DNA from: Prevotellaceae bacterium KH2P17
GTDB taxonomy: Bacteria > Bacteroidota > Bacteroidia > Bacteroidales > Bacteroidaceae
Direction of reading: 5' to 3'
Length of the DNA: 64,000 bases
NCBI GenBank assembly: GCA_900199655.1
Contig: FZRE01000002.1
Span: 62,001 to 126,000 of the forward strand
Shown here piece after piece: positions 1 to 64,000 of the stretch. The notes beneath the pieces are model-generated. The model was not told the origin of the DNA. It ran no database searches and saw only the letters and a program-made list of their open reading frames with translations. Positions within the stretch are counted from its first letter, which is position 1. Every line of letters begins with the position of its first letter. Position numbers and translations under genes: made by a program.

Positions 1-796
1 CAGCGGGCAGCCACGCCGTGTTGGAGATGCCCCACTGCACGTCGTTCATGCTGAATGGCTTGCCCGCATCGCCCACCCGGCCGTTGTCTATCTCGTAAAT
101 ACGCCAGTGGGCGCAGCCCTTCATGATGAACTCTACGCGCAGATGACTAATGCGACCGACATCGCGGAGCGGAATGGAGGTCTTGATGAGCCGCATGGGC
201 AGGCGCACCGTGGCCTCCTGCTTGTTAGGGTCGGAGCTCACGGTCTGGCGTGTTGCGAAGCCCGGGAGGCCCTTGCCGCGCTGCTCGCCGATAACTTTCC
301 AGCGCCGATGGCTGTCGCGTGCCAGCACTCGGATGGTGTATCCGCCCCGTGCCTGGGCCTCATCATAGGCCACTTCGCCCAGCAGTCGCAGCTCCGAGAG
401 ACTGATATCCATGCCCTGCCACTCGTATTGTATAAAGCTGTTGGCCCCCATCAGGTACGTACCCGAGTGCACATTGCCGTCTATGGTCTTCTCTTTGTCG
501 CGCAGACCGAGCGGTCCGGCGCCCGTGAAGACGGTGAGCTGCGGCGGCGTAGCAGTGGAGATGATACCGTCGGTGGCCAGTTGGGCGGTGAGATTGAAGT
601 CTGCCGACGACGATGCGTAGGCCATGCGGTTGAGCGCCAGGTTACGATACCCGCTGCCGGTAACCAGCTGCGGCCCCGCGAACTCGCTCGGCCGGCCCGG
701 ATACTGACCTATGCCGCGCGTGTAGTCGCCATAGGCACCGAAAGAGGGCAATGCCATGAGCAGGCACGCCGATAAGGAAGTCAAGAGTTGATACAT
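1..796 (-). CDS. Secreted glycoside hydrolase-like protein, N-terminal part (cut by window edge)
   Basis: The reading frame opens at an ATG at 796 (MYQLLTSLSACLLMALPSFG, a signal peptide) and runs leftwards out of the window without a stop, giving about 265 residues. The segment YRNLALNRMAYASSSADFN followed by TAQLATDGI is typical of the discoidin-like N-terminal module of large secreted Bacteroidetes carbohydrate enzymes, often GH2 type. A second beta-rich stretch follows (GGYTIRVLARDSHRRWKVIG). The catalytic domain is not in view, so family and substrate are inferred by resemblance only. A TAACTTTG box lies 38 bp upstream. The gene is divergent from the hydrolase at 946. Confidence 0.6.
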   Translation of the reverse strand, partial: MYQLLTSLSACLLMALPSFGAYGDYTRGIGQYPGRPSEFAGPQLVTGSGYRNLALNRMAYASSSADFNLTAQLATDGIISTATPPQLTVFTGAGPLGLRDKEKTIDGNVHSGTYLMGANSFIQYEWQGMDISLSELRLLGEVAYDEAQARGGYTIRVLARDSHRRWKVIGEQRGKGLPGFATRQTVSSDPNKQEATVRLPMRLIKTSIPLRDVGRISHLRVEFIMKGCAHWRIYEIDNGRVGDAGKPFSMNDVQWGISNTAWLPA

Positions 797-833
797 AGTC
801 CGGTTGGTTTGATATTCATGCTTCGTACAGCCA

Positions 834-841
834 CAAAGTTA
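834..841 (-). promoter_or_regulatory. Bacteroidetes -7 box for the partial gene at 796
   Basis: Read on the minus strand this is TAACTTTG, matching the TAnnTTTG primary sigma consensus. It lies 37 bp upstream of the ATG at 796, giving a leader of roughly 33 nt. No clear -33 TTG is seen at the ideal distance. Confidence 0.55.
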
Positions 842-945
842 CGATTAATTCTTCAAAAAACGCACTCCGAAAACAAGATTTGCAGCATTCCATACGTTAT
901 TATCAATAAAGTACCAACATTAAGAACCATTTTCAACACACTGAC

Positions 946-1743
946 ATGAAACGATTTTTTACCCTGCTCATGCTGACCGTGGCCTGCCTGGGCCTCAACG
1001 CGCAAGACAGCTACACGCTGAAAGAGAACATACCCTACGTGAGCAGCGCCGACACTTCGGCCTATCGGCGCGAGCGCTGCAAGCTCGACGTGTACTACCC
1101 CACGCAGGCCAAGGGCTTCAAGACCATTGTCTGGTTCCACGGAGGTGCACTCGAAGGGGGCAACAAGGAGATACGCGAGGAGCTGAAGCGCCAAGGATTT
1201 GCCGTGGTGGCGCCCAACTACCGCCTGTTTCCGCGCTGCCGCTGCCCGCAGTACATAGAAGATGCGGCCGCGGCCGTGGCCTGGACGTTCGCCCACATCA
1301 AGGACTTAGGCGGCGACCCCGCCCAAATTTACGTGGGCGGGCACTCGGCCGGCGGCTACCTTACGCTCATGCTGTGCCTCGACAAGAGCTATTTAGAGGC
1401 CTGCGGGGTAGATGCCGACGCGGTGAAAGCCTACTACCCGGTGAGCGGACAGTGTGCCACGCACTACACCATCCGCAAGGAACGCAAGATTAGCTACACC
1501 CTGCCGATAGTCGATAAGTATGCTCCGCTGAACAACGCCCGCAAACTCGGCACCCGCCTCCTGCTCTTTACGGGCGACCGCAGGTTAGAACAAATGTCGC
1601 GATACGAGGAGAATCTCTACCTCAAGTCGGTGCTCGAGGGCATCGGCAACGCCCCGGTGCCGCTCTACGAGATGCCGGGGTTCGACCACGGCACGGTGCT
1701 GCTGCCGGCCTGCAAGCTCATAGCCGACGACATGAAGAAGTAG
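946..1743 (+). CDS. Secreted alpha/beta hydrolase (esterase/lipase family)
   Basis: The 265-residue protein has a signal peptide (MKRFFTLLMLTVACLGLNAQ). It shows the esterase oxyanion motif HGG at residues 65-67 and the nucleophile elbow GHSAGG with Ser134. Asp211 and His248 (FDHG) are placed to complete the triad. This is the layout of hormone-sensitive-lipase or BD-FAE type carboxylesterases, which in Bacteroidetes often remove acyl groups from polysaccharides. The substrate cannot be read from the sequence. The gene stands alone, divergent from the partial CAZyme, and ends 54 bp before a strong hairpin. Confidence 0.85.
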   Translation: MKRFFTLLMLTVACLGLNAQDSYTLKENIPYVSSADTSAYRRERCKLDVYYPTQAKGFKTIVWFHGGALEGGNKEIREELKRQGFAVVAPNYRLFPRCRCPQYIEDAAAAVAWTFAHIKDLGGDPAQIYVGGHSAGGYLTLMLCLDKSYLEACGVDADAVKAYYPVSGQCATHYTIRKERKISYTLPIVDKYAPLNNARKLGTRLLLFTGDRRLEQMSRYEENLYLKSVLEGIGNAPVPLYEMPGFDHGTVLLPACKLIADDMKK

Positions 1744-1797
1744 CCCGCGGCTGCGCCTGCAAGCAGGAAAGAACCTTACAAACACCCTTCACAGTTT

Positions 1798-1846
1798 CGC
1801 GTATTTGCAACCAGCCGCACTGCCGGTTGCAAATACGCGATTTTAG
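1798..1846. terminator. Strong hairpin terminator after the hydrolase
   Basis: Perfect 15-bp inverted repeat (1798-1812 with 1825-1839, arm CGCGTATTTGCAACC), 12-nt loop, followed by ATTTTAG. It probably stops transcription of the hydrolase gene. The stem is long for an intrinsic terminator and the T-run is short. Confidence 0.6.
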
Positions 1847-1920
1847 CACCACCATCTAAGCCCCTGATTATCAGATTTTTGCAGCATGAAGGCAAAAATC
1901 AGCCCGCTGAAAGGGCGCCA

Positions 1921-2031
1921 TCAAGCCCCACGGAAGCATCCTTCAAGCCTCCTGAATGCGCCTTTCCATCTGCCCGAAGCTATCCTTCAGCCTCCTTGAA
2001 GCTATCCTTCAACATTCTTGAAGCATAGCTC
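1921..2031. repeat. CTTCAAG-type intergenic repeat, copy A1
   Basis: Contains two direct copies of GAAGCTATCCTTCA at about 22-bp spacing plus further CTTCAAG and CTTGAAG words, ending GAAGCATAGCT. Related copies lie near 12.7, 19.9, 29.6, 35.8 and 51.0 kb. Together with the hairpins on either side it fills most of the 498-bp gap 1744-2241. No protein-coding content is seen there. Confidence 0.7.
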
Positions 2032-2160
2032 CGGCACCGCCGGAGCCATCCTCCGGGCGTACAAAGGCACGTTTCCGGCCTCGGCGTTCGCTATCCGGCC
2101 CGAAAACGGTGCACCTTTTTCAGGCATCAATTCTTGACAAAACTGCACTCCGCAGGCCAT

Positions 2161-2195
2161 AAAAAAACGGGCTGCACCATCAACGGGTGCAGCCC
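2161..2195 (-). terminator. Intrinsic terminator of the dextran-type PUL operon
   Basis: On the minus strand a perfect 10-bp stem (GGGCTGCACC/GGTGCAGCCC, 2169-2178 with 2186-2195) is followed by a run of seven T. It lies 47 bp after the stop of the GH97 gene, the last gene of the operon. Confidence 0.85.
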
Positions 2196-2241
2196 ATGCT
2201 TAGTGTCTGCGGGCCTCAACGCATGAGGTTGGGCGCGCGGG

Positions 2242-6193
<3,952 letters not shown>

Positions 6194-6205
6194 TATGCGT
6201 AAGGT

Positions 6206-7702
6206 TTATTGTTTGACGATAGAGATGGTTTCTTCGAGCTGGTTGAGCGTGATGGTGTAGGTGCCTGATGACACTATCTTCCACTTGTTGTCAACATCGC
6301 CGATGTTGATGTCGGCATACTGGTCCTTGAGATAGTTGTCGCTCTTGTCTATGAAGAGTGCATGCTCCTGCTGACCCGTTGGTTCAATGTCGTTGCCGAT
6401 GCTGCACATGAACCACGCTCCGTTCCAGTCGCTCTGCTTGTCGCACGAGAACTTGAGCTCGCCGGCACCAAGCTGGCCCGTCCAGGTGAACACGTAAGGG
6501 CTGGAGGTGGCCGTCATGGGAGTGGCATTGCCGAGGTCCCAGCCGCTGGGTGTGGCGTCGCCGACGAGGTAAATCATCTCGTAGGGCGTGAACTCGCGCA
6601 TCATCATGCGCTCTTTTCCGGTGCGTATGTCGACGCAAATCTTGTAGGCTTTGCCCGTTTCGCTGTCCTGCAGGAACCACTTGTTATCGGGATCGAAGCC
6701 TGAAACGAACTCTACGCTCTGGTTGGTGTAGGCCGCGTTGGCTGTTGGAGCCTTGAACATGTTTTCCCAACTGCCGTTGGCAGTTCCGAACTTGAACTCA
6801 CCACCCTGGCCATTCTCAAAGACTCGGCCGTAGCGGAAGAGGAAACCGTCGAGCGCATCCTTAGCCATCGGCTCGAAATTCCAGCCTGTGGGGTTGCCTA
6901 CAAAGAAGAGTTCGTCGAAGCGAGGCTTCACTCCTTCGGCCTGAACTACCGTGAGTTCGCCCGTTAACAGGTTGGCCGTAACCTTGTAGAAGTGGTCTTC
7001 GGTTATCTTGAACTGCTCGTCGGGCTGGCTGTCGCTGCTGCGGTAAACCAGCTTCCCGGTACCATCGTTGTTGTACGAAGGCAGGAACTGGCCCTGGGTA
7101 GTGATGAATTTGAAGCTTCCTGCTTTCAAATCGCCCTCCCAAGTGAAGAGTCCGTTGTCCGTGCGGGCCATCTCCGTGGCCTTGTCGGCACTCCATCCGT
7201 TGGGCGTTGCGTCGCCGATGAGGAACAGCCGCGTAGTTACGGCCTCGTAAGGAGTGGCGGAGAAGGTGACGGTTGACGTCTGGCTCTCGTCTCCATCCAC
7301 GATGGCAGTAATGCGGGCGTCAACGGACGTGGCCTTTCCTACGGCTCCCCCGAACTTGTCGAGCAGCAGACTGTTGAGGTTCTCCTGGTTGATACTCCAC
7401 GTGTAAACCTGTGTCTCATGGTCTACGGCGGTGTAAGGAGAGGCGAAATTGGTACCCGACGCGGCCAGCTCCAGCTTGTAGTAGATGCGGCTGCCGGTAC
7501 CGAAGTTGTTGCCGGTGGTCCAGTTCAACGTGAGCGCCTCGGCTGCATGCGACTGCTCGTCGAGCACATCAGCCGCCTGGTTGGCAGTGAGTTTCAGCTC
7601 ATCTCGGCCTTTGTCCAGCTCTGCATAGTCGTTGTCGGAGCATGACAGCAGTGCCAGTCCGCACACGAATGCTGCAAATATACTAAAAATATGTCGTTTC
7701 AT
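6206..7702 (-). CDS. SusE/SusF-type outer-membrane glycan-binding lipoprotein
   Basis: Starting at the ATG at 7702 (MKRHIFSIFAAFVCGLALLS then CSDND) the product has 498 residues and a clear lipobox. The earlier start at 7729 would bury the signal peptide and is not preferred. A SusE-type N-terminal domain (about 25-150) is followed by three repeated glycan-binding modules with the motif LFLIGDATPNGWS, FFVGNPTGWNFE and IYLVGDATPSGWD. These resemble the starch-binding modules of SusE/SusF. It probably captures alpha-glucan at the surface for the neighbouring SusCD pair. It lies 59 bp after the susD-like gene in the same operon. Confidence 0.9.
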   Translation of the reverse strand: MKRHIFSIFAAFVCGLALLSCSDNDYAELDKGRDELKLTANQAADVLDEQSHAAEALTLNWTTGNNFGTGSRIYYKLELAASGTNFASPYTAVDHETQVYTWSINQENLNSLLLDKFGGAVGKATSVDARITAIVDGDESQTSTVTFSATPYEAVTTRLFLIGDATPNGWSADKATEMARTDNGLFTWEGDLKAGSFKFITTQGQFLPSYNNDGTGKLVYRSSDSQPDEQFKITEDHFYKVTANLLTGELTVVQAEGVKPRFDELFFVGNPTGWNFEPMAKDALDGFLFRYGRVFENGQGGEFKFGTANGSWENMFKAPTANAAYTNQSVEFVSGFDPDNKWFLQDSETGKAYKICVDIRTGKERMMMREFTPYEMIYLVGDATPSGWDLGNATPMTATSSPYVFTWTGQLGAGELKFSCDKQSDWNGAWFMCSIGNDIEPTGQQEHALFIDKSDNYLKDQYADINIGDVDNKWKIVSSGTYTITLNQLEETISIVKQ

Positions 7703-7761
7703 CGTGATTGTCTTTAATTGTTTTACCATATTCTATATGATTGGTTGCGTTGCCGGCAGCA

Positions 7762-9258
7762 TCAATATCCCGTGTTCTGGGTCATGAGTTTGTTGGCATC
7801 CATTTCCGTTTGGGGAATCGGGAAGAGCAAACGGTCCTTGTTGGCACGCGTCTTTCCGATGGAATGGAGGAACTTTACAGCATATTCACCGTTACCAATC
7901 CGAATGATGTCGAACCAGCGATGGCCCTCAAAAGCCAACTCGATGCGGCGCTCGTGGATAATTTTCTCACGCATCTGCTCCTGGGTCAGGCCGGCTACAT
8001 GCGCCAACCCGGCACGGTCGCGCACAATGTTGAGCGGCTGGGCAGCCTCTGCCGGCCGGCCCATCTCGTTGAGGGCTTCGGCTTTCATGAGCAGAACGTC
8101 GGCATAACGATACACCACGAAGTTGGCCGGATTGGTGTTGTATTCCGGCGAAACCGACTTGGAAACAAGGAACTTACGGACGTTGTAGCCCGTAATGGAG
8201 TAGCTTTTCTTGTACGACTTGCCCTCATATTCGGGGCAGCCTTCGTAGAACACGGTGATGTCCTTGCGCTTGTCGCCCTCTTCATATTGGTTCATGAACT
8301 CCTGGGTAGGCTGGTTCCAGCCGTAGCCACCGGCTACGAAATCGGAGTTACGAGGCCCCATGAAGGTCGAAAGCCAGCTTGACTGCGGGTTGTTGCCCCA
8401 GAAATCGTACTCCGTATTGCCCGAGTACTGCACTTCAAAGATAGACTCAGGCCCGTTGTTAATGGTTGCATCAAAGTTTGCAGCATAGTCGCACTTGCTC
8501 AGGTCGTAGCCTAGAGCCGTCACGGAGTCGCATAGATTGACCACATGCTGATAGTAGTCGGGATGGCGGGGAGCCAGCGTAAGATAGATGTCGGCCATCT
8601 GCGTAAGGGCTGCATCCAGGCAGGCGCGGCCCACATTGTCGTCGTCGAGCCGGCTCTTGGCCGGCAACAGCCCGATAGCCTGCCGGCAGTCGGAGAGTAT
8701 CTGCTTGTAGGTATCGTCGAGCGAAGCGCGGGCTATGTCGGTAGACTGTCCCGGATTGAAGGGCTTGAGGCGCAAAGGCACGCCGCCGTAGAGGCGAGCC
8801 AGCACGAAATAATAGTGCGAACGCAGGAAGTAAGCCTCGCCCAGGCTGCGTGCCTGGATGCTGCCGGGCTCCAAGTCCTGCCCCTCCAGGGCATCTATCA
8901 GGATGTTGCACTGCCCTATACCCACCCAAGGCGACCGCCACATGTACAGCGCCATGCCGTTGTCACTCATGGTTGTGAAGTTCGAGGCCTGCACGGTTTC
9001 GAGCCCGTCGGTACCGCCTCCGGCTCCCACAATACTGTTGCCGGCCACGATGTCGAGCGTCCAGAGGCGCTGGTTGTACATGTTCGACGACTGTAACGTG
9101 CGGTAGCAGGCGTTTGCCATGGCAACTGCAACGTCGTTGTCTATGCTCACCGAGGGGTCTACCGTGTTCTTGGGCGACTTGTCGAGGAAGTCGTCACCGC
9201 AAGAACCGAACGTCAATACAGCGAGTAACTGCATCAATACAATATATATCTTTTTCAT
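7762..9258 (-). CDS. SusD/RagB-family glycan-binding lipoprotein (PUL 1)
   Basis: A 498-residue lipoprotein (MKKIYIVLMQLLAVLTFGSC, Cys20) with the SusD N-terminal TPR-like helices (ANACYRTLQSSNMYNQRLWT) and the typical C-terminal ending HERRIELAFEGHRWFDIIR followed by LLFPIPQTEMDAN. SusD proteins form the lid of the SusC transporter and bind the incoming oligosaccharide. The start is 11 bp from the end of the SusC gene, so the pair is translated from one message. The ligand is inferred to be dextran from the GH66 in the operon. Confidence 0.95.
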   Translation of the reverse strand: MKKIYIVLMQLLAVLTFGSCGDDFLDKSPKNTVDPSVSIDNDVAVAMANACYRTLQSSNMYNQRLWTLDIVAGNSIVGAGGGTDGLETVQASNFTTMSDNGMALYMWRSPWVGIGQCNILIDALEGQDLEPGSIQARSLGEAYFLRSHYYFVLARLYGGVPLRLKPFNPGQSTDIARASLDDTYKQILSDCRQAIGLLPAKSRLDDDNVGRACLDAALTQMADIYLTLAPRHPDYYQHVVNLCDSVTALGYDLSKCDYAANFDATINNGPESIFEVQYSGNTEYDFWGNNPQSSWLSTFMGPRNSDFVAGGYGWNQPTQEFMNQYEEGDKRKDITVFYEGCPEYEGKSYKKSYSITGYNVRKFLVSKSVSPEYNTNPANFVVYRYADVLLMKAEALNEMGRPAEAAQPLNIVRDRAGLAHVAGLTQEQMREKIIHERRIELAFEGHRWFDIIRIGNGEYAVKFLHSIGKTRANKDRLLFPIPQTEMDANKLMTQNTGY

Positions 9259-9269
9259 GATGTTGCTGC

Positions 9270-12269
9270 TTAAAAGTTGAAGTTTAAACCGATGTTGAAT
9301 GTCCTCGAGATGGGATAGCTGGACAAGTCGATGCCGTTAATGCCTACTTCGGGGTCAAAACCGGAGTAACCCGTGATGGTGGCTACGTTCTCGCACGAAA
9401 TCATCAGCCGCGCATGCTGCACCGTAAGGGCGCTGAGCCACTTCTTGGGAAAGTTGTAGGCCAGCGAGACAGTCTTGAGGCGGAGGTACGAGCCGCTCTC
9501 AACAAAGCGGTCGGATACGCGGTTGTTCTGGTTAGGGTCGCCGAAGACGGCACGCGGCATGCCGTTGCTCGTGCCCTCGCCGCGCCATCTGTCCAGCACG
9601 TCGGTGGTCTGGTTGTAGGCTGCCGACATGCCGGTAAGGTCTATCCTGTTGGCATTGAAAATCTTGTTGCCGGCCACTCCCTGCAGGTAAATGCCCAGTT
9701 CAAAGCCTTTCCAGGTAAGGGTATTGTTCATGGAGAACAGGTGCGTGGGGTTCGGGTTGCCGATAATGGTGCGGTCGTTGTCGTTGATAACGCCGTTGTT
9801 GTCCAAGTCCTTGAAGCGGATGTCGCCCGCCTCGGCGCCGCTCTGAATGGCGTGAGCCTTCACCTCCCGGTCGTTCTGGAAGATGCCATCGGTCACAAAG
9901 CCGTAGAAAACGTTGATGGGATAGTTCCTGTCAAGCATCGTCACGTACGAATTGTTTATCTGGTTGATGTAGAAAGGCACGTCACTGTTCAGGTCCTTTA
10001 TCTTGTTGCGGTTGTACGTGTAGGCCACGTTGGTCTCCCACTCCAGCGGACCGCGCAGGTTCACGGTGTTGAGCGAAATCTCGAAACCCGTGTTGCGCAC
10101 CTTTCCGGCGTTGGCATAAGTAGTGCTGGTGTCCTCAAATCCGGAGGTTATAGGTATGGAGGCCTTGACCAACATGTCGGAAGTATTCTTGATGTAGGCA
10201 TCGAAAGTGAGCATGACTCGTGAGTCGAAGAGCACGGCATCGAAGCCGATGTTGCTCTGCGCCACCTCCTCCCAGTGGATGTTGGGGTTGGCCAGGGTCG
10301 ACGAAACCAGTGCCGACTGCTCCGTGCCGCTATAACCCAGCGGATAGACGCTGGTGTTGTAAGAGGCCAGATAGCCGTAGTTGCCCACGCTGGCCTGACT
10401 GCCCGTGACGCCGTAACCGGCCCTCAGCTTCAGGTCACTCAGCAGGTTGTTCTTCTTGAACCAAGGCTCTTCGGAGATGCGCCAGGCCACCGATACCGAC
10501 GGGAAGGTGCCCCAGCGGTTGTTGCGGCCGAACCGGCTGGAGCCGTCACGCCGTATGGTAGCCGTAAGCAGGTAGCGGTTGTCGTAGTCGTAGTTGGCAC
10601 GCGCCATGTACGAGAAGAGCGACCACTCGCTCTCGTTGCCGCCGATGGCGTGCATCTTCTGCCCGTTGTCCATCTCGTGAACGTTCTCAAAGGCAAACAC
10701 GTTCTTCTGTGCATTGAGGTAGTCGTTGTTGTTCCACTGTGCCGATGTTCCCGCCATGAGGCTCACGTGGTGCCTGCGGGCGAAGGTGTGGTCAAAGAGG
10801 AAGTAGTTGTCCCACAAGTAGGTAAAGGCCTTGTTGTCGCTCTTGTAGCGGCTGCTCTCCTCGGTTGCTATCGGCTTCCAGCTGTACTTGGGCGTATAGT
10901 TGTCTATAAACCAGAACTTGGCATCCACGCCGAAGGTGCTCTTGAACTTGAGCCACTTGGTCAGAGTGAGCTCGGCCGTGATGTTGCCCAGCAGGTTGTA
11001 GCCGTTGGTTTTCTGCTTGTCGGTCTGCGTGGGGCCAATGGGGTTGCGCGTGCTGCCGTACCAGTTGGAGTTTCCTTCGGGCCCCGTCCACTCTCCGTTC
11101 TCGTCTTTCACGCCGAAAACGGGCAGCGCCTTGTACGTGCCTCCCATGTCGTAGCTGCCTTGCTTCTTGGTATCGGCGCTCACGGTGATGTTGTTCGAGA
11201 ACTTGAGCCAGTCGAGCACCTGCGCGTCACTGTTCTCCTGGAACGTGAAGCGGCGGTAGTTCACGCTCCTCACGATGCCGCTCTGGTTCAGGAAACCGCC
11301 CGAGACGTAGTAGTGGGCCTTGTCGCTGCCGCCGCTGTAGCTCAGCGTGTAGTTCTGCATGTAGCCCGTGCGCAGCAGCTCGTCCACCCAGTCGGTGCCG
11401 CTGCCCAGAGCTGCCGGGTTGACCCACTCGGGGTTCTGGTCGTAGCCGGCGCCCGCCATCATGTCGTTGCTCAGCTCGGCGTACTGGCTTGCGTTGAGCA
11501 GTTTGGGCGTCTTGGTGGCGTTCTGGACGGACAGGTTGGCGGCAAAGGCGAGCGTGCCCTTGCCCTCCCGGCCTTTCTTGGTGGTAATCATCACCACGCC
11601 GTTGGCGCCGCGCGAGCCGTAGATGGCCGTGGCCGAGGCGTCCTTGAGCACGTCGAGGCGCTCTACGTCGGCCATGTTCAGCGCGTTGAGCCCCAGGTCC
11701 GTGGGCACGCCATCTATGACCACCAGCGGGTCGCAGTTGTTAATGGAGCCCAGTCCGCGTACCTTTATGGACACGTTGTCGCCCGGTTTGCCGGCGTCTA
11801 CCACCTGCAGGCCGGCAATCTTGCCCTGCATGGCCTGCCCGATGTTGGTTACCGGCGCGTTCTCCATGTCCTTGGCAGCCAGCGAGCCCACGGCTCCGGT
11901 GAGGTCGCTCTTGCGCATCGTGCCGTAGCCAACTACCACCACCTCGTTCAGGGTCTGGTTGTCTTCCTTGAGAACGATGCTCAGTGCCGATTGTCCTTGT
12001 ACGGGAACTTCCACCGTCTTAAATCCTATATAAGATACGGTAAGGGTACTCTGCGCCGGCACCTTGAGCGTGAAGTTGCCGTCCAGGTCGGTAACGGTAG
12101 CGTTGGTGGTTCCTTTCTGGGCTACGGTTGCACCGATAACGGTCTCGCCCTTGTCGTCCTTTACCACTCCGCTCACCTCGATGTCCTGCGCCAGCAAGCC
12201 CAGAGGCAGCATAAAGGCAAAAAGACACAAGGCCAACCGTTGGGTTAATAGTCTTTTCAACTTCTTCAT
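9270..12269 (-). CDS. SusC-type TonB-dependent outer-membrane transporter (PUL 1)
   Basis: The 999-residue protein has a signal peptide ending LLAQ, then a carboxypeptidase-regulatory-like domain (VSGVVKDDKGETVIGATV), the TonB box and plug region (LNEVVVVGYGTMRKSDLTG, IKVRGLGSINNCDPLVVIDG), and a 22-strand-type barrel ending in NIGLNFNF. It imports oligosaccharides across the outer membrane with SusD and TonB. First gene of the PUL operon. A promoter with both elements at good spacing lies just upstream (12302-12332). Confidence 0.96.
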   Translation of the reverse strand: MKKLKRLLTQRLALCLFAFMLPLGLLAQDIEVSGVVKDDKGETVIGATVAQKGTTNATVTDLDGNFTLKVPAQSTLTVSYIGFKTVEVPVQGQSALSIVLKEDNQTLNEVVVVGYGTMRKSDLTGAVGSLAAKDMENAPVTNIGQAMQGKIAGLQVVDAGKPGDNVSIKVRGLGSINNCDPLVVIDGVPTDLGLNALNMADVERLDVLKDASATAIYGSRGANGVVMITTKKGREGKGTLAFAANLSVQNATKTPKLLNASQYAELSNDMMAGAGYDQNPEWVNPAALGSGTDWVDELLRTGYMQNYTLSYSGGSDKAHYYVSGGFLNQSGIVRSVNYRRFTFQENSDAQVLDWLKFSNNITVSADTKKQGSYDMGGTYKALPVFGVKDENGEWTGPEGNSNWYGSTRNPIGPTQTDKQKTNGYNLLGNITAELTLTKWLKFKSTFGVDAKFWFIDNYTPKYSWKPIATEESSRYKSDNKAFTYLWDNYFLFDHTFARRHHVSLMAGTSAQWNNNDYLNAQKNVFAFENVHEMDNGQKMHAIGGNESEWSLFSYMARANYDYDNRYLLTATIRRDGSSRFGRNNRWGTFPSVSVAWRISEEPWFKKNNLLSDLKLRAGYGVTGSQASVGNYGYLASYNTSVYPLGYSGTEQSALVSSTLANPNIHWEEVAQSNIGFDAVLFDSRVMLTFDAYIKNTSDMLVKASIPITSGFEDTSTTYANAGKVRNTGFEISLNTVNLRGPLEWETNVAYTYNRNKIKDLNSDVPFYINQINNSYVTMLDRNYPINVFYGFVTDGIFQNDREVKAHAIQSGAEAGDIRFKDLDNNGVINDNDRTIIGNPNPTHLFSMNNTLTWKGFELGIYLQGVAGNKIFNANRIDLTGMSAAYNQTTDVLDRWRGEGTSNGMPRAVFGDPNQNNRVSDRFVESGSYLRLKTVSLAYNFPKKWLSALTVQHARLMISCENVATITGYSGFDPEVGINGIDLSSYPISRTFNIGLNFNF

Positions 12270-12301
12270 AGATTTAATTATTAGTTATAGATTGATGTTT
12301 G

Positions 12302-12332
12302 CAAAATTATGAGCTTTGGCTCCGCAGGCCAA
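12302..12332 (-). promoter_or_regulatory. Promoter of PUL 1
   Basis: On the minus strand a TTG (12332-12330) is followed after 20 bp by TAATTTTG (12309-12302), the Bacteroidetes -33/-7 arrangement. It predicts a leader of about 28 nt before the SusC ATG at 12269. Confidence 0.75.
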
Positions 12333-12333
12333 G

Positions 12334-13031
12334 CAGAAGTAGCCAACAAGTAGATTTCAAGCAGGAATATGGAAAGGATATACACTTGATAATCAACTAT
12401 GTATGGGCTTGTAATCAATTGGTCAAAGTAGATACAAATAGTTTCTTACAAAGACGCTCCTGCCTACTTAATGGCCATGTGGAACCCACTTGCGTCCGTC
12501 CCCGGCACCTGCGGGCAACCCGTGGGGCCGCAGCGGCACATGCCCCTTGCCGTTTCGCTCCGCCTGCTGGTGGCAAATCAAGGCCGGAAGCGGAACGGAG
12601 TTGTTACGAATTATGACATATTTTAACACTTCACGCGGCAAACGGAAAAATGGGAAAATGGCAATTGCGAAGCCGGAAAACCTCTCCCGCGAGGCGGTTT
12701 TTACCTTCCGGCAAAGGCGCAGTCGGCCTCCGGCGGGCTTGAAGGTATCATTCAAGCCCGCCGAACGGCATCTTCGGCAAGACCAAAGCATAGCTTCAAG
12801 GATGCTGAAGCATAGCTATTGGAGCCTAAAAGCATAAATTCGAGGAAACGGAAACAGGGTAGCAAAGATACAGGAGGCTGATTTCCAGCACGTTACAGAA
12901 GCAAAGGAAAATGCCGTCTTTTGGCCTGCATCTGCCTGCAACGGCAACGGTTGCAGGAACGGAGCTGCACATGTACGGTTTTATCTTATTTTTTTAACAA
13001 TCCGGAAAGCCCGACCGGCAGGCCCAGACAC
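12334..13031. other. Long intergenic region between the two SusC/SusD units
   Basis: Some 700 bp with no convincing gene. The open frames are short, rich in rare codons and unlike any family I recognise. It carries repeat copy A2 at 12731-12830, while the PUL 1 promoter and the PUL 2 terminator lie just outside its two ends. The size leaves room for upstream regulatory sites for PUL 1, but I see no clear operator. Confidence 0.5.
12731..12830. repeat. CTTCAAG-type intergenic repeat, copy A2
   Basis: Starts with a perfect 13-bp inverted repeat (12731-12743 with 12751-12763, arm CGGCGGGCTTGAA) around a 7-nt loop. It is followed by GCATAGCTTCAAGGATGC and GAAGCATAGCTATT, words shared with copy A1. 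Confidence 0.7.
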
Positions 13032-13060
13032 AAAAAAACCGCCCGGCAATAACCGGGCGG
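13032..13060 (-). terminator. Intrinsic terminator of PUL 2
   Basis: On the minus strand an 8-bp GC stem (CCGCCCGG/CCGGGCGG, 13039-13046 with 13053-13060) with a 6-nt loop is followed by seven T. It lies about 120 bp after the stop of the second SusD gene. Confidence 0.85.
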
Positions 13061-13182
13061 CAACCTGCTGCTTTTTTAACCTATTGAAGTTTGAAGACGG
13101 CCGCCGAAGCAGCTCCGGGCCGTATTACACGGCTTGCGGAGCCTGCAACGGCCGCACTGAAGCAGGGTAAGAAGTTACTTTG

Positions 13183-14910
13183 TCATTTCGAATAGCCGGG
13201 GTTTTGTTTCAGACTTTCATTCAGGTTCAGCACTGCGTAAGGAATGGGATATACGCAGGTGTAGCCTTGCTTGTCGTCGTTGTAGTTGCCGGCAGAGGCA
13301 TTATGGGTTACGCCTACATAGCGGTCGGCCGTGGGTTGGGTGAAGGTGCAGAAGCGAATCTGGTCTTGGCGGCGCGTACCTTCCCATGCCAGCTCTATCA
13401 TTCGCTCGTCCAGAATGTCGTTCAGCGTAAGAGCAGTGCGGTCCTTTGCACCGGAACGCTGCCTTACCTCGTTGACAGTGGCCAGTGCCGAGGCTGCATC
13501 GCCAAGGCGGTACTCGGCTTCGGCCTTCAGCAGCAGTGCGTCGGCAAAGCGCCAGATAACGAGGTCATTGTTGAAACAGTACTGCCCCGTGGTTCCTTTG
13601 TCAAACTCATACTTCTTCATCCGGGCACCGGCACACTTCACGGCATGCGGGTCGGAACCTGCGGGAAAGTCGACCCGCACAGCCAGCGGCATGTATTCCA
13701 GGTCCTTGTCCGTTGCTCCGTCGTTAACTGCCTGGCCCGTTCCGGCCATATAGTCCTTGTCGGTATAGAAGTTCAGGGCCAGGCGCGGGTCAACGTCGGG
13801 CGTGCCATAGCCGTGCACCCTCATCTCCCTGACGCTGGCGCAAGCGCCGTTCCACCCCTGGTAACCAATGGCTCCGGCATGGTTGTAGTGCAGGGTGCGG
13901 ACGATGTTGTAGTCGTCTATCTTGTAGATTTTATCGTCGTTGGGGCGCGTCCAGATGTTTTCAACCGAAGCATCGTTGTTCACCGCAAAGTTTGCTGCAT
14001 ACTCCGGCTGCAGGCTGTAGCCCAGAGCCTTTATCTTGTCGGCACAGTATATCACGGTCTGCCAGGCGTTGCGCGACTCTCCGTCGAGGTTTATCATGAT
14101 GCTCTTTCCCTTTGCCGAGACCGTTGCACCTTGTGCCTCGCTGGCCTTGCAGGCGCCGGAGAGGTCGGTGCCTACGAAAGCCTGGTAGCTCGTTGGCGAT
14201 GTGTCGTCGATTGTAAACACGGGAGCATTGATGGCACACTTGGCCATGCACATGTAGGCAACGGCCTGGGTAACGCGGCCGTAGTACTCTCCCTTGTTCT
14301 GGCATTTGCCGTCGGAGAGGTGCGGAATGCACTCTGCCAGCTCTTTGGTCACAAAATCAAAGATGGCGGAACGGTTCGACTGCGATACGGAAGAGGCGCT
14401 CACCTCCGACGAAGTGACCAGGGGCACCTGCCCGAAGAGGTCCATGGCGTTGTAATAGAACAAGGCCCGCAGCGCGCGAAGCTCATAAACATAGTCGGCA
14501 TATTCGGGGTTCACCGTGACAAACTGGTTGAGCTTGTCGATGGAAGTGTTGCAAAGGCCGATGATGCGGTAGATGTTATTCCATACATTATTATATGTAT
14601 CGACCGATGACTCGAAGTTATGCAGGAAGATGTTCTGCCACTTTCCGCCATCTACCCAGTCGCCTTGACGGCCTGGAAGCATCGTGGCATCGGAGGAAAA
14701 CTCCTGCAACGTGTGGATGGCAGAGCCGTCGCTGCCATACCAGCAGTTACCTATGGCCGAATAAACGTTAGCCACCGTGTTCACATAAGTCAGTGTCGGG
14801 CTCTTGAAAGCCTCTTCTTCACTGAACTTGCTCTTTGGAGTCTCATCGAGAGAACAGCCTGTCAAGAGTGCCGTCGAGAGCAACAGCGAGCCTAATATAT
14901 ACTTTTTCAT
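13183..14910 (-). CDS. SusD/RagB-family lipoprotein (PUL 2)
   Basis: A 575-residue lipoprotein (MKKYILGSLLLSTALLTGCS) with the SusD signature regions: N-terminal EEAFKSPTLTYVNTVANVYS, TPR helices, and the C-terminal DERMIELAWEGTRRQDQIRF plus YPIPYAVLNLNESLKQNPGY. It is about 75 residues longer than the PUL 1 SusD, and the two are clearly different paralogs. It is expected to work with the SusC gene 25 bp upstream. No enzyme follows it in the operon, so the glycan cannot be assigned from local genes alone. The nearby SusR-like gene favours an alpha-glucan. Confidence 0.94.
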   Translation of the reverse strand: MKKYILGSLLLSTALLTGCSLDETPKSKFSEEEAFKSPTLTYVNTVANVYSAIGNCWYGSDGSAIHTLQEFSSDATMLPGRQGDWVDGGKWQNIFLHNFESSVDTYNNVWNNIYRIIGLCNTSIDKLNQFVTVNPEYADYVYELRALRALFYYNAMDLFGQVPLVTSSEVSASSVSQSNRSAIFDFVTKELAECIPHLSDGKCQNKGEYYGRVTQAVAYMCMAKCAINAPVFTIDDTSPTSYQAFVGTDLSGACKASEAQGATVSAKGKSIMINLDGESRNAWQTVIYCADKIKALGYSLQPEYAANFAVNNDASVENIWTRPNDDKIYKIDDYNIVRTLHYNHAGAIGYQGWNGACASVREMRVHGYGTPDVDPRLALNFYTDKDYMAGTGQAVNDGATDKDLEYMPLAVRVDFPAGSDPHAVKCAGARMKKYEFDKGTTGQYCFNNDLVIWRFADALLLKAEAEYRLGDAASALATVNEVRQRSGAKDRTALTLNDILDERMIELAWEGTRRQDQIRFCTFTQPTADRYVGVTHNASAGNYNDDKQGYTCVYPIPYAVLNLNESLKQNPGYSK

Positions 14911-14935
14911 AATGGATTTTCAGATTGGTTTGAAA

Positions 14936-17923
14936 TTAGAAATTAACGGATAACGACAGAGTGTAGGTGCGGCAGAGCGGATAGATGTTCTTGTCATCCA
15001 GGCCGATGTTGTCCGAATCGCCGTTGGGTTTCATCAAGTTGGCCGAGTTAATCATGGGCGTAAGGCCGTTGTAGCTTGTCAGCGTGCAGACGTTATTCAC
15101 CGAGAAAGCCAGCCGGATATTGTTAATCCACTTGCATTTCAGGGCTTCCTTGGTGAATGTATAGCCGAGAGAAGCATACTCGAAGTTCATGTAATCGCCT
15201 TTCTCAAGCCAGTAATCAGATATCTGAATGTCGTGAATGCCCTTGCCGTTGTTCAGGTTTTCGGCGCCGCTGAGCAGGTTGTAGGTCGGGAAGTTGCTCA
15301 TGTTGCTGTACGTCATGGCCGTTGCATTGTAAATCTTATGGCCAAACGCGCCGTTAAACTGCATGGTCAAATCCCAGTTCTTGTACTTGAAATTGAGGTC
15401 CCAGCCAAGGTAGAACTTTGGAATTGACTGTCCGCAAACCTGGCGGTCGCCACTGTCGCCGGTGTCAACGGTACCGCTTTCGTCGAGATCAGCAAGCTGA
15501 TACTGCCCGTTCTCACCTATACCCGTGCAGTGAGGCAGGTAAAACACGCCGATGGGTTGCCCTTCTATCAGGTACGAAACGCCCGTATTCTGGGTCAGAC
15601 CGGCTGCTCCCACATTGGAAACGGCAATGTGCTTGCTCGTTGTTAGCTCCTGTCCCTTGTACGTTCCGCTCAGGTTTTTAAGCTTGTTCTTCTGGTACGA
15701 GAAGTTCACTCCGGAGTTGAAGGTGAAGTTCTGGTTGCGAACGATGTCGCCCCTTATGGCCAATTCAAATCCTGTATTGCTCATTTCGCCCATGTTAGCC
15801 AGCAAGCGGTCGTAAGTAAACGGTGGAACAGGAACCGTGTAGGTGTAGAGCATATCGCTGGTTGTTGAGGTGTACCAGTCGAAAGTGACATTCAGACGCT
15901 GGTCGAACATCGACAGGTCGAAGCCTGCATCAAAGGTTTTCTTCACCTCCCACTTCAAGTCGGGGTTGCTGTTCGAGGTCACGGCAAACGTCGTTGTATT
16001 CTTTCCGTTGACATTTGTCACACCGTTAGGCTCCATCAAAGCCAGCGACGTGTAGGGGTTAATGGCGTCCTGATTACCCGTAACGCCATATCCGGCCCTG
16101 ATCTTGAAGTTGTCTATCTGCTTGATTCGCTTCATCCAAGGTTCATTACTCATAATCCAAGCCACCGAAGCCGATGGGAACCAGCCCCATTTCTGGCCGC
16201 TGCCGAGCTTTGAACTGCCGTCGGTACGCACGTTGACCGTTGCAATGTACCTGTCGGCATACATGTAATTAACGCGGCCCATGTATGAACTCAGCGTGTA
16301 TTCCGTGTACTCCGATTGGTTATCTCCCCATGCTACGTTGGCTCCGGCCTTGAGGTTATGGTATTTAAAATAGTTGGTCTCAAACCCGTGAACCTGTGTA
16401 GAGTGCCAGTCCTTGGTATATTTCTGGCCTTCAATCAGTGCCAAGGCATCGATGTGATGCTTGCCGAAATCCTTGGAATAGTTCAGCTGCACGTTGCCCA
16501 TATAGTCCTTGCGGTTGGTTCCGGCAATATAAGCCCAGCCGTTGCCGTTCACCTCTCCCATGCGGATATCATTGGGAATGTAGAACTTGTTGTCGCGGTT
16601 CCAATAGGAATAAGAGCCGAACGCACTCAGCGACAGGCCGTCGATGATGGTCCATGTGGCCTTACCATGCACGTTAATCATGGCATCCTTGTAGTAATCA
16701 TCAATGTCCAGCAGGCCCAGAGGATTGTAGATTTCGTTTGCCAGCAGGTCTTCGTCCCAGATGCCTTTATCGTTTCTCACGTTGGGATAGGTGGGATTAT
16801 AGGCTGCGGCCGAATAAAACATGCGGTGCATGTCGTACTGTATGTTGCCGTCACGCTCTGAACCGAAGACGCCGAGCTCCAGTTTCAGATGCTTGTCGAA
16901 GGCGAACTGCGTGGCGTCCAGCTTCACCGTGTAGTTCTTCATGTCAGAGTTCTTGAGCGCACCTTGCCGGAGTATGAAGCCCAAAGAGGCGCGCAGGGTG
17001 GAGTTCTCGGAACCTGACGAGAAGGCGATGTTATGGTTCTGCGTCAGTCCAGTATTGCGTTCCACCTCCTTGAGGAAGTTGGTATTGCCGCCCATGTCGG
17101 TAAACGTGAGTCCTAAGTTCTTGGCCGCAGAGCGGTATTCGCCAGCTCCCATCATGTCCAAGTTCTTGAACACCGTGTTCACACCGAACTGTCCGCTGTA
17201 GCTCAGGCTTGTATAGCCGTTCTTGCCTTTGGCAGTTGTCACCACGATAACGCCCGATGCACCGCGCGAACCGTACTGAGCCGTCTCGGAAGCATCCTTG
17301 AGTATGGTCATGCTCTCAATGTCGTCAGGGGCCAGAGAGTTAAACATGGTCATGTCGGCGAATACACCGTCGATGATAATCAGCGGGTCGTTACCGCCCG
17401 AGAGCGAAGAAGTTCCCCTCACACGAACATGCGTCGTGGCCATCGGGTCTCCGCCCGACTGGCTGATAACCACGCCGGCAACCTTGCCTTTCAGGGCATC
17501 CGACGGGCTGGTCACAACGCCCTTGTTCATGTCTTCTTTCTTTACGCGGTCTATGGCACCTGAAACAGTATGCTTGCTGCCCACGGCATAGCCCACTACG
17601 ATAACCTCGTCGAGCGACTGCCTGTCTTCACGCAGCCTGATGTCTATCTGTGTGCGGCCTTCTACAGCAACATCCTGGGTCAGATAACCCACATAAGAGA
17701 CTTCCAGTGTAGCCTGCGGGTCGCAGCTCACAGTGAAGTTTCCGTCCATGTCGGTAACACCACCAACCTTGCCACCTTTAATCTTAACGGTGGCGCCAAT
17801 TACAGGTTCTCCTGTTTCATCGGTTACAGTACCTTTGACCGTAGACTGCGCAAACGAGGCCGTTGCAAACAGGAAACCCGCCAAAAGGAACAGTAATCTC
17901 CTTGTGAAAATGTTTTTCATCAT
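14936..17923 (-). CDS. SusC-type TonB-dependent transporter (PUL 2)
   Basis: The 995-residue protein has a signal peptide ending SFAQ, a carboxypeptidase-regulatory-like domain (VKGTVTDETGEPVIGATV), a TonB box (LDEVIVVGYAVGSK), plug (RVRGTSSLSGGNDPLIIIDG) and a barrel ending LSLSVNF. It is divergent from the SusR-like regulator at 18143 across a 219-bp region, the usual place for a regulator and its target. Two ATGs (17923 and 17920) are equally possible starts. Confidence 0.95.
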   Translation of the reverse strand: MMKNIFTRRLLFLLAGFLFATASFAQSTVKGTVTDETGEPVIGATVKIKGGKVGGVTDMDGNFTVSCDPQATLEVSYVGYLTQDVAVEGRTQIDIRLREDRQSLDEVIVVGYAVGSKHTVSGAIDRVKKEDMNKGVVTSPSDALKGKVAGVVISQSGGDPMATTHVRVRGTSSLSGGNDPLIIIDGVFADMTMFNSLAPDDIESMTILKDASETAQYGSRGASGVIVVTTAKGKNGYTSLSYSGQFGVNTVFKNLDMMGAGEYRSAAKNLGLTFTDMGGNTNFLKEVERNTGLTQNHNIAFSSGSENSTLRASLGFILRQGALKNSDMKNYTVKLDATQFAFDKHLKLELGVFGSERDGNIQYDMHRMFYSAAAYNPTYPNVRNDKGIWDEDLLANEIYNPLGLLDIDDYYKDAMINVHGKATWTIIDGLSLSAFGSYSYWNRDNKFYIPNDIRMGEVNGNGWAYIAGTNRKDYMGNVQLNYSKDFGKHHIDALALIEGQKYTKDWHSTQVHGFETNYFKYHNLKAGANVAWGDNQSEYTEYTLSSYMGRVNYMYADRYIATVNVRTDGSSKLGSGQKWGWFPSASVAWIMSNEPWMKRIKQIDNFKIRAGYGVTGNQDAINPYTSLALMEPNGVTNVNGKNTTTFAVTSNSNPDLKWEVKKTFDAGFDLSMFDQRLNVTFDWYTSTTSDMLYTYTVPVPPFTYDRLLANMGEMSNTGFELAIRGDIVRNQNFTFNSGVNFSYQKNKLKNLSGTYKGQELTTSKHIAVSNVGAAGLTQNTGVSYLIEGQPIGVFYLPHCTGIGENGQYQLADLDESGTVDTGDSGDRQVCGQSIPKFYLGWDLNFKYKNWDLTMQFNGAFGHKIYNATAMTYSNMSNFPTYNLLSGAENLNNGKGIHDIQISDYWLEKGDYMNFEYASLGYTFTKEALKCKWINNIRLAFSVNNVCTLTSYNGLTPMINSANLMKPNGDSDNIGLDDKNIYPLCRTYTLSLSVNF

Positions 17924-18122
17924 CTTTTTATTAAGTTAATAATAGAATTGGTTTTTACTTTTGGCGATAAATTTAGCCTTTAATTCGTCTCCTTATTCAT
18001 ATAAGTATATGTCAGGTAGATTATTTATAAACGAAAATACCGATAAATGCAGCAGGAATGGGCCTGTCAGGCTACTTTCGCAAAAAACAAAAGTAGATAA
18101 CTATTATTTGGTCTTTTTTATT

Positions 18123-18130
18123 TATCTTTG
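18123..18130 (+). promoter_or_regulatory. -7 box of the SusR-like gene
   Basis: TATCTTTG, matching TAnnTTTG, only 12 bp before the ATG at 18143, so the leader would be about 7 nt. A TTTG upstream is too close (12 bp gap) to be a standard -33 element. The use of the second ATG at 18155 would give a normal leader. Confidence 0.55.
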
Positions 18131-18142
18131 CGGCAAGCAAAG

Positions 18143-19786
18143 ATGAGAAAGGTTATGAACAAGTTTTTTCTTTTCTGCATATGCTTCGCTCTGACGGTTC
18201 CCCTGCATGCCGACAACATTGGTATGCTGGACCGATTAGACAGCGTTCTGCAGATGCAGCAGCACATAGATTCGGTGAAAAGGGAACGAATAGAGTACCG
18301 TAAACAGCACATCGGCCAGGAAACCAACCCCCGTCTCAAGCTGCAGATATACCATGAAATATACAAGCAGTACAGCGTTTTCCAGTTCGACTCTGCCATG
18401 GCCTACGTCGACAAGGGCCTGCAGCTGGCCTCGGAAGTGAACGACAACTACTACACCGACCTGAACATCATCCTCAAAGCCGACCTGCTTTCGAGCGGAG
18501 GACTGTACAGCGAGGCCGTAAAAACGGTGGAGCGCATCCGCGAGAGCTCCATAGACAGCCGCCTGCTGTTCGACTATTACTTCACCTGTTTCCGCCTTTA
18601 CAACTTCTGGGCAGAGTACTGCAACGACAACTTCTACAGTCCGCAGTACCGTGATGCCGCCAAATACTACCTGGTTAAGGGCATTCGCTACCTCTCACCC
18701 CAAAGAGAAGGCTACGAATACTACATGGGCGAGTACTGCAACTACGTGAAGAGCGACCCCGCTGCATCCATTTCCTACTACCAAAAGGCACTGGCAAAGA
18801 TGAAACCCGACTCCCATTTCTATGCCATGACATGCTTTGCGCTCTCCGACCTCTACCGGATACAGGAAAACGAGCAGGACTTCGAGAAGTATCTCATCAT
18901 GGCCTGCATCAGCGATGCGGAACATTCAACCAAGCAGTACCTGGCCTTGCAGAACCTTGCCGTGTACCTCTTTGAGCAGGATCCCGACAATGTGGAGCGG
19001 GCGGAGCGTTACATCAGCATCTCGATGAACGATGCCAAGTTCTACAACAGCCGCCTGCGCATCCTCGAGATATCGCAGAAACTGCCCGTCATCGTGTCCA
19101 CTTACCAGGCCAAGGTGAAGCAACAGAACGACCGCATGCGCTACTCCCTCATCTTCATCTCCGTCCTGGCACTGGCCATGGTGGCTGCTTTATACTGGAT
19201 ATTCAGGCAGAACAGCCTCCTCACCTTCAGCCGCAAGGCCCTCGCCATGACCAATGAGCAGCTGGTGGGCCTCAACGGCAGGCTCAAGGAACTCAACCGC
19301 CAGCTCATCGAAACCAACGAGAAGCGCGAGGGACTGGCCAAACTCTACATCGACCTCTGCGCCAAGTACATCGACCGACTGAGCCGTTACCAGACCTTGG
19401 TGAAGCGCAAAATCAAGGCCAACCAGGTGAACGAGCTGCTCAGCCAGATATCTTCGTCGCGCCTCTCGGAAGAAGATGCGGCCACGTTCCTCAACCGTTT
19501 CGACAAGGCTTTCCTCGATCTGTACCCTACTTTCATAACAGAATTCAACCAACTGCTGCGCCCCGAGGCCCGCATTGAGGTTGACCGCCACCACGCCATG
19601 ACTACAGAACTGCGCATTTTCGCCCTCATCCGCCTCGGCGTCAGGGAGAGTTCGGAGATTGCGGGGCTGCTTTTCTACTCGCCGCAGACCATCTACAACT
19701 ACCGTTCGGCCATGAAGAACAAGGCCATTAACCGCGACTCGTTCGAGCACGACGTGCTCAAGCTCTGCACCGTCATCAAGAGTTGA
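18143..19786 (+). CDS. SusR-like membrane-bound transcriptional regulator (DUF6377 type)
   Basis: From the ATG at 18143 the product has 547 residues; a TTG 15 bp upstream or the ATG at 18155 are alternatives. It has a signal or anchor sequence (FFLFCICFALTVPLHA), a periplasmic helical repeat domain (about 20-330), one membrane segment (about 333-354, YSLIFISVLALAMVAALYWI) and a coiled coil. The C-terminal region holds a LuxR-like helix-turn-helix (about 485-530, LRIFALIRLGVRESSEIAGL then SPQTIYNYRS). This is the architecture of SusR, which senses malto-oligosaccharides and turns on the starch PUL of Bacteroides. Divergent placement next to SusC 2 suggests it controls PUL 2 and perhaps PUL 1. 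Confidence 0.82.
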   Translation: MRKVMNKFFLFCICFALTVPLHADNIGMLDRLDSVLQMQQHIDSVKRERIEYRKQHIGQETNPRLKLQIYHEIYKQYSVFQFDSAMAYVDKGLQLASEVNDNYYTDLNIILKADLLSSGGLYSEAVKTVERIRESSIDSRLLFDYYFTCFRLYNFWAEYCNDNFYSPQYRDAAKYYLVKGIRYLSPQREGYEYYMGEYCNYVKSDPAASISYYQKALAKMKPDSHFYAMTCFALSDLYRIQENEQDFEKYLIMACISDAEHSTKQYLALQNLAVYLFEQDPDNVERAERYISISMNDAKFYNSRLRILEISQKLPVIVSTYQAKVKQQNDRMRYSLIFISVLALAMVAALYWIFRQNSLLTFSRKALAMTNEQLVGLNGRLKELNRQLIETNEKREGLAKLYIDLCAKYIDRLSRYQTLVKRKIKANQVNELLSQISSSRLSEEDAATFLNRFDKAFLDLYPTFITEFNQLLRPEARIEVDRHHAMTTELRIFALIRLGVRESSEIAGLLFYSPQTIYNYRSAMKNKAINRDSFEHDVLKLCTVIKS

Positions 19787-20097
19787 GCCGCCTGCAACTC
19801 GCGTCCGGAGCCCTCCCTGCATGCCGCGGGCGAGGGTGAACCTACCCAGCGCAATTGCAACATGCCCCTTTCAAGGCGCCCGAACCTATCCTTCAAGGCG
19901 CTTGAAGAGGGCATTCAGGCGCCTTGAAGGACACCTCCGGCAACGCTGCCCGTAAGTTGTTGCAGTGCAGGTAGTTACAAGCACCGCCGCCAGAGGCGCT
20001 GTGCCGGGTGCGCGGAAACCGGCCGCAAGAGGGCTCCCCCGCCCCTGCAGGCGCTCAATTTATGAACGGAAGAAGCCTCGTTGTTAAATAAAATATG
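19787..20097. other. Intergenic region before the GH3 gene, with repeat copy A3
   Basis: About 310 bp without a gene. At 19857-19951 it holds a CTTCAAG-type repeat whose core is a perfect 11-bp inverted repeat (19890-19900 with 19920-19930, arm CCTTCAAGGCG). No T-rich terminator is visible after the SusR-like gene. Confidence 0.55.
19857..19951. repeat. CTTCAAG-type intergenic repeat, copy A3
   Basis: Words TTTCAAGGCGCC, CCTTCAAGGCGCTTGAAG and CATTCAGGCGCCTTGAAGG, able to form a hairpin with an 11-bp perfect stem. Member of the family that begins at 1921. Confidence 0.65.
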
Positions 20098-20105
20098 TAT
20101 ATTTG
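20098..20105 (+). promoter_or_regulatory. -7 box of the GH3-XylE operon
   Basis: TATATTTG, followed by a leader of about 50 nt to the ATG at 20162. Confidence 0.6.
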
Positions 20106-20161
20106 CATCGGCTTTACATGGCCGCACATATTCTACCAACCTGAATTCAACACGCTACGAC

Positions 20162-22312
20162 ATGAAAAAACTGCAGATTCTGCTTTCCGCATTGCTGCTC
20201 TCGGCCTCCGTACAGGCCCAGCAGTACCCGTTCCAAGACCCCAACCTGCCGGCCTCGCAGCGAGCCGAAGACCTCTGCAAGCGCCTTACCCTGGAGGAGA
20301 AGGCAAGCCTCATGCAGAACAACTCGCCCGCCATCGGGCGCCTGGGCATTCCCCGCTTCGAGTGGTGGAACGAGGCCCTGCACGGCGTGGGGCGCAATGG
20401 CACGGCCACGGTGTTCCCCATCACCATGGGCATGGCAGCCTCGTGGGACGATGACCTGCTGCTGCGCGTCTTCACGGCCGTAAGCGACGAGGCCCGCGCC
20501 AAGAACACCCTGGCCCGCCGCAACGGCCGGCTGGAGCAGTACCGCGGCCTCTCCTTCTGGACGCCTAACATCAACATCTTCCGCGATCCGCGATGGGGGC
20601 GCGGACAGGAAACCTACGGCGAGGACCCCTATCTTACCGCCGTAATGGGCCGGGCCGTAGTCAACGGCCTGCAGGGGCAGGACTCCCGCGGCCGCGCCCT
20701 GCCCGGTTCGCGCTACCGCAAGCTGCTGGCATGCGCCAAACACTTTGCCGTACACAGCGGCCCCGAGTGGAGCCGCCACCAGATGGACATAGAGTCGCTC
20801 TCGCCGCGCGACCTTTACGAAACCTATCTGCCGGCCTTCAAGTCGCTTGTTGAGGACGCCCACGTGGCCGAGGTGATGTGTGCATACCAGCGTTTCGAGG
20901 GCCAGCCCTGCTGCGGAAGCAACAAGCTGCTGCAGCAGATACTGCGAGAGGAGTGGCACTTCGGCGGACTCGTGACGAGCGACTGCGGCGCCATAAGCGA
21001 CTTCTGGGAGCCGGGACGCCACGAATACGTGAAAACGCCCGAGCAGGCATCGGCCAAGGCAGTGGCCGTAGGCACCGATGTAGAGTGCGGCAACGTATAT
21101 GCCAAGCTGCCCGATGCCGTGAGGGCGGGGCTCGTAAGCGAGAAGCAGATGGACACGAGCTTAAAACGACTGCTGCAGGCACGCTTCGAACTGGGCGACT
21201 TTGACCCCGACTCGCTCGTCTCCTGGACGCGTATTCCGGCCAGCTGCATAGCCAGCGACGAGCACCGCGGACTGGCCTTGCAGATGGCAAGGGAGTCTGT
21301 TACGCTGCTGCAGAACCGTGGCGGCATCCTGCCTCTGCCCAAGAACGCCGGCCTGCGCATAGCCGTGGTGGGCGACAACGCAGTGGATTCCACCATGCAG
21401 TGGGGCAACTACAACGGCTTTCCGCGGCACACGGTAACCATACTCGACGGCATCCGGAGCCAGAGCAACAACGTCAGGTTCGTTGCCTGCCCCCTCACGG
21501 GGCCGCAGGAGCCTGCTGCCATCACGGCGCAGGTGCAGGATGCCGACGTGGTTATCTTCGTTGGCGGCATCTCTCCGCGGCTTGAGGGCGAGGAAATGCC
21601 CGTAAGCGTGGATGGCTTCCGGGGCGGCGACCGCACCGACATCGAGCTTCCGGCCACCCAGCGGGCCGTCATCAAGGCGCTGCACGAGGCCGGCAAGAAG
21701 GTTGTTTACGTGAACTGCTCGGGCTCGGCCATAGGTCTGGTGCCCGAGAGCGAGCATGCCGACGCCATCCTGCAGGCCTGGTACCCGGGCGAAAAGGGCG
21801 GGCAGGCCGTGGCCGAGGTGCTCTTTGGCGACTGTAACCCCAGCGGCAAGCTACCCGTAACGTTCTACCGCGACGCCAGCCAGCTGCCCGACTTCAGCGA
21901 TTACAGCATGCGCGGGCGCACGTACCGCTACTTCAGCGGGCGGCCCTTGTATCCTTTCGGCTTCGGACTCAGCTACACCACCTTCGCCTACGGCCAGCCC
22001 CGGTACGCCCAAGGCACCGTAACGGTTGCCGTAACCAATACCGGCCGGCGCGCCGGCGACGAGATTGTGCAGGTTTACATCCGCCGACCGGCCGACCGGC
22101 AGGGCCCCATCAAGAGCCTGCGCGGCTTCGCCCGGGTGAGCCTCAAGGCCGGAGAAACCAAGACGGTAACCATCGCCATGCCGCGTGAACGCTTCGAGAC
22201 ATGGGACGAAACGACCAACACCATGCGCGTGGTGAGCGGCAAATACACCGTCATGGTAGGCTCCTCGAGCGCCGAGAGCAACCTGCAAAGCATCAACGTA
22301 ACTATCAAATAA
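20162..22312 (+). CDS. GH3 beta-xylosidase / beta-glucosidase
   Basis: A 716-residue secreted enzyme starting at the ATG at 20162 (MKKLQILLSALLLSASVQAQ). An in-frame TTG start at 20081 would precede the promoter box and is rejected. The order is the N-terminal GH3 barrel (WWNEALHGVGRNG; KHFAVHSGPE; nucleophile Asp274 in VTSDCGAISDFW), then the GH3 C-terminal domain, then a fibronectin-III-like domain ending in GKYTVMVGSS. The TSDCGAI nucleophile context and WWNEALHG start match GH3 beta-xylosidases of Prevotella. A xylose symporter gene follows after 6 bp, which supports xyloside specificity. GH3 beta-glucosidase remains possible. Confidence 0.85.
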   Translation: MKKLQILLSALLLSASVQAQQYPFQDPNLPASQRAEDLCKRLTLEEKASLMQNNSPAIGRLGIPRFEWWNEALHGVGRNGTATVFPITMGMAASWDDDLLLRVFTAVSDEARAKNTLARRNGRLEQYRGLSFWTPNINIFRDPRWGRGQETYGEDPYLTAVMGRAVVNGLQGQDSRGRALPGSRYRKLLACAKHFAVHSGPEWSRHQMDIESLSPRDLYETYLPAFKSLVEDAHVAEVMCAYQRFEGQPCCGSNKLLQQILREEWHFGGLVTSDCGAISDFWEPGRHEYVKTPEQASAKAVAVGTDVECGNVYAKLPDAVRAGLVSEKQMDTSLKRLLQARFELGDFDPDSLVSWTRIPASCIASDEHRGLALQMARESVTLLQNRGGILPLPKNAGLRIAVVGDNAVDSTMQWGNYNGFPRHTVTILDGIRSQSNNVRFVACPLTGPQEPAAITAQVQDADVVIFVGGISPRLEGEEMPVSVDGFRGGDRTDIELPATQRAVIKALHEAGKKVVYVNCSGSAIGLVPESEHADAILQAWYPGEKGGQAVAEVLFGDCNPSGKLPVTFYRDASQLPDFSDYSMRGRTYRYFSGRPLYPFGFGLSYTTFAYGQPRYAQGTVTVAVTNTGRRAGDEIVQVYIRRPADRQGPIKSLRGFARVSLKAGETKTVTIAMPRERFETWDETTNTMRVVSGKYTVMVGSSSAESNLQSINVTIK

Positions 22313-22318
22313 CACCTC

Positions 22319-23788
22319 ATGAACCAAAATCAAACGGGTAGCAGAGCCTACCTTTTCTCTATCGTGCTGGTCGCCGTGCTCGGCGGCTTGCTCTTCGGCT
22401 ACGACACGGCCGTAATTTCAGGGGCCGAAAAGGGCCTGCAGGCGTTCTTCATGGGCGCCAAGGACTTTACCTACACCAATGGTTGGCACGGCTTTACCTG
22501 CGCCTCCGCCCTCGTGGGATGCGTCATCGGCTCGGCCGTTTCGGGCTTTCTGGCCACCAACTTAGGCCGCAAGCGGTCGCTTATCCTGGCCGGATTGCTC
22601 TTCTTCATCTCCGCCTGGGGCTCCATGATGCCCGAGAGTTTCGGCCTCTTTCCCAAGGGTCAGCCCACTTACTCGCTGCTCATCGCCTTCAACATCTACC
22701 GCGTCATCGGCGGTATCGGCGTGGGTCTGGCCTCTGCCATCTGCCCCATGTACATTGGCGAGGTGGCACCCAGCAACATCCGCGGCATGCTCGTAAGCTG
22801 GAACCAGTTTGCCATTATCGGCGGCCAGCTGGTGGTTTACTTCGTCAACTTCCTCATCCTGGGCAGCCATGCCAATCCTGTTATCGACATGGTGAACGGC
22901 GCCAACCAGATACTGAACCCCGACGCAGCCGCCTGGACCACCGCTACGGGCTGGCGCTACATGTTCGGCAGCGAGATGGTACCGGCCGGACTGTTCGCCA
23001 TTCTTATCTGCTTTGTGCCCGAAACGCCGCGTTACCTCGTCATGGTGGGCCAGGACGACAAGGCCCTGCACGTGCTCACGCGCATCAACGGCAGCAGTGC
23101 GGCGGCCGCAATCATCAGCGACATACGCAACACCGTTACCGAGAAGACGGAGAAACTCTTCTCCTACGGCTTCCTGTGCATCTTCATCGGCATCATGCTG
23201 AGCGTGTTCCAGCAGGCCATCGGCATCAATGCTGTGCTCTACTATGCGCCCCGCATCTTCGGCGACATGGGCATGGATAACCCTATGGTGCAAACAGTAA
23301 TCATGGGCGTAATCAACCTTTCGTTCACCCTTATTGCCATTTTCACGGTCGAGAAGTGGGGTCGCAAGCCCCTGCTCATTACCGGCAGCATCGGCATGGC
23401 AGTGGGTGCGTTCCTCGTGGCGCTGACTTTCGGCAGCCCGGAGTTCCAACTCGTAACCATGGTAGCTATCATGTTGTACTCTGCCAGCTTCATGATGTCG
23501 TGGGGACCGATATGCTGGGTGCTCATTTCCGAAATCTTTCCGAACACCATCCGGGGCAAGGCAGTGGCCGTGGCGGTGGCTTTCCAGTGGATATTCAACT
23601 GGATTGTGAGCTCTTCCTTCGTACCGATGTTCAACATGCACCTTACCCAGGGCGACCACTTCGGCCACTGGTTCACCTACGGCCTCTACGGAACAATCTG
23701 CGTGCTGGCCGCCCTCTTCGTGTGGAAACTGGTGCCCGAGACCAAGGGAAAGACGCTGGAAGACATGAACAAACTGTGGAGAAAGTAA
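22319..23788 (+). CDS. xylE: D-xylose:H+ symporter (MFS sugar porter family)
   Basis: A 489-residue protein with 12 predicted membrane segments, closely patterned on E. coli XylE. Seen are GGLLFGYDTAVISGAEKGL, CASALVGCVIGSAVSG, RVIGGIGVGLAS with PMYIGEVAP, IRGMLVSWNQFAIIGGQLVV, FQQAIGINAVLYYAPRIF, and the C-terminal VPETKGKTLEDMNKLW. It would bring monomeric xylose across the inner membrane. It lies 6 bp after the GH3 gene, so enzyme and transporter are one operon. Xylose isomerase and xylulokinase are 23 kb away. Glucose or arabinose as an extra substrate cannot be excluded. Confidence 0.88.
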   Translation: MNQNQTGSRAYLFSIVLVAVLGGLLFGYDTAVISGAEKGLQAFFMGAKDFTYTNGWHGFTCASALVGCVIGSAVSGFLATNLGRKRSLILAGLLFFISAWGSMMPESFGLFPKGQPTYSLLIAFNIYRVIGGIGVGLASAICPMYIGEVAPSNIRGMLVSWNQFAIIGGQLVVYFVNFLILGSHANPVIDMVNGANQILNPDAAAWTTATGWRYMFGSEMVPAGLFAILICFVPETPRYLVMVGQDDKALHVLTRINGSSAAAAIISDIRNTVTEKTEKLFSYGFLCIFIGIMLSVFQQAIGINAVLYYAPRIFGDMGMDNPMVQTVIMGVINLSFTLIAIFTVEKWGRKPLLITGSIGMAVGAFLVALTFGSPEFQLVTMVAIMLYSASFMMSWGPICWVLISEIFPNTIRGKAVAVAVAFQWIFNWIVSSSFVPMFNMHLTQGDHFGHWFTYGLYGTICVLAALFVWKLVPETKGKTLEDMNKLWRK

Positions 23789-23906
23789 ACCGCTGCTTAC
23801 CAGGCAGGCGAAGCGGAAGCAGCATCAGCCGCCCTCCCGCTTCGCTTGCGCTGCCCGTTTGCCGGCCTGCGGCCCCGCTTACCGACACCTTTTATTCCCT
23901 TGTAGC

Positions 23907-24455
23907 ATGAAAAACCAACTCTACATAGGCCAAAGCTACACAACACTTTACATCGGTTCTGCGGCCATCCTGCTGTTGGCAGCCTTCACGCTGTGCTGCC
24001 GCAACACCGCCAACGGCTGGATTACGTGCGCGTTGATAGCCGCGGGAATAGCCTTCTTCACCATTCTGCCGTATCTGACGGGCAGCAAGGACTATCTTGT
24101 TCTGGACAACGAAGGCATCGAAGTGGCTGAATGGAAACGAAAAGTAAGGTGGAACGAGATTGCCTCCTGCACCTACCGGCGGGAGCTCTCGGCATCAGGC
24201 GTCCGCACATCGGCGCACAAAAAGCTGACCGTTACTTTGAAGAAGCACGGCTGCTTGCAAACGGACATGGGACTGTACCGCTGCTCCGACCGCCGCCTGA
24301 TGGACGAGATAGACAGCTGGAGCGGCACTCCGCTCTTTGACAGGCAGGCTGACAAGGCCGACCGCAACACCCTTTACCTCTCGCTGTTGCTGGGGGCAGC
24401 GGCCATCATCGCCCTGCTCGTCCTTCTCTCCTATTTATTATACGGCCGCGTGTAA
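23907..24455 (+). CDS. Small membrane protein with PH-like domain, function unknown
   Basis: A 182-residue protein starting at the ATG at 23907. Two N-terminal membrane helices (about 12-28 and 34-54) are followed by a soluble segment resembling bacterial PH-type domains (DYLVLDNEGIEVAEWKRK then VRWNEI). The C-terminal helix is LYLSLLLGAAAIIALLVLL. I do not recognise a characterised family. It lies 118 bp after the symporter and may be transcribed with it, but nothing suggests a sugar-related role. Confidence 0.6.
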   Translation: MKNQLYIGQSYTTLYIGSAAILLLAAFTLCCRNTANGWITCALIAAGIAFFTILPYLTGSKDYLVLDNEGIEVAEWKRKVRWNEIASCTYRRELSASGVRTSAHKKLTVTLKKHGCLQTDMGLYRCSDRRLMDEIDSWSGTPLFDRQADKADRNTLYLSLLLGAAAIIALLVLLSYLLYGRV

Positions 24456-24550
24456 GCCCCTCTTGCCTGCCACGGGCCATGCACCCATGCTTTTGCTCCC
24501 TTACCCGAAGGCCGCCTGCCGGTTGCCTTCGGGCTTCTGTTCCTTGCAAA

Positions 24551-24694
24551 ATCATCCCCTCACAACCTCCCCTTTCCAAGGGGAGGATACCCTGGCGCCT
24601 TCACGCTCCATATATAAATAATGTGTGGTAAGCCATAGCAGCAAGTCAAAACGGTACCCTCCCCTTTCCAAGGGGAGGCGGAGGAGGGGATGAT
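24551..24694. repeat. 144-bp MITE-like element, copy C1
   Basis: Begins ATCATCCCCTC and ends GAGGGGATGAT, an 11-bp terminal inverted repeat. Each end carries an inner hairpin CCTCCCCTTTCCAAGGGGAGG. The middle (about 60 bp) is AT-richer. A second element with the same ends and exactly the same length lies at 49811. It carries no gene, so if mobile it would depend on a transposase elsewhere. Confidence 0.7.
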
Positions 24695-24772
24695 ATGTGG
24701 GCAGCGGGCTGATTAAATCAGCCAATCAACCATCCTAAAAATCAAAAAAGAAAGGGCTGAATGCCAACTCCG

Positions 24773-24844
24773 GGAACTTTCGACACTTGTCGCACGGTCT
24801 TTCGACACCTGTCACACAATCGTGCGACACCTGTCGAAAGTTGC
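24773..24844. repeat. 72-bp triple-palindrome element, copy B1
   Basis: GGAACTTT, then CGACAnnTGTCG-type palindromes starting at 24781, 24803 and 24825 (exact 22-bp period), ending GAAAGTTGC. It lies between the convergent genes ending at 24455 and 24924. No gene is seen in the rest of this 468-bp gap, which also holds element C1. Confidence 0.8.
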
Positions 24845-24923
24845 AAAAGCATAGCTGCAAGGATGCGTCAGGCACCTTGCAGGACGGCGGGAAAAGGTTT
24901 AGAAGACGATGGGGACGGAGTGA

Positions 24924-25463
24924 TTAAATCATTCCTCCGATGATGCCGGCAATGTCGTCGAGGCTGTCGGCAAACTCGATATGCTGCTTGTAGTCGCCGC
25001 GAATCATGTTGCGCGCCTGCAGGTCGTCCATGAGAGAGCGCAGGGAGTTCCAGAATCCCTTCATGTTATACATGATGACGCGCTCGTTGTGGTAGCCGAT
25101 GGTGGCCGAGGAGGCGGTAGAGAACACCTCGTCGAGCGTGCCGATGCCGCCCGGCAGGGCGATGGCCACGTCGCTCTGGGCCGTCATCAGCTCCTTTCGG
25201 TCGCTCAGGTTGTCGCACGGAATGTCAACATCCAGGTCGCCGAAGGTGCGTCCGCCCTTCTCTATTATCTGCGGAACCACGCCTATGGTGCGCCCTCCGG
25301 CTTCCTTAACGGCCTTGCCGATGCAATCCATCAGCCCGGTGTTGGTGCCTCCGAAAACCAGATCGTAGCCGTTGCGGGCTATCCAGTGCCCCAGTGCTTG
25401 CGTCTCTTTGAAGAAGTCGGGGTCAATGTTGTTGTTGGCCGAACAATATACTGCTATTTTCAT
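24924..25463 (-). CDS. LOG-family protein (TIGR00730; cytokinin riboside 5'-monophosphate phosphoribohydrolase-like)
   Basis: A 179-residue protein from the ATG at 25463 (MKIAVYCSANNNIDPDFFKE). It contains the LOG active-site motif PGGIGTLDE and the GGTNTGLMDCIGKAV nucleotide-binding loop. LOG enzymes hydrolyse nucleoside 5'-monophosphates to base and ribose-5-phosphate. In bacteria the natural substrate is often AMP or uncertain. Upstream in-frame codons up to 25556 are rejected because they lie beyond the promoter box TAACTTTG (25476-25469), which ends only 5 bp before the ATG. Confidence 0.85.
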   Translation of the reverse strand: MKIAVYCSANNNIDPDFFKETQALGHWIARNGYDLVFGGTNTGLMDCIGKAVKEAGGRTIGVVPQIIEKGGRTFGDLDVDIPCDNLSDRKELMTAQSDVAIALPGGIGTLDEVFSTASSATIGYHNERVIMYNMKGFWNSLRSLMDDLQARNMIRGDYKQHIEFADSLDDIAGIIGGMI

Positions 25464-25468
25464 TTGGG

Positions 25469-25476
25469 CAAAGTTA
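25469..25476 (-). promoter_or_regulatory. -7 box of the LOG-family gene, nearly abutting the start codon
   Basis: TAACTTTG on the minus strand. The last base is 6 bp from the first base of the ATG at 25463, implying a leaderless or almost leaderless message. Confidence 0.6.
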
Positions 25477-25608
25477 GCACAAAAAATGCTGACCGCAAAG
25501 CGAAAAGGGCATCTTTTTACAGATTCAGGATGATGGCTCCGCGGGTATCTGGGCATTGACTGGCCGGCGCCCGTCAGCAGCTACGGGCTTGTTAAGTGGG
25601 GTGAACGG

Positions 25609-26505
25609 TCAGCCGCTGTCACGCAGTTGGCGGTAGAGACCATCGACGATAGAGTCGGCCAAGGAGATGTTTGGCACGAGTATCTCGCTGCAATTGAGTT
25701 GTTTGGCCACATCGAGGAATATCTTGCCTGCGGGCACGATGACGTCAGCTCGGTCGTCTTTGAGACCATAAGCCTCCATGCGTTCGTTGATGGTCATGGG
25801 CTTCAGCTCTGCATAAAGGCGCTGCAGCTCGGCCACTGATATCCGTTTTTTGGCGTCTTGCTCCTTGGCAAGGTTGTAGTACTTGTTGATGTTGCCGCCT
25901 GAACCAATGATGCGGATGTCGGAATAGCTGCCGGCATAGCCCTGCAGGTCGGCTTCCATCTCTTTCCATGCCTCGGGTTTCACTTTCTCTGACAGCAGGC
26001 GAAGCGTTCCGATGTTGTAGGAATGGCTGTCGACCAGATATCCGTCATGGATAAGTGATACCTCCGTAGAGCCGCCACCCACATCAACATAGGCGAAGTT
26101 GCCCTCGTTCGAGTCGGTTTTTTCTACCAGATTGTTCACCAAAAGGAGCGCTTCGTCGGCCCCTTTGATAATCTCGAGCTCTATGCCGGTGCGCTTCTGA
26201 ATCTTTTGAAGGATGTCCATTCCGTTGTCGGCATCGCGCATGGCGGCCGTGGCGCAGGCCCTGTAGGCGTCTACCTGGTAGAGTTTCATAAACTGCTTGT
26301 AGCCTTTCATCATGCGCATCATCATCTCTTCGCGCTCTTTTGACACTTTTCCCAAAGAGAAAACGTCTTTACCAAGGCGCAGGGGGATGCGGATGAACAT
26401 GAGTTTCTTTACACGTTGGAGGCCTACAGCCTCATCATCAAACTTCTTGATCAGCAATCGGGCTCCGTTAGAGCCGATGTCAATGGATGCCAGTGTCTTC
26501 TTCAT
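25609..26505 (-). CDS. Ppx/GppA-family exopolyphosphatase
   Basis: The 298-residue protein has the ASKHA-fold phosphate loops IDIGSNGARLLI (residues 8-19) and VDVGGGSTEVSLI, and the adenosine-type motif IIGSGGNINKYY. It would remove terminal phosphates from polyphosphate or hydrolyse pppGpp. It has only the two-domain core, shorter than E. coli Ppx (513) and typical of Bacteroidetes. The polyphosphate kinase gene lies immediately upstream on the same strand (152-bp gap), pairing synthesis and breakdown of polyphosphate. NGARL replaces the usual NSxRL in the first loop. Confidence 0.87.
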   Translation of the reverse strand: MKKTLASIDIGSNGARLLIKKFDDEAVGLQRVKKLMFIRIPLRLGKDVFSLGKVSKEREEMMMRMMKGYKQFMKLYQVDAYRACATAAMRDADNGMDILQKIQKRTGIELEIIKGADEALLLVNNLVEKTDSNEGNFAYVDVGGGSTEVSLIHDGYLVDSHSYNIGTLRLLSEKVKPEAWKEMEADLQGYAGSYSDIRIIGSGGNINKYYNLAKEQDAKKRISVAELQRLYAELKPMTINERMEAYGLKDDRADVIVPAGKIFLDVAKQLNCSEILVPNISLADSIVDGLYRQLRDSG

Positions 26506-26657
26506 CTTACTGAAACCCTATCCTTCCGGCTTTCAGTTCCATCCTTTCGGAGAGGCGGCCGGGGGTTCGGGCGATTATTGTTTCTTAGAATTTGGAACGA
26601 ATGGAGTGGTCTTTCTCCCGGCTGGCCCACTGAAGGAGGGGCCTGCCAAGACGGCCG

Positions 26658-28718
26658 CTACTCCGTTGGAGCCGTTGCAGGATACTGATTGGCGTAATAT
26701 TCGTAGAGCTCGGCCTGGCTTCTCAGGGGCTCTCCTTCCTGCAGTTGGTTGCCGCCGTTGCCGTCAATGATGCGGCCGTTGGTGGTGTCGGCGAGCCCCG
26801 TCTCGACCGTATTCATCAAATCGGCCTTGAGTTCATCATCGTAGACCGGGGTCATCACCTCGATGCGACTAAGCAGATTGCGCGGCATCCAGTCGGCCGA
26901 ACCGAGGTAATACTTGTTCCGGCCGCCGTTGCAGAATATCAGTATCCGGCTGTGTTCTAAATAACGGTCGATGATACCCACAGCCCGGATGTTGTCGGAG
27001 AGTCCGGGCACGCCCGGAACAAGCGAGCAGTTGCCGCGCAGGAGGATGTCAACAGTCACGCCGGCCTGCGAGGCTTCGTAGAGTTTAGCTACCATTTCAT
27101 AGTCTGTGATGTGGTTAATCTTCATCTTCAACCATGCCTCCTTGCCCTCTTTAGCGTTCTTTATCTCAATGTCGAGCATACGGAGAATGCGCCGCTTCAT
27201 GGAGTTTGGCGAGACGAGCAGCTGGTTGAAGCGCACCTGTTGGAACGGTCGCTCGATGAACTGGAACACTTTTGCCACCTCGGTAACGATGGATGGGCGC
27301 GCCGTCATCATCAGATAGTCGGTATAAACCTTGGCATTGCTCTCGTGGAAGTTACCTGTACCCACGCAGGCCACGCTTCCTTTCTTGTCTTTAATGTAGA
27401 GTAGCTTGGAGTGAATCTTAAGTCCTTCGACGCCGAAGACCACGTTGATGCCTTCTTCCTGCATCCGTTTGCTCCACATGATGTTGCTTTCTTCGTCGAA
27501 ACGGGCAAGAAGTTCAACCACGGCAGTTACCTTCTTCCCGTTGCGAGCTGCGCAGATGAGGGCTTCCACCACCTTGGAATCCTTGGCCAACCTATAGAGC
27601 GTGGTCTTGATTTCCTTCACTTCGGGTTTCAGAGCCGCCTCCCGGAGCAACCGGATGTAACCGTTGAAGCTGTGATAGGGAACATGGATGAAGCGGTCTT
27701 TTTCTCGAATGAGGTCAAGCAGGCTCCGAGAAGAGAGGAATTCCGGTTTCATCACCTGCTTCCATTGCGGATAACGCAGCTCCAAGTGGCCGCAGTCAGG
27801 GAAGTTCATGAGGTCTTTATGGTTCTGGTAACATTCGCTTCCGAGCGTTGTGTCGTTATCCCGAATCTTGAGTTTCTGCATCACCTTCTTCTGCATGTCA
27901 CGCGGCATACTGCGGTCATAAACCACCCGGATGGGCTCGCCTCTCTTCCGGCTGCTCACTCCATGGGCTATGCGCTCCATCGTGCTGTAGTCGGCATCGT
28001 TGTCGACCTCCATTTCCGCGTCCTTGGTAAACTTGAAGCTGTAGGCGCGGTAGGTGCTTTTCTTGAACCCGCTGAATATGAGCGGCAGGCAAAACCGGAT
28101 GACATCGTCGAGATACATCAGGTTGTCGAAGCCCTCGGAGCGTGGTATCTTGACAAAGCGACCATGGTTTTTGTCGGGCACCTTGATAATGGCATACTTG
28201 GGTTTCTTGGCATCCTTCTCCGTCATTTCTACGAGTAGATAGATGCGGTTGTCCTCCAATACGCTGAAGTCCTTCATCTCACTGACCCATATCGGGTTGG
28301 TATCGCCGTTAAGCCTGTCGTAGTAGAAGTCGCGAAGCCAGGCCTGCTGCTCCCCGTTCAGTTGCTTGTCGTTGAGCAGCCTGATGTTGTGGAGTTCCAG
28401 TTCGCGCATCACCTGCTGCGTTGCCTCTGAATACTCATGGCTGTACTGCTCGTTAAGTTTGGTGATGGTTTTCAGCGCTTTCTTCACTTCCTGCCGCATC
28501 TTGGGCGTCGCGTCGTCACTCTCAAGGATGCGGTTGAGCGAGGCCACGCGGACGCGAAAGAACTCATCGAGGTTGTTGGAGTAGATACCGAGGAACGAGA
28601 TACGCTCGAGCAGCGGGACATATTCTTTGCGTGATTCCTGCAGAATGCGGTGATTGAAGTACATCCAGCTGACATCACGGTCGACATACATCGCTTTCGT
28701 CAATTTCTTTTTAGTCAT
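26658..28718 (-). CDS. ppk1: Polyphosphate kinase 1
   Basis: The 686-residue protein spans the four Ppk1 domains: N-terminal helical (RDVSWMYFNHRILQES), head (KNHGRFVKIPRSEGFDNL), and two phospholipase-D-like C-terminal domains. The catalytic histidine region is GLKIHSKLLYIKDKKGS; the second is HSRILIFCNGGRNKYYLGSA. It makes polyphosphate reversibly from ATP. The start at 28718 gives the normal N-terminus. Followed by ppx/gppA on the same strand. Confidence 0.95.
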   Translation of the reverse strand: MTKKKLTKAMYVDRDVSWMYFNHRILQESRKEYVPLLERISFLGIYSNNLDEFFRVRVASLNRILESDDATPKMRQEVKKALKTITKLNEQYSHEYSEATQQVMRELELHNIRLLNDKQLNGEQQAWLRDFYYDRLNGDTNPIWVSEMKDFSVLEDNRIYLLVEMTEKDAKKPKYAIIKVPDKNHGRFVKIPRSEGFDNLMYLDDVIRFCLPLIFSGFKKSTYRAYSFKFTKDAEMEVDNDADYSTMERIAHGVSSRKRGEPIRVVYDRSMPRDMQKKVMQKLKIRDNDTTLGSECYQNHKDLMNFPDCGHLELRYPQWKQVMKPEFLSSRSLLDLIREKDRFIHVPYHSFNGYIRLLREAALKPEVKEIKTTLYRLAKDSKVVEALICAARNGKKVTAVVELLARFDEESNIMWSKRMQEEGINVVFGVEGLKIHSKLLYIKDKKGSVACVGTGNFHESNAKVYTDYLMMTARPSIVTEVAKVFQFIERPFQQVRFNQLLVSPNSMKRRILRMLDIEIKNAKEGKEAWLKMKINHITDYEMVAKLYEASQAGVTVDILLRGNCSLVPGVPGLSDNIRAVGIIDRYLEHSRILIFCNGGRNKYYLGSADWMPRNLLSRIEVMTPVYDDELKADLMNTVETGLADTTNGRIIDGNGGNQLQEGEPLRSQAELYEYYANQYPATAPTE

Positions 28719-28772
28719 AAACGGAGGATGGAAAGTAAGTAGGAGAACGAGAGGTCCTTTGCAGCAGCGCCC

Positions 28773-29417
28773 TTATTTGGCTTTCTTGGCAGGCGCGGCA
28801 GCCTCTTTCTTGGCCGGTGCTGCGGCCTCCTTCTTGGCGGGAGCAGCGGGCTTGGGCTCGTCTTTGCGGCCATCTACCATGAACTCCAAGTCATCTTCGT
28901 TCACGTGCAGGGCCTTGCGGATTGCCTTCACTCCGTCGGCGGGAACGGAGAACACCTGCAAGTTCTCGCATTCGGCAAAGGCCTTGCGGCTCAGCTCCTT
29001 AGGTACATCCTCAAAGTAGACGCTCTTCAGGCTGTCGCAATCGGAAAAGGCATAGGCCTCAATGTGCTCCACAGAAGCCGGAACCACCACGCTGGCAAGG
29101 GCATCACAGTCGCTGAAGGCGTCGCGTCCTATTTTCTTAAGCGTCTTGGGCAGCGTGAGCGCGGTCAGACTCTTCTTCCCCATGACCGCCCGGTCGCCTA
29201 TTTCTTCCACTCCTTCGGGAATGGCAAGCGAAGCCTTGTCGCCCAGCACGTACACCAGCCGTTTCAGATTGGCTGTATAAACGAAATGACCTTCGAGCAC
29301 ATAGTCGCCCTCGTCCAGCTTCTGCAAGGCCAATGTGAGCACTTTACTCTCAAAACCGGAGTTCTTCTTCAACAGTTTGCTGATTTTGTCCAGCATCTTC
29401 TTCTTATTCTCTTTCAT
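28773..29417 (-). CDS. BspA-type leucine-rich-repeat protein with lysine/alanine tail, cytosolic
   Basis: From the ATG at 29417 the product has 214 residues; a TTG 12 bp earlier is less likely. Central repeats of the LRR_5 (BspA) type, about 23 residues each, follow a pattern such as LTLPKTLKKIGRDAFSDCDA and VVVPASVEHIEAYAFSDCDS. Unlike BspA there is no signal peptide. The start KENKKKMLDKISKLLKKN is strongly basic. The tail has three PAKKEAA-type repeats, a low-complexity basic segment that could bind nucleic acid. The gene is followed by ppk1 after 54 bp. The function is unknown. Confidence 0.75.
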   Translation of the reverse strand: MKENKKKMLDKISKLLKKNSGFESKVLTLALQKLDEGDYVLEGHFVYTANLKRLVYVLGDKASLAIPEGVEEIGDRAVMGKKSLTALTLPKTLKKIGRDAFSDCDALASVVVPASVEHIEAYAFSDCDSLKSVYFEDVPKELSRKAFAECENLQVFSVPADGVKAIRKALHVNEDDLEFMVDGRKDEPKPAAPAKKEAAAPAKKEAAAPAKKAK

Positions 29418-29604
29418 ATAATGACTCAAATAATTTGTGTAAAGTTAGGCAGAAATATCTATATCAGGGCAAACTTACATATTACGTTATTGTTAAAATA
29501 CGGTTACAACCAACATGGCCAGACCTCTGCAAAACCGCATGCGGAGGCCCGCGCGTGGTCAGCCAATCCGGCGTTCCGTAAAGTCTGCATGTTTGCAGCC
29601 GCTA

Positions 29605-29693
29605 TGGCGGAGCTATCGTTCAAGGGCCTTGAAGGTATGCTTCAGCGGCCTTGACCCATACCTTCAAGGCCCTTGAACGATAGCTCCAAGAAC
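29605..29693. repeat. CTTCAAG-type repeat, copy A4, with 31-bp perfect stem
   Basis: Perfect 31-bp inverted repeat: 29609-29639 pairs with 29657-29687 around a 17-nt loop. The arm begins GGAGCTATCGTTCAAGGGCC. It has no T-run, so it is not a standard terminator. It sits between the divergent LRR gene and helicase gene in a 648-bp gap that otherwise holds the helicase promoter and leader. Confidence 0.85.
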
Positions 29694-29931
29694 GCAGGAG
29701 ATGCGGACGGACGAAAGTAGCTGATACACATGCGGTTACAGAAATCATTCGTTCGCGAGTTTCCTGCCGGCAACAAACGTGCCTGTAAGGTTCCCTTCCG
29801 GGGCATGCCGCCACCGGGCAGCCTGCCTTTTGCTTACAGAACGTGCGCACGCCGGCCGCCACGCAGCGGCTTTTTTGTGTAAACAAACGATAATAAAGGC
29901 CACAAAGGCGCTGATTTCCAAATATTTTACG

Positions 29932-29939
29932 TAACTTTG
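29932..29939 (+). promoter_or_regulatory. -7 box of the helicase transcript
   Basis: TAACTTTG. The predicted start of RNA is near 29945, exactly where the structured leader begins. Confidence 0.65.
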
Positions 29940-29944
29940 CAGCC

Positions 29945-30040
29945 GTACAAAGGGAACGAACCACCTCATTGGTTCCTCCGCTAAAGAGGAACTATCGCGT
30001 GCTATGTGGGTTCTTGTTGGTGGTTGGCTGTCCCTTTTTT
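29945..30040 (+). promoter_or_regulatory. Structured 5' leader with terminator-like end, upstream of the DEAD-box helicase
   Basis: The RNA can close on itself: AAAGGGA (29949-29955) pairs with TCCCTTT (30031-30037), and AACCACC (29959-29965) with GGTGGTT (30019-30025). An inner hairpin GTTCCTC/GAGGAAC lies at 29972-29978 and 29986-29992. The closing stem runs straight into six T. GAACCAC can alternatively pair with GTGGGTTC (30007-30013), so two exclusive folds exist, as in attenuators. It ends 26 bp before the helicase start. It could instead be a free small RNA. I could not match it to a known family. Confidence 0.6.
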
Positions 30041-30065
30041 ACAGGACAATTAAACATCAACAACA

Positions 30066-31919
30066 TTGAAAACATTCGAAGAATTGGGCGTTTCTGAGCA
30101 CATCAGAAAGGCCATCAGTGAGTTAGGATTCGAGCATCCCATGCCGGTCCAGGAAGAAGTTATACCCTATCTGCTCGGCGAGGGCAACGATGTTATCGCG
30201 CTGGCACAGACCGGCACGGGCAAGACGGCTGCCTACGGCATTCCCGTTTTGCAGAAAGTAGACCCGCAGAGCAGGGAAACGCAGGCGCTCATCCTGTCGC
30301 CTACGCGCGAGCTCTGCCTGCAGATAGCCGACGACCTCAATGCCTTTTCCAAGTACATCGACGGCCTGCACGTGGTTCCGGTCTATGGCGGAACCTCCAT
30401 CGAGACGCAGATACGCCAGCTCCGCCACGGCGTTCAGATTATCGTGGCCACGCCGGGGCGCCTCATCGACCTCATGAAACGCGGCGTTGCCAAGCTCGAC
30501 GCCGTGCGCAACGTGGTGCTCGACGAGGCCGACGAGATGCTCAACATGGGCTTCTCCGAGAGCATCAACGCCATCTTTGAGGGCGTTCCGGCCGACCGCA
30601 ACACGCTGCTCTTCTCCGCAACCATGAGCAAGGAGATTGAAAGAATAGCCAAGAACTACCTCCATGACTATAAGGAAATAGTGGTGGGCAGCCGCAACGA
30701 GGGCGCCGAATTCGTGAACCACGTTTACTACATGGTGCACAGCAAGGACAAGTATCTGGCACTGAAGCGCATTGTTGACTTCTATCCGCGCATCTTCGCC
30801 ATCATCTTCTGCCGCACGAAGCTGGAAACGCAGGAGATTGCCGACAAGCTCATACGCGACGGCTACAATGCCGAGTCGCTGCACGGAGACCTCTCGCAGC
30901 AGCAGCGAGACCTCACCATGCAGAAGTTCAGGCAGCATACGGTGCAGCTGCTCGTGGCCACCGACGTGGCTGCTCGCGGACTGGACGTTGACGACCTGAC
31001 GCATGTCATCAACTACGGACTGCCCGACGACATCGAAAGCTACACCCACCGCAGCGGCCGAACGGGCCGGGCGGGCAAGAAAGGCACCTCCATCTCCATC
31101 GTTCACACACGCGAGAAGTTCAAGATAAAGGCCATAGAGAAGGTCATCGGCAAGGAGTTTGTGGACGGAGAGCTGCCCTCTCCCGAGGAAATATGCAAGA
31201 AGCAACTCTTCAAAGTCATGGATGACATCATGAAAACCGACGTCGACGAGGAGCAGATTGCCCCCTACATGGGCGACATCAACCGCCAGTTTGAGTACAT
31301 AGACAAAGAAGACATCATCAAGAAGATGGTAACCATCACCTTCGGTCGCTTCCTTGAATACTACAAGAACGCGCCGGCCATAGAGAAACCTACATCGACC
31401 CGCAAGCGCGGAGACGACCGCGGCGAGGGCCGAAACCACGGAAAGGTATCGTCCGGGCGCCGCAAGCACGAGGCCGAAACAGGCTACAAGCGCCTCTTCA
31501 TCAATCTGGGCAAGGCCGACGGCTTCTATCCGGGCGAGGTGATGCAGTTCATCAACGCCCATGTTCATGGCCGCCAGGAGGTGGGACATATCGATCTGCT
31601 GCAGAAGTTCTCATATATAGAGGTGCCGGAGCAAGATGCGGCCAAGGTGATGCGCGGCCTCAACGGCACCGTTTACAAGGGTCGGGAGGTTCGTTGCAAC
31701 GATGCCGACGAGCAGGGGCACGGCCCCCGCACCCGTGGCGACCGCAGCGAGAGCCGTTCGCGCAGCCGCGACGCCAAGCCGCGCACGCCCCGCAAGTTCC
31801 GTACAGAGGACAACGGCGACTGGCGGGAGCTCATAAAAGGCAACTCGTTCAAGCTCAAAGGCGAGGAACCTGACTTCAATGAAGAGGGCTGGGCACGCCG
31901 CCGACCGAAGAAAAAGTAG
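30066..31919 (+). CDS. DEAD-box ATP-dependent RNA helicase with DbpA-like RNA-binding domain
   Basis: A 617-residue RNA helicase starting at a TTG (30066). An in-frame stop 15 bp upstream and the fit of MKTFEELGVSEHIRKAISEL to family N-termini support this start. Motifs are in order: Q motif (PMPVQEEVIPY), I AQTGTGKT, Ia PTREL, Ib TPGRL, II DEAD, III SAT, V ARGLDV and VI HRSGRTGR. A DbpA-type RNA-binding domain (YKRLFINLGKADGFYPGEVM) and a basic Arg-rich tail follow. It probably unwinds structured RNA in ribosome assembly or cold adaptation. The leader suggests autoregulation. Confidence 0.94.
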   Translation: MKTFEELGVSEHIRKAISELGFEHPMPVQEEVIPYLLGEGNDVIALAQTGTGKTAAYGIPVLQKVDPQSRETQALILSPTRELCLQIADDLNAFSKYIDGLHVVPVYGGTSIETQIRQLRHGVQIIVATPGRLIDLMKRGVAKLDAVRNVVLDEADEMLNMGFSESINAIFEGVPADRNTLLFSATMSKEIERIAKNYLHDYKEIVVGSRNEGAEFVNHVYYMVHSKDKYLALKRIVDFYPRIFAIIFCRTKLETQEIADKLIRDGYNAESLHGDLSQQQRDLTMQKFRQHTVQLLVATDVAARGLDVDDLTHVINYGLPDDIESYTHRSGRTGRAGKKGTSISIVHTREKFKIKAIEKVIGKEFVDGELPSPEEICKKQLFKVMDDIMKTDVDEEQIAPYMGDINRQFEYIDKEDIIKKMVTITFGRFLEYYKNAPAIEKPTSTRKRGDDRGEGRNHGKVSSGRRKHEAETGYKRLFINLGKADGFYPGEVMQFINAHVHGRQEVGHIDLLQKFSYIEVPEQDAAKVMRGLNGTVYKGREVRCNDADEQGHGPRTRGDRSESRSRSRDAKPRTPRKFRTEDNGDWRELIKGNSFKLKGEEPDFNEEGWARRRPKKK

Positions 31920-31942
31920 GCCGGCAGCACCTTCATCAGGTA

Positions 31943-32047
31943 TCCATTTACCACCCAACACCTAACACCCATCACCCAAAAGGTCACACCATTACCACCC
32001 AACACCCATCACCTATCACCCAAAATCCCATCACCCAACACCCAGAA
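31943..32047. repeat. CACCCAACACCCATCACC repeat, copy D1
   Basis: About 105 bp of degenerate CACCCA(A/T)CACC units, strongly C-rich on the plus strand, between the helicase and ogt genes. The same repeat occurs at 35607 and inside dusB at 60852. Confidence 0.75.
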
Positions 32048-32050
32048 ACA

Positions 32051-32569
32051 ATGGAAATAACCACATCCATCTATCATTCGCCGGTTGGCGAGCTGCGCTT
32101 AGGCTCGCTTGAGGGCAAGCTGTGCATGTGCGATTTCATTCTGCCGGGGCACGAGTCACGCACGGTAAAAAGGCTGAAAAACGCATTTCAGGCCCATTTC
32201 ATCGATGGTATTACGCCCGTCATTACGCAAACCGGCATGCAGTTAGACGAGTATTTCGCCGGCCGCCGCAGCGCGTTCGATATTCCGATGCAGCTCTGCG
32301 GTACGCCGTTTCAGCAGCAGGTGTGGCGCATCTTGCAGACTGTGGGCTACGGAGAGACCATTTCCTACGCCGAAGAAGCAGCGCGGCTGGGCCGTCCCAC
32401 GGCCTACCGGGCAGTGGCGAATGCCAACGGTGCCAACCCCATTTCCATCATCATTCCCTGCCACCGCATCATAGCAAGCAACCGGAAGCTCGGCGGCTAC
32501 GGCGGCGGACTTGACAAGAAGCGCTTCCTCCTGCAGCTGGAACAGAGCCTGGAGAGGGTGAGGGAATAA
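32051..32569 (+). CDS. ogt: Methylated-DNA--protein-cysteine methyltransferase
   Basis: A 172-residue protein with the methyl-acceptor motif IPCHRI near residue 138, preceded by the helix-turn-helix region GRPTAYRAVANANGANP and the start SPVGELRLGSLEGKLC. It removes alkyl groups from O6-alkylguanine in DNA by suicide transfer to its cysteine. No Ada N-terminal domain is present. Transcription is probably ended by the hairpin at 32587. Confidence 0.95.
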   Translation: MEITTSIYHSPVGELRLGSLEGKLCMCDFILPGHESRTVKRLKNAFQAHFIDGITPVITQTGMQLDEYFAGRRSAFDIPMQLCGTPFQQQVWRILQTVGYGETISYAEEAARLGRPTAYRAVANANGANPISIIIPCHRIIASNRKLGGYGGGLDKKRFLLQLEQSLERVRE

Positions 32570-32586
32570 GCAAAAGGTAAAGAAAC

Positions 32587-32630
32587 AAAACGCATGAGAG
32601 CTGGGGCAAACCTCGGCTCTCATGCGTTTT
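32587..32630. terminator. Bidirectional terminator between ogt and the GH2 gene
   Basis: Perfect 15-bp inverted repeat (32587-32601 with 32616-32630, arm AAAACGCATGAGAGC) with A-run on the left and T-run on the right. It serves both converging genes. Confidence 0.9.
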
Positions 32631-32650
32631 AGGAGGCTGAAAACGGCGGA

Positions 32651-35557
32651 TTAATCGTACGAAATGTTCCTCAGTTCGCCTATCTCGGCACTTGCGGCCT
32701 GCCGGGAGAGCGTTGCCTTCAGCTCTGAAAAGCTGATGGAGAACGACGGACGGAAGTCGGCAGAGTGCATGTACTGCAGCATCGAGCGGTAGAAAGCCCG
32801 CGACTCGGGATATTGCAGCTGCCGCCGCAGGTTGCTCATGCACACCAGCAGGCGCCCCCGGCCTACCTTGAACTCGAACACAAGACCCAACTTGTGGTTG
32901 CGTTCGATGTTGTCTATCACCTGCACAATGGGCCGGTAGGAGCGTGGGAAGACATCAAGTATCATGGGACTGGAGCCCTTGATGATGCTGAACCACTGCC
33001 AGTTGGTGTGCTCCTCGGTAGGAAAACCGCGGAAGAGCGGATGCTCCGGGTGCGTAAAAATGCCCAATGTGCCCGGTGAAACGGGCTTTTTGTTGTTCTC
33101 GCAGATGGTCTTGAACATGCGGTAATTCCAGTAGTCGGTCTGGAAAAGGCCCTGAACAACGGGCAGCGAGGCATTGAGCACGCTGTCTTCACGTACCGAC
33201 GTAGGCGACGTGAGCCACAATACAGAGGCTCCGTTTTCGAGTTTTTTGCCCATTTCATCGGTCAGATGAGAGGTGATGAGTATTCCTTTTTTCAAATCCG
33301 TTATCTTGTTTTCCGCCTCCGGATAAACCCACAGAGGGTAGCTGTTGTGGTAAGGCGTGCCGCCGACGGCCACCTCTACCGTGAGGCGGGTGGGCTGCCG
33401 GATGCCCCGGAGGTCGGCGGCAGCGGTGCCGACACGGAACAGTCCCACGCTGTCAGCAGGCACCGGGAGGCTGCCCTCGGCCGCTGTCTGCCCGCCGGGC
33501 AGCACCAGCCGCCAGGTTAGTGTCTTGCCTTGCAGCGGCCGGCCGCTGTAGTTGGCAATGCTGAAGCCGGCCTTCCAGCCGCTGCCGCCGGCCTGTCCGG
33601 CCTGCCGGCTGGTGGCAAGAACGCAGCTGTCGGCCTCCATCAGCGGCACCACGGGCGAGCACCACTGGCGCCACTCCTCGGGAGTAACGAGCCCCTTGGA
33701 CTGCATGTTGGCGTCGAGTATGCCCACATAGGCCGAGCCCTGGCCCGGGTAATCCTGAATGTCGAGCAGGTGGAAGCCCGCCATGTGGCGCGTGCGCAGG
33801 TCGGCCTCGATATCTGCTTTGTACAAACTCACGCTCCACGCGCCGCTTGCCCGGTGGAAGTCGGCAGCCTGGTCGCCCATACCGGCGGCCTGCAAGCGGC
33901 GGCGGAACTCCTCCATGTTATACGGACGGAGCACGCCCTGATATTGAGGAATCTCGCTGTCGAAGTCGGGATAGGTTTGGAACTGCCCCGTCTCGTGGCT
34001 GATAACGGGCACGGAAGAACGCAGGCAGGCCTGCTCGAAGTTCCACGAAGTGGAGGGGCGGAAGTGGTTGATGATGCCGCCGTCGAGCGCATCGCAGAAC
34101 CCGAACGAGCCGCGCGTATGCGTGTGGAACTGCCCCCAGGCCTCTCCGGCCGTGCGGCAGGTGGTGAAGTAGTCCATTTCAGGGCTCACTCCCCGGAACC
34201 CGAGGTAGTAACTGGAGCCGAGGGTGTAGAGCTTCCGCGAGTCGAAAGCACGCAGTACGCGCACGAACTGCTGCATGGTCTCCACGCTGCCCCACAGCTC
34301 ATTGCCCAGTGCCATCATCACAAAGCTGGGATGATTGCCGTAAGCCATGAGCAGCTGCTTGCCTTCGCGCAGCAGGAAGTTCATGAGCGTGGAGTCGGCA
34401 GCATTGAAATCGCCCCAGAAAGGCAGCTCCGGTTGCAGATAAACGCCCATTTCATCGGCCGCTGTAAAGGCCGCATCGGGCGGGCACCAGCTGTGAAAAC
34501 GCACGTGGTTGATGCCGTACCGGCGGCACGTAGCCAGGTACCGGCGCCACGTTTCAACGTCCATAGGCGCGTGGGCGGTCTGCGGAAACACGCAGGCATC
34601 ATGCTTGCCGCGCAGGAAGGTGAGGTTTCCGTTCACGTAGAAGTGGCGGTCGTGCGCCCGGAAGTCTACCAGTCCGAAGGTTGCGGAGAGCGTATCTTCG
34701 CCCGTGATTTCGGCCTTTACGACGTACCGCTGGGGCGAGAACTCGCTCCACAGCTTGCTGTCGGCACCCAAAGACAGCTCCAGTGGGAAGAAGTGTTCGG
34801 GCTTGGAAGTGGGTTCGAGGGTTATTTTACGGAACTCGCGGCTCGTCATCACGCGCCCCGCAAGGTCGGTTACGGCCACGCGGAGGCGTGCCTTGGCGCC
34901 GGGCGTGCCCTCGAAACGCAGCAGCACCTGCGCCTTGCGGGCCGCGGCATCGGGCTTAACGGTCATGCGGGTGAAGTGAACAGGGTTGACGGCCTCGAGG
35001 AAGAAGCGGCCGATGATGCCGTTCCAGTTGGTCTGCGTGTCCTCGGTAAAGGCGTGCGACGAGGCGTACACCTGCCGCGGCACGCCGCTCGAGTTGTCTA
35101 CGAGGATGCAGATTTCGTGGCTTCCGGGCGTGAGCGCCGCGGTGAGGTCATATACCTGCGGCGTGCAGATGTTGCCCTGCGAGCCCTGGCTGCGGCCGTC
35201 TACAAAGACCGTTGAGGGCTTGGTACGCTCCATGTGCAGGCAGATGCGCTTGCCGCTCCACTCACGTGGGATGACAACCGTGCGCCGGTACCACGCCTTG
35301 CCCACGTAACTGAAGAGGCGGGTGAGGTGCCCCGTCTGGCTTCGGTCGGTGCAGGGGTTGCCCTGCCGGTTGGTGTCGGTGGTGCCGGGCAGCGTGACCA
35401 TGGCCTCGCGGGGCTGCCTGGCGTCGGTTAAGGCGGCCGCATCAAGCGTGAGCTGCCAACTGCCCGAGAGGTCCATCTGCAGGCGGTAACTCTTCTCTTT
35501 GGCGTGTACGGGCAGGGCGAGGAGGCCTGCCAGGAGTGTAATCATGATGTGCTTCAT
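32651..35557 (-). CDS. Secreted GH2-family glycoside hydrolase
   Basis: A 968-residue protein with a signal peptide (MKHIMITLLAGLLALPVHA). In order it has the GH2 sugar-binding jelly roll (GKAWYRRTVVIPREW), an immunoglobulin-like domain, and a TIM barrel. The acid/base is in ALGNELWGS (about residue 420) and the nucleophile in ISHETGQFQ (about 522). A C-terminal part of about 300 residues resembles the GATase-like fold attached to some GH2 enzymes. Candidates are beta-galactosidase, beta-glucuronidase or beta-mannosidase; the sequence does not decide. The gene stands alone. A TATCTTTG box (35569-35562) ends 4 bp before the ATG, so the true start may be the fifth codon (ATG at 35545). Confidence 0.85.
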   Translation of the reverse strand: MKHIMITLLAGLLALPVHAKEKSYRLQMDLSGSWQLTLDAAALTDARQPREAMVTLPGTTDTNRQGNPCTDRSQTGHLTRLFSYVGKAWYRRTVVIPREWSGKRICLHMERTKPSTVFVDGRSQGSQGNICTPQVYDLTAALTPGSHEICILVDNSSGVPRQVYASSHAFTEDTQTNWNGIIGRFFLEAVNPVHFTRMTVKPDAAARKAQVLLRFEGTPGAKARLRVAVTDLAGRVMTSREFRKITLEPTSKPEHFFPLELSLGADSKLWSEFSPQRYVVKAEITGEDTLSATFGLVDFRAHDRHFYVNGNLTFLRGKHDACVFPQTAHAPMDVETWRRYLATCRRYGINHVRFHSWCPPDAAFTAADEMGVYLQPELPFWGDFNAADSTLMNFLLREGKQLLMAYGNHPSFVMMALGNELWGSVETMQQFVRVLRAFDSRKLYTLGSSYYLGFRGVSPEMDYFTTCRTAGEAWGQFHTHTRGSFGFCDALDGGIINHFRPSTSWNFEQACLRSSVPVISHETGQFQTYPDFDSEIPQYQGVLRPYNMEEFRRRLQAAGMGDQAADFHRASGAWSVSLYKADIEADLRTRHMAGFHLLDIQDYPGQGSAYVGILDANMQSKGLVTPEEWRQWCSPVVPLMEADSCVLATSRQAGQAGGSGWKAGFSIANYSGRPLQGKTLTWRLVLPGGQTAAEGSLPVPADSVGLFRVGTAAADLRGIRQPTRLTVEVAVGGTPYHNSYPLWVYPEAENKITDLKKGILITSHLTDEMGKKLENGASVLWLTSPTSVREDSVLNASLPVVQGLFQTDYWNYRMFKTICENNKKPVSPGTLGIFTHPEHPLFRGFPTEEHTNWQWFSIIKGSSPMILDVFPRSYRPIVQVIDNIERNHKLGLVFEFKVGRGRLLVCMSNLRRQLQYPESRAFYRSMLQYMHSADFRPSFSISFSELKATLSRQAASAEIGELRNISYD

Positions 35558-35561
35558 GCCG

Positions 35562-35569
35562 CAAAGATA
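35562..35569 (-). promoter_or_regulatory. -7 box abutting the GH2 start codon
   Basis: TATCTTTG on the minus strand, with only 4 bp between it and the ATG at 35557. It implies a leaderless message or use of the downstream ATG at 35545. Confidence 0.55.
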
Positions 35570-35606
35570 GCGAATGATTTTGAAAGGGGCAAAGTCTGAA
35601 AGTTAT

Positions 35607-35640
35607 TTTTGGGTGATGGGTGTTAGGTGTTGGGTGTTCA
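35607..35640. repeat. CACCCAACACCCATCACC repeat, copy D2 (reverse orientation)
   Basis: GGGTGATGGGTGTTAGGTG followed by TTGGGTGTT, the reverse complement of the units at 31943. It lies just upstream of the GH2 promoter. Confidence 0.6.
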
Positions 35641-35670
35641 TGGAGAGCAGGATGAGGAGGAGGAGGGAGA

Positions 35671-35860
35671 TTGAAGGATAACCCCACCCCGGCCCTCCCC
35701 GAAGGGGAGGGGGATTGAAGCTATCGGTCAAGGGGCTTGAAGGATAACCCCTCCCCGGCCCTCCCCGAAGGGGAGGGGGATTGGAGCTATCGTTCAAGGG
35801 GCTTGAATGGGTGCTTCAAGGGGCTTGAAGGTATCGGTCAAGAGGCTTAATGGATAGCTT
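35671..35860. repeat. Tandem 66-bp repeat combining CCCTCCCC hairpins and CTTCAAG words (copy A5)
   Basis: Two units start TTGAAGGATAACCCC at 35671 and 35737 (period 66). Each carries the hairpin CCCTCCCCGAAGGGGAGGG followed by GATTGAAGCTATCGGTCAAG or a close variant. Further CTTCAAG/CTTGAAG words run to 35860. This shows the A-type repeat physically joined to the CCCTCCCC repeat. The 652-bp gap 35558-36209 holds only repeats and the terminator at 36147. Confidence 0.75.
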
Positions 35861-35939
35861 TTGCAAACTCTCTGATATTCAGGTAGTTCTGCGGATGGCT
35901 TTTGAAGGGTTGGCGTAGGCTTCCCCGTAGGCGCCAGAG

Positions 35940-36059
35940 TATCCTCCCCTTGGAAAGGGGAGGTTAGGAGGGGATGACGCGTAAGCGGCTTGCTACCTTT
36001 CTGCCGGGTATCATCCCCTCCTCCGCCTCCCCTTGGAAAGGGGAGGATACCGGTTTGTC
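35940..36059. repeat. Two oppositely placed half-elements of the C family
   Basis: 35940-35978 (TATCCTCCCC to GGGGATGAC) and 36010-36059 (ATCATCCCCTCC to GGATACCGG) are the right and left ends of the 144-bp element family placed back to back, with 31 bp between them. No full-length partner is seen on either outer side. Confidence 0.6.
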
Positions 36060-36146
36060 TTTCAACTGTTTTGTTGGCTCCTTGCCCATTGATAACCAAC
36101 GAACAGGCGCCAGAGTTTGCTTTTCAAAGGAGAGAAAAACAAATAT

Positions 36147-36180
36147 AAAAAGGGGAAAGCATGTGCAGATGCTTTCCCCT
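36147..36180 (-). terminator. Intrinsic terminator after the S46 peptidase gene
   Basis: On the minus strand a 12-bp stem (AGGGGAAAGCAT/ATGCTTTCCCCT, 36151-36162 with 36169-36180) is followed by a T-rich stretch. It is 30 bp after the stop at 36210. Confidence 0.8.
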
Positions 36181-36209
36181 TATAGGTAAGGTGCGGCTGC
36201 GGAGAGCCG

Positions 36210-38336
36210 TTATTGGGCGCCTATTTCCTTGAGCAGGCGGTCGGCATGGCCCCACTTGTCCATCATGTAGAGCACGTAGCGGATGTCTACTCCGATGCAG
36301 CGGGCCAGGCGATGGTCGAAGTTGATGTCGCTCGAGAGGCTGTCCCAGTTGCCGTCGAAGGCCAGGCCGATGAGCCGACCCTTGCCGTCGAACATCGGCG
36401 AGCCGCTGTTGCCGCCCGTGATGTCGTTGTTCGTAAGGAAGCAGAGCTGCATCTTGCCCGTCGTCTTGTCCTGATAAGGGCCGAAGTCGGAGGCCGAGAG
36501 CAGCTGGTGCATGATGGGTTCGGCGAAATATTCCACGTTTTCATCGGCCTTTTTCATCTTCTCCACCATGCTTTCTGCCGTGGTGTAGTAGCCCGATGGA
36601 CGGCCGCCGAGGTCGAAACCGCCCACCTGTCCGTAGCTCAGTCGCATGGTGAAGTTGGCGTCGCTGTAGTGAGGCAGGTCCTGCTCCATGTGTATCTTGG
36701 CGTCGCAGAGCAGCCTTTCCTGCCTGTCAATCTCGTCGGCATGCTCCAAGAGTTCTGTTCTTAAGGCGTCCATTACTTCCAGCAGGTCGAGCCCATACAT
36801 GGTTCCGGGGTCCTTTTGGAACGATTTGCGGTTCACGTAGAGCTTGCGGCCGCTCTTCATCAGGGCCGATTTGCTCCACAGATAGTCGACATAAGCGGCG
36901 TAGTTGCCGCCGAACTTGGTGTCGATGGTCCGGTAGAACTTGGGCAGATACTTGGCGCTCACGTGCTGGCGGTAGTTCCTGAAGAGGGTGGCCATCACCT
37001 CCTTGTCGAGACTTGCATCCCACTCGGCCGAGTTGTCCTTAAATTCAACGTACTGCTTCTTGGGCTTCTCGGCCGGTCCTTGCAGCTCCATGTAGTTCAA
37101 TCGGAACGCGCGCGTGTTGAATTCGCTGGTTCCCAGGAACGTTTCGCGGAAGAAGGTGAACGTCTTCATGGCCTCGGAGCGCTTGGCGTAGAGGTCTTTC
37201 ATCTTGTCGAAGTCGAGCTCTCCCTTCAAATAACCGGTGGAGTCCTGCCATGACTTGATGTGTTCTTCGTACTCCCTTTTCTGGTTCACCAGCCCGATGG
37301 AATCGATACATTTGTTCATTCCGATAGAGTTTTTCCAGTAGTTGGCGCTCTGGGCGAACTTGGAGTCGTACTTGATGCGCACTGCCTCGTCGGCCCGCAT
37401 GTGGCGGAGCATGACCTCCTGCTTTACGCCTCGTACCTGGGCGCGGGGCTCGTTGGTGGCATCGCGGCGCTCCCGGATGCCGTACGAGGAGAGGTAACGG
37501 CTGGTGGAGCCGGGGTAACCGATGGTCATGGCGAAGTCGCCTGCCTTGTATCCCTGCATGCTTACAGGTGCCCAGTGCTTGGGATGGTAAGGAACGTTGT
37601 CCTTGCTGTAAGGCGCCGGACCGTTTGTTCGTGGGTTGGCATAGATGCGGAAGACCGAGAAATCGCACGTTTGTCGTGGCCACATCCAGTTATCTGTTTC
37701 CCCTCCGAACTTTCCCATGCTCTTAGGAACGGCGAAAACGAGGCGCAGGTCGGTGAAGTCTTGATAGGTTGTGGCGTAGAACTTGTTGCCTTCGTAGAAG
37801 GCGTCGATGTCAACATGCAGTGTTGAGTCCTTGGTCTTGGCCTGGCGGGTGAGTTCATTCTGGAGCGAGTCGATAATGGCTTCCTGCCGTTCGGCGCCCT
37901 GCAGGTAGAAGCCTGTGCCCAGTACGCGGTCCGTGATGTCCTGTTGCGAGACCATGAAGCTAACGAACATGTCCTCGTTGGGCAGTTCCTCGCTGTAGTC
38001 CTTGGCGCAGAAGCCGTTGAGCATGTAGTCGTGCTGCACGGTGGAATGACTGCGTATGGACTCGAATCCGCAGTGGTGGTTGGTGAAGACGAGCCCGTCG
38101 GGCGAAACGACTACGCCCGAGCAGTAGCCCGAGAAGTTCACTACGGCGTTCTTGATGGCGTCCTGCCCCTCGTACAGTGCACCGTAGGGCAGCTGGAAAC
38201 CCTCCTGCTGCATGGTCTCGTAAACGGCCTTGGGCAGGTTGTAGAGTGTCCACATGCCCTCGTCGGCATGTGCCGGAAAGGCCAGGAACGCAAGGAGATA
38301 AATAGGTAGAAGTACCTTCTGCAATGTTTTTTTCAT
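36210..38336 (-). CDS. S46-family dipeptidyl-peptidase, DPP7-like
   Basis: A 708-residue periplasmic serine peptidase (signal peptide ending AFPAHA) that removes dipeptides from peptide N-termini. Catalytic residues are His in FTNHHCGF (87/88), Asp in the DNWMWPRQTCDFSVFR region, and Ser644 in GGNSGSPMF. The residue 18 positions after the serine, which sets specificity in the family, is Gly (LAFDGNW). That fits DPP7, which prefers hydrophobic P1 residues, rather than DPP11, which has Arg and prefers Asp/Glu. It is 18 bp after the flippase gene but functionally unrelated to it. Confidence 0.92.
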   Translation of the reverse strand: MKKTLQKVLLPIYLLAFLAFPAHADEGMWTLYNLPKAVYETMQQEGFQLPYGALYEGQDAIKNAVVNFSGYCSGVVVSPDGLVFTNHHCGFESIRSHSTVQHDYMLNGFCAKDYSEELPNEDMFVSFMVSQQDITDRVLGTGFYLQGAERQEAIIDSLQNELTRQAKTKDSTLHVDIDAFYEGNKFYATTYQDFTDLRLVFAVPKSMGKFGGETDNWMWPRQTCDFSVFRIYANPRTNGPAPYSKDNVPYHPKHWAPVSMQGYKAGDFAMTIGYPGSTSRYLSSYGIRERRDATNEPRAQVRGVKQEVMLRHMRADEAVRIKYDSKFAQSANYWKNSIGMNKCIDSIGLVNQKREYEEHIKSWQDSTGYLKGELDFDKMKDLYAKRSEAMKTFTFFRETFLGTSEFNTRAFRLNYMELQGPAEKPKKQYVEFKDNSAEWDASLDKEVMATLFRNYRQHVSAKYLPKFYRTIDTKFGGNYAAYVDYLWSKSALMKSGRKLYVNRKSFQKDPGTMYGLDLLEVMDALRTELLEHADEIDRQERLLCDAKIHMEQDLPHYSDANFTMRLSYGQVGGFDLGGRPSGYYTTAESMVEKMKKADENVEYFAEPIMHQLLSASDFGPYQDKTTGKMQLCFLTNNDITGGNSGSPMFDGKGRLIGLAFDGNWDSLSSDINFDHRLARCIGVDIRYVLYMMDKWGHADRLLKEIGAQ

Positions 38337-38354
38337 ATTGATAAGTTGATATTT

Positions 38355-39836
38355 TTATTTCTGTGAATGGCGGTGAAGCACCATGGGCAGGTCACGCTTC
38401 ACGATAACGGCCACAAAAAGGGCTATGAGCAGCGTGTTGACTGCAAGGGCCGGCCACGTGGAAAGCATGGCATTGGAGAGGCTGATGGCGCCGAATAGCA
38501 CGCCCGCCGTGAGCACATAGAGGGCTATCTCCTTGACGGGATAGTTGATGGGATAGTACTTCTGGCCGAAGAAATAGCTCAACACCATGCTCAGGGCGTA
38601 GCTTACGAAGCCGGCCCAGGCGCACGCCCAGTAGCTGAAATAGGGTATGAGGACGATGTCGATGGCAATAAGGGCCACGGCGCCTACGGCAGAAAAGTAG
38701 GCTCCCCAGATGGTGTGGTCGGTGAGCTTGTACCAGAAGCTGAGGTTGAAGAAGATGCCGAACATGATTTCTGCAGCCATCACGATGGGCACAATCTCAA
38801 GTCCTTCCCAGTAACTGCGGCCCACGATGAAGCGCAACACGTCCATGTAGCCCATCACGCAGAGAAAAGCCAGCAGCGTGAAGATGACGTAGAACTTCAT
38901 GGCCTGGGCGTAGGTGGCCTTGTTGTCCTTGTCTTTCGACTTGCCGAACACGAACGGCTCGTAGGCATAACGGAAGGCTTGGGTAATCATAACCATTATC
39001 ATGGCTATCTTGATGCAGGCACCGTAGATGCCCAACTGTGCGCGGGCTTCGGCTGCGGTGCCGTCGTACACGAAGGGGAAGATGATTTGCGAGGCGCACT
39101 GGTTGAGCTGTCCGGCCAGTCCCATCACCAATAGCGGCCAGGTGTAGGTGAGCATCCGCTTGCACGTAGGCCAGTCGAAGGCAAAGCGCAGGCCGCGCAG
39201 TTCCTTCCAGAGCATGAGCAGCGTGGCCACCGAACAGAAGGCATTGATGTAGAAAACCCACACTACGTCGAGCGTGAAGCTGCCGTCGTAGATGCCGAAA
39301 AGATTGATGCGGAAGTACGGCAGCACGATAAGATAGAGCACATTGAGCGCAATGTTGAGCGCAATGTTGAATATCTTGAGCATTGCGAACTTGATGGGAC
39401 GGTGCGCATAACGCAGGTATGCGAAGGGAATAGCCGTGAAGGCGTCGATTGCTACGGTGATGTACATCACCAGAATGTATTCAGGATGGTCGGCATAGCC
39501 CACGAGCGAGGCGATGGGTTGGTTGAACACAATCACGATTACAGCAAAGATGAGCGACGTGAGGCCAACTGTCTTGAGCGTGGTGGCGTACACCTGCTCC
39601 GGCTTTTCACCCTCCTTGCTCATAAAACGGAAGAAAGTTGTCTCCATGCCGTAGGTGAGCAGGATGATGAGCAGCGCCACATAGGCATACACGTTGGTAA
39701 TGATGCCGTACTGTCCGCCGGCCGCATTGAACTTTGCTGTTTGTATGGGAACGAGCAGATAGTTGATGAACCGGGCCATGATGCTGCTCAGTCCGTAGAT
39801 TGCCGTATCCTTTGCTAAGCTCTTGAGATTTGCCAT
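38355..39836 (-). CDS. Polysaccharide flippase (MOP/PST superfamily)
   Basis: The 493-residue integral membrane protein has 12-14 predicted helices and the N-terminus MANLKSLAKDTAIYGLSSIM, typical of the Wzx-like oligosaccharide flippases of Bacteroidetes. The final helix is followed by a short basic tail (KRDLPMVLHRHSQK). It would flip lipid-linked glycan units across the inner membrane. No glycosyltransferase genes adjoin it, so it is not part of a local O-antigen or capsule cluster. Confidence 0.85.
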   Translation of the reverse strand: MANLKSLAKDTAIYGLSSIMARFINYLLVPIQTAKFNAAGGQYGIITNVYAYVALLIILLTYGMETTFFRFMSKEGEKPEQVYATTLKTVGLTSLIFAVIVIVFNQPIASLVGYADHPEYILVMYITVAIDAFTAIPFAYLRYAHRPIKFAMLKIFNIALNIALNVLYLIVLPYFRINLFGIYDGSFTLDVVWVFYINAFCSVATLLMLWKELRGLRFAFDWPTCKRMLTYTWPLLVMGLAGQLNQCASQIIFPFVYDGTAAEARAQLGIYGACIKIAMIMVMITQAFRYAYEPFVFGKSKDKDNKATYAQAMKFYVIFTLLAFLCVMGYMDVLRFIVGRSYWEGLEIVPIVMAAEIMFGIFFNLSFWYKLTDHTIWGAYFSAVGAVALIAIDIVLIPYFSYWACAWAGFVSYALSMVLSYFFGQKYYPINYPVKEIALYVLTAGVLFGAISLSNAMLSTWPALAVNTLLIALFVAVIVKRDLPMVLHRHSQK

Positions 39837-39951
39837 GAGTTGGTGAGGTTATGATAGCAAGAGGCTGGGATGGGGCCTCCGGTTTCTCCGGTGGCTGCGT
39901 GCAGCGGCCTTGCCGGCGGCATCCGGTTCCCTTGCCTGTGCCCTGTATTCG

Positions 39952-41181
39952 TTATGTAAAGAAGATGTATCCTATCACAATGGCCGCAATACTGCCCACG
40001 AAGTCGGCCAGCAGGCCGCATCCTACAGCGTGTCGGGTGAATTTAATGTTCACACTGCCGAAGTAAACCGCCAATATATAAAAGGTGGTATCGGTCGATC
40101 CCTGGAATATACAGCTCAACCGGCCCACAAAGGAGTCAGCTCCGTAGTTCTGCATGGCCTCCAGCATCATGCCGCGGGCACCGCTTCCCGACATCGGCTT
40201 CATAAAAGCAGTGGGCAGAGCGCCCACAAAGTCGGAGTTCAGTCCGCAGCTTTCCGTGCACCACTTGATGCCGTCGATAAGCATATCCATGGCTCCCGAG
40301 GCACGGAACACGCCCACCGCAACGAGTATGGCCACCAGGTAAGGGATGATTCTCACGGCCGTCATGAAGCCTTCCTTGGCTCCTTCGATGAATGCGTCGT
40401 ACACGTTTATCTTCTTCCGGAACCCGGCCAGGATGAAGAGAACGATGATACCGAAGAGTATCAGGTTAGAAGCTACGGCCGTAACCTTGGCCATCGTCTC
40501 CTTGTCCATTTGCCCGAAGCCCCAGATAATGATGCCCACAAAGGCCACCAGCCCTACGAGCAGCGTGAGCAGGGCAGGCTGCAGGAGGTTGATGCGCTGC
40601 CACAACGCGGTTACGATGACGCCTGCCAGCGTTGCCACAGTGGTGGCCAGCAGGATGGGAATGAACACATCGGTAGGCTGGGCGGCGCCATACGAGGCGC
40701 GGAAAGCCAGTATGGTGGTGGGTATGACGGTAAGTCCGGAGGTGTTGAGCACCAGGAACATAATCATGGGATTGGTGGCCGTGTCCTTGCGGGGGTTAAG
40801 TTCCTGCATCTGCGCCATGGCCTTCAGGCCGGTTGGCGTGGCGGCATTGTCGAGCCCCAGCATGTTGGCGGCAATGTTCATGAAGATGCTTCCCATGACG
40901 GGATGGTTGCGCGGAATGTCGGGAAAGAGCCTGGTAAAGACCGGACTGAGCATGCGCGCCAGCACGTTTACAGCCCCCGCACGCTCTCCTATCTTCATGA
41001 TGCCGAGCCAGAGTGCCAGCACCCCGGTGAGTCCCAACGATGTTTCAAAGGCCGTCTTCGATGAACTGAAGGTAGAATCTACTATCTTCTGGAAGATGGT
41101 GGCATCGCCCATGGCCAGCTGTATGGCGCCAAAAAGAAAGGCGATGACGAAAAACGCTATCCAAATGTAATTTAAAACCAT
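39952..41181 (-). CDS. SpmA-SpmB fusion membrane protein (nucleoside-recognition/gate domains)
   Basis: A 409-residue membrane protein. The N-terminal half matches SpmA (GLTGVLALWLGIMKIGERAG, NHPVMGSIFMNIAANMLGLD, NAATPTGLKAM). The C-terminal half matches SpmB (FIEGAKEGFMTAVRIIPYLV, FMKPMSGSGARGMMLE, GSTDTTFYILAVYFGSV). In Bacillus these are separate spore maturation proteins; in non-sporulating Bacteroidetes the fused form has an unknown transport-like role. The TAACTTTG box at 41196-41189 ends 7 bp before the ATG. Confidence 0.88.
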   Translation of the reverse strand: MVLNYIWIAFFVIAFLFGAIQLAMGDATIFQKIVDSTFSSSKTAFETSLGLTGVLALWLGIMKIGERAGAVNVLARMLSPVFTRLFPDIPRNHPVMGSIFMNIAANMLGLDNAATPTGLKAMAQMQELNPRKDTATNPMIMFLVLNTSGLTVIPTTILAFRASYGAAQPTDVFIPILLATTVATLAGVIVTALWQRINLLQPALLTLLVGLVAFVGIIIWGFGQMDKETMAKVTAVASNLILFGIIVLFILAGFRKKINVYDAFIEGAKEGFMTAVRIIPYLVAILVAVGVFRASGAMDMLIDGIKWCTESCGLNSDFVGALPTAFMKPMSGSGARGMMLEAMQNYGADSFVGRLSCIFQGSTDTTFYILAVYFGSVNIKFTRHAVGCGLLADFVGSIAAIVIGYIFFT

Positions 41182-41188
41182 TCGGTTG

Positions 41189-41196
41189 CAAAGTTA
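41189..41196 (-). promoter_or_regulatory. -7 box close to the SpmAB start codon
   Basis: TAACTTTG on the minus strand, with 7 bp to the ATG at 41181, so the leader would be only a few nucleotides. Confidence 0.55.
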
Positions 41197-41250
41197 AAAC
41201 ATTTTGTTGATAACACAAAGTGCCGGGGCCAAAGGTTTGTCCTCGGAGCG

Positions 41251-41304
41251 AAAAATCCCGGACTTCGGGAGCCGCCAGCCATGGTGCTGCGTGCCAAAGT
41301 CCGG
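41251..41304 (-). terminator. Terminator after the zinc metalloprotease gene
   Basis: On the minus strand CCGGACTT (41304-41297) pairs with AAGTCCGG (41265-41258) and is followed by GATTTTT. An inner hairpin is also possible. Confidence 0.65.
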
Positions 41305-41336
41305 CATTCAGGATTGCCTGCAGGTGCCTCTGCGGC

Positions 41337-43883
41337 TTATCTTACCTTGACTCTGCGGGCGCGGATGAGCTCAACCTGCTGCACGATGTCGGCATAGTGC
41401 AGCTTGTCGATGCCCGTGCTGGCAGCCTGCCGCTCCTTGGCGTAGGCCTCTATCTTGTCCAAATGCTGCAGCAGATACAGCTCGGTGTCGGAACTAACGC
41501 TGCCGGCAGCGGAGCCGGAAGCCTTCTCTGCCCCGCCCCTTGACGGGTTGAGAACGAGGTTCAGCTTGTCCAGATAGTTGCGTTCCAGGCCCCGGTGCAG
41601 CCTGTTCTGCAGCGAGTTGGAGCCGTCGAGCGGCTTCCACACGTTGGCGAAGACGGTGTTCAGATAGTCGTCCAGCTGCAGGGCAGCGGGCTGAGTGTAC
41701 GAGTCGTTGTACACCTTCTCCATCAGTCCGCCAGCCAGCAGCAGCGAGAGGGCGTTGTTCTGGCGCGAGGCGATGTCGTCGGCTACGTCGAGTCCCGTCT
41801 TCTCCACAAGCTCCGCGGGGTACATCCACATAGGAGCATCGAACACGTTGCGCCCTATCCAGTCTATGGCCTCTTTCTCCTTGGCCGCCGGAGCCACCTC
41901 AACGGGCTTGCTGCCGGGCAGGTTGTTGAGGTAGTGTCCGCCCACATTACGCATTACATGACCCGTATAGCGGCGGAACTGGTCGCGTACGCTCTTGTAC
42001 ATCTCATTGAGATCTTCGTACTGGTAGTTGTCCTGACGGGTCCATTTGGGCAGGTTCGCGATGACGCGTTTCAGGTTGCGGATGCCGTAGTCGCTGGCTT
42101 TCATGCTGTTGTCGCCCAGGTCCTCGGTCTGCGAACGCGGGTCCTCGCCCCGTCCCTCGCCACCGAACCAGAGGCGCGGGTTCTGCTTCAGCACCTTTGT
42201 AGTTTCGGTCATGAGCCCCTTCTTCTCGTCCATCTCGTCCTTAAACTCTGGCCTGTACTGGTATCCCCACTTAATGGCCCACTTGTCGTAGTCGCCTATA
42301 CGGGGGAAGAGACCTCTGGGCGAGATGTTGTCCTCGGGCTGTGCAACGTAGTTGAAGCGGGCATAGTCCATGATGCTTACGGTGTGGCCGTGGGCCTCGA
42401 CCCATGCCTTGTCGCGCAGTTTCTCCACGGGCGTGGCGTAGCTTGCGCCCATGTTGTGGCGCAGCCCGAGCGTGTGGCCCACCTCGTGCGAGCTCACGAA
42501 GCGGATGAGCTGCCCCATGAGTTCGTCGTCGAAGTGCATGGTGCGGGCGCGTTTGTCCAGCGGTCCGCACTGCGTCATGTACCACTTGGTGAGCAGACTC
42601 ATTACGTTGTGGTACCAGCAGATGTGACTCTCGATGATTTCTCCGCTGCGGGGGTCGATGATACGGGGGCCGTAGGCGTTCTCAATCTCGGCAGGCAGGT
42701 AGCGCAGCACGCAGAAGCGGGCGTCGTCAACGCTCATGTCAGGGTCGTTGGGCCACTCCTTGGCCACGATGGCATTCTTGAATCCGGCTGCCTCGAAGGC
42801 CACGTTCCAGTCGTTGATGCCCTGGATGAGGTAGGGCACCCACTTCTTGGGCGTGGCGGGGTCGATGTAGTACACTATCTGCCTGACCGGTTCGGTGAGC
42901 TTGCCGCGGGCATACGCCTTGGCATCTTTTGGCTCCAGGCGGTAGCGGGCCACTATCTGTTCGCGGTCGGTTTTATGCTGATTGTCGTCAAAATACGTCA
43001 CGCGGGTGGTGAAGAAGCCCACCCGTTCGTCCCACAAGCGCTTGCGCATGGGCGTCTTGGGCAGCAGAACCATCGACGTGTTGAGCCCTAACGTAACGCT
43101 GCCCGTAGCCGATGCCGGCGTGCGGTACAACGACCTGCCGCCCACGCTGCCGCCGGCCGTGGCCGCATAGGTGCGGGTGGAGCCTATCTCGATGTTGATG
43201 GGGAACACGCGCATGGAGTCTATGAAGGTGCGGTCGGCCTGCAGGGCGCCTATGCCCAGCTGCTTGCCGCCGTCCTTGGGAATGCTCACCACGTCGTTGT
43301 CCTTGGCGAAGAAGCCCGTTACATCTATCAGGCTCATGTGCGGATTGGGGTTCTTGCCTATTATCTTGAACGATGCCACGATGGGGTTAGTTGTCGATGC
43401 ACGCAGCGTTTGCTCAATGCGCGAGTCCTCGGGGGCTATCTGGCTCACGGCGTAAGCACGCAGGAGCATGGTTGCCGTGTCGCGTTTTTCGAAGTAGAGG
43501 GTGTTCTCGTTCACCTCCTCACCGGAGAACTTGCCCGCTCCCTGGGGCACTGAAGTGAGGCGCGTAACGGCCAGCACGTAGCGGCCCAGCATGGAGTCGG
43601 GCACCTCGAAGTACCACTTGTCGTCAATGTGGCGCACGGTGAAGAGCCCCTTCTGTACGCTTCCGCGCTTCTTGAGCAGCTCGTCGTACTCGTTCTTCTT
43701 CTTTTCATCCTTCTTGTCCTCGGGCTTCCGGTCCTTCTTGTCTTGCTGCGGGTGCGGGTGTTTGTCCTGTTTGGCTTCCCTGGGCGTCTTGTCGTCCTGG
43801 CGGGTGCTGACAGAACGGGAGGCTGCATTCAGGCTCACGGCAAACGCCAGGAGTGCTACAGCCAGTTTTTGCTTCATCTTCAT
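41337..43883 (-). CDS. Secreted zinc-dependent metalloprotease (DUF5117/DUF5118 type)
   Basis: An 848-residue protein with a signal peptide (MKMKQKLAVALLAFAVSLNA), a Lys/Asp-rich spacer (about 25-65), and the metzincin-like zinc motif HEVGHTLGLRH near residue 465. It is followed by SIMDYARFNY, which supplies the Met-turn. The surrounding layout (YYIDPATPKKWVPYLIQGIN, WNVAFEAAGFKNAI, GPRIIDPRSGEIIESHI) is that of the large secreted metalloproteases of Bacteroidetes. The substrate is unknown. A TAATTTTG box at 43920-43913 gives a 29-bp spacing to the start. Confidence 0.9.
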   Translation of the reverse strand: MKMKQKLAVALLAFAVSLNAASRSVSTRQDDKTPREAKQDKHPHPQQDKKDRKPEDKKDEKKKNEYDELLKKRGSVQKGLFTVRHIDDKWYFEVPDSMLGRYVLAVTRLTSVPQGAGKFSGEEVNENTLYFEKRDTATMLLRAYAVSQIAPEDSRIEQTLRASTTNPIVASFKIIGKNPNPHMSLIDVTGFFAKDNDVVSIPKDGGKQLGIGALQADRTFIDSMRVFPINIEIGSTRTYAATAGGSVGGRSLYRTPASATGSVTLGLNTSMVLLPKTPMRKRLWDERVGFFTTRVTYFDDNQHKTDREQIVARYRLEPKDAKAYARGKLTEPVRQIVYYIDPATPKKWVPYLIQGINDWNVAFEAAGFKNAIVAKEWPNDPDMSVDDARFCVLRYLPAEIENAYGPRIIDPRSGEIIESHICWYHNVMSLLTKWYMTQCGPLDKRARTMHFDDELMGQLIRFVSSHEVGHTLGLRHNMGASYATPVEKLRDKAWVEAHGHTVSIMDYARFNYVAQPEDNISPRGLFPRIGDYDKWAIKWGYQYRPEFKDEMDEKKGLMTETTKVLKQNPRLWFGGEGRGEDPRSQTEDLGDNSMKASDYGIRNLKRVIANLPKWTRQDNYQYEDLNEMYKSVRDQFRRYTGHVMRNVGGHYLNNLPGSKPVEVAPAAKEKEAIDWIGRNVFDAPMWMYPAELVEKTGLDVADDIASRQNNALSLLLAGGLMEKVYNDSYTQPAALQLDDYLNTVFANVWKPLDGSNSLQNRLHRGLERNYLDKLNLVLNPSRGGAEKASGSAAGSVSSDTELYLLQHLDKIEAYAKERQAASTGIDKLHYADIVQQVELIRARRVKVR

Positions 43884-43912
43884 TGCTACTTGTGATATGG
43901 ATATTGAGACTG

Positions 43913-43920
43913 CAAAATTA
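43913..43920 (-). promoter_or_regulatory. -7 box of the metalloprotease gene
   Basis: TAATTTTG on the minus strand, 29 bp before the ATG at 43883. Confidence 0.55.
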
Positions 43921-44058
43921 GTGATAACTTTGCGATTTCAGCCCCCTCAGGAGCAAAAAGTTGTAAATCGGGGGCCGCGTTCCTGACCAATTCGGAGCAA
44001 AAAGGCCGTTTCCGCCCTCCGCGGAGCAGGTTGCCCGCGATGCCGGAGATATGATGTG

Positions 44059-44130
44059 CGAACTTTCGACACTTGTCGCACAATCATTCGACAAGTGTCA
44101 CACAATCGTGCGACAAGTGTCGAAAGTTCA
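44059..44130. repeat. 72-bp triple-palindrome element, copy B2
   Basis: Palindromes start at 44067, 44089 and 44111 (22-bp period). The outer 22-bp arms GAACTTTCGACACTTGTCGC+AC and their complement are a perfect inverted repeat. It lies between the divergent metalloprotease and GH31 genes in a 396-bp gap whose other content is the two promoters. Confidence 0.82.
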
Positions 44131-44222
44131 CGAACCTATCGAACAATACCTCCGGTCGCCGCTTCCGGCACCCCGCCAGGCGGCATTTATGGCCCGTTTT
44201 CCGAAATAATTGGCGGCAAACC

Positions 44223-44253
44223 TTGTGGGTTCAGGAGTTTTTGATTAATTTTG
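44223..44253 (+). promoter_or_regulatory. Promoter of the GH31-xylB-xylA operon
   Basis: TTG (44223-44225) is followed after 20 bp by TAATTTTG (44246-44253), the expected -33/-7 spacing. The leader to the ATG at 44280 is about 22 nt. Confidence 0.75.
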
Positions 44254-44279
44254 AGGCAACTATCAACATCTTAAACAAA

Positions 44280-46787
44280 ATGAAGACTCTATTCAGATTA
44301 CTTTTCATGTCATGCTGTGCCGTGTTCGCCCTGCAGGCCAACGCACAGAAAAACGTAGCCTATCAGGACGCGCAGGTGCGCATATCGCTCATTACGGACG
44401 GAGCGGCGAGGCTGGAATATGTACCCGACGGGAAGTTCATGGACGACAACTCGTTCGTTGCCGTGAACCGAGATTACCCCAAAGTAGATTACAAGGTTAA
44501 GACCAGAGGCAAGCAGGTGGAAATCAGAACGGCCCGCATGGTGGTCAGGTACATCAAAGGAAGCGGTAAGTTCACTGCCTCCAACCTTACCATTACTTCG
44601 GTCAAGGGCGCCCGGAAGCCTTTCAGCTGGAAGCCGGGACAGAAGGATGACAAGAACCTGCTGGGCACTTACCGCACCCTGGACGGCTATGACGGCGACT
44701 GGCAGACGTGGGAGAAGCGCAAGATGCCTATCGAGGACGGACTGCTCTCGCGCAACGGATGGACCTTCATCGACGACTCCGAGGGTTATATATACGACCA
44801 CTCCGACTGGCCCTGGATAACGAAACGCCACGAAGAGGGCAACACCCAGGACTGGTACTTCATGGCCTACGGGCTTGACTATAAGCAGGCACTCAAAGAC
44901 TTCACCGTTTTTTCGGGCAAGGTGCCGCTGCCTCCGCGCTACGCTTTCGGCTACTGGTGGAGCCGCTACTGGTCGTACTCGGATGCAGAGCTGCGCGATT
45001 TGGTGCGCAAGTTCCATCAGTATCAGATTCCATTGGACGTTCTGGTCATCGACATGGACTGGCATTACACCGAAGAAGGCAAGGGCGGCTGGACCGGCTA
45101 CACCTTTAACCGCCGCCTGTTCCCCGACCCCGCCAAGTTCCTTGGCTGGCTCAAAGGCAACGACTTGCAGATTACATTCAACCTGCACCCGGCCGACGGC
45201 ATCAAGCATTATGAGGAGCACTACCCCGAAATGGCCAAGTGGATGGGCATAGACCCCGCCACCAAGCAGGACATTCCTTGGCAGGCATCGAGCAAACAGT
45301 TCATGACGGGCTGGTTCAACACCCAACTGCGCCCCATGGAAAAGATGGGGGTAGACTTCTGGTGGCTCGACTGGCAGCAGTGGGGTAACGACAAGCAGTT
45401 CCCCAAACTCAGCAATACGTGGTGGCTCAACTATACGGTATTCACCGACATAGAGCGCAACCGCGACACGCGACCTATGCTCTACCACCGCTGGGGCGGG
45501 CTGGGCAACCACCGTTATCAGATAGGTTTCTCCGGCGACTCGTACATTACGTGGAAGTCACTCGACTTTCAGCCCTACTTCAACGCCACCGCTTCCAACG
45601 TTCTTTATGGCTTCTGGAGCCACGACATAGGCGGACACCAGGGCGCGCCGGGCATCGATCCCGAGCTGTACGTGCGCTGGATGCAGTTCGGAGCGTTCAG
45701 TCCCATCCTGCGTACGCACTCTACCAAGCAGGCCGTTCTCAAGAAGGAGCCTTGGGTTTTCGATAATGAACACTTCGAAATGCTGCGCAACATCGTGCTG
45801 CAACGCTACCGCATGGCGCCTTACGTGTACACCATGGCTCGCAAGACCCACGACGAGGGGCTCTCTCTCTGCCGCCCCATGTACTACGATTACCCTGAAA
45901 ACGAGGAGGCGTACGCCAACAAGGACGAGTACATGTTTGGCGACCAGATGCTGGTTTACCCCATTACGGCGCCCGGAAAGGACGGAGTATCGGAGAAGAA
46001 GGTATGGTTACCGGCCGGCAACGACTGGTTCGAAGCCTCTACGGGCACGCTGCTCAAGGGCGGACAAACCGTTACCCGCTCCTTCCAACTTGACGAGATG
46101 CCGGTCTACATCAAGGCAGGAGCCGTGATACCTGAGTACGGCGAGGTCAAGAACCTGCGCCGCAACGACAACTGCATCACCGTAAACGTGTTCCCGGGGC
46201 AGCGTGGCGAGTTCTGTATGTACGAGGACAACGGCAACGATAAGGACTATGAGAACAACTATGCCACCACAATGCTCTCCTCGGAGCATTCGGGCAACAG
46301 CCTCACCGTGAAGATAGGGGCCCGCAAAGGCAGCTATAAGGACATGCCGGCACAGCGCAGCTTCAAGGTCAAAGTTGTGGCCTCGGCCGTTCCGGAGCGT
46401 GTAACGGTGAACGGAACGGAGGCCGAATACGAGTACGACGGCGAGAACCTGGCGCTCATTATCGACGTGCCGCAGACCGACTGTGCCGCAGAAAAGACCG
46501 TGACCGTTACCTATCCCAAGGATGCGGTCGACGTTGCTGACGGCCTGCTGGCCCAGATGAAGCACGTGCGCAGCGGCATCGTGGCCCTGAAATACAACAA
46601 TGCAGGCATCGTACTCAATGAAGAACTGGGCACGATGGGCTCACTCGGCGAGGCGCTGCAGTATTTCCCCGCCCGCTTCAACGAGCTGGTGAGCGCCTTC
46701 AAGACCAACTACAGCAACCTGCCCGCAATCCTCAAGGCCAACAAGGTGGATGATGCGGCAGCGGCCAAGTTCCTCCGCCTGAAGTAA
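44280..46787 (+). CDS. GH31 alpha-glycosidase (alpha-glucosidase or alpha-xylosidase)
   Basis: The 835-residue secreted enzyme starts at the ATG at 44280 (MKTLFRLLFMSCCAVFALQANA). An N-terminal galactose-mutarotase-like domain precedes the barrel. The nucleophile Asp is in WWLDWQQWG (about residue 364) and the acid/base Asp in GFSGDSY (about 420). Beta-domains follow, plus a helical C-terminal extension of about 90 residues with no match I recognise. It is 20 bp upstream of xylB and shares its promoter. This argues for alpha-xylosidase on xyloglucan fragments. The sequence alone equally allows an alpha-glucosidase that would complement the GH66/GH97 locus. Confidence 0.88.
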   Translation: MKTLFRLLFMSCCAVFALQANAQKNVAYQDAQVRISLITDGAARLEYVPDGKFMDDNSFVAVNRDYPKVDYKVKTRGKQVEIRTARMVVRYIKGSGKFTASNLTITSVKGARKPFSWKPGQKDDKNLLGTYRTLDGYDGDWQTWEKRKMPIEDGLLSRNGWTFIDDSEGYIYDHSDWPWITKRHEEGNTQDWYFMAYGLDYKQALKDFTVFSGKVPLPPRYAFGYWWSRYWSYSDAELRDLVRKFHQYQIPLDVLVIDMDWHYTEEGKGGWTGYTFNRRLFPDPAKFLGWLKGNDLQITFNLHPADGIKHYEEHYPEMAKWMGIDPATKQDIPWQASSKQFMTGWFNTQLRPMEKMGVDFWWLDWQQWGNDKQFPKLSNTWWLNYTVFTDIERNRDTRPMLYHRWGGLGNHRYQIGFSGDSYITWKSLDFQPYFNATASNVLYGFWSHDIGGHQGAPGIDPELYVRWMQFGAFSPILRTHSTKQAVLKKEPWVFDNEHFEMLRNIVLQRYRMAPYVYTMARKTHDEGLSLCRPMYYDYPENEEAYANKDEYMFGDQMLVYPITAPGKDGVSEKKVWLPAGNDWFEASTGTLLKGGQTVTRSFQLDEMPVYIKAGAVIPEYGEVKNLRRNDNCITVNVFPGQRGEFCMYEDNGNDKDYENNYATTMLSSEHSGNSLTVKIGARKGSYKDMPAQRSFKVKVVASAVPERVTVNGTEAEYEYDGENLALIIDVPQTDCAAEKTVTVTYPKDAVDVADGLLAQMKHVRSGIVALKYNNAGIVLNEELGTMGSLGEALQYFPARFNELVSAFKTNYSNLPAILKANKVDDAAAAKFLRLK

Positions 46788-46807
46788 ACGGACGCCAGTC
46801 AGACAGC

Positions 46808-48313
46808 ATGAATATGGAAAAACAATATCTTTTAGGGTTCGATGTGGGCAGCAGCTCTGTCAAGGCATCGCTCGTGGATGCCGACAGCGGCACCTGCGCT
46901 GCTGCCGCATTCTTCCCCCGGACCGAAGCTCCCATCAAGGCGGTAAGGGCCGGATGGGCCGAACAGGACCCGCAGATGTGGTGGGAAAACGCCAAGTTGG
47001 CCCTGCGTAAGGTAATGACCGACGCCGGCGCCACGGCCGACCAGATACGCGCCATCGGTATATCGTACCAGATGCACGGCCTCGTCTGCATTGACAAAGA
47101 CCGCCGGGTGCTGCGCGACAGCATCATCTGGTGCGACTCGCGGGCCGTGCCCTACGGCAACAGAGCTTTCGACGAGCTGGGCTCCGAACGCTGTCTGTCG
47201 CATCTGCTCAACTCTCCCGGCAACTTCACTGCGGCCAAGCTGGCCTGGGTAAAGGAGCATGAGCCGGCTGTGTACGAGCGCATCGACAAGGTCATGTTGC
47301 CCGGCGATTACATTGCCATGATGCTTACGGGCGAGGTGAACACCACCGTGAGCGGCCTCTCCGAAGGCATGTTCTGGGACTTCAAGGAGCAACAGCCGGC
47401 CTGGTTCCTGCTCGATTACTTCGGCTTCGGCCACCAGTTGCTGCCCCATGTGGTGCCTACATTCGCCGTGCAGGGCCAGGTTACGCGCCAGGCAGCACAG
47501 GAGACGGGGCTCCGCGAGGGCACTCCGGTGAGCTACCGGGCCGGCGACCAGCCCAACAACGCACTCAGTCTGAACGTCTTCAACCCCGGAGAAATAGCCG
47601 GAACGGCCGGCACCAGCGGCGTTGTTTACGGCGTGCTGGGCGAGGTGAACTACGACCCAAAGAGCCGCGTAAACACCTTTGCCCACGTAAACTACACCCA
47701 CGAGCAGCCCCGCCTGGGCGTGTTGCTCTGCATCAACGGCACCGGCATACTCAACTCATGGGTGCGCCGAAACGTTGCCACGGAGCCGGCAGGCTATCAG
47801 GAGATGAACGAACTGGCCGCCACAGTGCCCATAGGAGCCGACGGGTTGACGGTTATTCCCTTCGGAAACGGTGCCGAACGCGTGCTCCAAAACCGCGAAA
47901 CGGGCTGTTCCATCCACGGACTGAACTTCAACAAGCACACCCGCGCCCATCTCATGCGAGCCGCTCAGGAGGGCATAGTCTTCAGTTTCTGCTACGGAAT
48001 GGAAGTAATGGGCCGCATGGGCATGGACATCAGCAAGATACATGCAGGCCGGGCGAACATGTTCCTCAGCCCTGTGTTCCGCCAGACGCTGGCCTCCACC
48101 AGCGGCGCCGCCATCGAGTTGTACGAGACCGACGGCAGTGTAGGCGCCGCGAAGGGTGCCGGCATGGGCTGCGGAGTGTACAAGAACCACGACGAGGCCT
48201 TTGCATCACTGAAGCAGCTGGCCGTCATTGAGCCCGACGAGGCGCACCGCGCAGCCTGCCTCGAAGCCTATGGAAGGTGGAAAGAGGTGCTCAGACGAGA
48301 GACGCGGGCATAG
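46808..48313 (+). CDS. xylB: Xylulokinase
   Basis: A 501-residue FGGY-family kinase with [20 protein letters not shown] at the N-terminus, the substrate segment [19 protein letters not shown], the phosphate loop [12 protein letters not shown], and the C-terminal [13 protein letters not shown]. It phosphorylates D-xylulose to xylulose-5-phosphate for the pentose phosphate pathway. The order GH31-xylB-xylA, with 20 and 58 bp gaps, makes one operon for release, isomerisation and phosphorylation of xylose. Confidence 0.93.
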
Positions 48314-48371
48314 CTTCAGGCTCACCGACATGCAATTTTCTATTCCAAATAATTACCTAACAAACAATAAA

Positions 48372-49691
48372 ATGAGTAAAGAGTATTTCCCACAAATTGG
48401 CAAGATTCCCTTCGAGGGACCAGAAAGTAAGAACCCGATGGCTTTCCATTACTACGACGAAAACAAGGTGGTAATGGGCAAACCCATGAAAGACTGGCTC
48501 AAATTTGCCATGGCCTGGTGGCACACACTGGGACAGGCAAGCGGCGACCAGTTTGGAGGACAGACCCGAAAGTATGCCTGGGACGAGGCCGAAACGCCCC
48601 TGCAGCGCGCCAAGGACAAAATGGACGCAGGCTTCGAAATCATGGGCAAGCTCGGCATTCACTACTTCTGCTTCCATGATGTGGACCTGTGTGACGACAC
48701 CGACGACATCAACGAGTACGAAGCCAACATGAAGGCCATTACCGACTACGCCCTGCAGAAGATGCAGGCACAGCCCGACGTGCACCTGCTGTGGGGCACC
48801 GCCAACGTGTTCGGCCACCGCCGGTACATGAACGGAGCCGCTACAAACCCCGACTTCGACGTGGTTGCCCGCGCTGCCGTGCAGATAAAGAACGCCATAG
48901 ACGCCACAATAAAGCTGGGCGGAACCAACTACGTGTTCTGGGGAGGCCGCGAGGGCTACCAGAGCCTGCTAAATACAGAGATGCAGAGGGAGAAAGACCA
49001 CCTGGCCAACATGCTCGCCGCAGCCCGCGACTACGCACGGGCAAAAGGCTTCAAGGGCACCTTCCTCATCGAGCCCAAGCCCATGGAGCCCACCAAGCAC
49101 CAGTATGACGTCGACGTGGAGACGGTTATCGGCTTCCTCCGTGCACACAACCTGGACAAGGACTTCAAGGTAAACATCGAGGTGAACCACGCCACGCTGG
49201 CCGGCCACACCTTCGAGCATGAGCTCGCCGTGGCCGTAGACAACGGCATGCTGGGCTCCATCGACGCCAACCGGGGCGACTATCAGAACGGCTGGGACAC
49301 CGACCAGTTCCCTGTAGACAACTTTGAACTCACCCAGGCCATGATGCAAATCATCCGCAACGGCGGCCTCGGCAACGGCGGAAGCAACTTTGACGCCAAG
49401 CTGCGCCGCAACTCCACCGACCCCGAGGATATCTTCATAGCCCACATCTGCGGTATGGATGCCATGGCGCGCGCACTGGAGAACGCCGCAACCATACTGG
49501 AGCAGAGCCCGCTGCCCAAGATGGTAAAGGACCGTTACGCCAGCTTCGACGCCGGCAAGGGCAAGGAGTTTGAGGACGGCAAGCTCTCTCTCGAAGACCT
49601 GGTGGCCTACGCCAAGGAGCACGGAGAGCCCCGACAGACCTCCGGCAAGCAAGAACTGTACGAAACCATCGTGGCTCTTTACAGCAAGTAA
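48372..49691 (+). CDS. xylA: Xylose isomerase
   Basis: A 439-residue class II xylose isomerase from the ATG at 48372 ([20 protein letters not shown]). The frame is open further upstream, but that part overlaps xylB. Active-site segments are [25 protein letters not shown] (catalytic His), [49 protein letters not shown] and [19 protein letters not shown] (metal ligands). It converts D-xylose to D-xylulose in the cytosol. Last gene of the operon, closed by the terminator at 49728. Confidence 0.97.
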
Positions 49692-49727
49692 CGGGCACGT
49701 CAGCGCTCCGCACGCTACTATATAATA

Positions 49728-49776
49728 AGGTGCATTCCCACACCCTTCAATCCTGAAGGCGGGAATGCACCTTTTT
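49728..49776 (+). terminator. Intrinsic terminator after xylA
   Basis: Perfect 12-bp stem (AGGTGCATTCCC, 49728-49739 with 49761-49772), an inner CTTCA/TGAAG hairpin in the loop, then five T. Confidence 0.92.
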
Positions 49777-49810
49777 CTTTGCTTCTTCTGTTACCACCCG
49801 CTGCCACGTT

Positions 49811-49954
49811 ATCATCCCCTCCTCCGCCTCCCCTTTCCAAGGGGAGGATACCGGTTTGTCTCTTTGCGATATATCCTTTAAAGGCTGTTTCTTGTTAGTG
49901 GAAATGCAGCTGATGGTTCCTCACCTTAGAAAGGGGAGGTTAGGAGGGGATGAT
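49811..49954. repeat. 144-bp MITE-like element, copy C2
   Basis: Ends ATCATCCCCTC and GAGGGGATGAT, with inner CCTCCCCTTTCCAAGGGGAGG at the left and a decayed AGAAAGGGGAGG at the right. It is the same length as C1 (24551) but has a different middle. It fills the gap between xylA and ybeY, close to the ybeY stop. Confidence 0.7.
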
Positions 49955-49978
49955 GGACCGGAGAACAGAGCCTTGCCG

Positions 49979-50407
49979 CTACCGGGCAGGCATGGAGCGG
50001 AGCATGTCGAGGGCGGCATTCTCGGCCGCTTCCATGACCTCACGCTCGCCGGGGCCCTTGTCGTTGATGCCGCACAGGTGCAGCACTCCGTGTATGATGA
50101 CGCGGTGCAGTTCGTCGGCATACTCCTTGCCGAACTGCTCGGCGTTGGTGCGAACGGTGTCCAGAGAGATTACGATGTCGCCGTTGATGACGTCGCCCTC
50201 ATCGTAATCGAAGGTGATGATGTCCGTATAGTAATCGTGGCCCAGGTATTCGTTGTTCACCTCGAGTATCTTCTCGTCGCTCACGAACATGTAGCCAATC
50301 TCCCCCACCTTGCGTCCGTAGGTGGCGGCCACGGCCTTAATCCAGGCCGTAGTGGCCCGTTTCCTGATGTCCGGCATCTTAACGCCGTCTGCGTTGTATG
50401 TTATCAT
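49979..50407 (-). CDS. ybeY: Endoribonuclease YbeY (16S rRNA maturation / ribosome quality control)
   Basis: The 142-residue protein has the UPF0054 core (MFVSDEKILEVNNEYLGHDY then DIITFDY) and the metal motif HGVLHLCGINDKG. The third zinc ligand, His in E. coli (HGxLHLxGYDH), is Asp here; I believe this variant is common in Bacteroidetes, but that needs an alignment. The start codon overlaps the coaD stop by 4 bp (ATGA), so the two are translationally coupled. Confidence 0.92.
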   Translation of the reverse strand: MITYNADGVKMPDIRKRATTAWIKAVAATYGRKVGEIGYMFVSDEKILEVNNEYLGHDYYTDIITFDYDEGDVINGDIVISLDTVRTNAEQFGKEYADELHRVIIHGVLHLCGINDKGPGEREVMEAAENAALDMLRSMPAR

Positions 50408-50883
50408 TCTGCTTCGCTGTTAGCTGTTGTTTCATCGTTCTTCTTTGGAACGAAGGCCGAAGTGTCCTTGCCGAAGTGCTTCATCTCCCTTACCAGCGTG
50501 GAACTGATGCCCTGCAGCGCGGGCTCCGTAAAGAGCAGGAGCGTTTCTACGCCGCCCATGGTGCGGTTAAAGTCGGCCTGGTCGCGCTCGTACTCAAAGT
50601 CTCTGACGTTGCGCACGCCCTTGATGAGGAACCCGGCGCCCACCCTTTGGGCCAGGTCTATGGCCAAATCGGCGTACGCCACGACCTCTATGCGGGGCTC
50701 GTCGGCATAGATTTCCTTGATTGCCTGCACGCGCTGCTCGCTCGTAAAGGCGTATTTCTTCTCCGGGTTCACGCCCACGCCGATTACGATTTTATCGAAC
50801 AGCGGCAGCGCCCGCCTCACCACGGAATGGTGCCCGATGGTGTAGGGGTCGAAACTTCCTACAAACAGTCCTGTCTTCATCAT
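50404..50883 (-). CDS. coaD: Phosphopantetheine adenylyltransferase
   Basis: A 159-residue enzyme of coenzyme A synthesis, joining ATP and 4'-phosphopantetheine to make dephospho-CoA. It carries GSFDPYTIGHHSVVRRA (nucleotidyltransferase TxGH), the substrate segment IKGVRNVRDFEYE, and the ISSTLVRE C-terminal motif. The start is one of two adjacent ATGs (50883, 50880). A TTG further upstream overlaps the promoter box TACTTTTG (50903-50896) and is rejected. Head of the coaD-ybeY operon. Confidence 0.95.
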   Translation of the reverse strand: MMKTGLFVGSFDPYTIGHHSVVRRALPLFDKIVIGVGVNPEKKYAFTSEQRVQAIKEIYADEPRIEVVAYADLAIDLAQRVGAGFLIKGVRNVRDFEYERDQADFNRTMGGVETLLLFTEPALQGISSTLVREMKHFGKDTSAFVPKKNDETTANSEAE

Positions 50884-50895
50884 CTTGTTTTGATG

Positions 50896-50903
50896 CAAAA
50901 GTA
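50896..50903 (-). promoter_or_regulatory. -7 box of the coaD-ybeY operon
   Basis: TACTTTTG on the minus strand, ending 12 bp before the ATG at 50883, so a leader of about 7 nt. Confidence 0.55.
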
Positions 50904-51015
50904 CAATATTTATTTGAATTGCGTAACTATTCGGCCAACAAATTCGGCAGGCCGTAGCATGGCGGAGGAATGGTGCTGCCTACTGCCCTGCCGGCAGGGG
51001 CCCGGACGGAGGTGC

Positions 51016-51096
51016 CGTTCAAGGAGCTTGAAGCATATCTCCAAGGCTGCCGAATGGCACCTCCAAGGGGCTTGAACGATACATCTTCCGCAGCGC
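51016..51096. repeat. CTTCAAG-type intergenic repeat, copy A6
   Basis: GTTCAAG (51017-51023) and CTTGAAC (51071-51077) form the outer ends, with GAGCTTGAAGCATATCT and CTCCAAGGGG between. Member of the A family. Confidence 0.6.
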
Positions 51097-51149
51097 CTTT
51101 GTACAGGCGGTTCTGTGAAGGATGGCTAAACAGGCTGCCGGGGATGATA

Positions 51150-51233
51150 ATCAGAGGTACAGCACGGCCTCGTTGCCCTCGTTGAAGAGCAGGTCGAGGA
51201 TGCTGAGGTTGGGCAGGAAGCCGTGGCGGAGGC
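51150..51233 (-). pseudogene. Remnant of the wbqC-like 3' end (84-bp direct repeat, left copy)
   Basis: Identical at 83 of 84 positions to 53543-53626, the 3' end of the WbqC-family gene, in the same orientation. On the minus strand it encodes RHGFLPNLSILDLLFNEGNE followed by AVLYL and the stop. Upstream the similarity ends abruptly at AGCAACTTG. It is therefore a truncated copy, and with the intact gene it brackets the secreted protein and peptide cassette. Confidence 0.9.
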
Positions 51234-51239
51234 AGCAAC

Positions 51240-51454
51240 TTGTTAATTTATTTATACTTTTCAAATCAACAAACTGATGTTAAAATAAAGTGCGAAAAAC
51301 TTATAAAAAGTTAACGGAAATCATATTTTCAGCCCTAAATCATCCAACCTAACAAAATAAAAGCTAATATTGCGGTAAATTGTATTTACCGAACTAAGTT
51401 GACCACACACTGCTTTTTAAAGGAGAGTTAATATAATTTTTAAATACAACGCTT
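51240..51454 (+). promoter_or_regulatory. AT-rich upstream region of the cassette with an 8-bp inverted repeat
   Basis: This 215-bp stretch is clearly more AT-rich than the rest of the window. CGGTAAAT (51373-51380) and ATTTACCG (51384-51391) form a perfect inverted repeat with a 3-nt spacer, a candidate operator. No canonical TAnnTTTG box is clear. Confidence 0.45.
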
Positions 51455-53089
51455 ATGAGAAACAATTTACGTTTAATTGTGTCAGTCCTCGCAGGGTTAT
51501 GCTCTACAGGCTTGATGGCTCAAGTTACATCAATTACTGACGGATACTATCGTATCAAGAACGCTGCAACCCGTGCGGACGGAAAGCAGTATGTGTACGT
51601 TACAGGCAAGTACGAAGCTCAGCCCAACGCCACTCACGACGAGGCTGTGACGCTTCCCGGCACCGTTATTCACCTCAATGTAGCCGACACTACCATCAAT
51701 GCAGAGGCCGTGTACAATGTAAAAACACTTCGCTCGCAGGGCGTCGACGTCATCAACGGGTACCTGCTGCCGGCACTGGACAAGGTGCGTACGGAGCTGA
51801 AAGCTAAGCTAAAAGAGAAATTGGGCAGTGATGCTCTTGCGCAATTCGCCTATAGCATCTTTGAGAACGATGTCCTTGACAAGTGGGATCTGAACATGCA
51901 CATGAAGCCGGTTACTACCAGCGACGGCCGTGCAGCCTACTATGCGTACGCCACAGTGCCGTCTATGCAGCCGCTGGTTGACTTCTGGAAGACTTGGGGT
52001 CCATTCGCCGGAGGTGCCCTGGACTCATATCCTGACTTGAAAGCAGCGCTTGAACGCGGCGACGCTACGGCAACCTGGAAGGCCGTGGAACAGCTGGCTT
52101 ACGGGAAGATAGTTGCCACCTTCGGCGCCGACAATGCCATGACGCAACTCGTAAAGGGATATATCGACAACGATCGCATACACAACGGCATGACCTACTA
52201 CCTCATCTCGGGCGGCATCAACAAAGTAGATACGAACCAAACTGCCTACGATCCGAACAATCCTACAGGCACCGCACACAACGAATACGACGGTTCAAAA
52301 GCTGAATTCGACTTTGCCAACAACAACGCCGACAACTACTGGGGCCCCGAACTGCCTGCAGCAGGCGATGCCGGCATGTGGATATTGGAGAAAGTTGACG
52401 CTGACAATTACTTCAGCGTGAAGCCTTCGGCCAAGATGAAGGGCCTCAACGGCAAGTACTACACCACCCTCTACACCGACTTCCCGTTCCAGATTGTGGG
52501 CGACATGACGGCCTACACCATTGAAGGCGTGAACGAGAAAGATGCCAATGGCTACGCTTTCGCCCGCGTAAAGAGCCTCGGCGGAGCAGGAACTGTTGTG
52601 CCTGCGCAGACTGCAGTGGTGCTGGAGTGCCCGTCGGAGAACGTGGCCGACAACCAACTGCTGCCCACCGGGACGGAAGAACCTGCCACCAGCAGCAACC
52701 GACTGTGCGGTAACTTCTTCGCGACAGCCATCAGCGGCATGACTGCTACTGACGGCACAGGGGCCACTCATGCCGTTACGTACAGCAACCTGCGCGCTTT
52801 CAACATCAGTACCAGCGATGCCAAGAACCCCATAGGCTTCTATAAGGTGAGCAGCAACGTAACAACCATTCCGGGTAACAAGGCTTTTCTCGTGCTTACC
52901 GATGCCGAGGCACAGGCCAAAGGCTTCTACCTCATGTTCGAGGACGGCTCTACAACGGGCATAGAGCAGATAGAAACGCCTGCCGAAAACCTGAACCATG
53001 CCGTTATCTACGACCTGCAGGGCCGCCGAGTGACAAATCCGGGCAAGGGCATCTACATCGTGAACGGAAAGAAAGTTATCATTAAATAA
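51455..53089 (+). CDS. Secreted protein of unknown function with C-terminal sorting-like tail
   Basis: A 544-residue protein with a signal peptide (MRNNLRLIVSVLAGLCSTGL then MAQ). The body starts ITDGYYRIKNAATRADGKQY, a form common in secreted Prevotella proteins, and contains no catalytic motif I recognise. The last 80 residues end IYDLQGRRVTNPGKGIYIVN then GKKVIIK. This resembles the type IX secretion C-terminal signal seen in Prevotella, so export and possibly surface attachment are inferred. A 65-residue peptide gene follows after 19 bp. The unit lies between the two 84-bp repeats. Confidence 0.75.
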   Translation: MRNNLRLIVSVLAGLCSTGLMAQVTSITDGYYRIKNAATRADGKQYVYVTGKYEAQPNATHDEAVTLPGTVIHLNVADTTINAEAVYNVKTLRSQGVDVINGYLLPALDKVRTELKAKLKEKLGSDALAQFAYSIFENDVLDKWDLNMHMKPVTTSDGRAAYYAYATVPSMQPLVDFWKTWGPFAGGALDSYPDLKAALERGDATATWKAVEQLAYGKIVATFGADNAMTQLVKGYIDNDRIHNGMTYYLISGGINKVDTNQTAYDPNNPTGTAHNEYDGSKAEFDFANNNADNYWGPELPAAGDAGMWILEKVDADNYFSVKPSAKMKGLNGKYYTTLYTDFPFQIVGDMTAYTIEGVNEKDANGYAFARVKSLGGAGTVVPAQTAVVLECPSENVADNQLLPTGTEEPATSSNRLCGNFFATAISGMTATDGTGATHAVTYSNLRAFNISTSDAKNPIGFYKVSSNVTTIPGNKAFLVLTDAEAQAKGFYLMFEDGSTTGIEQIETPAENLNHAVIYDLQGRRVTNPGKGIYIVNGKKVIIK

Positions 53090-53108
53090 GTAAGGGAGGA
53101 AACGAAAT

Positions 53109-53306
53109 ATGAAAAAGACATATCTATTACCCGCATGTGAGATAGTGAAGCTGAACCTTGGCGACCAACTGCTGGACGACAAGTTCGGTAATCAGAGCGG
53201 CGTTCCCGTAGGCGGCGATGAAGAAGTAGGAGGCTTCGAGTCGAAGCCGGGCAAATTCTTTGAAACCGAGGAACTGCCCAAATACGATGTCTGGGAGCAA
53301 CAGTAG
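53109..53306 (+). CDS. Small peptide (65 aa) of the MKK..PxxE type, function unknown
   Basis: Starts MKKTYLLPACEIVKLNLGDQ, with no signal peptide, and continues with a polar Gly/Glu-rich tail (PVGGDEEVGGFESKPGKF). Such short proteins are common beside secreted-protein genes in Prevotella but have no known function. It has one cysteine. It lies 19 bp after the secreted protein gene and is followed by a strong terminator, so the two form one unit. The N-terminal leader-like part followed by a small variable tail recalls ribosomal peptide precursors, but no maturation enzyme is nearby. Confidence 0.65.
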   Translation: MKKTYLLPACEIVKLNLGDQLLDDKFGNQSGVPVGGDEEVGGFESKPGKFFETEELPKYDVWEQQ

Positions 53307-53341
53307 CAGTTGCCCTGCGGCTTGCAGGCCGTCCCGGTAAC

Positions 53342-53393
53342 AAGCCCCGCTTCCGCCTTTCGTTCAAGTAAAGGCCGGAGCGGGGCTTTTCTT
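53342..53393 (+). terminator. Intrinsic terminator of the cassette
   Basis: Long GC stem, AAGCCCCGCTTCCGCCTTT (53342-53360) with 53370-53388, one or two mismatches, then a T-rich run. It ends the secreted protein and peptide unit. Confidence 0.88.
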
Positions 53394-53437
53394 GCGGTCT
53401 CGTTTGCACCCTTTCGGGGAAAGAAAGCAGGCTTGCG

Positions 53438-53509
53438 GGAACTTTCGACAAGTGTCGCACGATTATCAGACAGGTGTCACACATTCGTTCGACACTTGTC
53501 GCAAGTTCC
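53438..53509. repeat. 72-bp triple-palindrome element, copy B3
   Basis: GGAACTTT, palindromes at 53446, 53468 (AGACA variant) and 53490 (22-bp period), end GCAAGTTCC. It lies between the convergent peptide gene and wbqC-like gene. Confidence 0.8.
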
Positions 53510-53543
53510 AAGAAGATACATTCGGGTTGTTTTTTTGTGCTTA

Positions 53544-54203
53544 TCAGAGGTACAGCACGGCCTCGTTGCCCTCGTTGAAGAGCAGGTCGAGGATGCTGAG
53601 GTTGGGCAGGAAGCCATGGCGGAGGCGGTAGACCTGGTAGTAAGGGCGGGGCCGGAAGGCGGCATCGGGCAGGGGATGCTTGGGGCGGATGGCGTCGCGG
53701 AAATCGGCGAAGGGCGCCGCGGGCTGGCTTTCCGGGCTGCAGCTGCCCTCGGGAGCGGGCGCATCGGCCGTGCCTACGTACGTTTCGGTAGGCCTGATGG
53801 TGGGCTCTATGTCGAGCAACCGGCAGATGCAGTGCGTAAGCTCGAGGTTGAAATCGAAGAGAAACTCCCACTTGCGCTCGAAGAAAGGGCGCAGGTCGTC
53901 GGCATAGTAATCAAAGAACGGGCTCTCGCCGTAGGCCGAGAGCAGCGCGTTCCAGTGCAGGTGGCGCCAGTTGCCGTGGTTGCTGATGCGTACGTCGCGC
54001 ATCAGGCACTTCGCATTCTCGTACCTTTGAATGGGCACGGTGAGCGTCTGCGGGCCGTTGACGGCCGCTATGACGCAGCGGTTGCGGTAGGTCTGCTTCA
54101 CGTAGTTGTCGTGGCGCTCGAGCAGGCACACGTCGTATCGGACCAGCTTCTGGTACCACTGCACGGGCCCGAAGTAGGTGGAAGAAAGCAGGGCTGTGGT
54201 CAT
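53544..54203 (-). CDS. WbqC-family protein
   Basis: A 219-residue protein from the ATG at 54203 (MTTALLSSTYFGPVQWYQKL), matching the WbqC-like family (YVKQTYRNRCVIAAVNGPQT, HLHWNALLSAYGESPFFDYY). Relatives occur in O-antigen loci and are sometimes called glycine or aminotransferase-like, but no reaction is established. An open frame continues upstream inside the signal peptidase gene and is not used. The start overlaps that gene by 4 bp. The 3' end is duplicated at 51150. Confidence 0.85.
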   Translation of the reverse strand: MTTALLSSTYFGPVQWYQKLVRYDVCLLERHDNYVKQTYRNRCVIAAVNGPQTLTVPIQRYENAKCLMRDVRISNHGNWRHLHWNALLSAYGESPFFDYYADDLRPFFERKWEFLFDFNLELTHCICRLLDIEPTIRPTETYVGTADAPAPEGSCSPESQPAAPFADFRDAIRPKHPLPDAAFRPRPYYQVYRLRHGFLPNLSILDLLFNEGNEAVLYL

Positions 54204-54718
54204 GGGATGGGGCGTAGCAGGCGGTCGCGGCGCAGGTGGTAGCCGTCGAGGTTGTAAACCACAACGAATGCGCGGCCAATAATGTTGCGTTCGGGTACCA
54301 GCAGCTGGCTGCGGCCGGCGGCGGAGTGGACCAGATAGTGGCTGCGGACTGCGTACTCGCACAGCTGACAGTCGGCGGGAATGACGAAAGCCTTGCCGTA
54401 GGCCGTGATGGTATCGCCCGGAACGGCGCACACGCGGCCCAGGAGCACGCAGCTGTTGAGGCTGTCGGGGTTGTCGAAAGCAATGAAGTCGCCCTTGCGC
54501 ACGGGCCTTCTCATCACGCGCGAGTATCTGAAGAAGGAGCTGCCTCCGGTGCGCAGGCCATAGCTCCAGCGGTTCACCATCACCCTGTCGCCCCGGAGCA
54601 GCTGTGGCTCCAGGCTCTTGTCAGGTACTGTGTAGATGGTGAATGCCAGGGCGCGAAAGACCAGCATGAGCAAGCAAGTGACCAGTAGCGCCATCAGAAA
54701 CTTGAAGGCATTCCTCAT
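54200..54718 (-). CDS. Short signal peptidase I paralog lacking the catalytic lysine
   Basis: The 172-residue S26-family protein has one N-terminal membrane helix (FKFLMALLVTCLLMLVFRAL), box B with the nucleophile Ser35 (VPDKSLEPQLLRGDRVMVNR), and box D/E (VLLGRVCAVPGDTITAYGKA). In E. coli LepB the general base Lys145 stands in YIKRAVGLPGD; the matching position here is Gly94. The neighbouring full-length LepB keeps this lysine (YVKRCVGLPG). It may be inactive, work as a partner of LepB, or use another base. It starts 4 bp from the lepB stop. Confidence 0.82.
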   Translation of the reverse strand: MRNAFKFLMALLVTCLLMLVFRALAFTIYTVPDKSLEPQLLRGDRVMVNRWSYGLRTGGSSFFRYSRVMRRPVRKGDFIAFDNPDSLNSCVLLGRVCAVPGDTITAYGKAFVIPADCQLCEYAVRSHYLVHSAAGRSQLLVPERNIIGRAFVVVYNLDGYHLRRDRLLRPIP

Positions 54719-54722
54719 GTTT

Positions 54723-56171
54723 CTATTTGATATCGTCGACCCAGCGGAACAGTCGGCTCCACCGAACGCCTCCGAAGCCCTTGCGGTCGGGGTCGGAAGA
54801 CCACCAGATGAAGATAGGCTTGCCCACGATATGGTCCTCGGGCACGAAGCCCCAGTAGCGTGAGTCGGCCGAGTTGTGGCGGTTGTCGCCCATCATCCAG
54901 TAGTAGTCCATCTTGAAAGTATAGCTGTGGGCGAGCCGTCCGTTGATGTAAATCTGGTTGTTCTTAACGGTCAGCTCGTTGTTCTCGTACACCCGGATGG
55001 GGCGCTCGTAGAGGGCGATGTTCTTCAGGCTTAGCTGCACGGTGGCTCCTCGCTTGGGTATCCACACGGGTCCGTAGTTGTCGCGCGTCCAGCCGGTAAC
55101 GGCGTTGAGCGGATAGAGGTCGCCCGTGGTGGCATCTGTATTCAGTCGGATGCTCTGCACCAGGTCCTTGCGGCCCTTGAGATAAGCCACGGCGTGTTTC
55201 GTAAGGGGCATGTAGCCGCTCTGGTTCAGGCTCGTGAGGTCTTCCATCGAGATGCCGAGCTCCTTCAGCACATCGTCGGGGATGTCCCGTTTCAGCTTCA
55301 CGTAGTAGGTGTACTGCACGTTCTCGGGCTCTTTGTTGGGCTTGCCGTCGAGGTACACGATGCGGTTCTTAATCTGGAGTGTCTGCCCCGGCAGTCCCAC
55401 ACAGCGCTTGACGTAGTTCTCGCGGCGGTCGGTGGGCCGGCTGCTGATGTCGCCGTACTCGTTTGGATTGTTGGCTATGTAGTTTCGCCCGATGGCATAA
55501 AGGCGGGCGAAGTAATCGTGCTGTTCCTGTGCATTGAGCGTCGAGGGGTCTACGGGGTTGGGATTGTTCTGCTGGTCAATCTGCTGACCGAAGGAATAGG
55601 CCATCTGGTAGAAGTCTGCTGCCTGCCACCGTTCCTCGCTCACGATGGTATCGCCGGCGGGATAGTTGAACACCACGATGTCGTTCAGCTTCACATGGCC
55701 CAGCCCCTTCACGCGTCTGTAGTCCCAGTGGGGCCAGTCTATGTAGCTTTTAGTCTTGATAATGGGCAGCGTGTGCTGTGTAAGCGGCATGGTGAGGGGG
55801 GTCTGCGGGATGCGCGGACCGTAGCTCACCTTGCTCACGAAGAGGTAATCGCCGGTGAGGAGGCTCTTCTCCAGCGATGATGAAGGGATGACGTAGTTCT
55901 GGAAAAAGAACTGGTTGATGAAGTAGACGGCCACCAACGCGAACACCAGTGCATCGACCCAGCTCATCAGGAAGCGCACAGGGCGCTCGCTGTCTTTCCA
56001 CCATTGCCAGCGTATTCGTTTGGTTATATAAGCGTCGTAGATAAAAGGAACGACGATTAAGCCCCACCAACTCTTCACCCAAAAGAGGAAGATGAGATAC
56101 AAAAGCAGTACAATGGCAAACTTGGCCCATTGTACCTTCATGTTCAGTTGCCTTTTTTCCTTGTCAATCAT
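54723..56171 (-). CDS. lepB: Signal peptidase I (large Bacteroidetes form)
   Basis: A 482-residue enzyme with two or three N-terminal membrane helices. The catalytic Ser is in IPSSSLEKSLLTGDYLFVSK and the Lys in NYVKRCVGLPGQTL. A C-terminal box MMGDNRHNSADSRYWGFVPE follows. It cleaves signal peptides of exported proteins at the periplasmic face. It is longer than E. coli LepB (324) because of an insertion between the two catalytic boxes (about 155-250), usual in this phylum. It lies in an operon with dapB upstream and the short paralog downstream. Confidence 0.95.
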   Translation of the reverse strand: MIDKEKRQLNMKVQWAKFAIVLLLYLIFLFWVKSWWGLIVVPFIYDAYITKRIRWQWWKDSERPVRFLMSWVDALVFALVAVYFINQFFFQNYVIPSSSLEKSLLTGDYLFVSKVSYGPRIPQTPLTMPLTQHTLPIIKTKSYIDWPHWDYRRVKGLGHVKLNDIVVFNYPAGDTIVSEERWQAADFYQMAYSFGQQIDQQNNPNPVDPSTLNAQEQHDYFARLYAIGRNYIANNPNEYGDISSRPTDRRENYVKRCVGLPGQTLQIKNRIVYLDGKPNKEPENVQYTYYVKLKRDIPDDVLKELGISMEDLTSLNQSGYMPLTKHAVAYLKGRKDLVQSIRLNTDATTGDLYPLNAVTGWTRDNYGPVWIPKRGATVQLSLKNIALYERPIRVYENNELTVKNNQIYINGRLAHSYTFKMDYYWMMGDNRHNSADSRYWGFVPEDHIVGKPIFIWWSSDPDRKGFGGVRWSRLFRWVDDIK

Positions 56172-56178
56172 TGCTGTG

Positions 56179-56934
56179 TCAGAATTTGAACAAATCAGAT
56201 GTAGTTAGTAATCCGGTATGGTTTTGCGTGTACTCTGCAGCCAGGACGGCTCCCAGAGCGAAGCCTTTGCGGCTGTGGGCATCGTGGGTTATGGTGATGC
56301 GGTCGGCCTCGGAGTCGTACGTTACGGTATGAATGCCGGGCACTTCTCCACGGCGCACGCTGTCTATAGCTATCTCATCGGGCGCCGCCTCGGCCTTGCC
56401 GGTCGTGGTGCCGTCGGCTGCCAGGAAGGTTCCCTTTACCCAGGAAGACTTGCGGTCGAGGCTATCGACAATGTCCTCGGCCAGCGTGATGGCCGTTCCC
56501 GACGGCGCATCGAGCTTGTGTACGTGGTGAGTTTCCTCCATGCGGACATCGTACTGCGGGAACGCATTCATGATGCGGGCCAGATACTTGTTGACAGCAG
56601 CGAAGATGGCCACGCCTATACTGAAGTTTGAAGCCCAAAAGAGAGTCTGCTTGCCGTCGCGGGTCAGCGCCTCCACTTCGGCCTTGTGGTCCTTCATCCA
56701 GCCCGTAGAACCGCTCACGACCTTCACGTTGTGGCTGAACGCACGCAGGTAGTTGGCGTATGCCGAGGTAGGATTGGTAAACTCAATGGCTACATCCGCC
56801 GATGCAAATTCAGGCGAGTCGAAATCCTCCTGATTGTCAACATCAATGATACTGACAATCTGGTGGCCACGGTCTTTGGCTATTTGTTCTATCATCTTGC
56901 CCATCTTGCCGTAGCCGATTAAAGCAATCTTCAT
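56179..56934 (-). CDS. dapB: 4-hydroxy-tetrahydrodipicolinate reductase
   Basis: A 251-residue NAD(P)H-dependent enzyme of lysine and diaminopimelate synthesis. The start is MKIALIGYGKMGKMIEQIAK, with an ATG two codons upstream (56940) also possible; further upstream codons lie beyond the promoter TATCTTTG (56965-56958). Motifs are the nucleotide loop GYGKMGKM, SGSTGW, and the active site ETHHVHKLDAPSGTA. First gene of the operon dapB-lepB-lepB paralog-wbqC-like. Confidence 0.96.
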   Translation of the reverse strand: MKIALIGYGKMGKMIEQIAKDRGHQIVSIIDVDNQEDFDSPEFASADVAIEFTNPTSAYANYLRAFSHNVKVVSGSTGWMKDHKAEVEALTRDGKQTLFWASNFSIGVAIFAAVNKYLARIMNAFPQYDVRMEETHHVHKLDAPSGTAITLAEDIVDSLDRKSSWVKGTFLAADGTTTGKAEAAPDEIAIDSVRRGEVPGIHTVTYDSEADRITITHDAHSRKGFALGAVLAAEYTQNHTGLLTTSDLFKF

Positions 56935-56957
56935 ATTCATTCGAATTAAATATTCCG

Positions 56958-56965
56958 CAAAGATA
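56958..56965 (-). promoter_or_regulatory. -7 box of the dapB-lepB operon
   Basis: TATCTTTG on the minus strand, 17 bp before the ATG at 56940. Confidence 0.6.
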
Positions 56966-57009
56966 ACGATTTTTTCTCGCTTACACCTAACTATTACGAA
57001 TTTTTTATG

Positions 57010-57017
57010 TAGCTTTG
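57010..57017 (+). promoter_or_regulatory. -7 box of the DUF2851 gene
   Basis: TAGCTTTG, 27 bp before the ATG at 57045. Confidence 0.6.
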
Positions 57018-57044
57018 CATTCATAAATAGACCGTAAACAGCGC

Positions 57045-58382
57045 ATGGAGGAACTGTTACATTACTGCTGGAAACACAGGCTCTTCCCCTTGGGAGACAT
57101 GGAAACGACCGGACACAAGACCGTAGAAGTGATTGACCCGGGGCTCCACAACACGAACGCCGGCCCCGACTTCTTCAATGCCAAGGTAAAGATTGACGGC
57201 ACGGTGTGGGTGGGCAACGTTGAAATACACGACAAGGCCAGCGACTGGTTTGTCCATGGACACGACCGTGACGCCCACTACGACAACGTAATCCTGCACG
57301 TGGCAGGCGTCATTGATGCCCAGGCACGCACCCACTCGGGGCAGTTGCCGCCGCAGATGCAGCTCAGCGTGCCCGCTGCAGTAAGCAAGCAGTACCGCGA
57401 ATTGCTCACTATCGACCGCTATCCGCCCTGCTACGCCATCATTCCCCGCCTCAGCCGGCTCACCGTACACAGCTGGATGAGCGCCCTGCAGACCGAAAGA
57501 CTGGAGCAGAAGACCGCTGCCATCAAGGCGCGGGTGGCCGATTGCAACGGCGACTGGGAAGCTGCATACTTCGTGACCTTGGCCCGCAACTACGGCTTCG
57601 GCATCAACGGCGAGGCCTTCGAGGCCTGGGCACGCTCCGTGCCGCTATCTGCCGTGGCCCACCATCGCGACGACTTGTTCCAGACAGAGGCCATCTTCAT
57701 GGGCCAGGCCGGACTTCTTGAGCCTGAATCCATTCCCTCCCGCCACCGCGAAGAGGCGCTACGCGACCCTTACTTCATCCGACTGAGCGCCGAGTACGCC
57801 TATTTGAGCCATAAATTCGGGCTCAAACCCATTGATTACAGGCTGTGGCGCTTCCTCCGACTGCGGCCTGCCAACTTCCCGCACATACGCATCGCCCAGC
57901 TTGCCAACCTCTACTACCACCGCCAGGCGGGGCTAAGCAGCCTCGTGGAGTGCGAAACCGCGGAGCAGATGAGGCAGCTGCTGAAGTCGGCCGTCACACC
58001 TTACTGGCGCACGCACTACGGCTTCGGCACGCCCAGTGCCAAGAGCGAGAAGAGCCTCTCGCCAGCTTCGCTGAACCTGCTCATGATAAACACCGCCATT
58101 CCCATGCTCTTTGCGTACGGCCGCCACTTGCTGAACGAGGCGCTGTGCGACCGTGCCTTCGACTTTCTGGAGCAGCTGAAAGCCGAAAACAACCACATTG
58201 TAAGGATGTGGCAGGACTGTGGCATGCCCGTTGAAAACGCCGGCGACTCGCAGGCACTCATCCAACTGAAGGCGCAATACTGCGACCGCAAGGACTGCCT
58301 GCGGTGCAGGATAGGCTACGAGTATTTAAAAGCAAAGACAAGAACGACCCCTCCCGGCCTCCCCGAAGGAGAGGAGTTGTAA
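57045..58382 (+). CDS. DUF2851 family protein
   Basis: A 445-residue protein of the Bacteroidetes family DUF2851, with the N-terminus EELLHYCWKHRLFPLGDMET, then NTNAGPDFFNAKVKIDGTVW and GNVEIHDKASDWFVHGHDRD. The GPDF and EIH-D pattern resembles a PD-(D/E)XK nuclease-like core, so a nuclease role is possible but unproved. The C-terminal CxxxxCLRC (DRKDCLRCRIGYEYL) is conserved-looking. The last 12 residues (TTPPGLPEGEEL) are encoded by a CCCTCCCGGCCTCCCCGAAG-type repeat that has run into the gene. Confidence 0.85.
   Translation: MEELLHYCWKHRLFPLGDMETTGHKTVEVIDPGLHNTNAGPDFFNAKVKIDGTVWVGNVEIHDKASDWFVHGHDRDAHYDNVILHVAGVIDAQARTHSGQLPPQMQLSVPAAVSKQYRELLTIDRYPPCYAIIPRLSRLTVHSWMSALQTERLEQKTAAIKARVADCNGDWEAAYFVTLARNYGFGINGEAFEAWARSVPLSAVAHHRDDLFQTEAIFMGQAGLLEPESIPSRHREEALRDPYFIRLSAEYAYLSHKFGLKPIDYRLWRFLRLRPANFPHIRIAQLANLYYHRQAGLSSLVECETAEQMRQLLKSAVTPYWRTHYGFGTPSAKSEKSLSPASLNLLMINTAIPMLFAYGRHLLNEALCDRAFDFLEQLKAENNHIVRMWQDCGMPVENAGDSQALIQLKAQYCDRKDCLRCRIGYEYLKAKTRTTPPGLPEGEEL
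58347..58378. repeat. CCCTCCCC-type repeat inside the DUF2851 3' end
   Basis: CCCCTCCCGGCCTCCCCGAA followed by GGAGAGGAG, a decayed copy of the hairpin seen at 35681 and 35752. It provides the final codons of the gene. Confidence 0.7.
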
Positions 58383-58420
58383 CCTGCAATCCATCATCCA
58401 ACATCAAATAACAGATAAGA

Positions 58421-58870
58421 ATGAACGATACAACACAGTCTCCTACCCCCCGCGAAGGCCGGAAGAAGCCCCCCTACATCTACGAAACGCGCATGGAAGT
58501 GCGTGATTACGAGTGCGACATACAGGGTATTGTGAACAATGCCAACTACCTGCACTACATCGAACACACCCGCCACCTCTTCCTGCTCTCCACGGGCTTG
58601 AGCTTCTCCAAGATGCACGAGCAGGGCGTAGACGCCGTGGTGGCGCGCATGAACCTGCAGTACAAGACGCCGCTCAGGTGCGACGACGAGTTCATCTCGC
58701 GCCTGGGACTGCGCAAGGAGGGCCTGCGCTACGTCTTCAACCAGGACATCTACCGCGCCGTCGACGAGCGTCTGTGCTTCAAGAGTACCGTCGAACTGGT
58801 GTGCCTCATCAACGGTCGGCTGGGCAACAGCGATGACTACGACCGCGCCTTTGCCCCCTATCTGAAGTAA
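58421..58870 (+). CDS. Acyl-CoA thioesterase (4HBT hotdog family)
   Basis: The 149-residue single hotdog domain has the 4-hydroxybenzoyl-CoA-thioesterase signature DIQGIVNNANYLHYIEHTR at residues 35-53 and KTPLRCDDEFISRLGL on the core strand. It probably hydrolyses an acyl-CoA; the substrate is unknown. It lies between DUF2851 (38 bp) and dprA (6 bp) on the same strand. Confidence 0.85.
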   Translation: MNDTTQSPTPREGRKKPPYIYETRMEVRDYECDIQGIVNNANYLHYIEHTRHLFLLSTGLSFSKMHEQGVDAVVARMNLQYKTPLRCDDEFISRLGLRKEGLRYVFNQDIYRAVDERLCFKSTVELVCLINGRLGNSDDYDRAFAPYLK

Positions 58871-58876
58871 AACGGC

Positions 58877-60004
58877 ATGGACCAGCAGGAAATCATCAAC
58901 ACCATAGCCCTCACGCGCATCAACTACTTCAACCTTGCGGGCATGCTCGAGCTGTACCGCCGGCTCGGTTCGGCAACGGTGGTGTTCGAGCATCGCAACG
59001 ACATACGCGACATTCTGCCCGATGCCTCGCCCCGACTCGTGGCTGCCTTCAGAGATGTGGCGGAGCCGCTGCACCGTGCCGAGGCCGAGTTTGAGTGGGA
59101 CCAGCAGCACGGAGTGCAGCCGCTGTGCCTCTCGGACGACCGTTATCCGCAGCGGATGAAGGACTGCGCCGACGCTCCCCTTGTGCTCTTCTACCGCGGA
59201 ACGGCCAACCTGAATCAGCCGAAGGTGGTGTGCATCGTCGGAACACGCCACTGCACGGCCTACGGACAGGACCTCGTGCGCCGCTTCATGGCCGAGTTGC
59301 GGGCCTTGTGCCCGTCAGTGCTCATCGTGAGCGGGCTGGCCTACGGCATCGATATCCATGCTCACCGCAACGCACTGGCCAATGGATACCCCACGGTGGG
59401 CGTGTTGGCACACGGGCTCGACGACCTCTACCCGCCCCACCACCGACAAACGGCCGATGAAATGGTGGAAAACGGCGGATTGATAACCGAGTTCCTGACC
59501 TGCACCAACGCCGACAAGATGAACTTCGTAAGGCGCAACCGCATCGTTGCCGGCATCTCCGACGCCTGCATCCTCGTAGAGAGTGCGGCCAAGGGTGGCG
59601 GCCTCATCACCTGCGGTATTGCCCAGAGCTACGGCCGCGACGTGTTTGCATTCCCCGGAAATGTAAGCGCCACGTACAGCCAAGGATGCAACAACCTTAT
59701 CCGCGACAATGGTGCAGCGCTCATATCCGGCGCCGCCGACTTCGTGAAAGCCATGGGATGGCAGGACGATGCCGCCCTGCAGAAGGCCCGGGCAGAGGGC
59801 ATTGAGCGCCAGCTTTTTCCCGATCTCTCGGCCGAGGAGCAGCAGATAGTCGGCCTGCTGCAGCGCACCAACGACCTGCAGGTAAACATCCTGGCCGCCC
59901 GCACCGGCCTTCCCGTGGGCCGGCTCACGGCTCTTCTCTTCGCTCTCGAGATGAAGGGAGTTGTCCGCACGCTTGCCGGCGGCATGTACCACCTGCTGGG
60001 TTGA
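58877..60004 (+). CDS. dprA: DNA processing protein DprA
   Basis: A 375-residue protein with an N-terminal helix-hairpin/SAM-like part, the Rossmann DprA core (VCIVGTRHCTAYG, VSGLAYGIDIHAHRNAL, VLAHGLDDLYPPHHR, FVRRNRIVAGISDACILVES) and a C-terminal winged helix (GLPVGRLTALLFALEMKGVV). It loads RecA onto incoming single-stranded DNA in natural transformation. Start 6 bp after the thioesterase stop. Confidence 0.95.
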   Translation: MDQQEIINTIALTRINYFNLAGMLELYRRLGSATVVFEHRNDIRDILPDASPRLVAAFRDVAEPLHRAEAEFEWDQQHGVQPLCLSDDRYPQRMKDCADAPLVLFYRGTANLNQPKVVCIVGTRHCTAYGQDLVRRFMAELRALCPSVLIVSGLAYGIDIHAHRNALANGYPTVGVLAHGLDDLYPPHHRQTADEMVENGGLITEFLTCTNADKMNFVRRNRIVAGISDACILVESAAKGGGLITCGIAQSYGRDVFAFPGNVSATYSQGCNNLIRDNGAALISGAADFVKAMGWQDDAALQKARAEGIERQLFPDLSAEEQQIVGLLQRTNDLQVNILAARTGLPVGRLTALLFALEMKGVVRTLAGGMYHLLG

Positions 60005-60092
60005 GGCCTCTCTTACGGCTTCCGCACCCGCGGCGGATAGGTAAGAAGAGAATAAAAACAGGCGTACAGTCGTGCAACTGCCGACAAATTGC

Positions 60093-60100
60093 TACCTTTG
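60093..60100 (+). promoter_or_regulatory. -7 box of dusB
   Basis: TACCTTTG, 9 bp before the ATG at 60110, implying a leader of only a few nucleotides. Confidence 0.55.
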
Positions 60101-60109
60101 TAGCCGGAA

Positions 60110-61201
60110 ATGAAGATAGGAAACATAGACTTTGGAGAGCGCCCGGTATTCCTCGCGCCCATGGAAGACGTAACCGACGTTGGCTTCCGCATGCTCTGCA
60201 AGCGGTTTGGTGCGGCCATGGTGTACACCGAGTTCGTATCGGCAGACGCCGTGGTACGCAGCATCAAGTCGACGCTCGACAAGATGGTAATCAACGAAGA
60301 GGAACGACCGGTGGGCATACAGATTTACGGTCGCGACGTGGACTCAATGGTGGAGGCCGCCCGGATAGTGGAACAGGCGGGGCCCGACGTCATCGATCTG
60401 AACTTCGGCTGCCCCGTTAAGAAGGTTGCCGGCAAGGGAGCAGGGGCCGGAATGCTGAAGAACATCCCCCTGATGCTTGACATCACGCGCGCCGTGGTGA
60501 AGGCTGTGAACACGCCGGTAACGGTAAAGACGCGCCTGGGATGGGACCATGACAACCTCATCATCACCTCGCTGGCCGAACAGCTGCAGGACTGCGGCAT
60601 CCGGGCTCTTACCATCCACGGCCGCACACGCAGCCAGATGTACACCGGGCAGGCCGACTGGACGCTCATTGGCGAGGTGAAACGCAACCCCCGCATCCAC
60701 ATTCCCATCATCGGCAACGGCGACATCACCACCCCCGAGGAGGCCGAGGAGGCTTTCAACCGCTACGGCGTAGATGCCGTGATGGTGGGCCGCGCCACCT
60801 TCGGTTGCCCCTGGATATTCAAGGAAATGCGCGATTTCATCGACTCCCGGCACCCTTCATCACCCCCCGCCCATCACCCATCACCCATCACCCCCCACCC
60901 ATCACCCCCCACCCATCACCCATCACCCAACACCCAACACCCATCACCCGCCACCCAACACCCATCACCCATCACCCTGAACGATAAGATTGACATCCTG
61001 GAAGAGCAGTTACGCATCAACGTGGAGCGCATAGACGAGTACCGGGGCATACTGCACACGCGCCGGCATCTGGCCGCCAGCCCCATCTTCAAGGGCATAC
61101 CCGACTTCCGCCAGACGCGTATCGCCATGCTCCGCGCCTCCACCACGGCCGAGCTGGTGGCCATTCTGGAAGACTGCAGGCAGCGCCTGGCCGGCCGGTA
61201 A
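60110..61201 (+). CDS. dusB: tRNA-dihydrouridine synthase B with a low-complexity insertion
   Basis: The 363-residue flavoenzyme reduces uridine in tRNA. The TIM barrel has FLAPMEDVTDVGFRML, the catalytic Cys in NFGCPVKKVAGKGAGAG, LTIHGRTRSQMYTG, and the FMN loop GNGDI with VGRATFGCPW. After residue 247 about 42 residues of HPSP/THHP/NTQHP repeats interrupt the protein at the junction of the barrel and the C-terminal helical domain. That domain resumes at LNDKIDILEEQLRINVERID. The insert is the CACCCATCACC repeat found between genes elsewhere, and it keeps the frame. Confidence 0.93.
   Translation: MKIGNIDFGERPVFLAPMEDVTDVGFRMLCKRFGAAMVYTEFVSADAVVRSIKSTLDKMVINEEERPVGIQIYGRDVDSMVEAARIVEQAGPDVIDLNFGCPVKKVAGKGAGAGMLKNIPLMLDITRAVVKAVNTPVTVKTRLGWDHDNLIITSLAEQLQDCGIRALTIHGRTRSQMYTGQADWTLIGEVKRNPRIHIPIIGNGDITTPEEAEEAFNRYGVDAVMVGRATFGCPWIFKEMRDFIDSRHPSSPPAHHPSPITPHPSPPTHHPSPNTQHPSPATQHPSPITLNDKIDILEEQLRINVERIDEYRGILHTRRHLAASPIFKGIPDFRQTRIAMLRASTTAELVAILEDCRQRLAGR
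60852..60978. repeat. CACCCAACACCCATCACC repeat, copy D3, in frame within dusB
   Basis: About 126 bp of CACCCATCACC-type units, translated as a His/Pro/Ser/Thr-rich linker. It has no stop in the dusB frame. Confidence 0.9.
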
Positions 61202-61313
61202 ACCGTCAGGACGCAGGGCGAAACGGCTCTACGCACAGCCCGAGAAAAGGTTCCGGAGGGCCGGCAGGGGCCACTTTTCGGCCGCAAAACCGCCGGGTTA
61301 CAAATAAAATCAG

Positions 61314-61321
61314 TATCTTTG
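61314..61321 (+). promoter_or_regulatory. -7 box of ruvB
   Basis: TATCTTTG, 28 bp before the ATG at 61350. Confidence 0.6.
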
Positions 61322-61349
61322 CCAAAACAAAAAAGGACAAGGAAACGGA

Positions 61350-62384
61350 ATGGCAGAAGATTTTGACATCAGAGAAGAACAGCTCAGCTCGGCCGAGAAG
61401 GACTTTGAGAACGCGCTGCGGCCACTGAAATTCGAGGATTTCGCTGGCCAGCAGAAGGTCGTGGAGAACCTGGAAGTGTTCGTGGAGGCCGCCAAGTACC
61501 GCGGCGAGCCGCTCGACCACACACTCCTGCACGGACCTCCGGGACTGGGCAAGACCACCTTGAGCAACATCATTGCCAACGAGCTGGGCGTGGGCTTCAA
61601 GCTCACAAGCGGCCCGGTGCTCGACAAACCGGGCGACCTCGCTGGCATCCTGACCTCGCTGGAGCCCAACGACGTGCTCTTCATAGACGAGATTCACCGC
61701 CTCTCTCCTGTGGTGGAAGAGTATCTCTACTCGGCTATGGAGGACTACCGGATAGACATCATGATAGACAAAGGCCCCTCCGCCCGCTCCATCCAGATAG
61801 ACCTCAACCCCTTTACCCTCGTGGGCGCCACCACGCGCAGCGGTCTGCTCACGGCTCCGCTGCGTGCCCGCTTCGGCATCAACCTGCACTTGGAGTACTA
61901 CGAACCCGAGACGTTGCAGCGCATCCTGCACCGCAGCGCGCGCCTGCTCAAGGTGCCTATAGACGATGATGCGGCCGTAGAGATTAGCCGGCGCAGCCGA
62001 GGAACGCCGCGTATAGCCAACGCCTTGCTGCGCCGGGTACGCGACTTTGCCCAGGTAAAGGGCAATGGGCGCATCACGGCCGACATTGCCAAGGTGGCGC
62101 TGCAGGCTCTCAACATAGACCGGTACGGGCTTGACGAGATTGACAACAAGATACTTCTCACCATCATCGACAAGTTCCGCGGCGGCCCCGTGGGCGTATC
62201 GACCATTGCCACCGCCATAGGCGAGGATGCGGGAACGGTGGAGGAAGTGTACGAACCCTTCCTCATTATGGAGGGGTTCATCAAGCGCACGCCCCGCGGT
62301 CGTATGGCCACACGCCTTGCCTACGACCACTTAGGCCGCAATCCCTTTGCCGGCAACGTGGTTGAACCTGACCTGTTCGGCTAA
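61350..62384 (+). CDS. ruvB: Holliday junction branch migration ATPase RuvB
   Basis: A 344-residue AAA+ motor with Walker [10 protein letters not shown], Walker [10 protein letters not shown], sensor [19 protein letters not shown], and a C-terminal winged helix ([19 protein letters not shown]). With RuvA it drives branch migration of Holliday junctions. ruvA is not in this window, so the genes are unlinked here, as often in this phylum. Confidence 0.97.
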
Positions 62385-62465
62385 CGGGAGCACCGGCCGC
62401 GGATGACGGCGGCCCCAATCAAGAGTGGCGCAAACCCCGGCTGCGGGTGCTGCTGTTGCCCTTCA

Positions 62466-62537
62466 GGAACTTTTGACAAGTGTCACACGGTTGTTTGACA
62501 ATTGTCGCACGATCTTTCGACACTTGTCGAAAGTTCC
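62466..62537. repeat. 72-bp triple-palindrome element, copy B4
   Basis: GGAACTTT, units at 62474 (TGACA), 62496 (TGACA) and 62518 (CGACA), exact 22-bp period, end GAAAGTTCC. It lies between ruvB and nrfH in a 350-bp gap whose other content is the two inverted repeats and promoter below. Confidence 0.8.
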
Positions 62538-62627
62538 CCGAAACCGTGTTCCTTACCACTTGCAGGCACGTGCAGCAACCCGGGAAAACATCATGAAGAG
62601 GGAAATTGCAGACTGGCGGAGGCCGTG

Positions 62628-62669
62628 CAGTTAAGGTTTCTTAACTGAATTATCCTCATTTATGAGGAT
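62628..62669. promoter_or_regulatory. Two perfect inverted repeats upstream of nrfHA
   Basis: CAGTTAAG/CTTAACTG (62628-62635 with 62640-62647, 4-nt spacer) and ATCCTCAT/ATGAGGAT (62652-62659 with 62662-62669, 2-nt spacer) lie just upstream of the nrfH promoter. They are candidate operators; the second could also act as a weak terminator because GGTTTTT follows it. Confidence 0.5.
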
Positions 62670-62684
62670 GGTTTTTCGTGTTTC

Positions 62685-62718
62685 TTGACAATGCCTCCTG
62701 CTTTTTTGCCTATATTTG
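62685..62718 (+). promoter_or_regulatory. Promoter of nrfHA
   Basis: TTG (62685-62687) and TATATTTG (62711-62718), spacing 23 bp, slightly long. The leader to the ATG at 62735 is about 12 nt. Confidence 0.6.
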
Positions 62719-62734
62719 CCGATAGTTAACTGCG

Positions 62735-63343
62735 ATGCTCATGAACATGCGCAAGATTACATCACTGAAAGACAAGTTCTCCTACTGGCAAAAGGTGGGG
62801 CTGCTGGTGCTTGCCGGCGTCATCGTTGGGCTGGGACTGCTGTTCTTCTACTTGCTCCGGATGCACACCTACGTTGTAGGCGACGACCCGGCGGCATGCG
62901 TCAACTGCCACATCATGGCCCCTTACTATGCCACATGGTCACGTTCGAGCCACGGACGCGATGCCACCTGCAACGATTGTCACGTGCCTAATGGCAACAT
63001 AGCCTCACATTATTTATTCAAGGGGATGGACGGCATGAAGCACGTAGGCTACTTCGTGACCCACGGCGAACGGCAGGCAATCATGGCCGAGGAGGCCAGT
63101 TCCGAAGTTATCATGGATAACTGCATTCGCTGCCACACGCAACTCAACACCGAGTTCGTGAAGACCGGCCGCGTCAACTACATGATGGCCAGGCGCGGAG
63201 AGGGCATGGCATGCTGGGATTGCCACCGCAACGTGCCCCACGGAGGCATGAACACGCTCTCCGGTACGCCCTACGCAGAGTCACAGGTGCCCATTCCGCC
63301 CTCCCCGGTGCCCGAATGGCTGCAGAGATTAGTTGGTAAATGA
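62735..63343 (+). CDS. nrfH: Cytochrome c nitrite reductase small subunit NrfH
   Basis: A 202-residue tetraheme cytochrome of the NapC/NirT family. One N-terminal membrane anchor (VGLLVLAGVIVGLGLLFFYL) is followed by four haem sites CVNCH, CNDCH, CIRCH and CWDCH. It takes electrons from menaquinol and passes them to NrfA in the periplasm. nrfA follows after 13 bp. A second ATG four codons in is also possible. Confidence 0.94.
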   Translation: MLMNMRKITSLKDKFSYWQKVGLLVLAGVIVGLGLLFFYLLRMHTYVVGDDPAACVNCHIMAPYYATWSRSSHGRDATCNDCHVPNGNIASHYLFKGMDGMKHVGYFVTHGERQAIMAEEASSEVIMDNCIRCHTQLNTEFVKTGRVNYMMARRGEGMACWDCHRNVPHGGMNTLSGTPYAESQVPIPPSPVPEWLQRLVGK

Positions 63344-63356
63344 AAACCTGAAAGAT

Positions 63357-64000
63357 ATGGCAAAGCAATTGAAAAAATGGCAAGGATGGCTGCTCTTCGG
63401 TGGAGCCTTGGCCGTCGTTTTTGTGTTGGGTTTGCTCTGCTCGTCACTTCTGGAGCGCAGAGCCGAGGTGGTGAGCGTGTTCAACAACCGCCGCACACCG
63501 ATGACAGACTCCATTGTAGCGCAGAACGAGAGGTTTGCCGAAGACTTTCCACGTGAATATCAGACGTGGTCGATGACCGAAGATACCTCGTTCGTGAGCC
63601 GTTACAACAGCTCGCAGGAGGCCGACGTGCTGGATGCACATCCCGAGATATGCGTCATCTGGGCCGGTTACGCCTTCTCGCGTGAGTACAACACGCCGCG
63701 TGGTCACCGCCACTGCATCGAAGACTTGCGCAAGATTCTGCGCACGGGAAACCCGGGCATCGACGGCGAAGGCGACATGCAGCCCGGCACCTGCTGGACT
63801 TGCAAGGGCCCGGATGTGCCCCGGCTGATACGGGAGAAAGGCATCGGCGCCTTTTACGGGGCCAAGTGGAGCGACTGGGGACCGGAAGTAGTGAACTCGG
63901 TGGGCTGCTCCGACTGCCACGATGCCCGCACCATGGATTTGCATCCGGCCCGTCCGGCCCTGTACGAGGCATGGGCCCGCGCCGGCAAAGACGTTCGCAA
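63357..64000 (+). CDS. nrfA: Cytochrome c nitrite reductase NrfA, N-terminal part (cut by window edge)
   Basis: The frame starts MAKQLKKWQGWLLFGGALAV and is open to the window end (about 214 residues). The distinctive active-site haem motif CWTCK stands at residues 146-150, with Lys as the haem ligand. A regular CSDCH site follows near residue 183. NrfA reduces nitrite to ammonium by six electrons in the periplasm. The remaining three haem sites lie beyond the window. Forms an operon with nrfH. Confidence 0.95.
   Translation, partial: MAKQLKKWQGWLLFGGALAVVFVLGLLCSSLLERRAEVVSVFNNRRTPMTDSIVAQNERFAEDFPREYQTWSMTEDTSFVSRYNSSQEADVLDAHPEICVIWAGYAFSREYNTPRGHRHCIEDLRKILRTGNPGIDGEGDMQPGTCWTCKGPDVPRLIREKGIGAFYGAKWSDWGPEVVNSVGCSDCHDARTMDLHPARPALYEAWARAGKDVR

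Follow-up and report, generated by a model that had tools for sequence, protein, structure and literature searches.

Described systems closest to the locus

Elements such as e14 in icd integrate at the 3′ ends of genes with duplication of the attachment site, and the attachment sites of elements located there rebuild the end of the gene. The target duplications of transposons are usually far shorter than 84 bp. Cargo of the type IX secretion system carries a C-terminal sorting domain. Among dispersed repeats, the description of PINSR presents this P. intermedia/nigrescens group-specific repeat as lineage limited, intergenic, and amplified to 177 to 184 copies, and it ties the mobile elements and repeats of the genome to genome rearrangement (PMC4755523).

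The locus analyzed here lies between coaD and wbqC in the window, that is, the whole 64-kb stretch of DNA studied. Like e14-type elements, it has a direct repeat holding the 3′ end and stop codon of a gene that remains whole; unlike them, it has no recognized mobility gene, and relatives of the gene pair enclosed by the repeat lacked flanking repeats of this kind at each of six loci checked. The first protein of the pair (544 amino acids [aa]) resembles type IX cargo in its signal-peptide-like start, its GRRV...KGIYIVNGKKVIIK tail, and the presence of SprA in the genome, but it has no sorting-domain match in Pfam or NCBIfam and is paired with a conserved acidic small protein. A palindrome found in the window is, like PINSR, lineage limited, dispersed, and a candidate for a link to rearrangement; it measures about 72 bp, with three GACANNTGTC at 22-bp steps, whereas PINSR is 188 bp long without terminal inverted repeats (PMC4755523). 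A literature search, largely short of full text, met nothing on this locus or gene pair. What had been suspected to be a mobile cassette now appears as a probable rearrangement junction, a case that shows how an inversion can be mistaken for an insertion when a single genome is read.

The repeated end of wbqC

On one side of the interval, coaD (50404 to 50898, minus strand), whose usual neighbor in relatives is ruvB, is followed by ybeY (49979 to 50407). On the other side stands wbqC (53544 to 54203, minus strand, 219 aa), an identity backed by Pfam PF08889 (E = 1.2e-38). As the sequence-only reading had reported, positions 51150 to 51233 and 53543 to 53626 matched in direct orientation at 83 of 84 bases (98.81%), and the repeat search extended the match to 51145 to 51233 and 53538 to 53626 (97% of 89 bases). 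This was the sole direct repeat family of at least 25 bases reported between 46000 and 60000 by an ungapped search with a 12-base exact seed, and because of its length it is far beyond chance. According to the repeat search and the BLAST alignment, copy 2 is the 3′ end of the intact wbqC, consisting of its final 83 bases plus one on the minus strand, with the stop codon at 53544 to 53546; the repeat does, as claimed, start at that codon. Copy 1, also on the minus strand, spans 27 codons including the stop and is detached from any gene. In the frame of wbqC, both copies give LRHGFLPNLSILDLLFNEGNEAVLYL*, and since their only difference is silent (CAC/CAT), copy 1 appears to be recent. We take the 84-bp copy to have arisen locally and recently.

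An ancestor with two full copies of wbqC, which the sequence-only reading had named as the case that would speak for gene decay, was not seen among the 60 genomes in which second partial copies could be read. A wbqC match was present in 56 of them, and the only separate second partial copy was that of the window's own genome. As the sequence itself implies, wbqC would be intact after an exact recombination event between the copies.

A tandem duplication followed by decay could have produced such a repeat. With the operon already beside wbqC, a unit that began in its AT-rich leader and extended through the terminal 84 bases of wbqC would have been duplicated, and most of the outer unit would later have been deleted, leaving copy 1. 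The right edge of copy 1 joins the operon leader directly, as a tandem junction would. However, this route needs two events and a deletion that ended at the stop codon by chance, and the spacer between coaD and copy 1 (50899 to 51149) held no second remnant of the operon when the window was compared with itself by BLAST; its positions ca. 50985 to 51124 match a second dispersed element of the genome. We consider this origin very unlikely.

A conserved gene pair inside the interval

The DNA that follows copy 1 is an AT-rich 5′ region (51234 to 51454, plus strand, 27% G+C) for which the genome search found no other match. It leads into the gene for the 544-aa secreted-type protein (51455 to 53089, plus strand), which has a signal-peptide-like N terminus, judged by eye, and the C-terminal tail YDLQGRRVTNPGKGIYIVNGKKVIIK; the DNA upstream of this gene was likewise AT rich in three of four relatives. 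The next gene (53109 to 53306, plus strand) encodes a 65-aa acidic small protein, one of a conserved family of ca. 50 to 85 aa with the pattern MKK.Y..P.C.V..L......LD...FGN.S..PVG and a C-terminal end made of W and acidic residues. A GC-rich hairpin on the plus strand, read by eye at about 53342 to 53389, is a probable operon terminator. It escaped the mechanical terminator scan, which allows loops of 3 to 8 nucleotides (nt), whereas the loop here has 10 nt; the single terminator found by the scan (53380 to 53395) was fewer than the mean of 3.2 for shuffled sequences. The contents described by the sequence-only reading were recovered in the AT-rich stretch, the two open reading frames (ORFs), and the palindromic element, while its strong terminator stands as a hairpin seen by eye.

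Neither protein matched Pfam, PHROGs, or PADLOC, and the single NCBIfam match for the two genes was at chance level (14.6 of 131 bits, far below the cutoff). Ten overlapping ORFs from the interval and its edges had no Pfam match, and Rfam reported nothing over 50800 to 54300. As to the fold of the 544-aa protein, the single-sequence AlphaFold2 model was useless (mean pLDDT of 33.8), and phmmer against the PDB gave one match (E = 0.71). A phage origin found no support, with no relative in viral contigs or PHROGs, and neither did a defense or RNA origin (PADLOC and Rfam as above) or a plasmid origin, for which the sole partial match had 33% identity over 37% of the query in a record 1.77 Mb long.

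The gene pair was compared across genus samples drawn from a larger group. Matches to the small protein fell in 36 places, of which 30 were taken as loci (our own and 29 others), so that 29 of the 35 places outside our own were examined. In 25 of these 29 loci, including L185, where the pair is visible, the small-protein relative sits 3′ of an ORF with the same C-terminal tail. In the other four, the 350 bp upstream contained no ORF with the tail: L192 is truncated by a contig end, L194 and L197 have no such ORF in view, and L189 has one ca. 420 bp away, beyond an intervening small ORF. Distances were correlated between the two members (Mantel rho of 0.79, reached in 0 of 2,000 permutations, 23 rows) in a test that ignores species relatedness and covers the window plus 22 of the 29 loci; the omission of L185, L189, L192, L194, L196, L197, and L198, in which the pair is offset, missing, or weakly alike, favors the test. 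What was taken for a cassette is a conserved gene pair.

The genome encodes SprA of the type IX system (2,669.9 bits, above the cutoff), which points to the presence of the system, and the 544-aa protein, which matched no curated C-terminal sorting domain model in Pfam or NCBIfam, is a probable type-IX-type secreted protein. More speculatively, the pair may form a two-part system that has no entry in the curated libraries searched, in which a type IX-type secreted protein is joined by a cognate small acidic protein that escorts it, regulates it, or protects against it. Both would travel between chromosomal sites as a unit, and here, because of the 84-bp repeat, one homologous deletion would suffice to remove the unit and spare wbqC. 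We find this proposal possible but doubtful. Should the two genes prove to be functionally coupled, a class of secreted proteins in Bacteroidota that the searched curated libraries do not describe would gain a small-protein partner.

No relative of either gene was found in the 3 kb that follow wbqC in 70 loci (those with at least that much downstream sequence out of 80, the best of 426) or within ca. 1.5 kb on each side of the match in 29 coaD loci outside our own, from 55 matched genomes (own included). The pair looks like extra DNA at the coaD-wbqC junction. Along these lines, the operon, arriving as a unit, could have inserted into the 3′ end of wbqC and duplicated that target, the repeats being its two ends; it may have come as a circle or as transforming DNA that carried a wbqC end, or it may be what is left of an integrative element that lost its integrase. 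The repeat, which starts at the stop codon, restores the end of the gene in the manner of the attachment sites of 3′-end integrative elements, and the absence of pair relatives beside wbqC or coaD, the patchy distribution of the small protein (31 of 398 genomes, own one included), and a GC3 of 0.66, lower than that of four neighbors (0.75 to 0.87), are consistent with an insertion. Against it, no integrase, transposase, or phage family was recognized, the searches of viral contigs and plasmids gave no relative beyond the one partial match in a plasmid-collection record, and flanking direct repeats were found at none of six other pair loci (the larger ones, searched for exact 16-mers in flanks of up to 2.5 kb). 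The length of 84 bp also exceeds that of transposon target duplications, and on these last two grounds transposition with target duplication was rejected. We hold an insertion to be unlikely. Thus, from the cassette proposed at the end of wbqC, the origin of the duplicated DNA and the extra character of the pair were upheld, and its mobility was not.

Gene order, palindromes, and a probable inversion junction

Comparing the coaD-wbqC interval among related strains, as had been suggested, presumes that they have one. In fact, coaD lay within 3 kb downstream of wbqC in 5 of the 70 loci, three times on the same strand with ruvB between and twice on the opposite strand. Synteny downstream of wbqC is loose: in 47 of the 70 loci, the 3 kb on that side lacked all of the 15 other window genes tested. 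The order wbqC-ruvB-coaD-ybeY on one strand occurred in three (L099, L103, and L120), and nrfH-nrfA, identified from Pfam, lay 3′ of wbqC in five. As for coaD, ruvB was upstream on the same strand in 21 of the 29 loci, with gaps of 3 to 1,181 bp, and the remaining eight had no ruvB inside the 1.5-kb flank. L225 shows DUF2851-thioesterase-dprA-dus-ruvB-coaD-ybeY on one strand, with 1.8 kb from dus to ruvB, and DUF2851 was divergent from dapB, as in the window, in 4 of 13 loci (3.8 kb apart in one of them).

In the window, a putative inverted block (53510 to 62465) comprises wbqC, two lepB genes, dapB, the DUF2851 gene, a thioesterase-like gene, dprA, dus, and ruvB. Beyond it are nrfH and the start of nrfA, which runs off the window (62735 to 63998, plus strand), the 3′ neighbors of wbqC in five relatives. 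Reinverting the block from wbqC to ruvB (ca. 53.5 to 62.45 kb) restores the neighbors seen in relatives at both ends, and since one reinversion restores both neighborhoods, we take an inversion junction as the most likely reading of the coaD-wbqC interval. For the fuller reading, a rearrangement junction holding a conserved operon, we see even chances.

Starting from the order wbqC-ruvB-coaD, moving ruvB away could give the arrangement of the window without this inversion; such a route would need an event of its own for the place of ruvB after dus and before nrfH. The nrfH neighborhood rests on five loci.

A palindromic dispersed element marks each end of the block, at 53438 to 53509 on the left and at 62466 to 62537 between ruvB and nrfH. 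The palindrome occurs 159 times in its own genome, four of them within the window, whereas 119 other genomes of the genus together have a single copy, and a plasmid search with it found nothing. The two block-end copies are 82% alike, and in the BLAST pieces their identical runs do not exceed 21 bases, which would make them weak substrates for homologous recombination. Among the palindrome copies listed, some lie within ca. 250 bp of a contig end, five such ends in all, so that trouble with the assembly at these places is possible.

The arrangement might be an artifact, in which a short-read assembler misjoined sequences at the palindromes or misresolved the 84-bp repeat; the true genome might then show an ancestral gene order, or else an empty site together with a circle of 2.4 kb. 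The genome is a 40-contig draft with those contig ends listed near palindrome copies, and, by reasoning, the integrated form and a circle give the same sequence graph. However, completeness is 99.93% and contamination 0.19%, and ordinary reads should separate the copies, given the short identical runs of the block-end palindromes and the one base by which the 84-bp copies differ. We think an artifact improbable.

Returning to the inversion, relatives' gene order suggests an ancestor with ybeY-coaD-ruvB-dus-dprA-...-dapB-lepB-lepB-wbqC-nrfH-nrfA. The block of ca. 9 kb from wbqC to ruvB would then have inverted, making coaD the neighbor of the wbqC 3′ end and nrfH that of ruvB, perhaps by recombination or breakage at the two palindrome copies present at its ends. 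The two-gene unit, conserved elsewhere and with its own AT-rich leader, would have come to the junction by some route, and a single, recent, local event, for example, template switching during repair near the palindrome, may have placed a copy of 84 bases of the wbqC end on the opposite side of the operon. The steps are given in one possible order, as the sampled genomes yielded no close relative (in a search of 398 genomes, the best wbqC identity among the matches listed was 75%). The wbqC end had no BLAST match at 62300 to 62800, the ruvB-nrfH end of the block, which indicates that the inversion did not make the 84-bp copy; an inversion with staggered breaks was rejected as its source for the same reason. 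The 84-bp repeat looks like a small scar beside the inversion junction and not like the footprint of a mobile cassette. Copy 1 would be that scar, not an attachment site, and homologous deletion between the copies could still occur, with wbqC surviving.

The gene pair and the palindrome are of more interest than the 84-bp repeat, and the palindrome would be a good subject for studying the spread of a short operator-like repeat and its part in reshaping a genome. The spacer beside coaD had 42 further matches in the genome (some being the two strands of one place; 40 of 163 candidates were scored).

The duplicated wbqC end

Self-comparison of the window confirmed the direct repeat, wbqC end included, described in the sequence-only reading. 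Copy 1 (51150-51233) and copy 2 (53543-53626) are identical at 83 of 84 bases (89 bases at 97% when the match was extended), and no other direct repeat family of ≥25 bases was reported in 46000-60000. Copy 2 belongs to wbqC, a minus-strand gene, and corresponds to its 3' end through the stop codon; copy 1 is a detached duplicate of that end. Both encode the same 26 residues plus stop, the sole mismatch (CAC/CAT) being silent. The DNA separating the copies contains an AT-rich leader, a 544-aa ORF (51455-53089, plus strand), a 65-aa ORF (53109-53306, plus strand), a hairpin seen by eye (the terminator scan did not report it), and a palindromic dispersed element (53438-53509). A second dispersed element, GC-rich and with imperfect inverted repeats, occupies 50985-51124; with 40 of 163 candidates scored, it showed at least 42 additional matches across the genome, a portion of which represent both strands of a single site.

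Gene order around wbqC, coaD, and ruvB

The proposal that the junction carries extra DNA held up when the coaD-wbqC interval was compared in relatives: relatives of the two ORFs were found neither in the 3 kb following wbqC (70 loci that extend at least that far, from the best 80 of 426) nor in 29 coaD loci from other genomes (about 1.5 kb on each side). The interval into which an insertion had been envisaged is itself probably a derived arrangement. The order dapB-lepB-wbqC is kept widely among relatives, and in 4 of 13 loci DUF2851 and dapB were divergently oriented, which is also their arrangement in the window. In Prevotella-like genomes (loci L059 to L138), gene order 3' of wbqC differs widely. 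In 47 of the 70 loci, the 3 kb beyond wbqC contained none of 15 other window genes tested; in five, wbqC was followed by nrfH and then nrfA. Another count of five had coaD within that distance, on the wbqC strand with ruvB between in three (L099, L103, and L120) and on the opposite strand in two (L105 and L129). Of the 29 coaD loci, 21 had ruvB upstream and in the same orientation, and the other 8 had none in the 1.5-kb flank. One locus (L225) read DUF2851-thioesterase-dprA-dus-ruvB-coaD-ybeY, all on one strand, with 1.8 kb from dus to ruvB.

In the window, ruvB (61350-62384, plus strand) precedes nrfH-nrfA (62735-63998). Re-inverting on paper the block from wbqC to ruvB placed wbqC before nrfH and ruvB before coaD, both at once. 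Since one step restores both neighborhoods, we infer that a single inversion of ca. 9 kb, which would have produced the window order, is the simplest account. The closest sampled relatives are distant (best wbqC identity, 75%; 398 genomes), and the data also allow a different starting order, wbqC-ruvB-coaD, as displayed by L099, L103, and L120, with ruvB later moving alone.

Palindromes, block ends, and the source of the repeat

The palindrome (ca. 72 bp) has four copies in the window (24771-24842, 44060-44129, 53438-53509, and 62466-62537), each consisting of three GACANNTGTC sites in steps of exactly 22 bp. A search for its pattern gave 159 sites in its own genome and, among 119 further genomes from the genus, a single site in one; a backwards control gave none in its own genome and one each in two others. 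Nearly exclusive to this genome within the sample, the element has the appearance of an array of operators or of a repeat that has proliferated in its lineage.

One copy lies at each end of the putatively inverted block (53438-53509 and 62466-62537). These two are 82% alike, with no identical stretch longer than 21 bases, so plain homologous recombination between them is not obvious; alternatively, hairpin breakage at the palindromes could have made the inversion. Palindromes may also hinder assembly. In the lists examined, five contig ends of this genome (C2, C3, C29, C35, and C36 of G000) were within about 250 bp of palindrome copies, versus about one expected by our own arithmetic (159 copies, 3.3 Mb, and 80 ends), and because of this excess, assembly error at these elements must be kept in mind.

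Staggered breaks during the inversion were ruled out as the source of the repeat because they would also have left a wbqC end beside ruvB, at the other block end, where we looked for one (62300-62800) and found none. The copies share one orientation and are separated by 2.4 kb, which suggests that the duplication arose locally, once wbqC and the ORFs had become neighbors. Insertion with duplication of the target end would give the observed sequence too, as would tandem duplication with partial loss; both are less preferred, since the former comes without a recognized mobility gene and the latter requires two events. We favor a templated copy of 84 bases, which would have arisen in the course of repair close to the palindrome.

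A conserved gene pair

The DNA between the copies had been read as a mobile cassette, which was not borne out: there is no recognized mobility gene, and no direct repeats flanked the ORFs at six other loci (exact 16-mers, flanks of up to 2.5 kb). It is instead a conserved gene pair, and this unnamed two-gene family, together with the nearly genome-restricted palindrome, is the most interesting outcome. Relatives of the 65-aa gene were present in 31 of 398 genomes (its own counted). In 25 of 29 loci examined in other genomes, the small-protein gene was closely preceded by an ORF whose C-terminal tail is of the same type, the gap being 12 to 24 bp in 19 of the 25. Distances within the two families correlated (rho, 0.79; 0 of 2,000 permutations; 23 rows), a value that also owes something to the relatedness of the species. 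The pair was preceded by an AT-rich leader in three of four relatives. Neighbors varied between loci and, in the ORF lists of L237 and L238, were what we take to be transporter-like and QueF-like genes.

The tail resembles type IX secretion sorting domains, and SprA is encoded in the genome. Sorting-domain models of Pfam and NCBIfam gave no match to the tail-bearing protein, and we therefore do not claim that it is type IX cargo. At one locus (L182; G192:C12:24911 and 26992), two small-protein genes lie ca. 2 kb apart, and another secreted-protein ORF, also of this family, starts between them, likely a tandem array of the pair.
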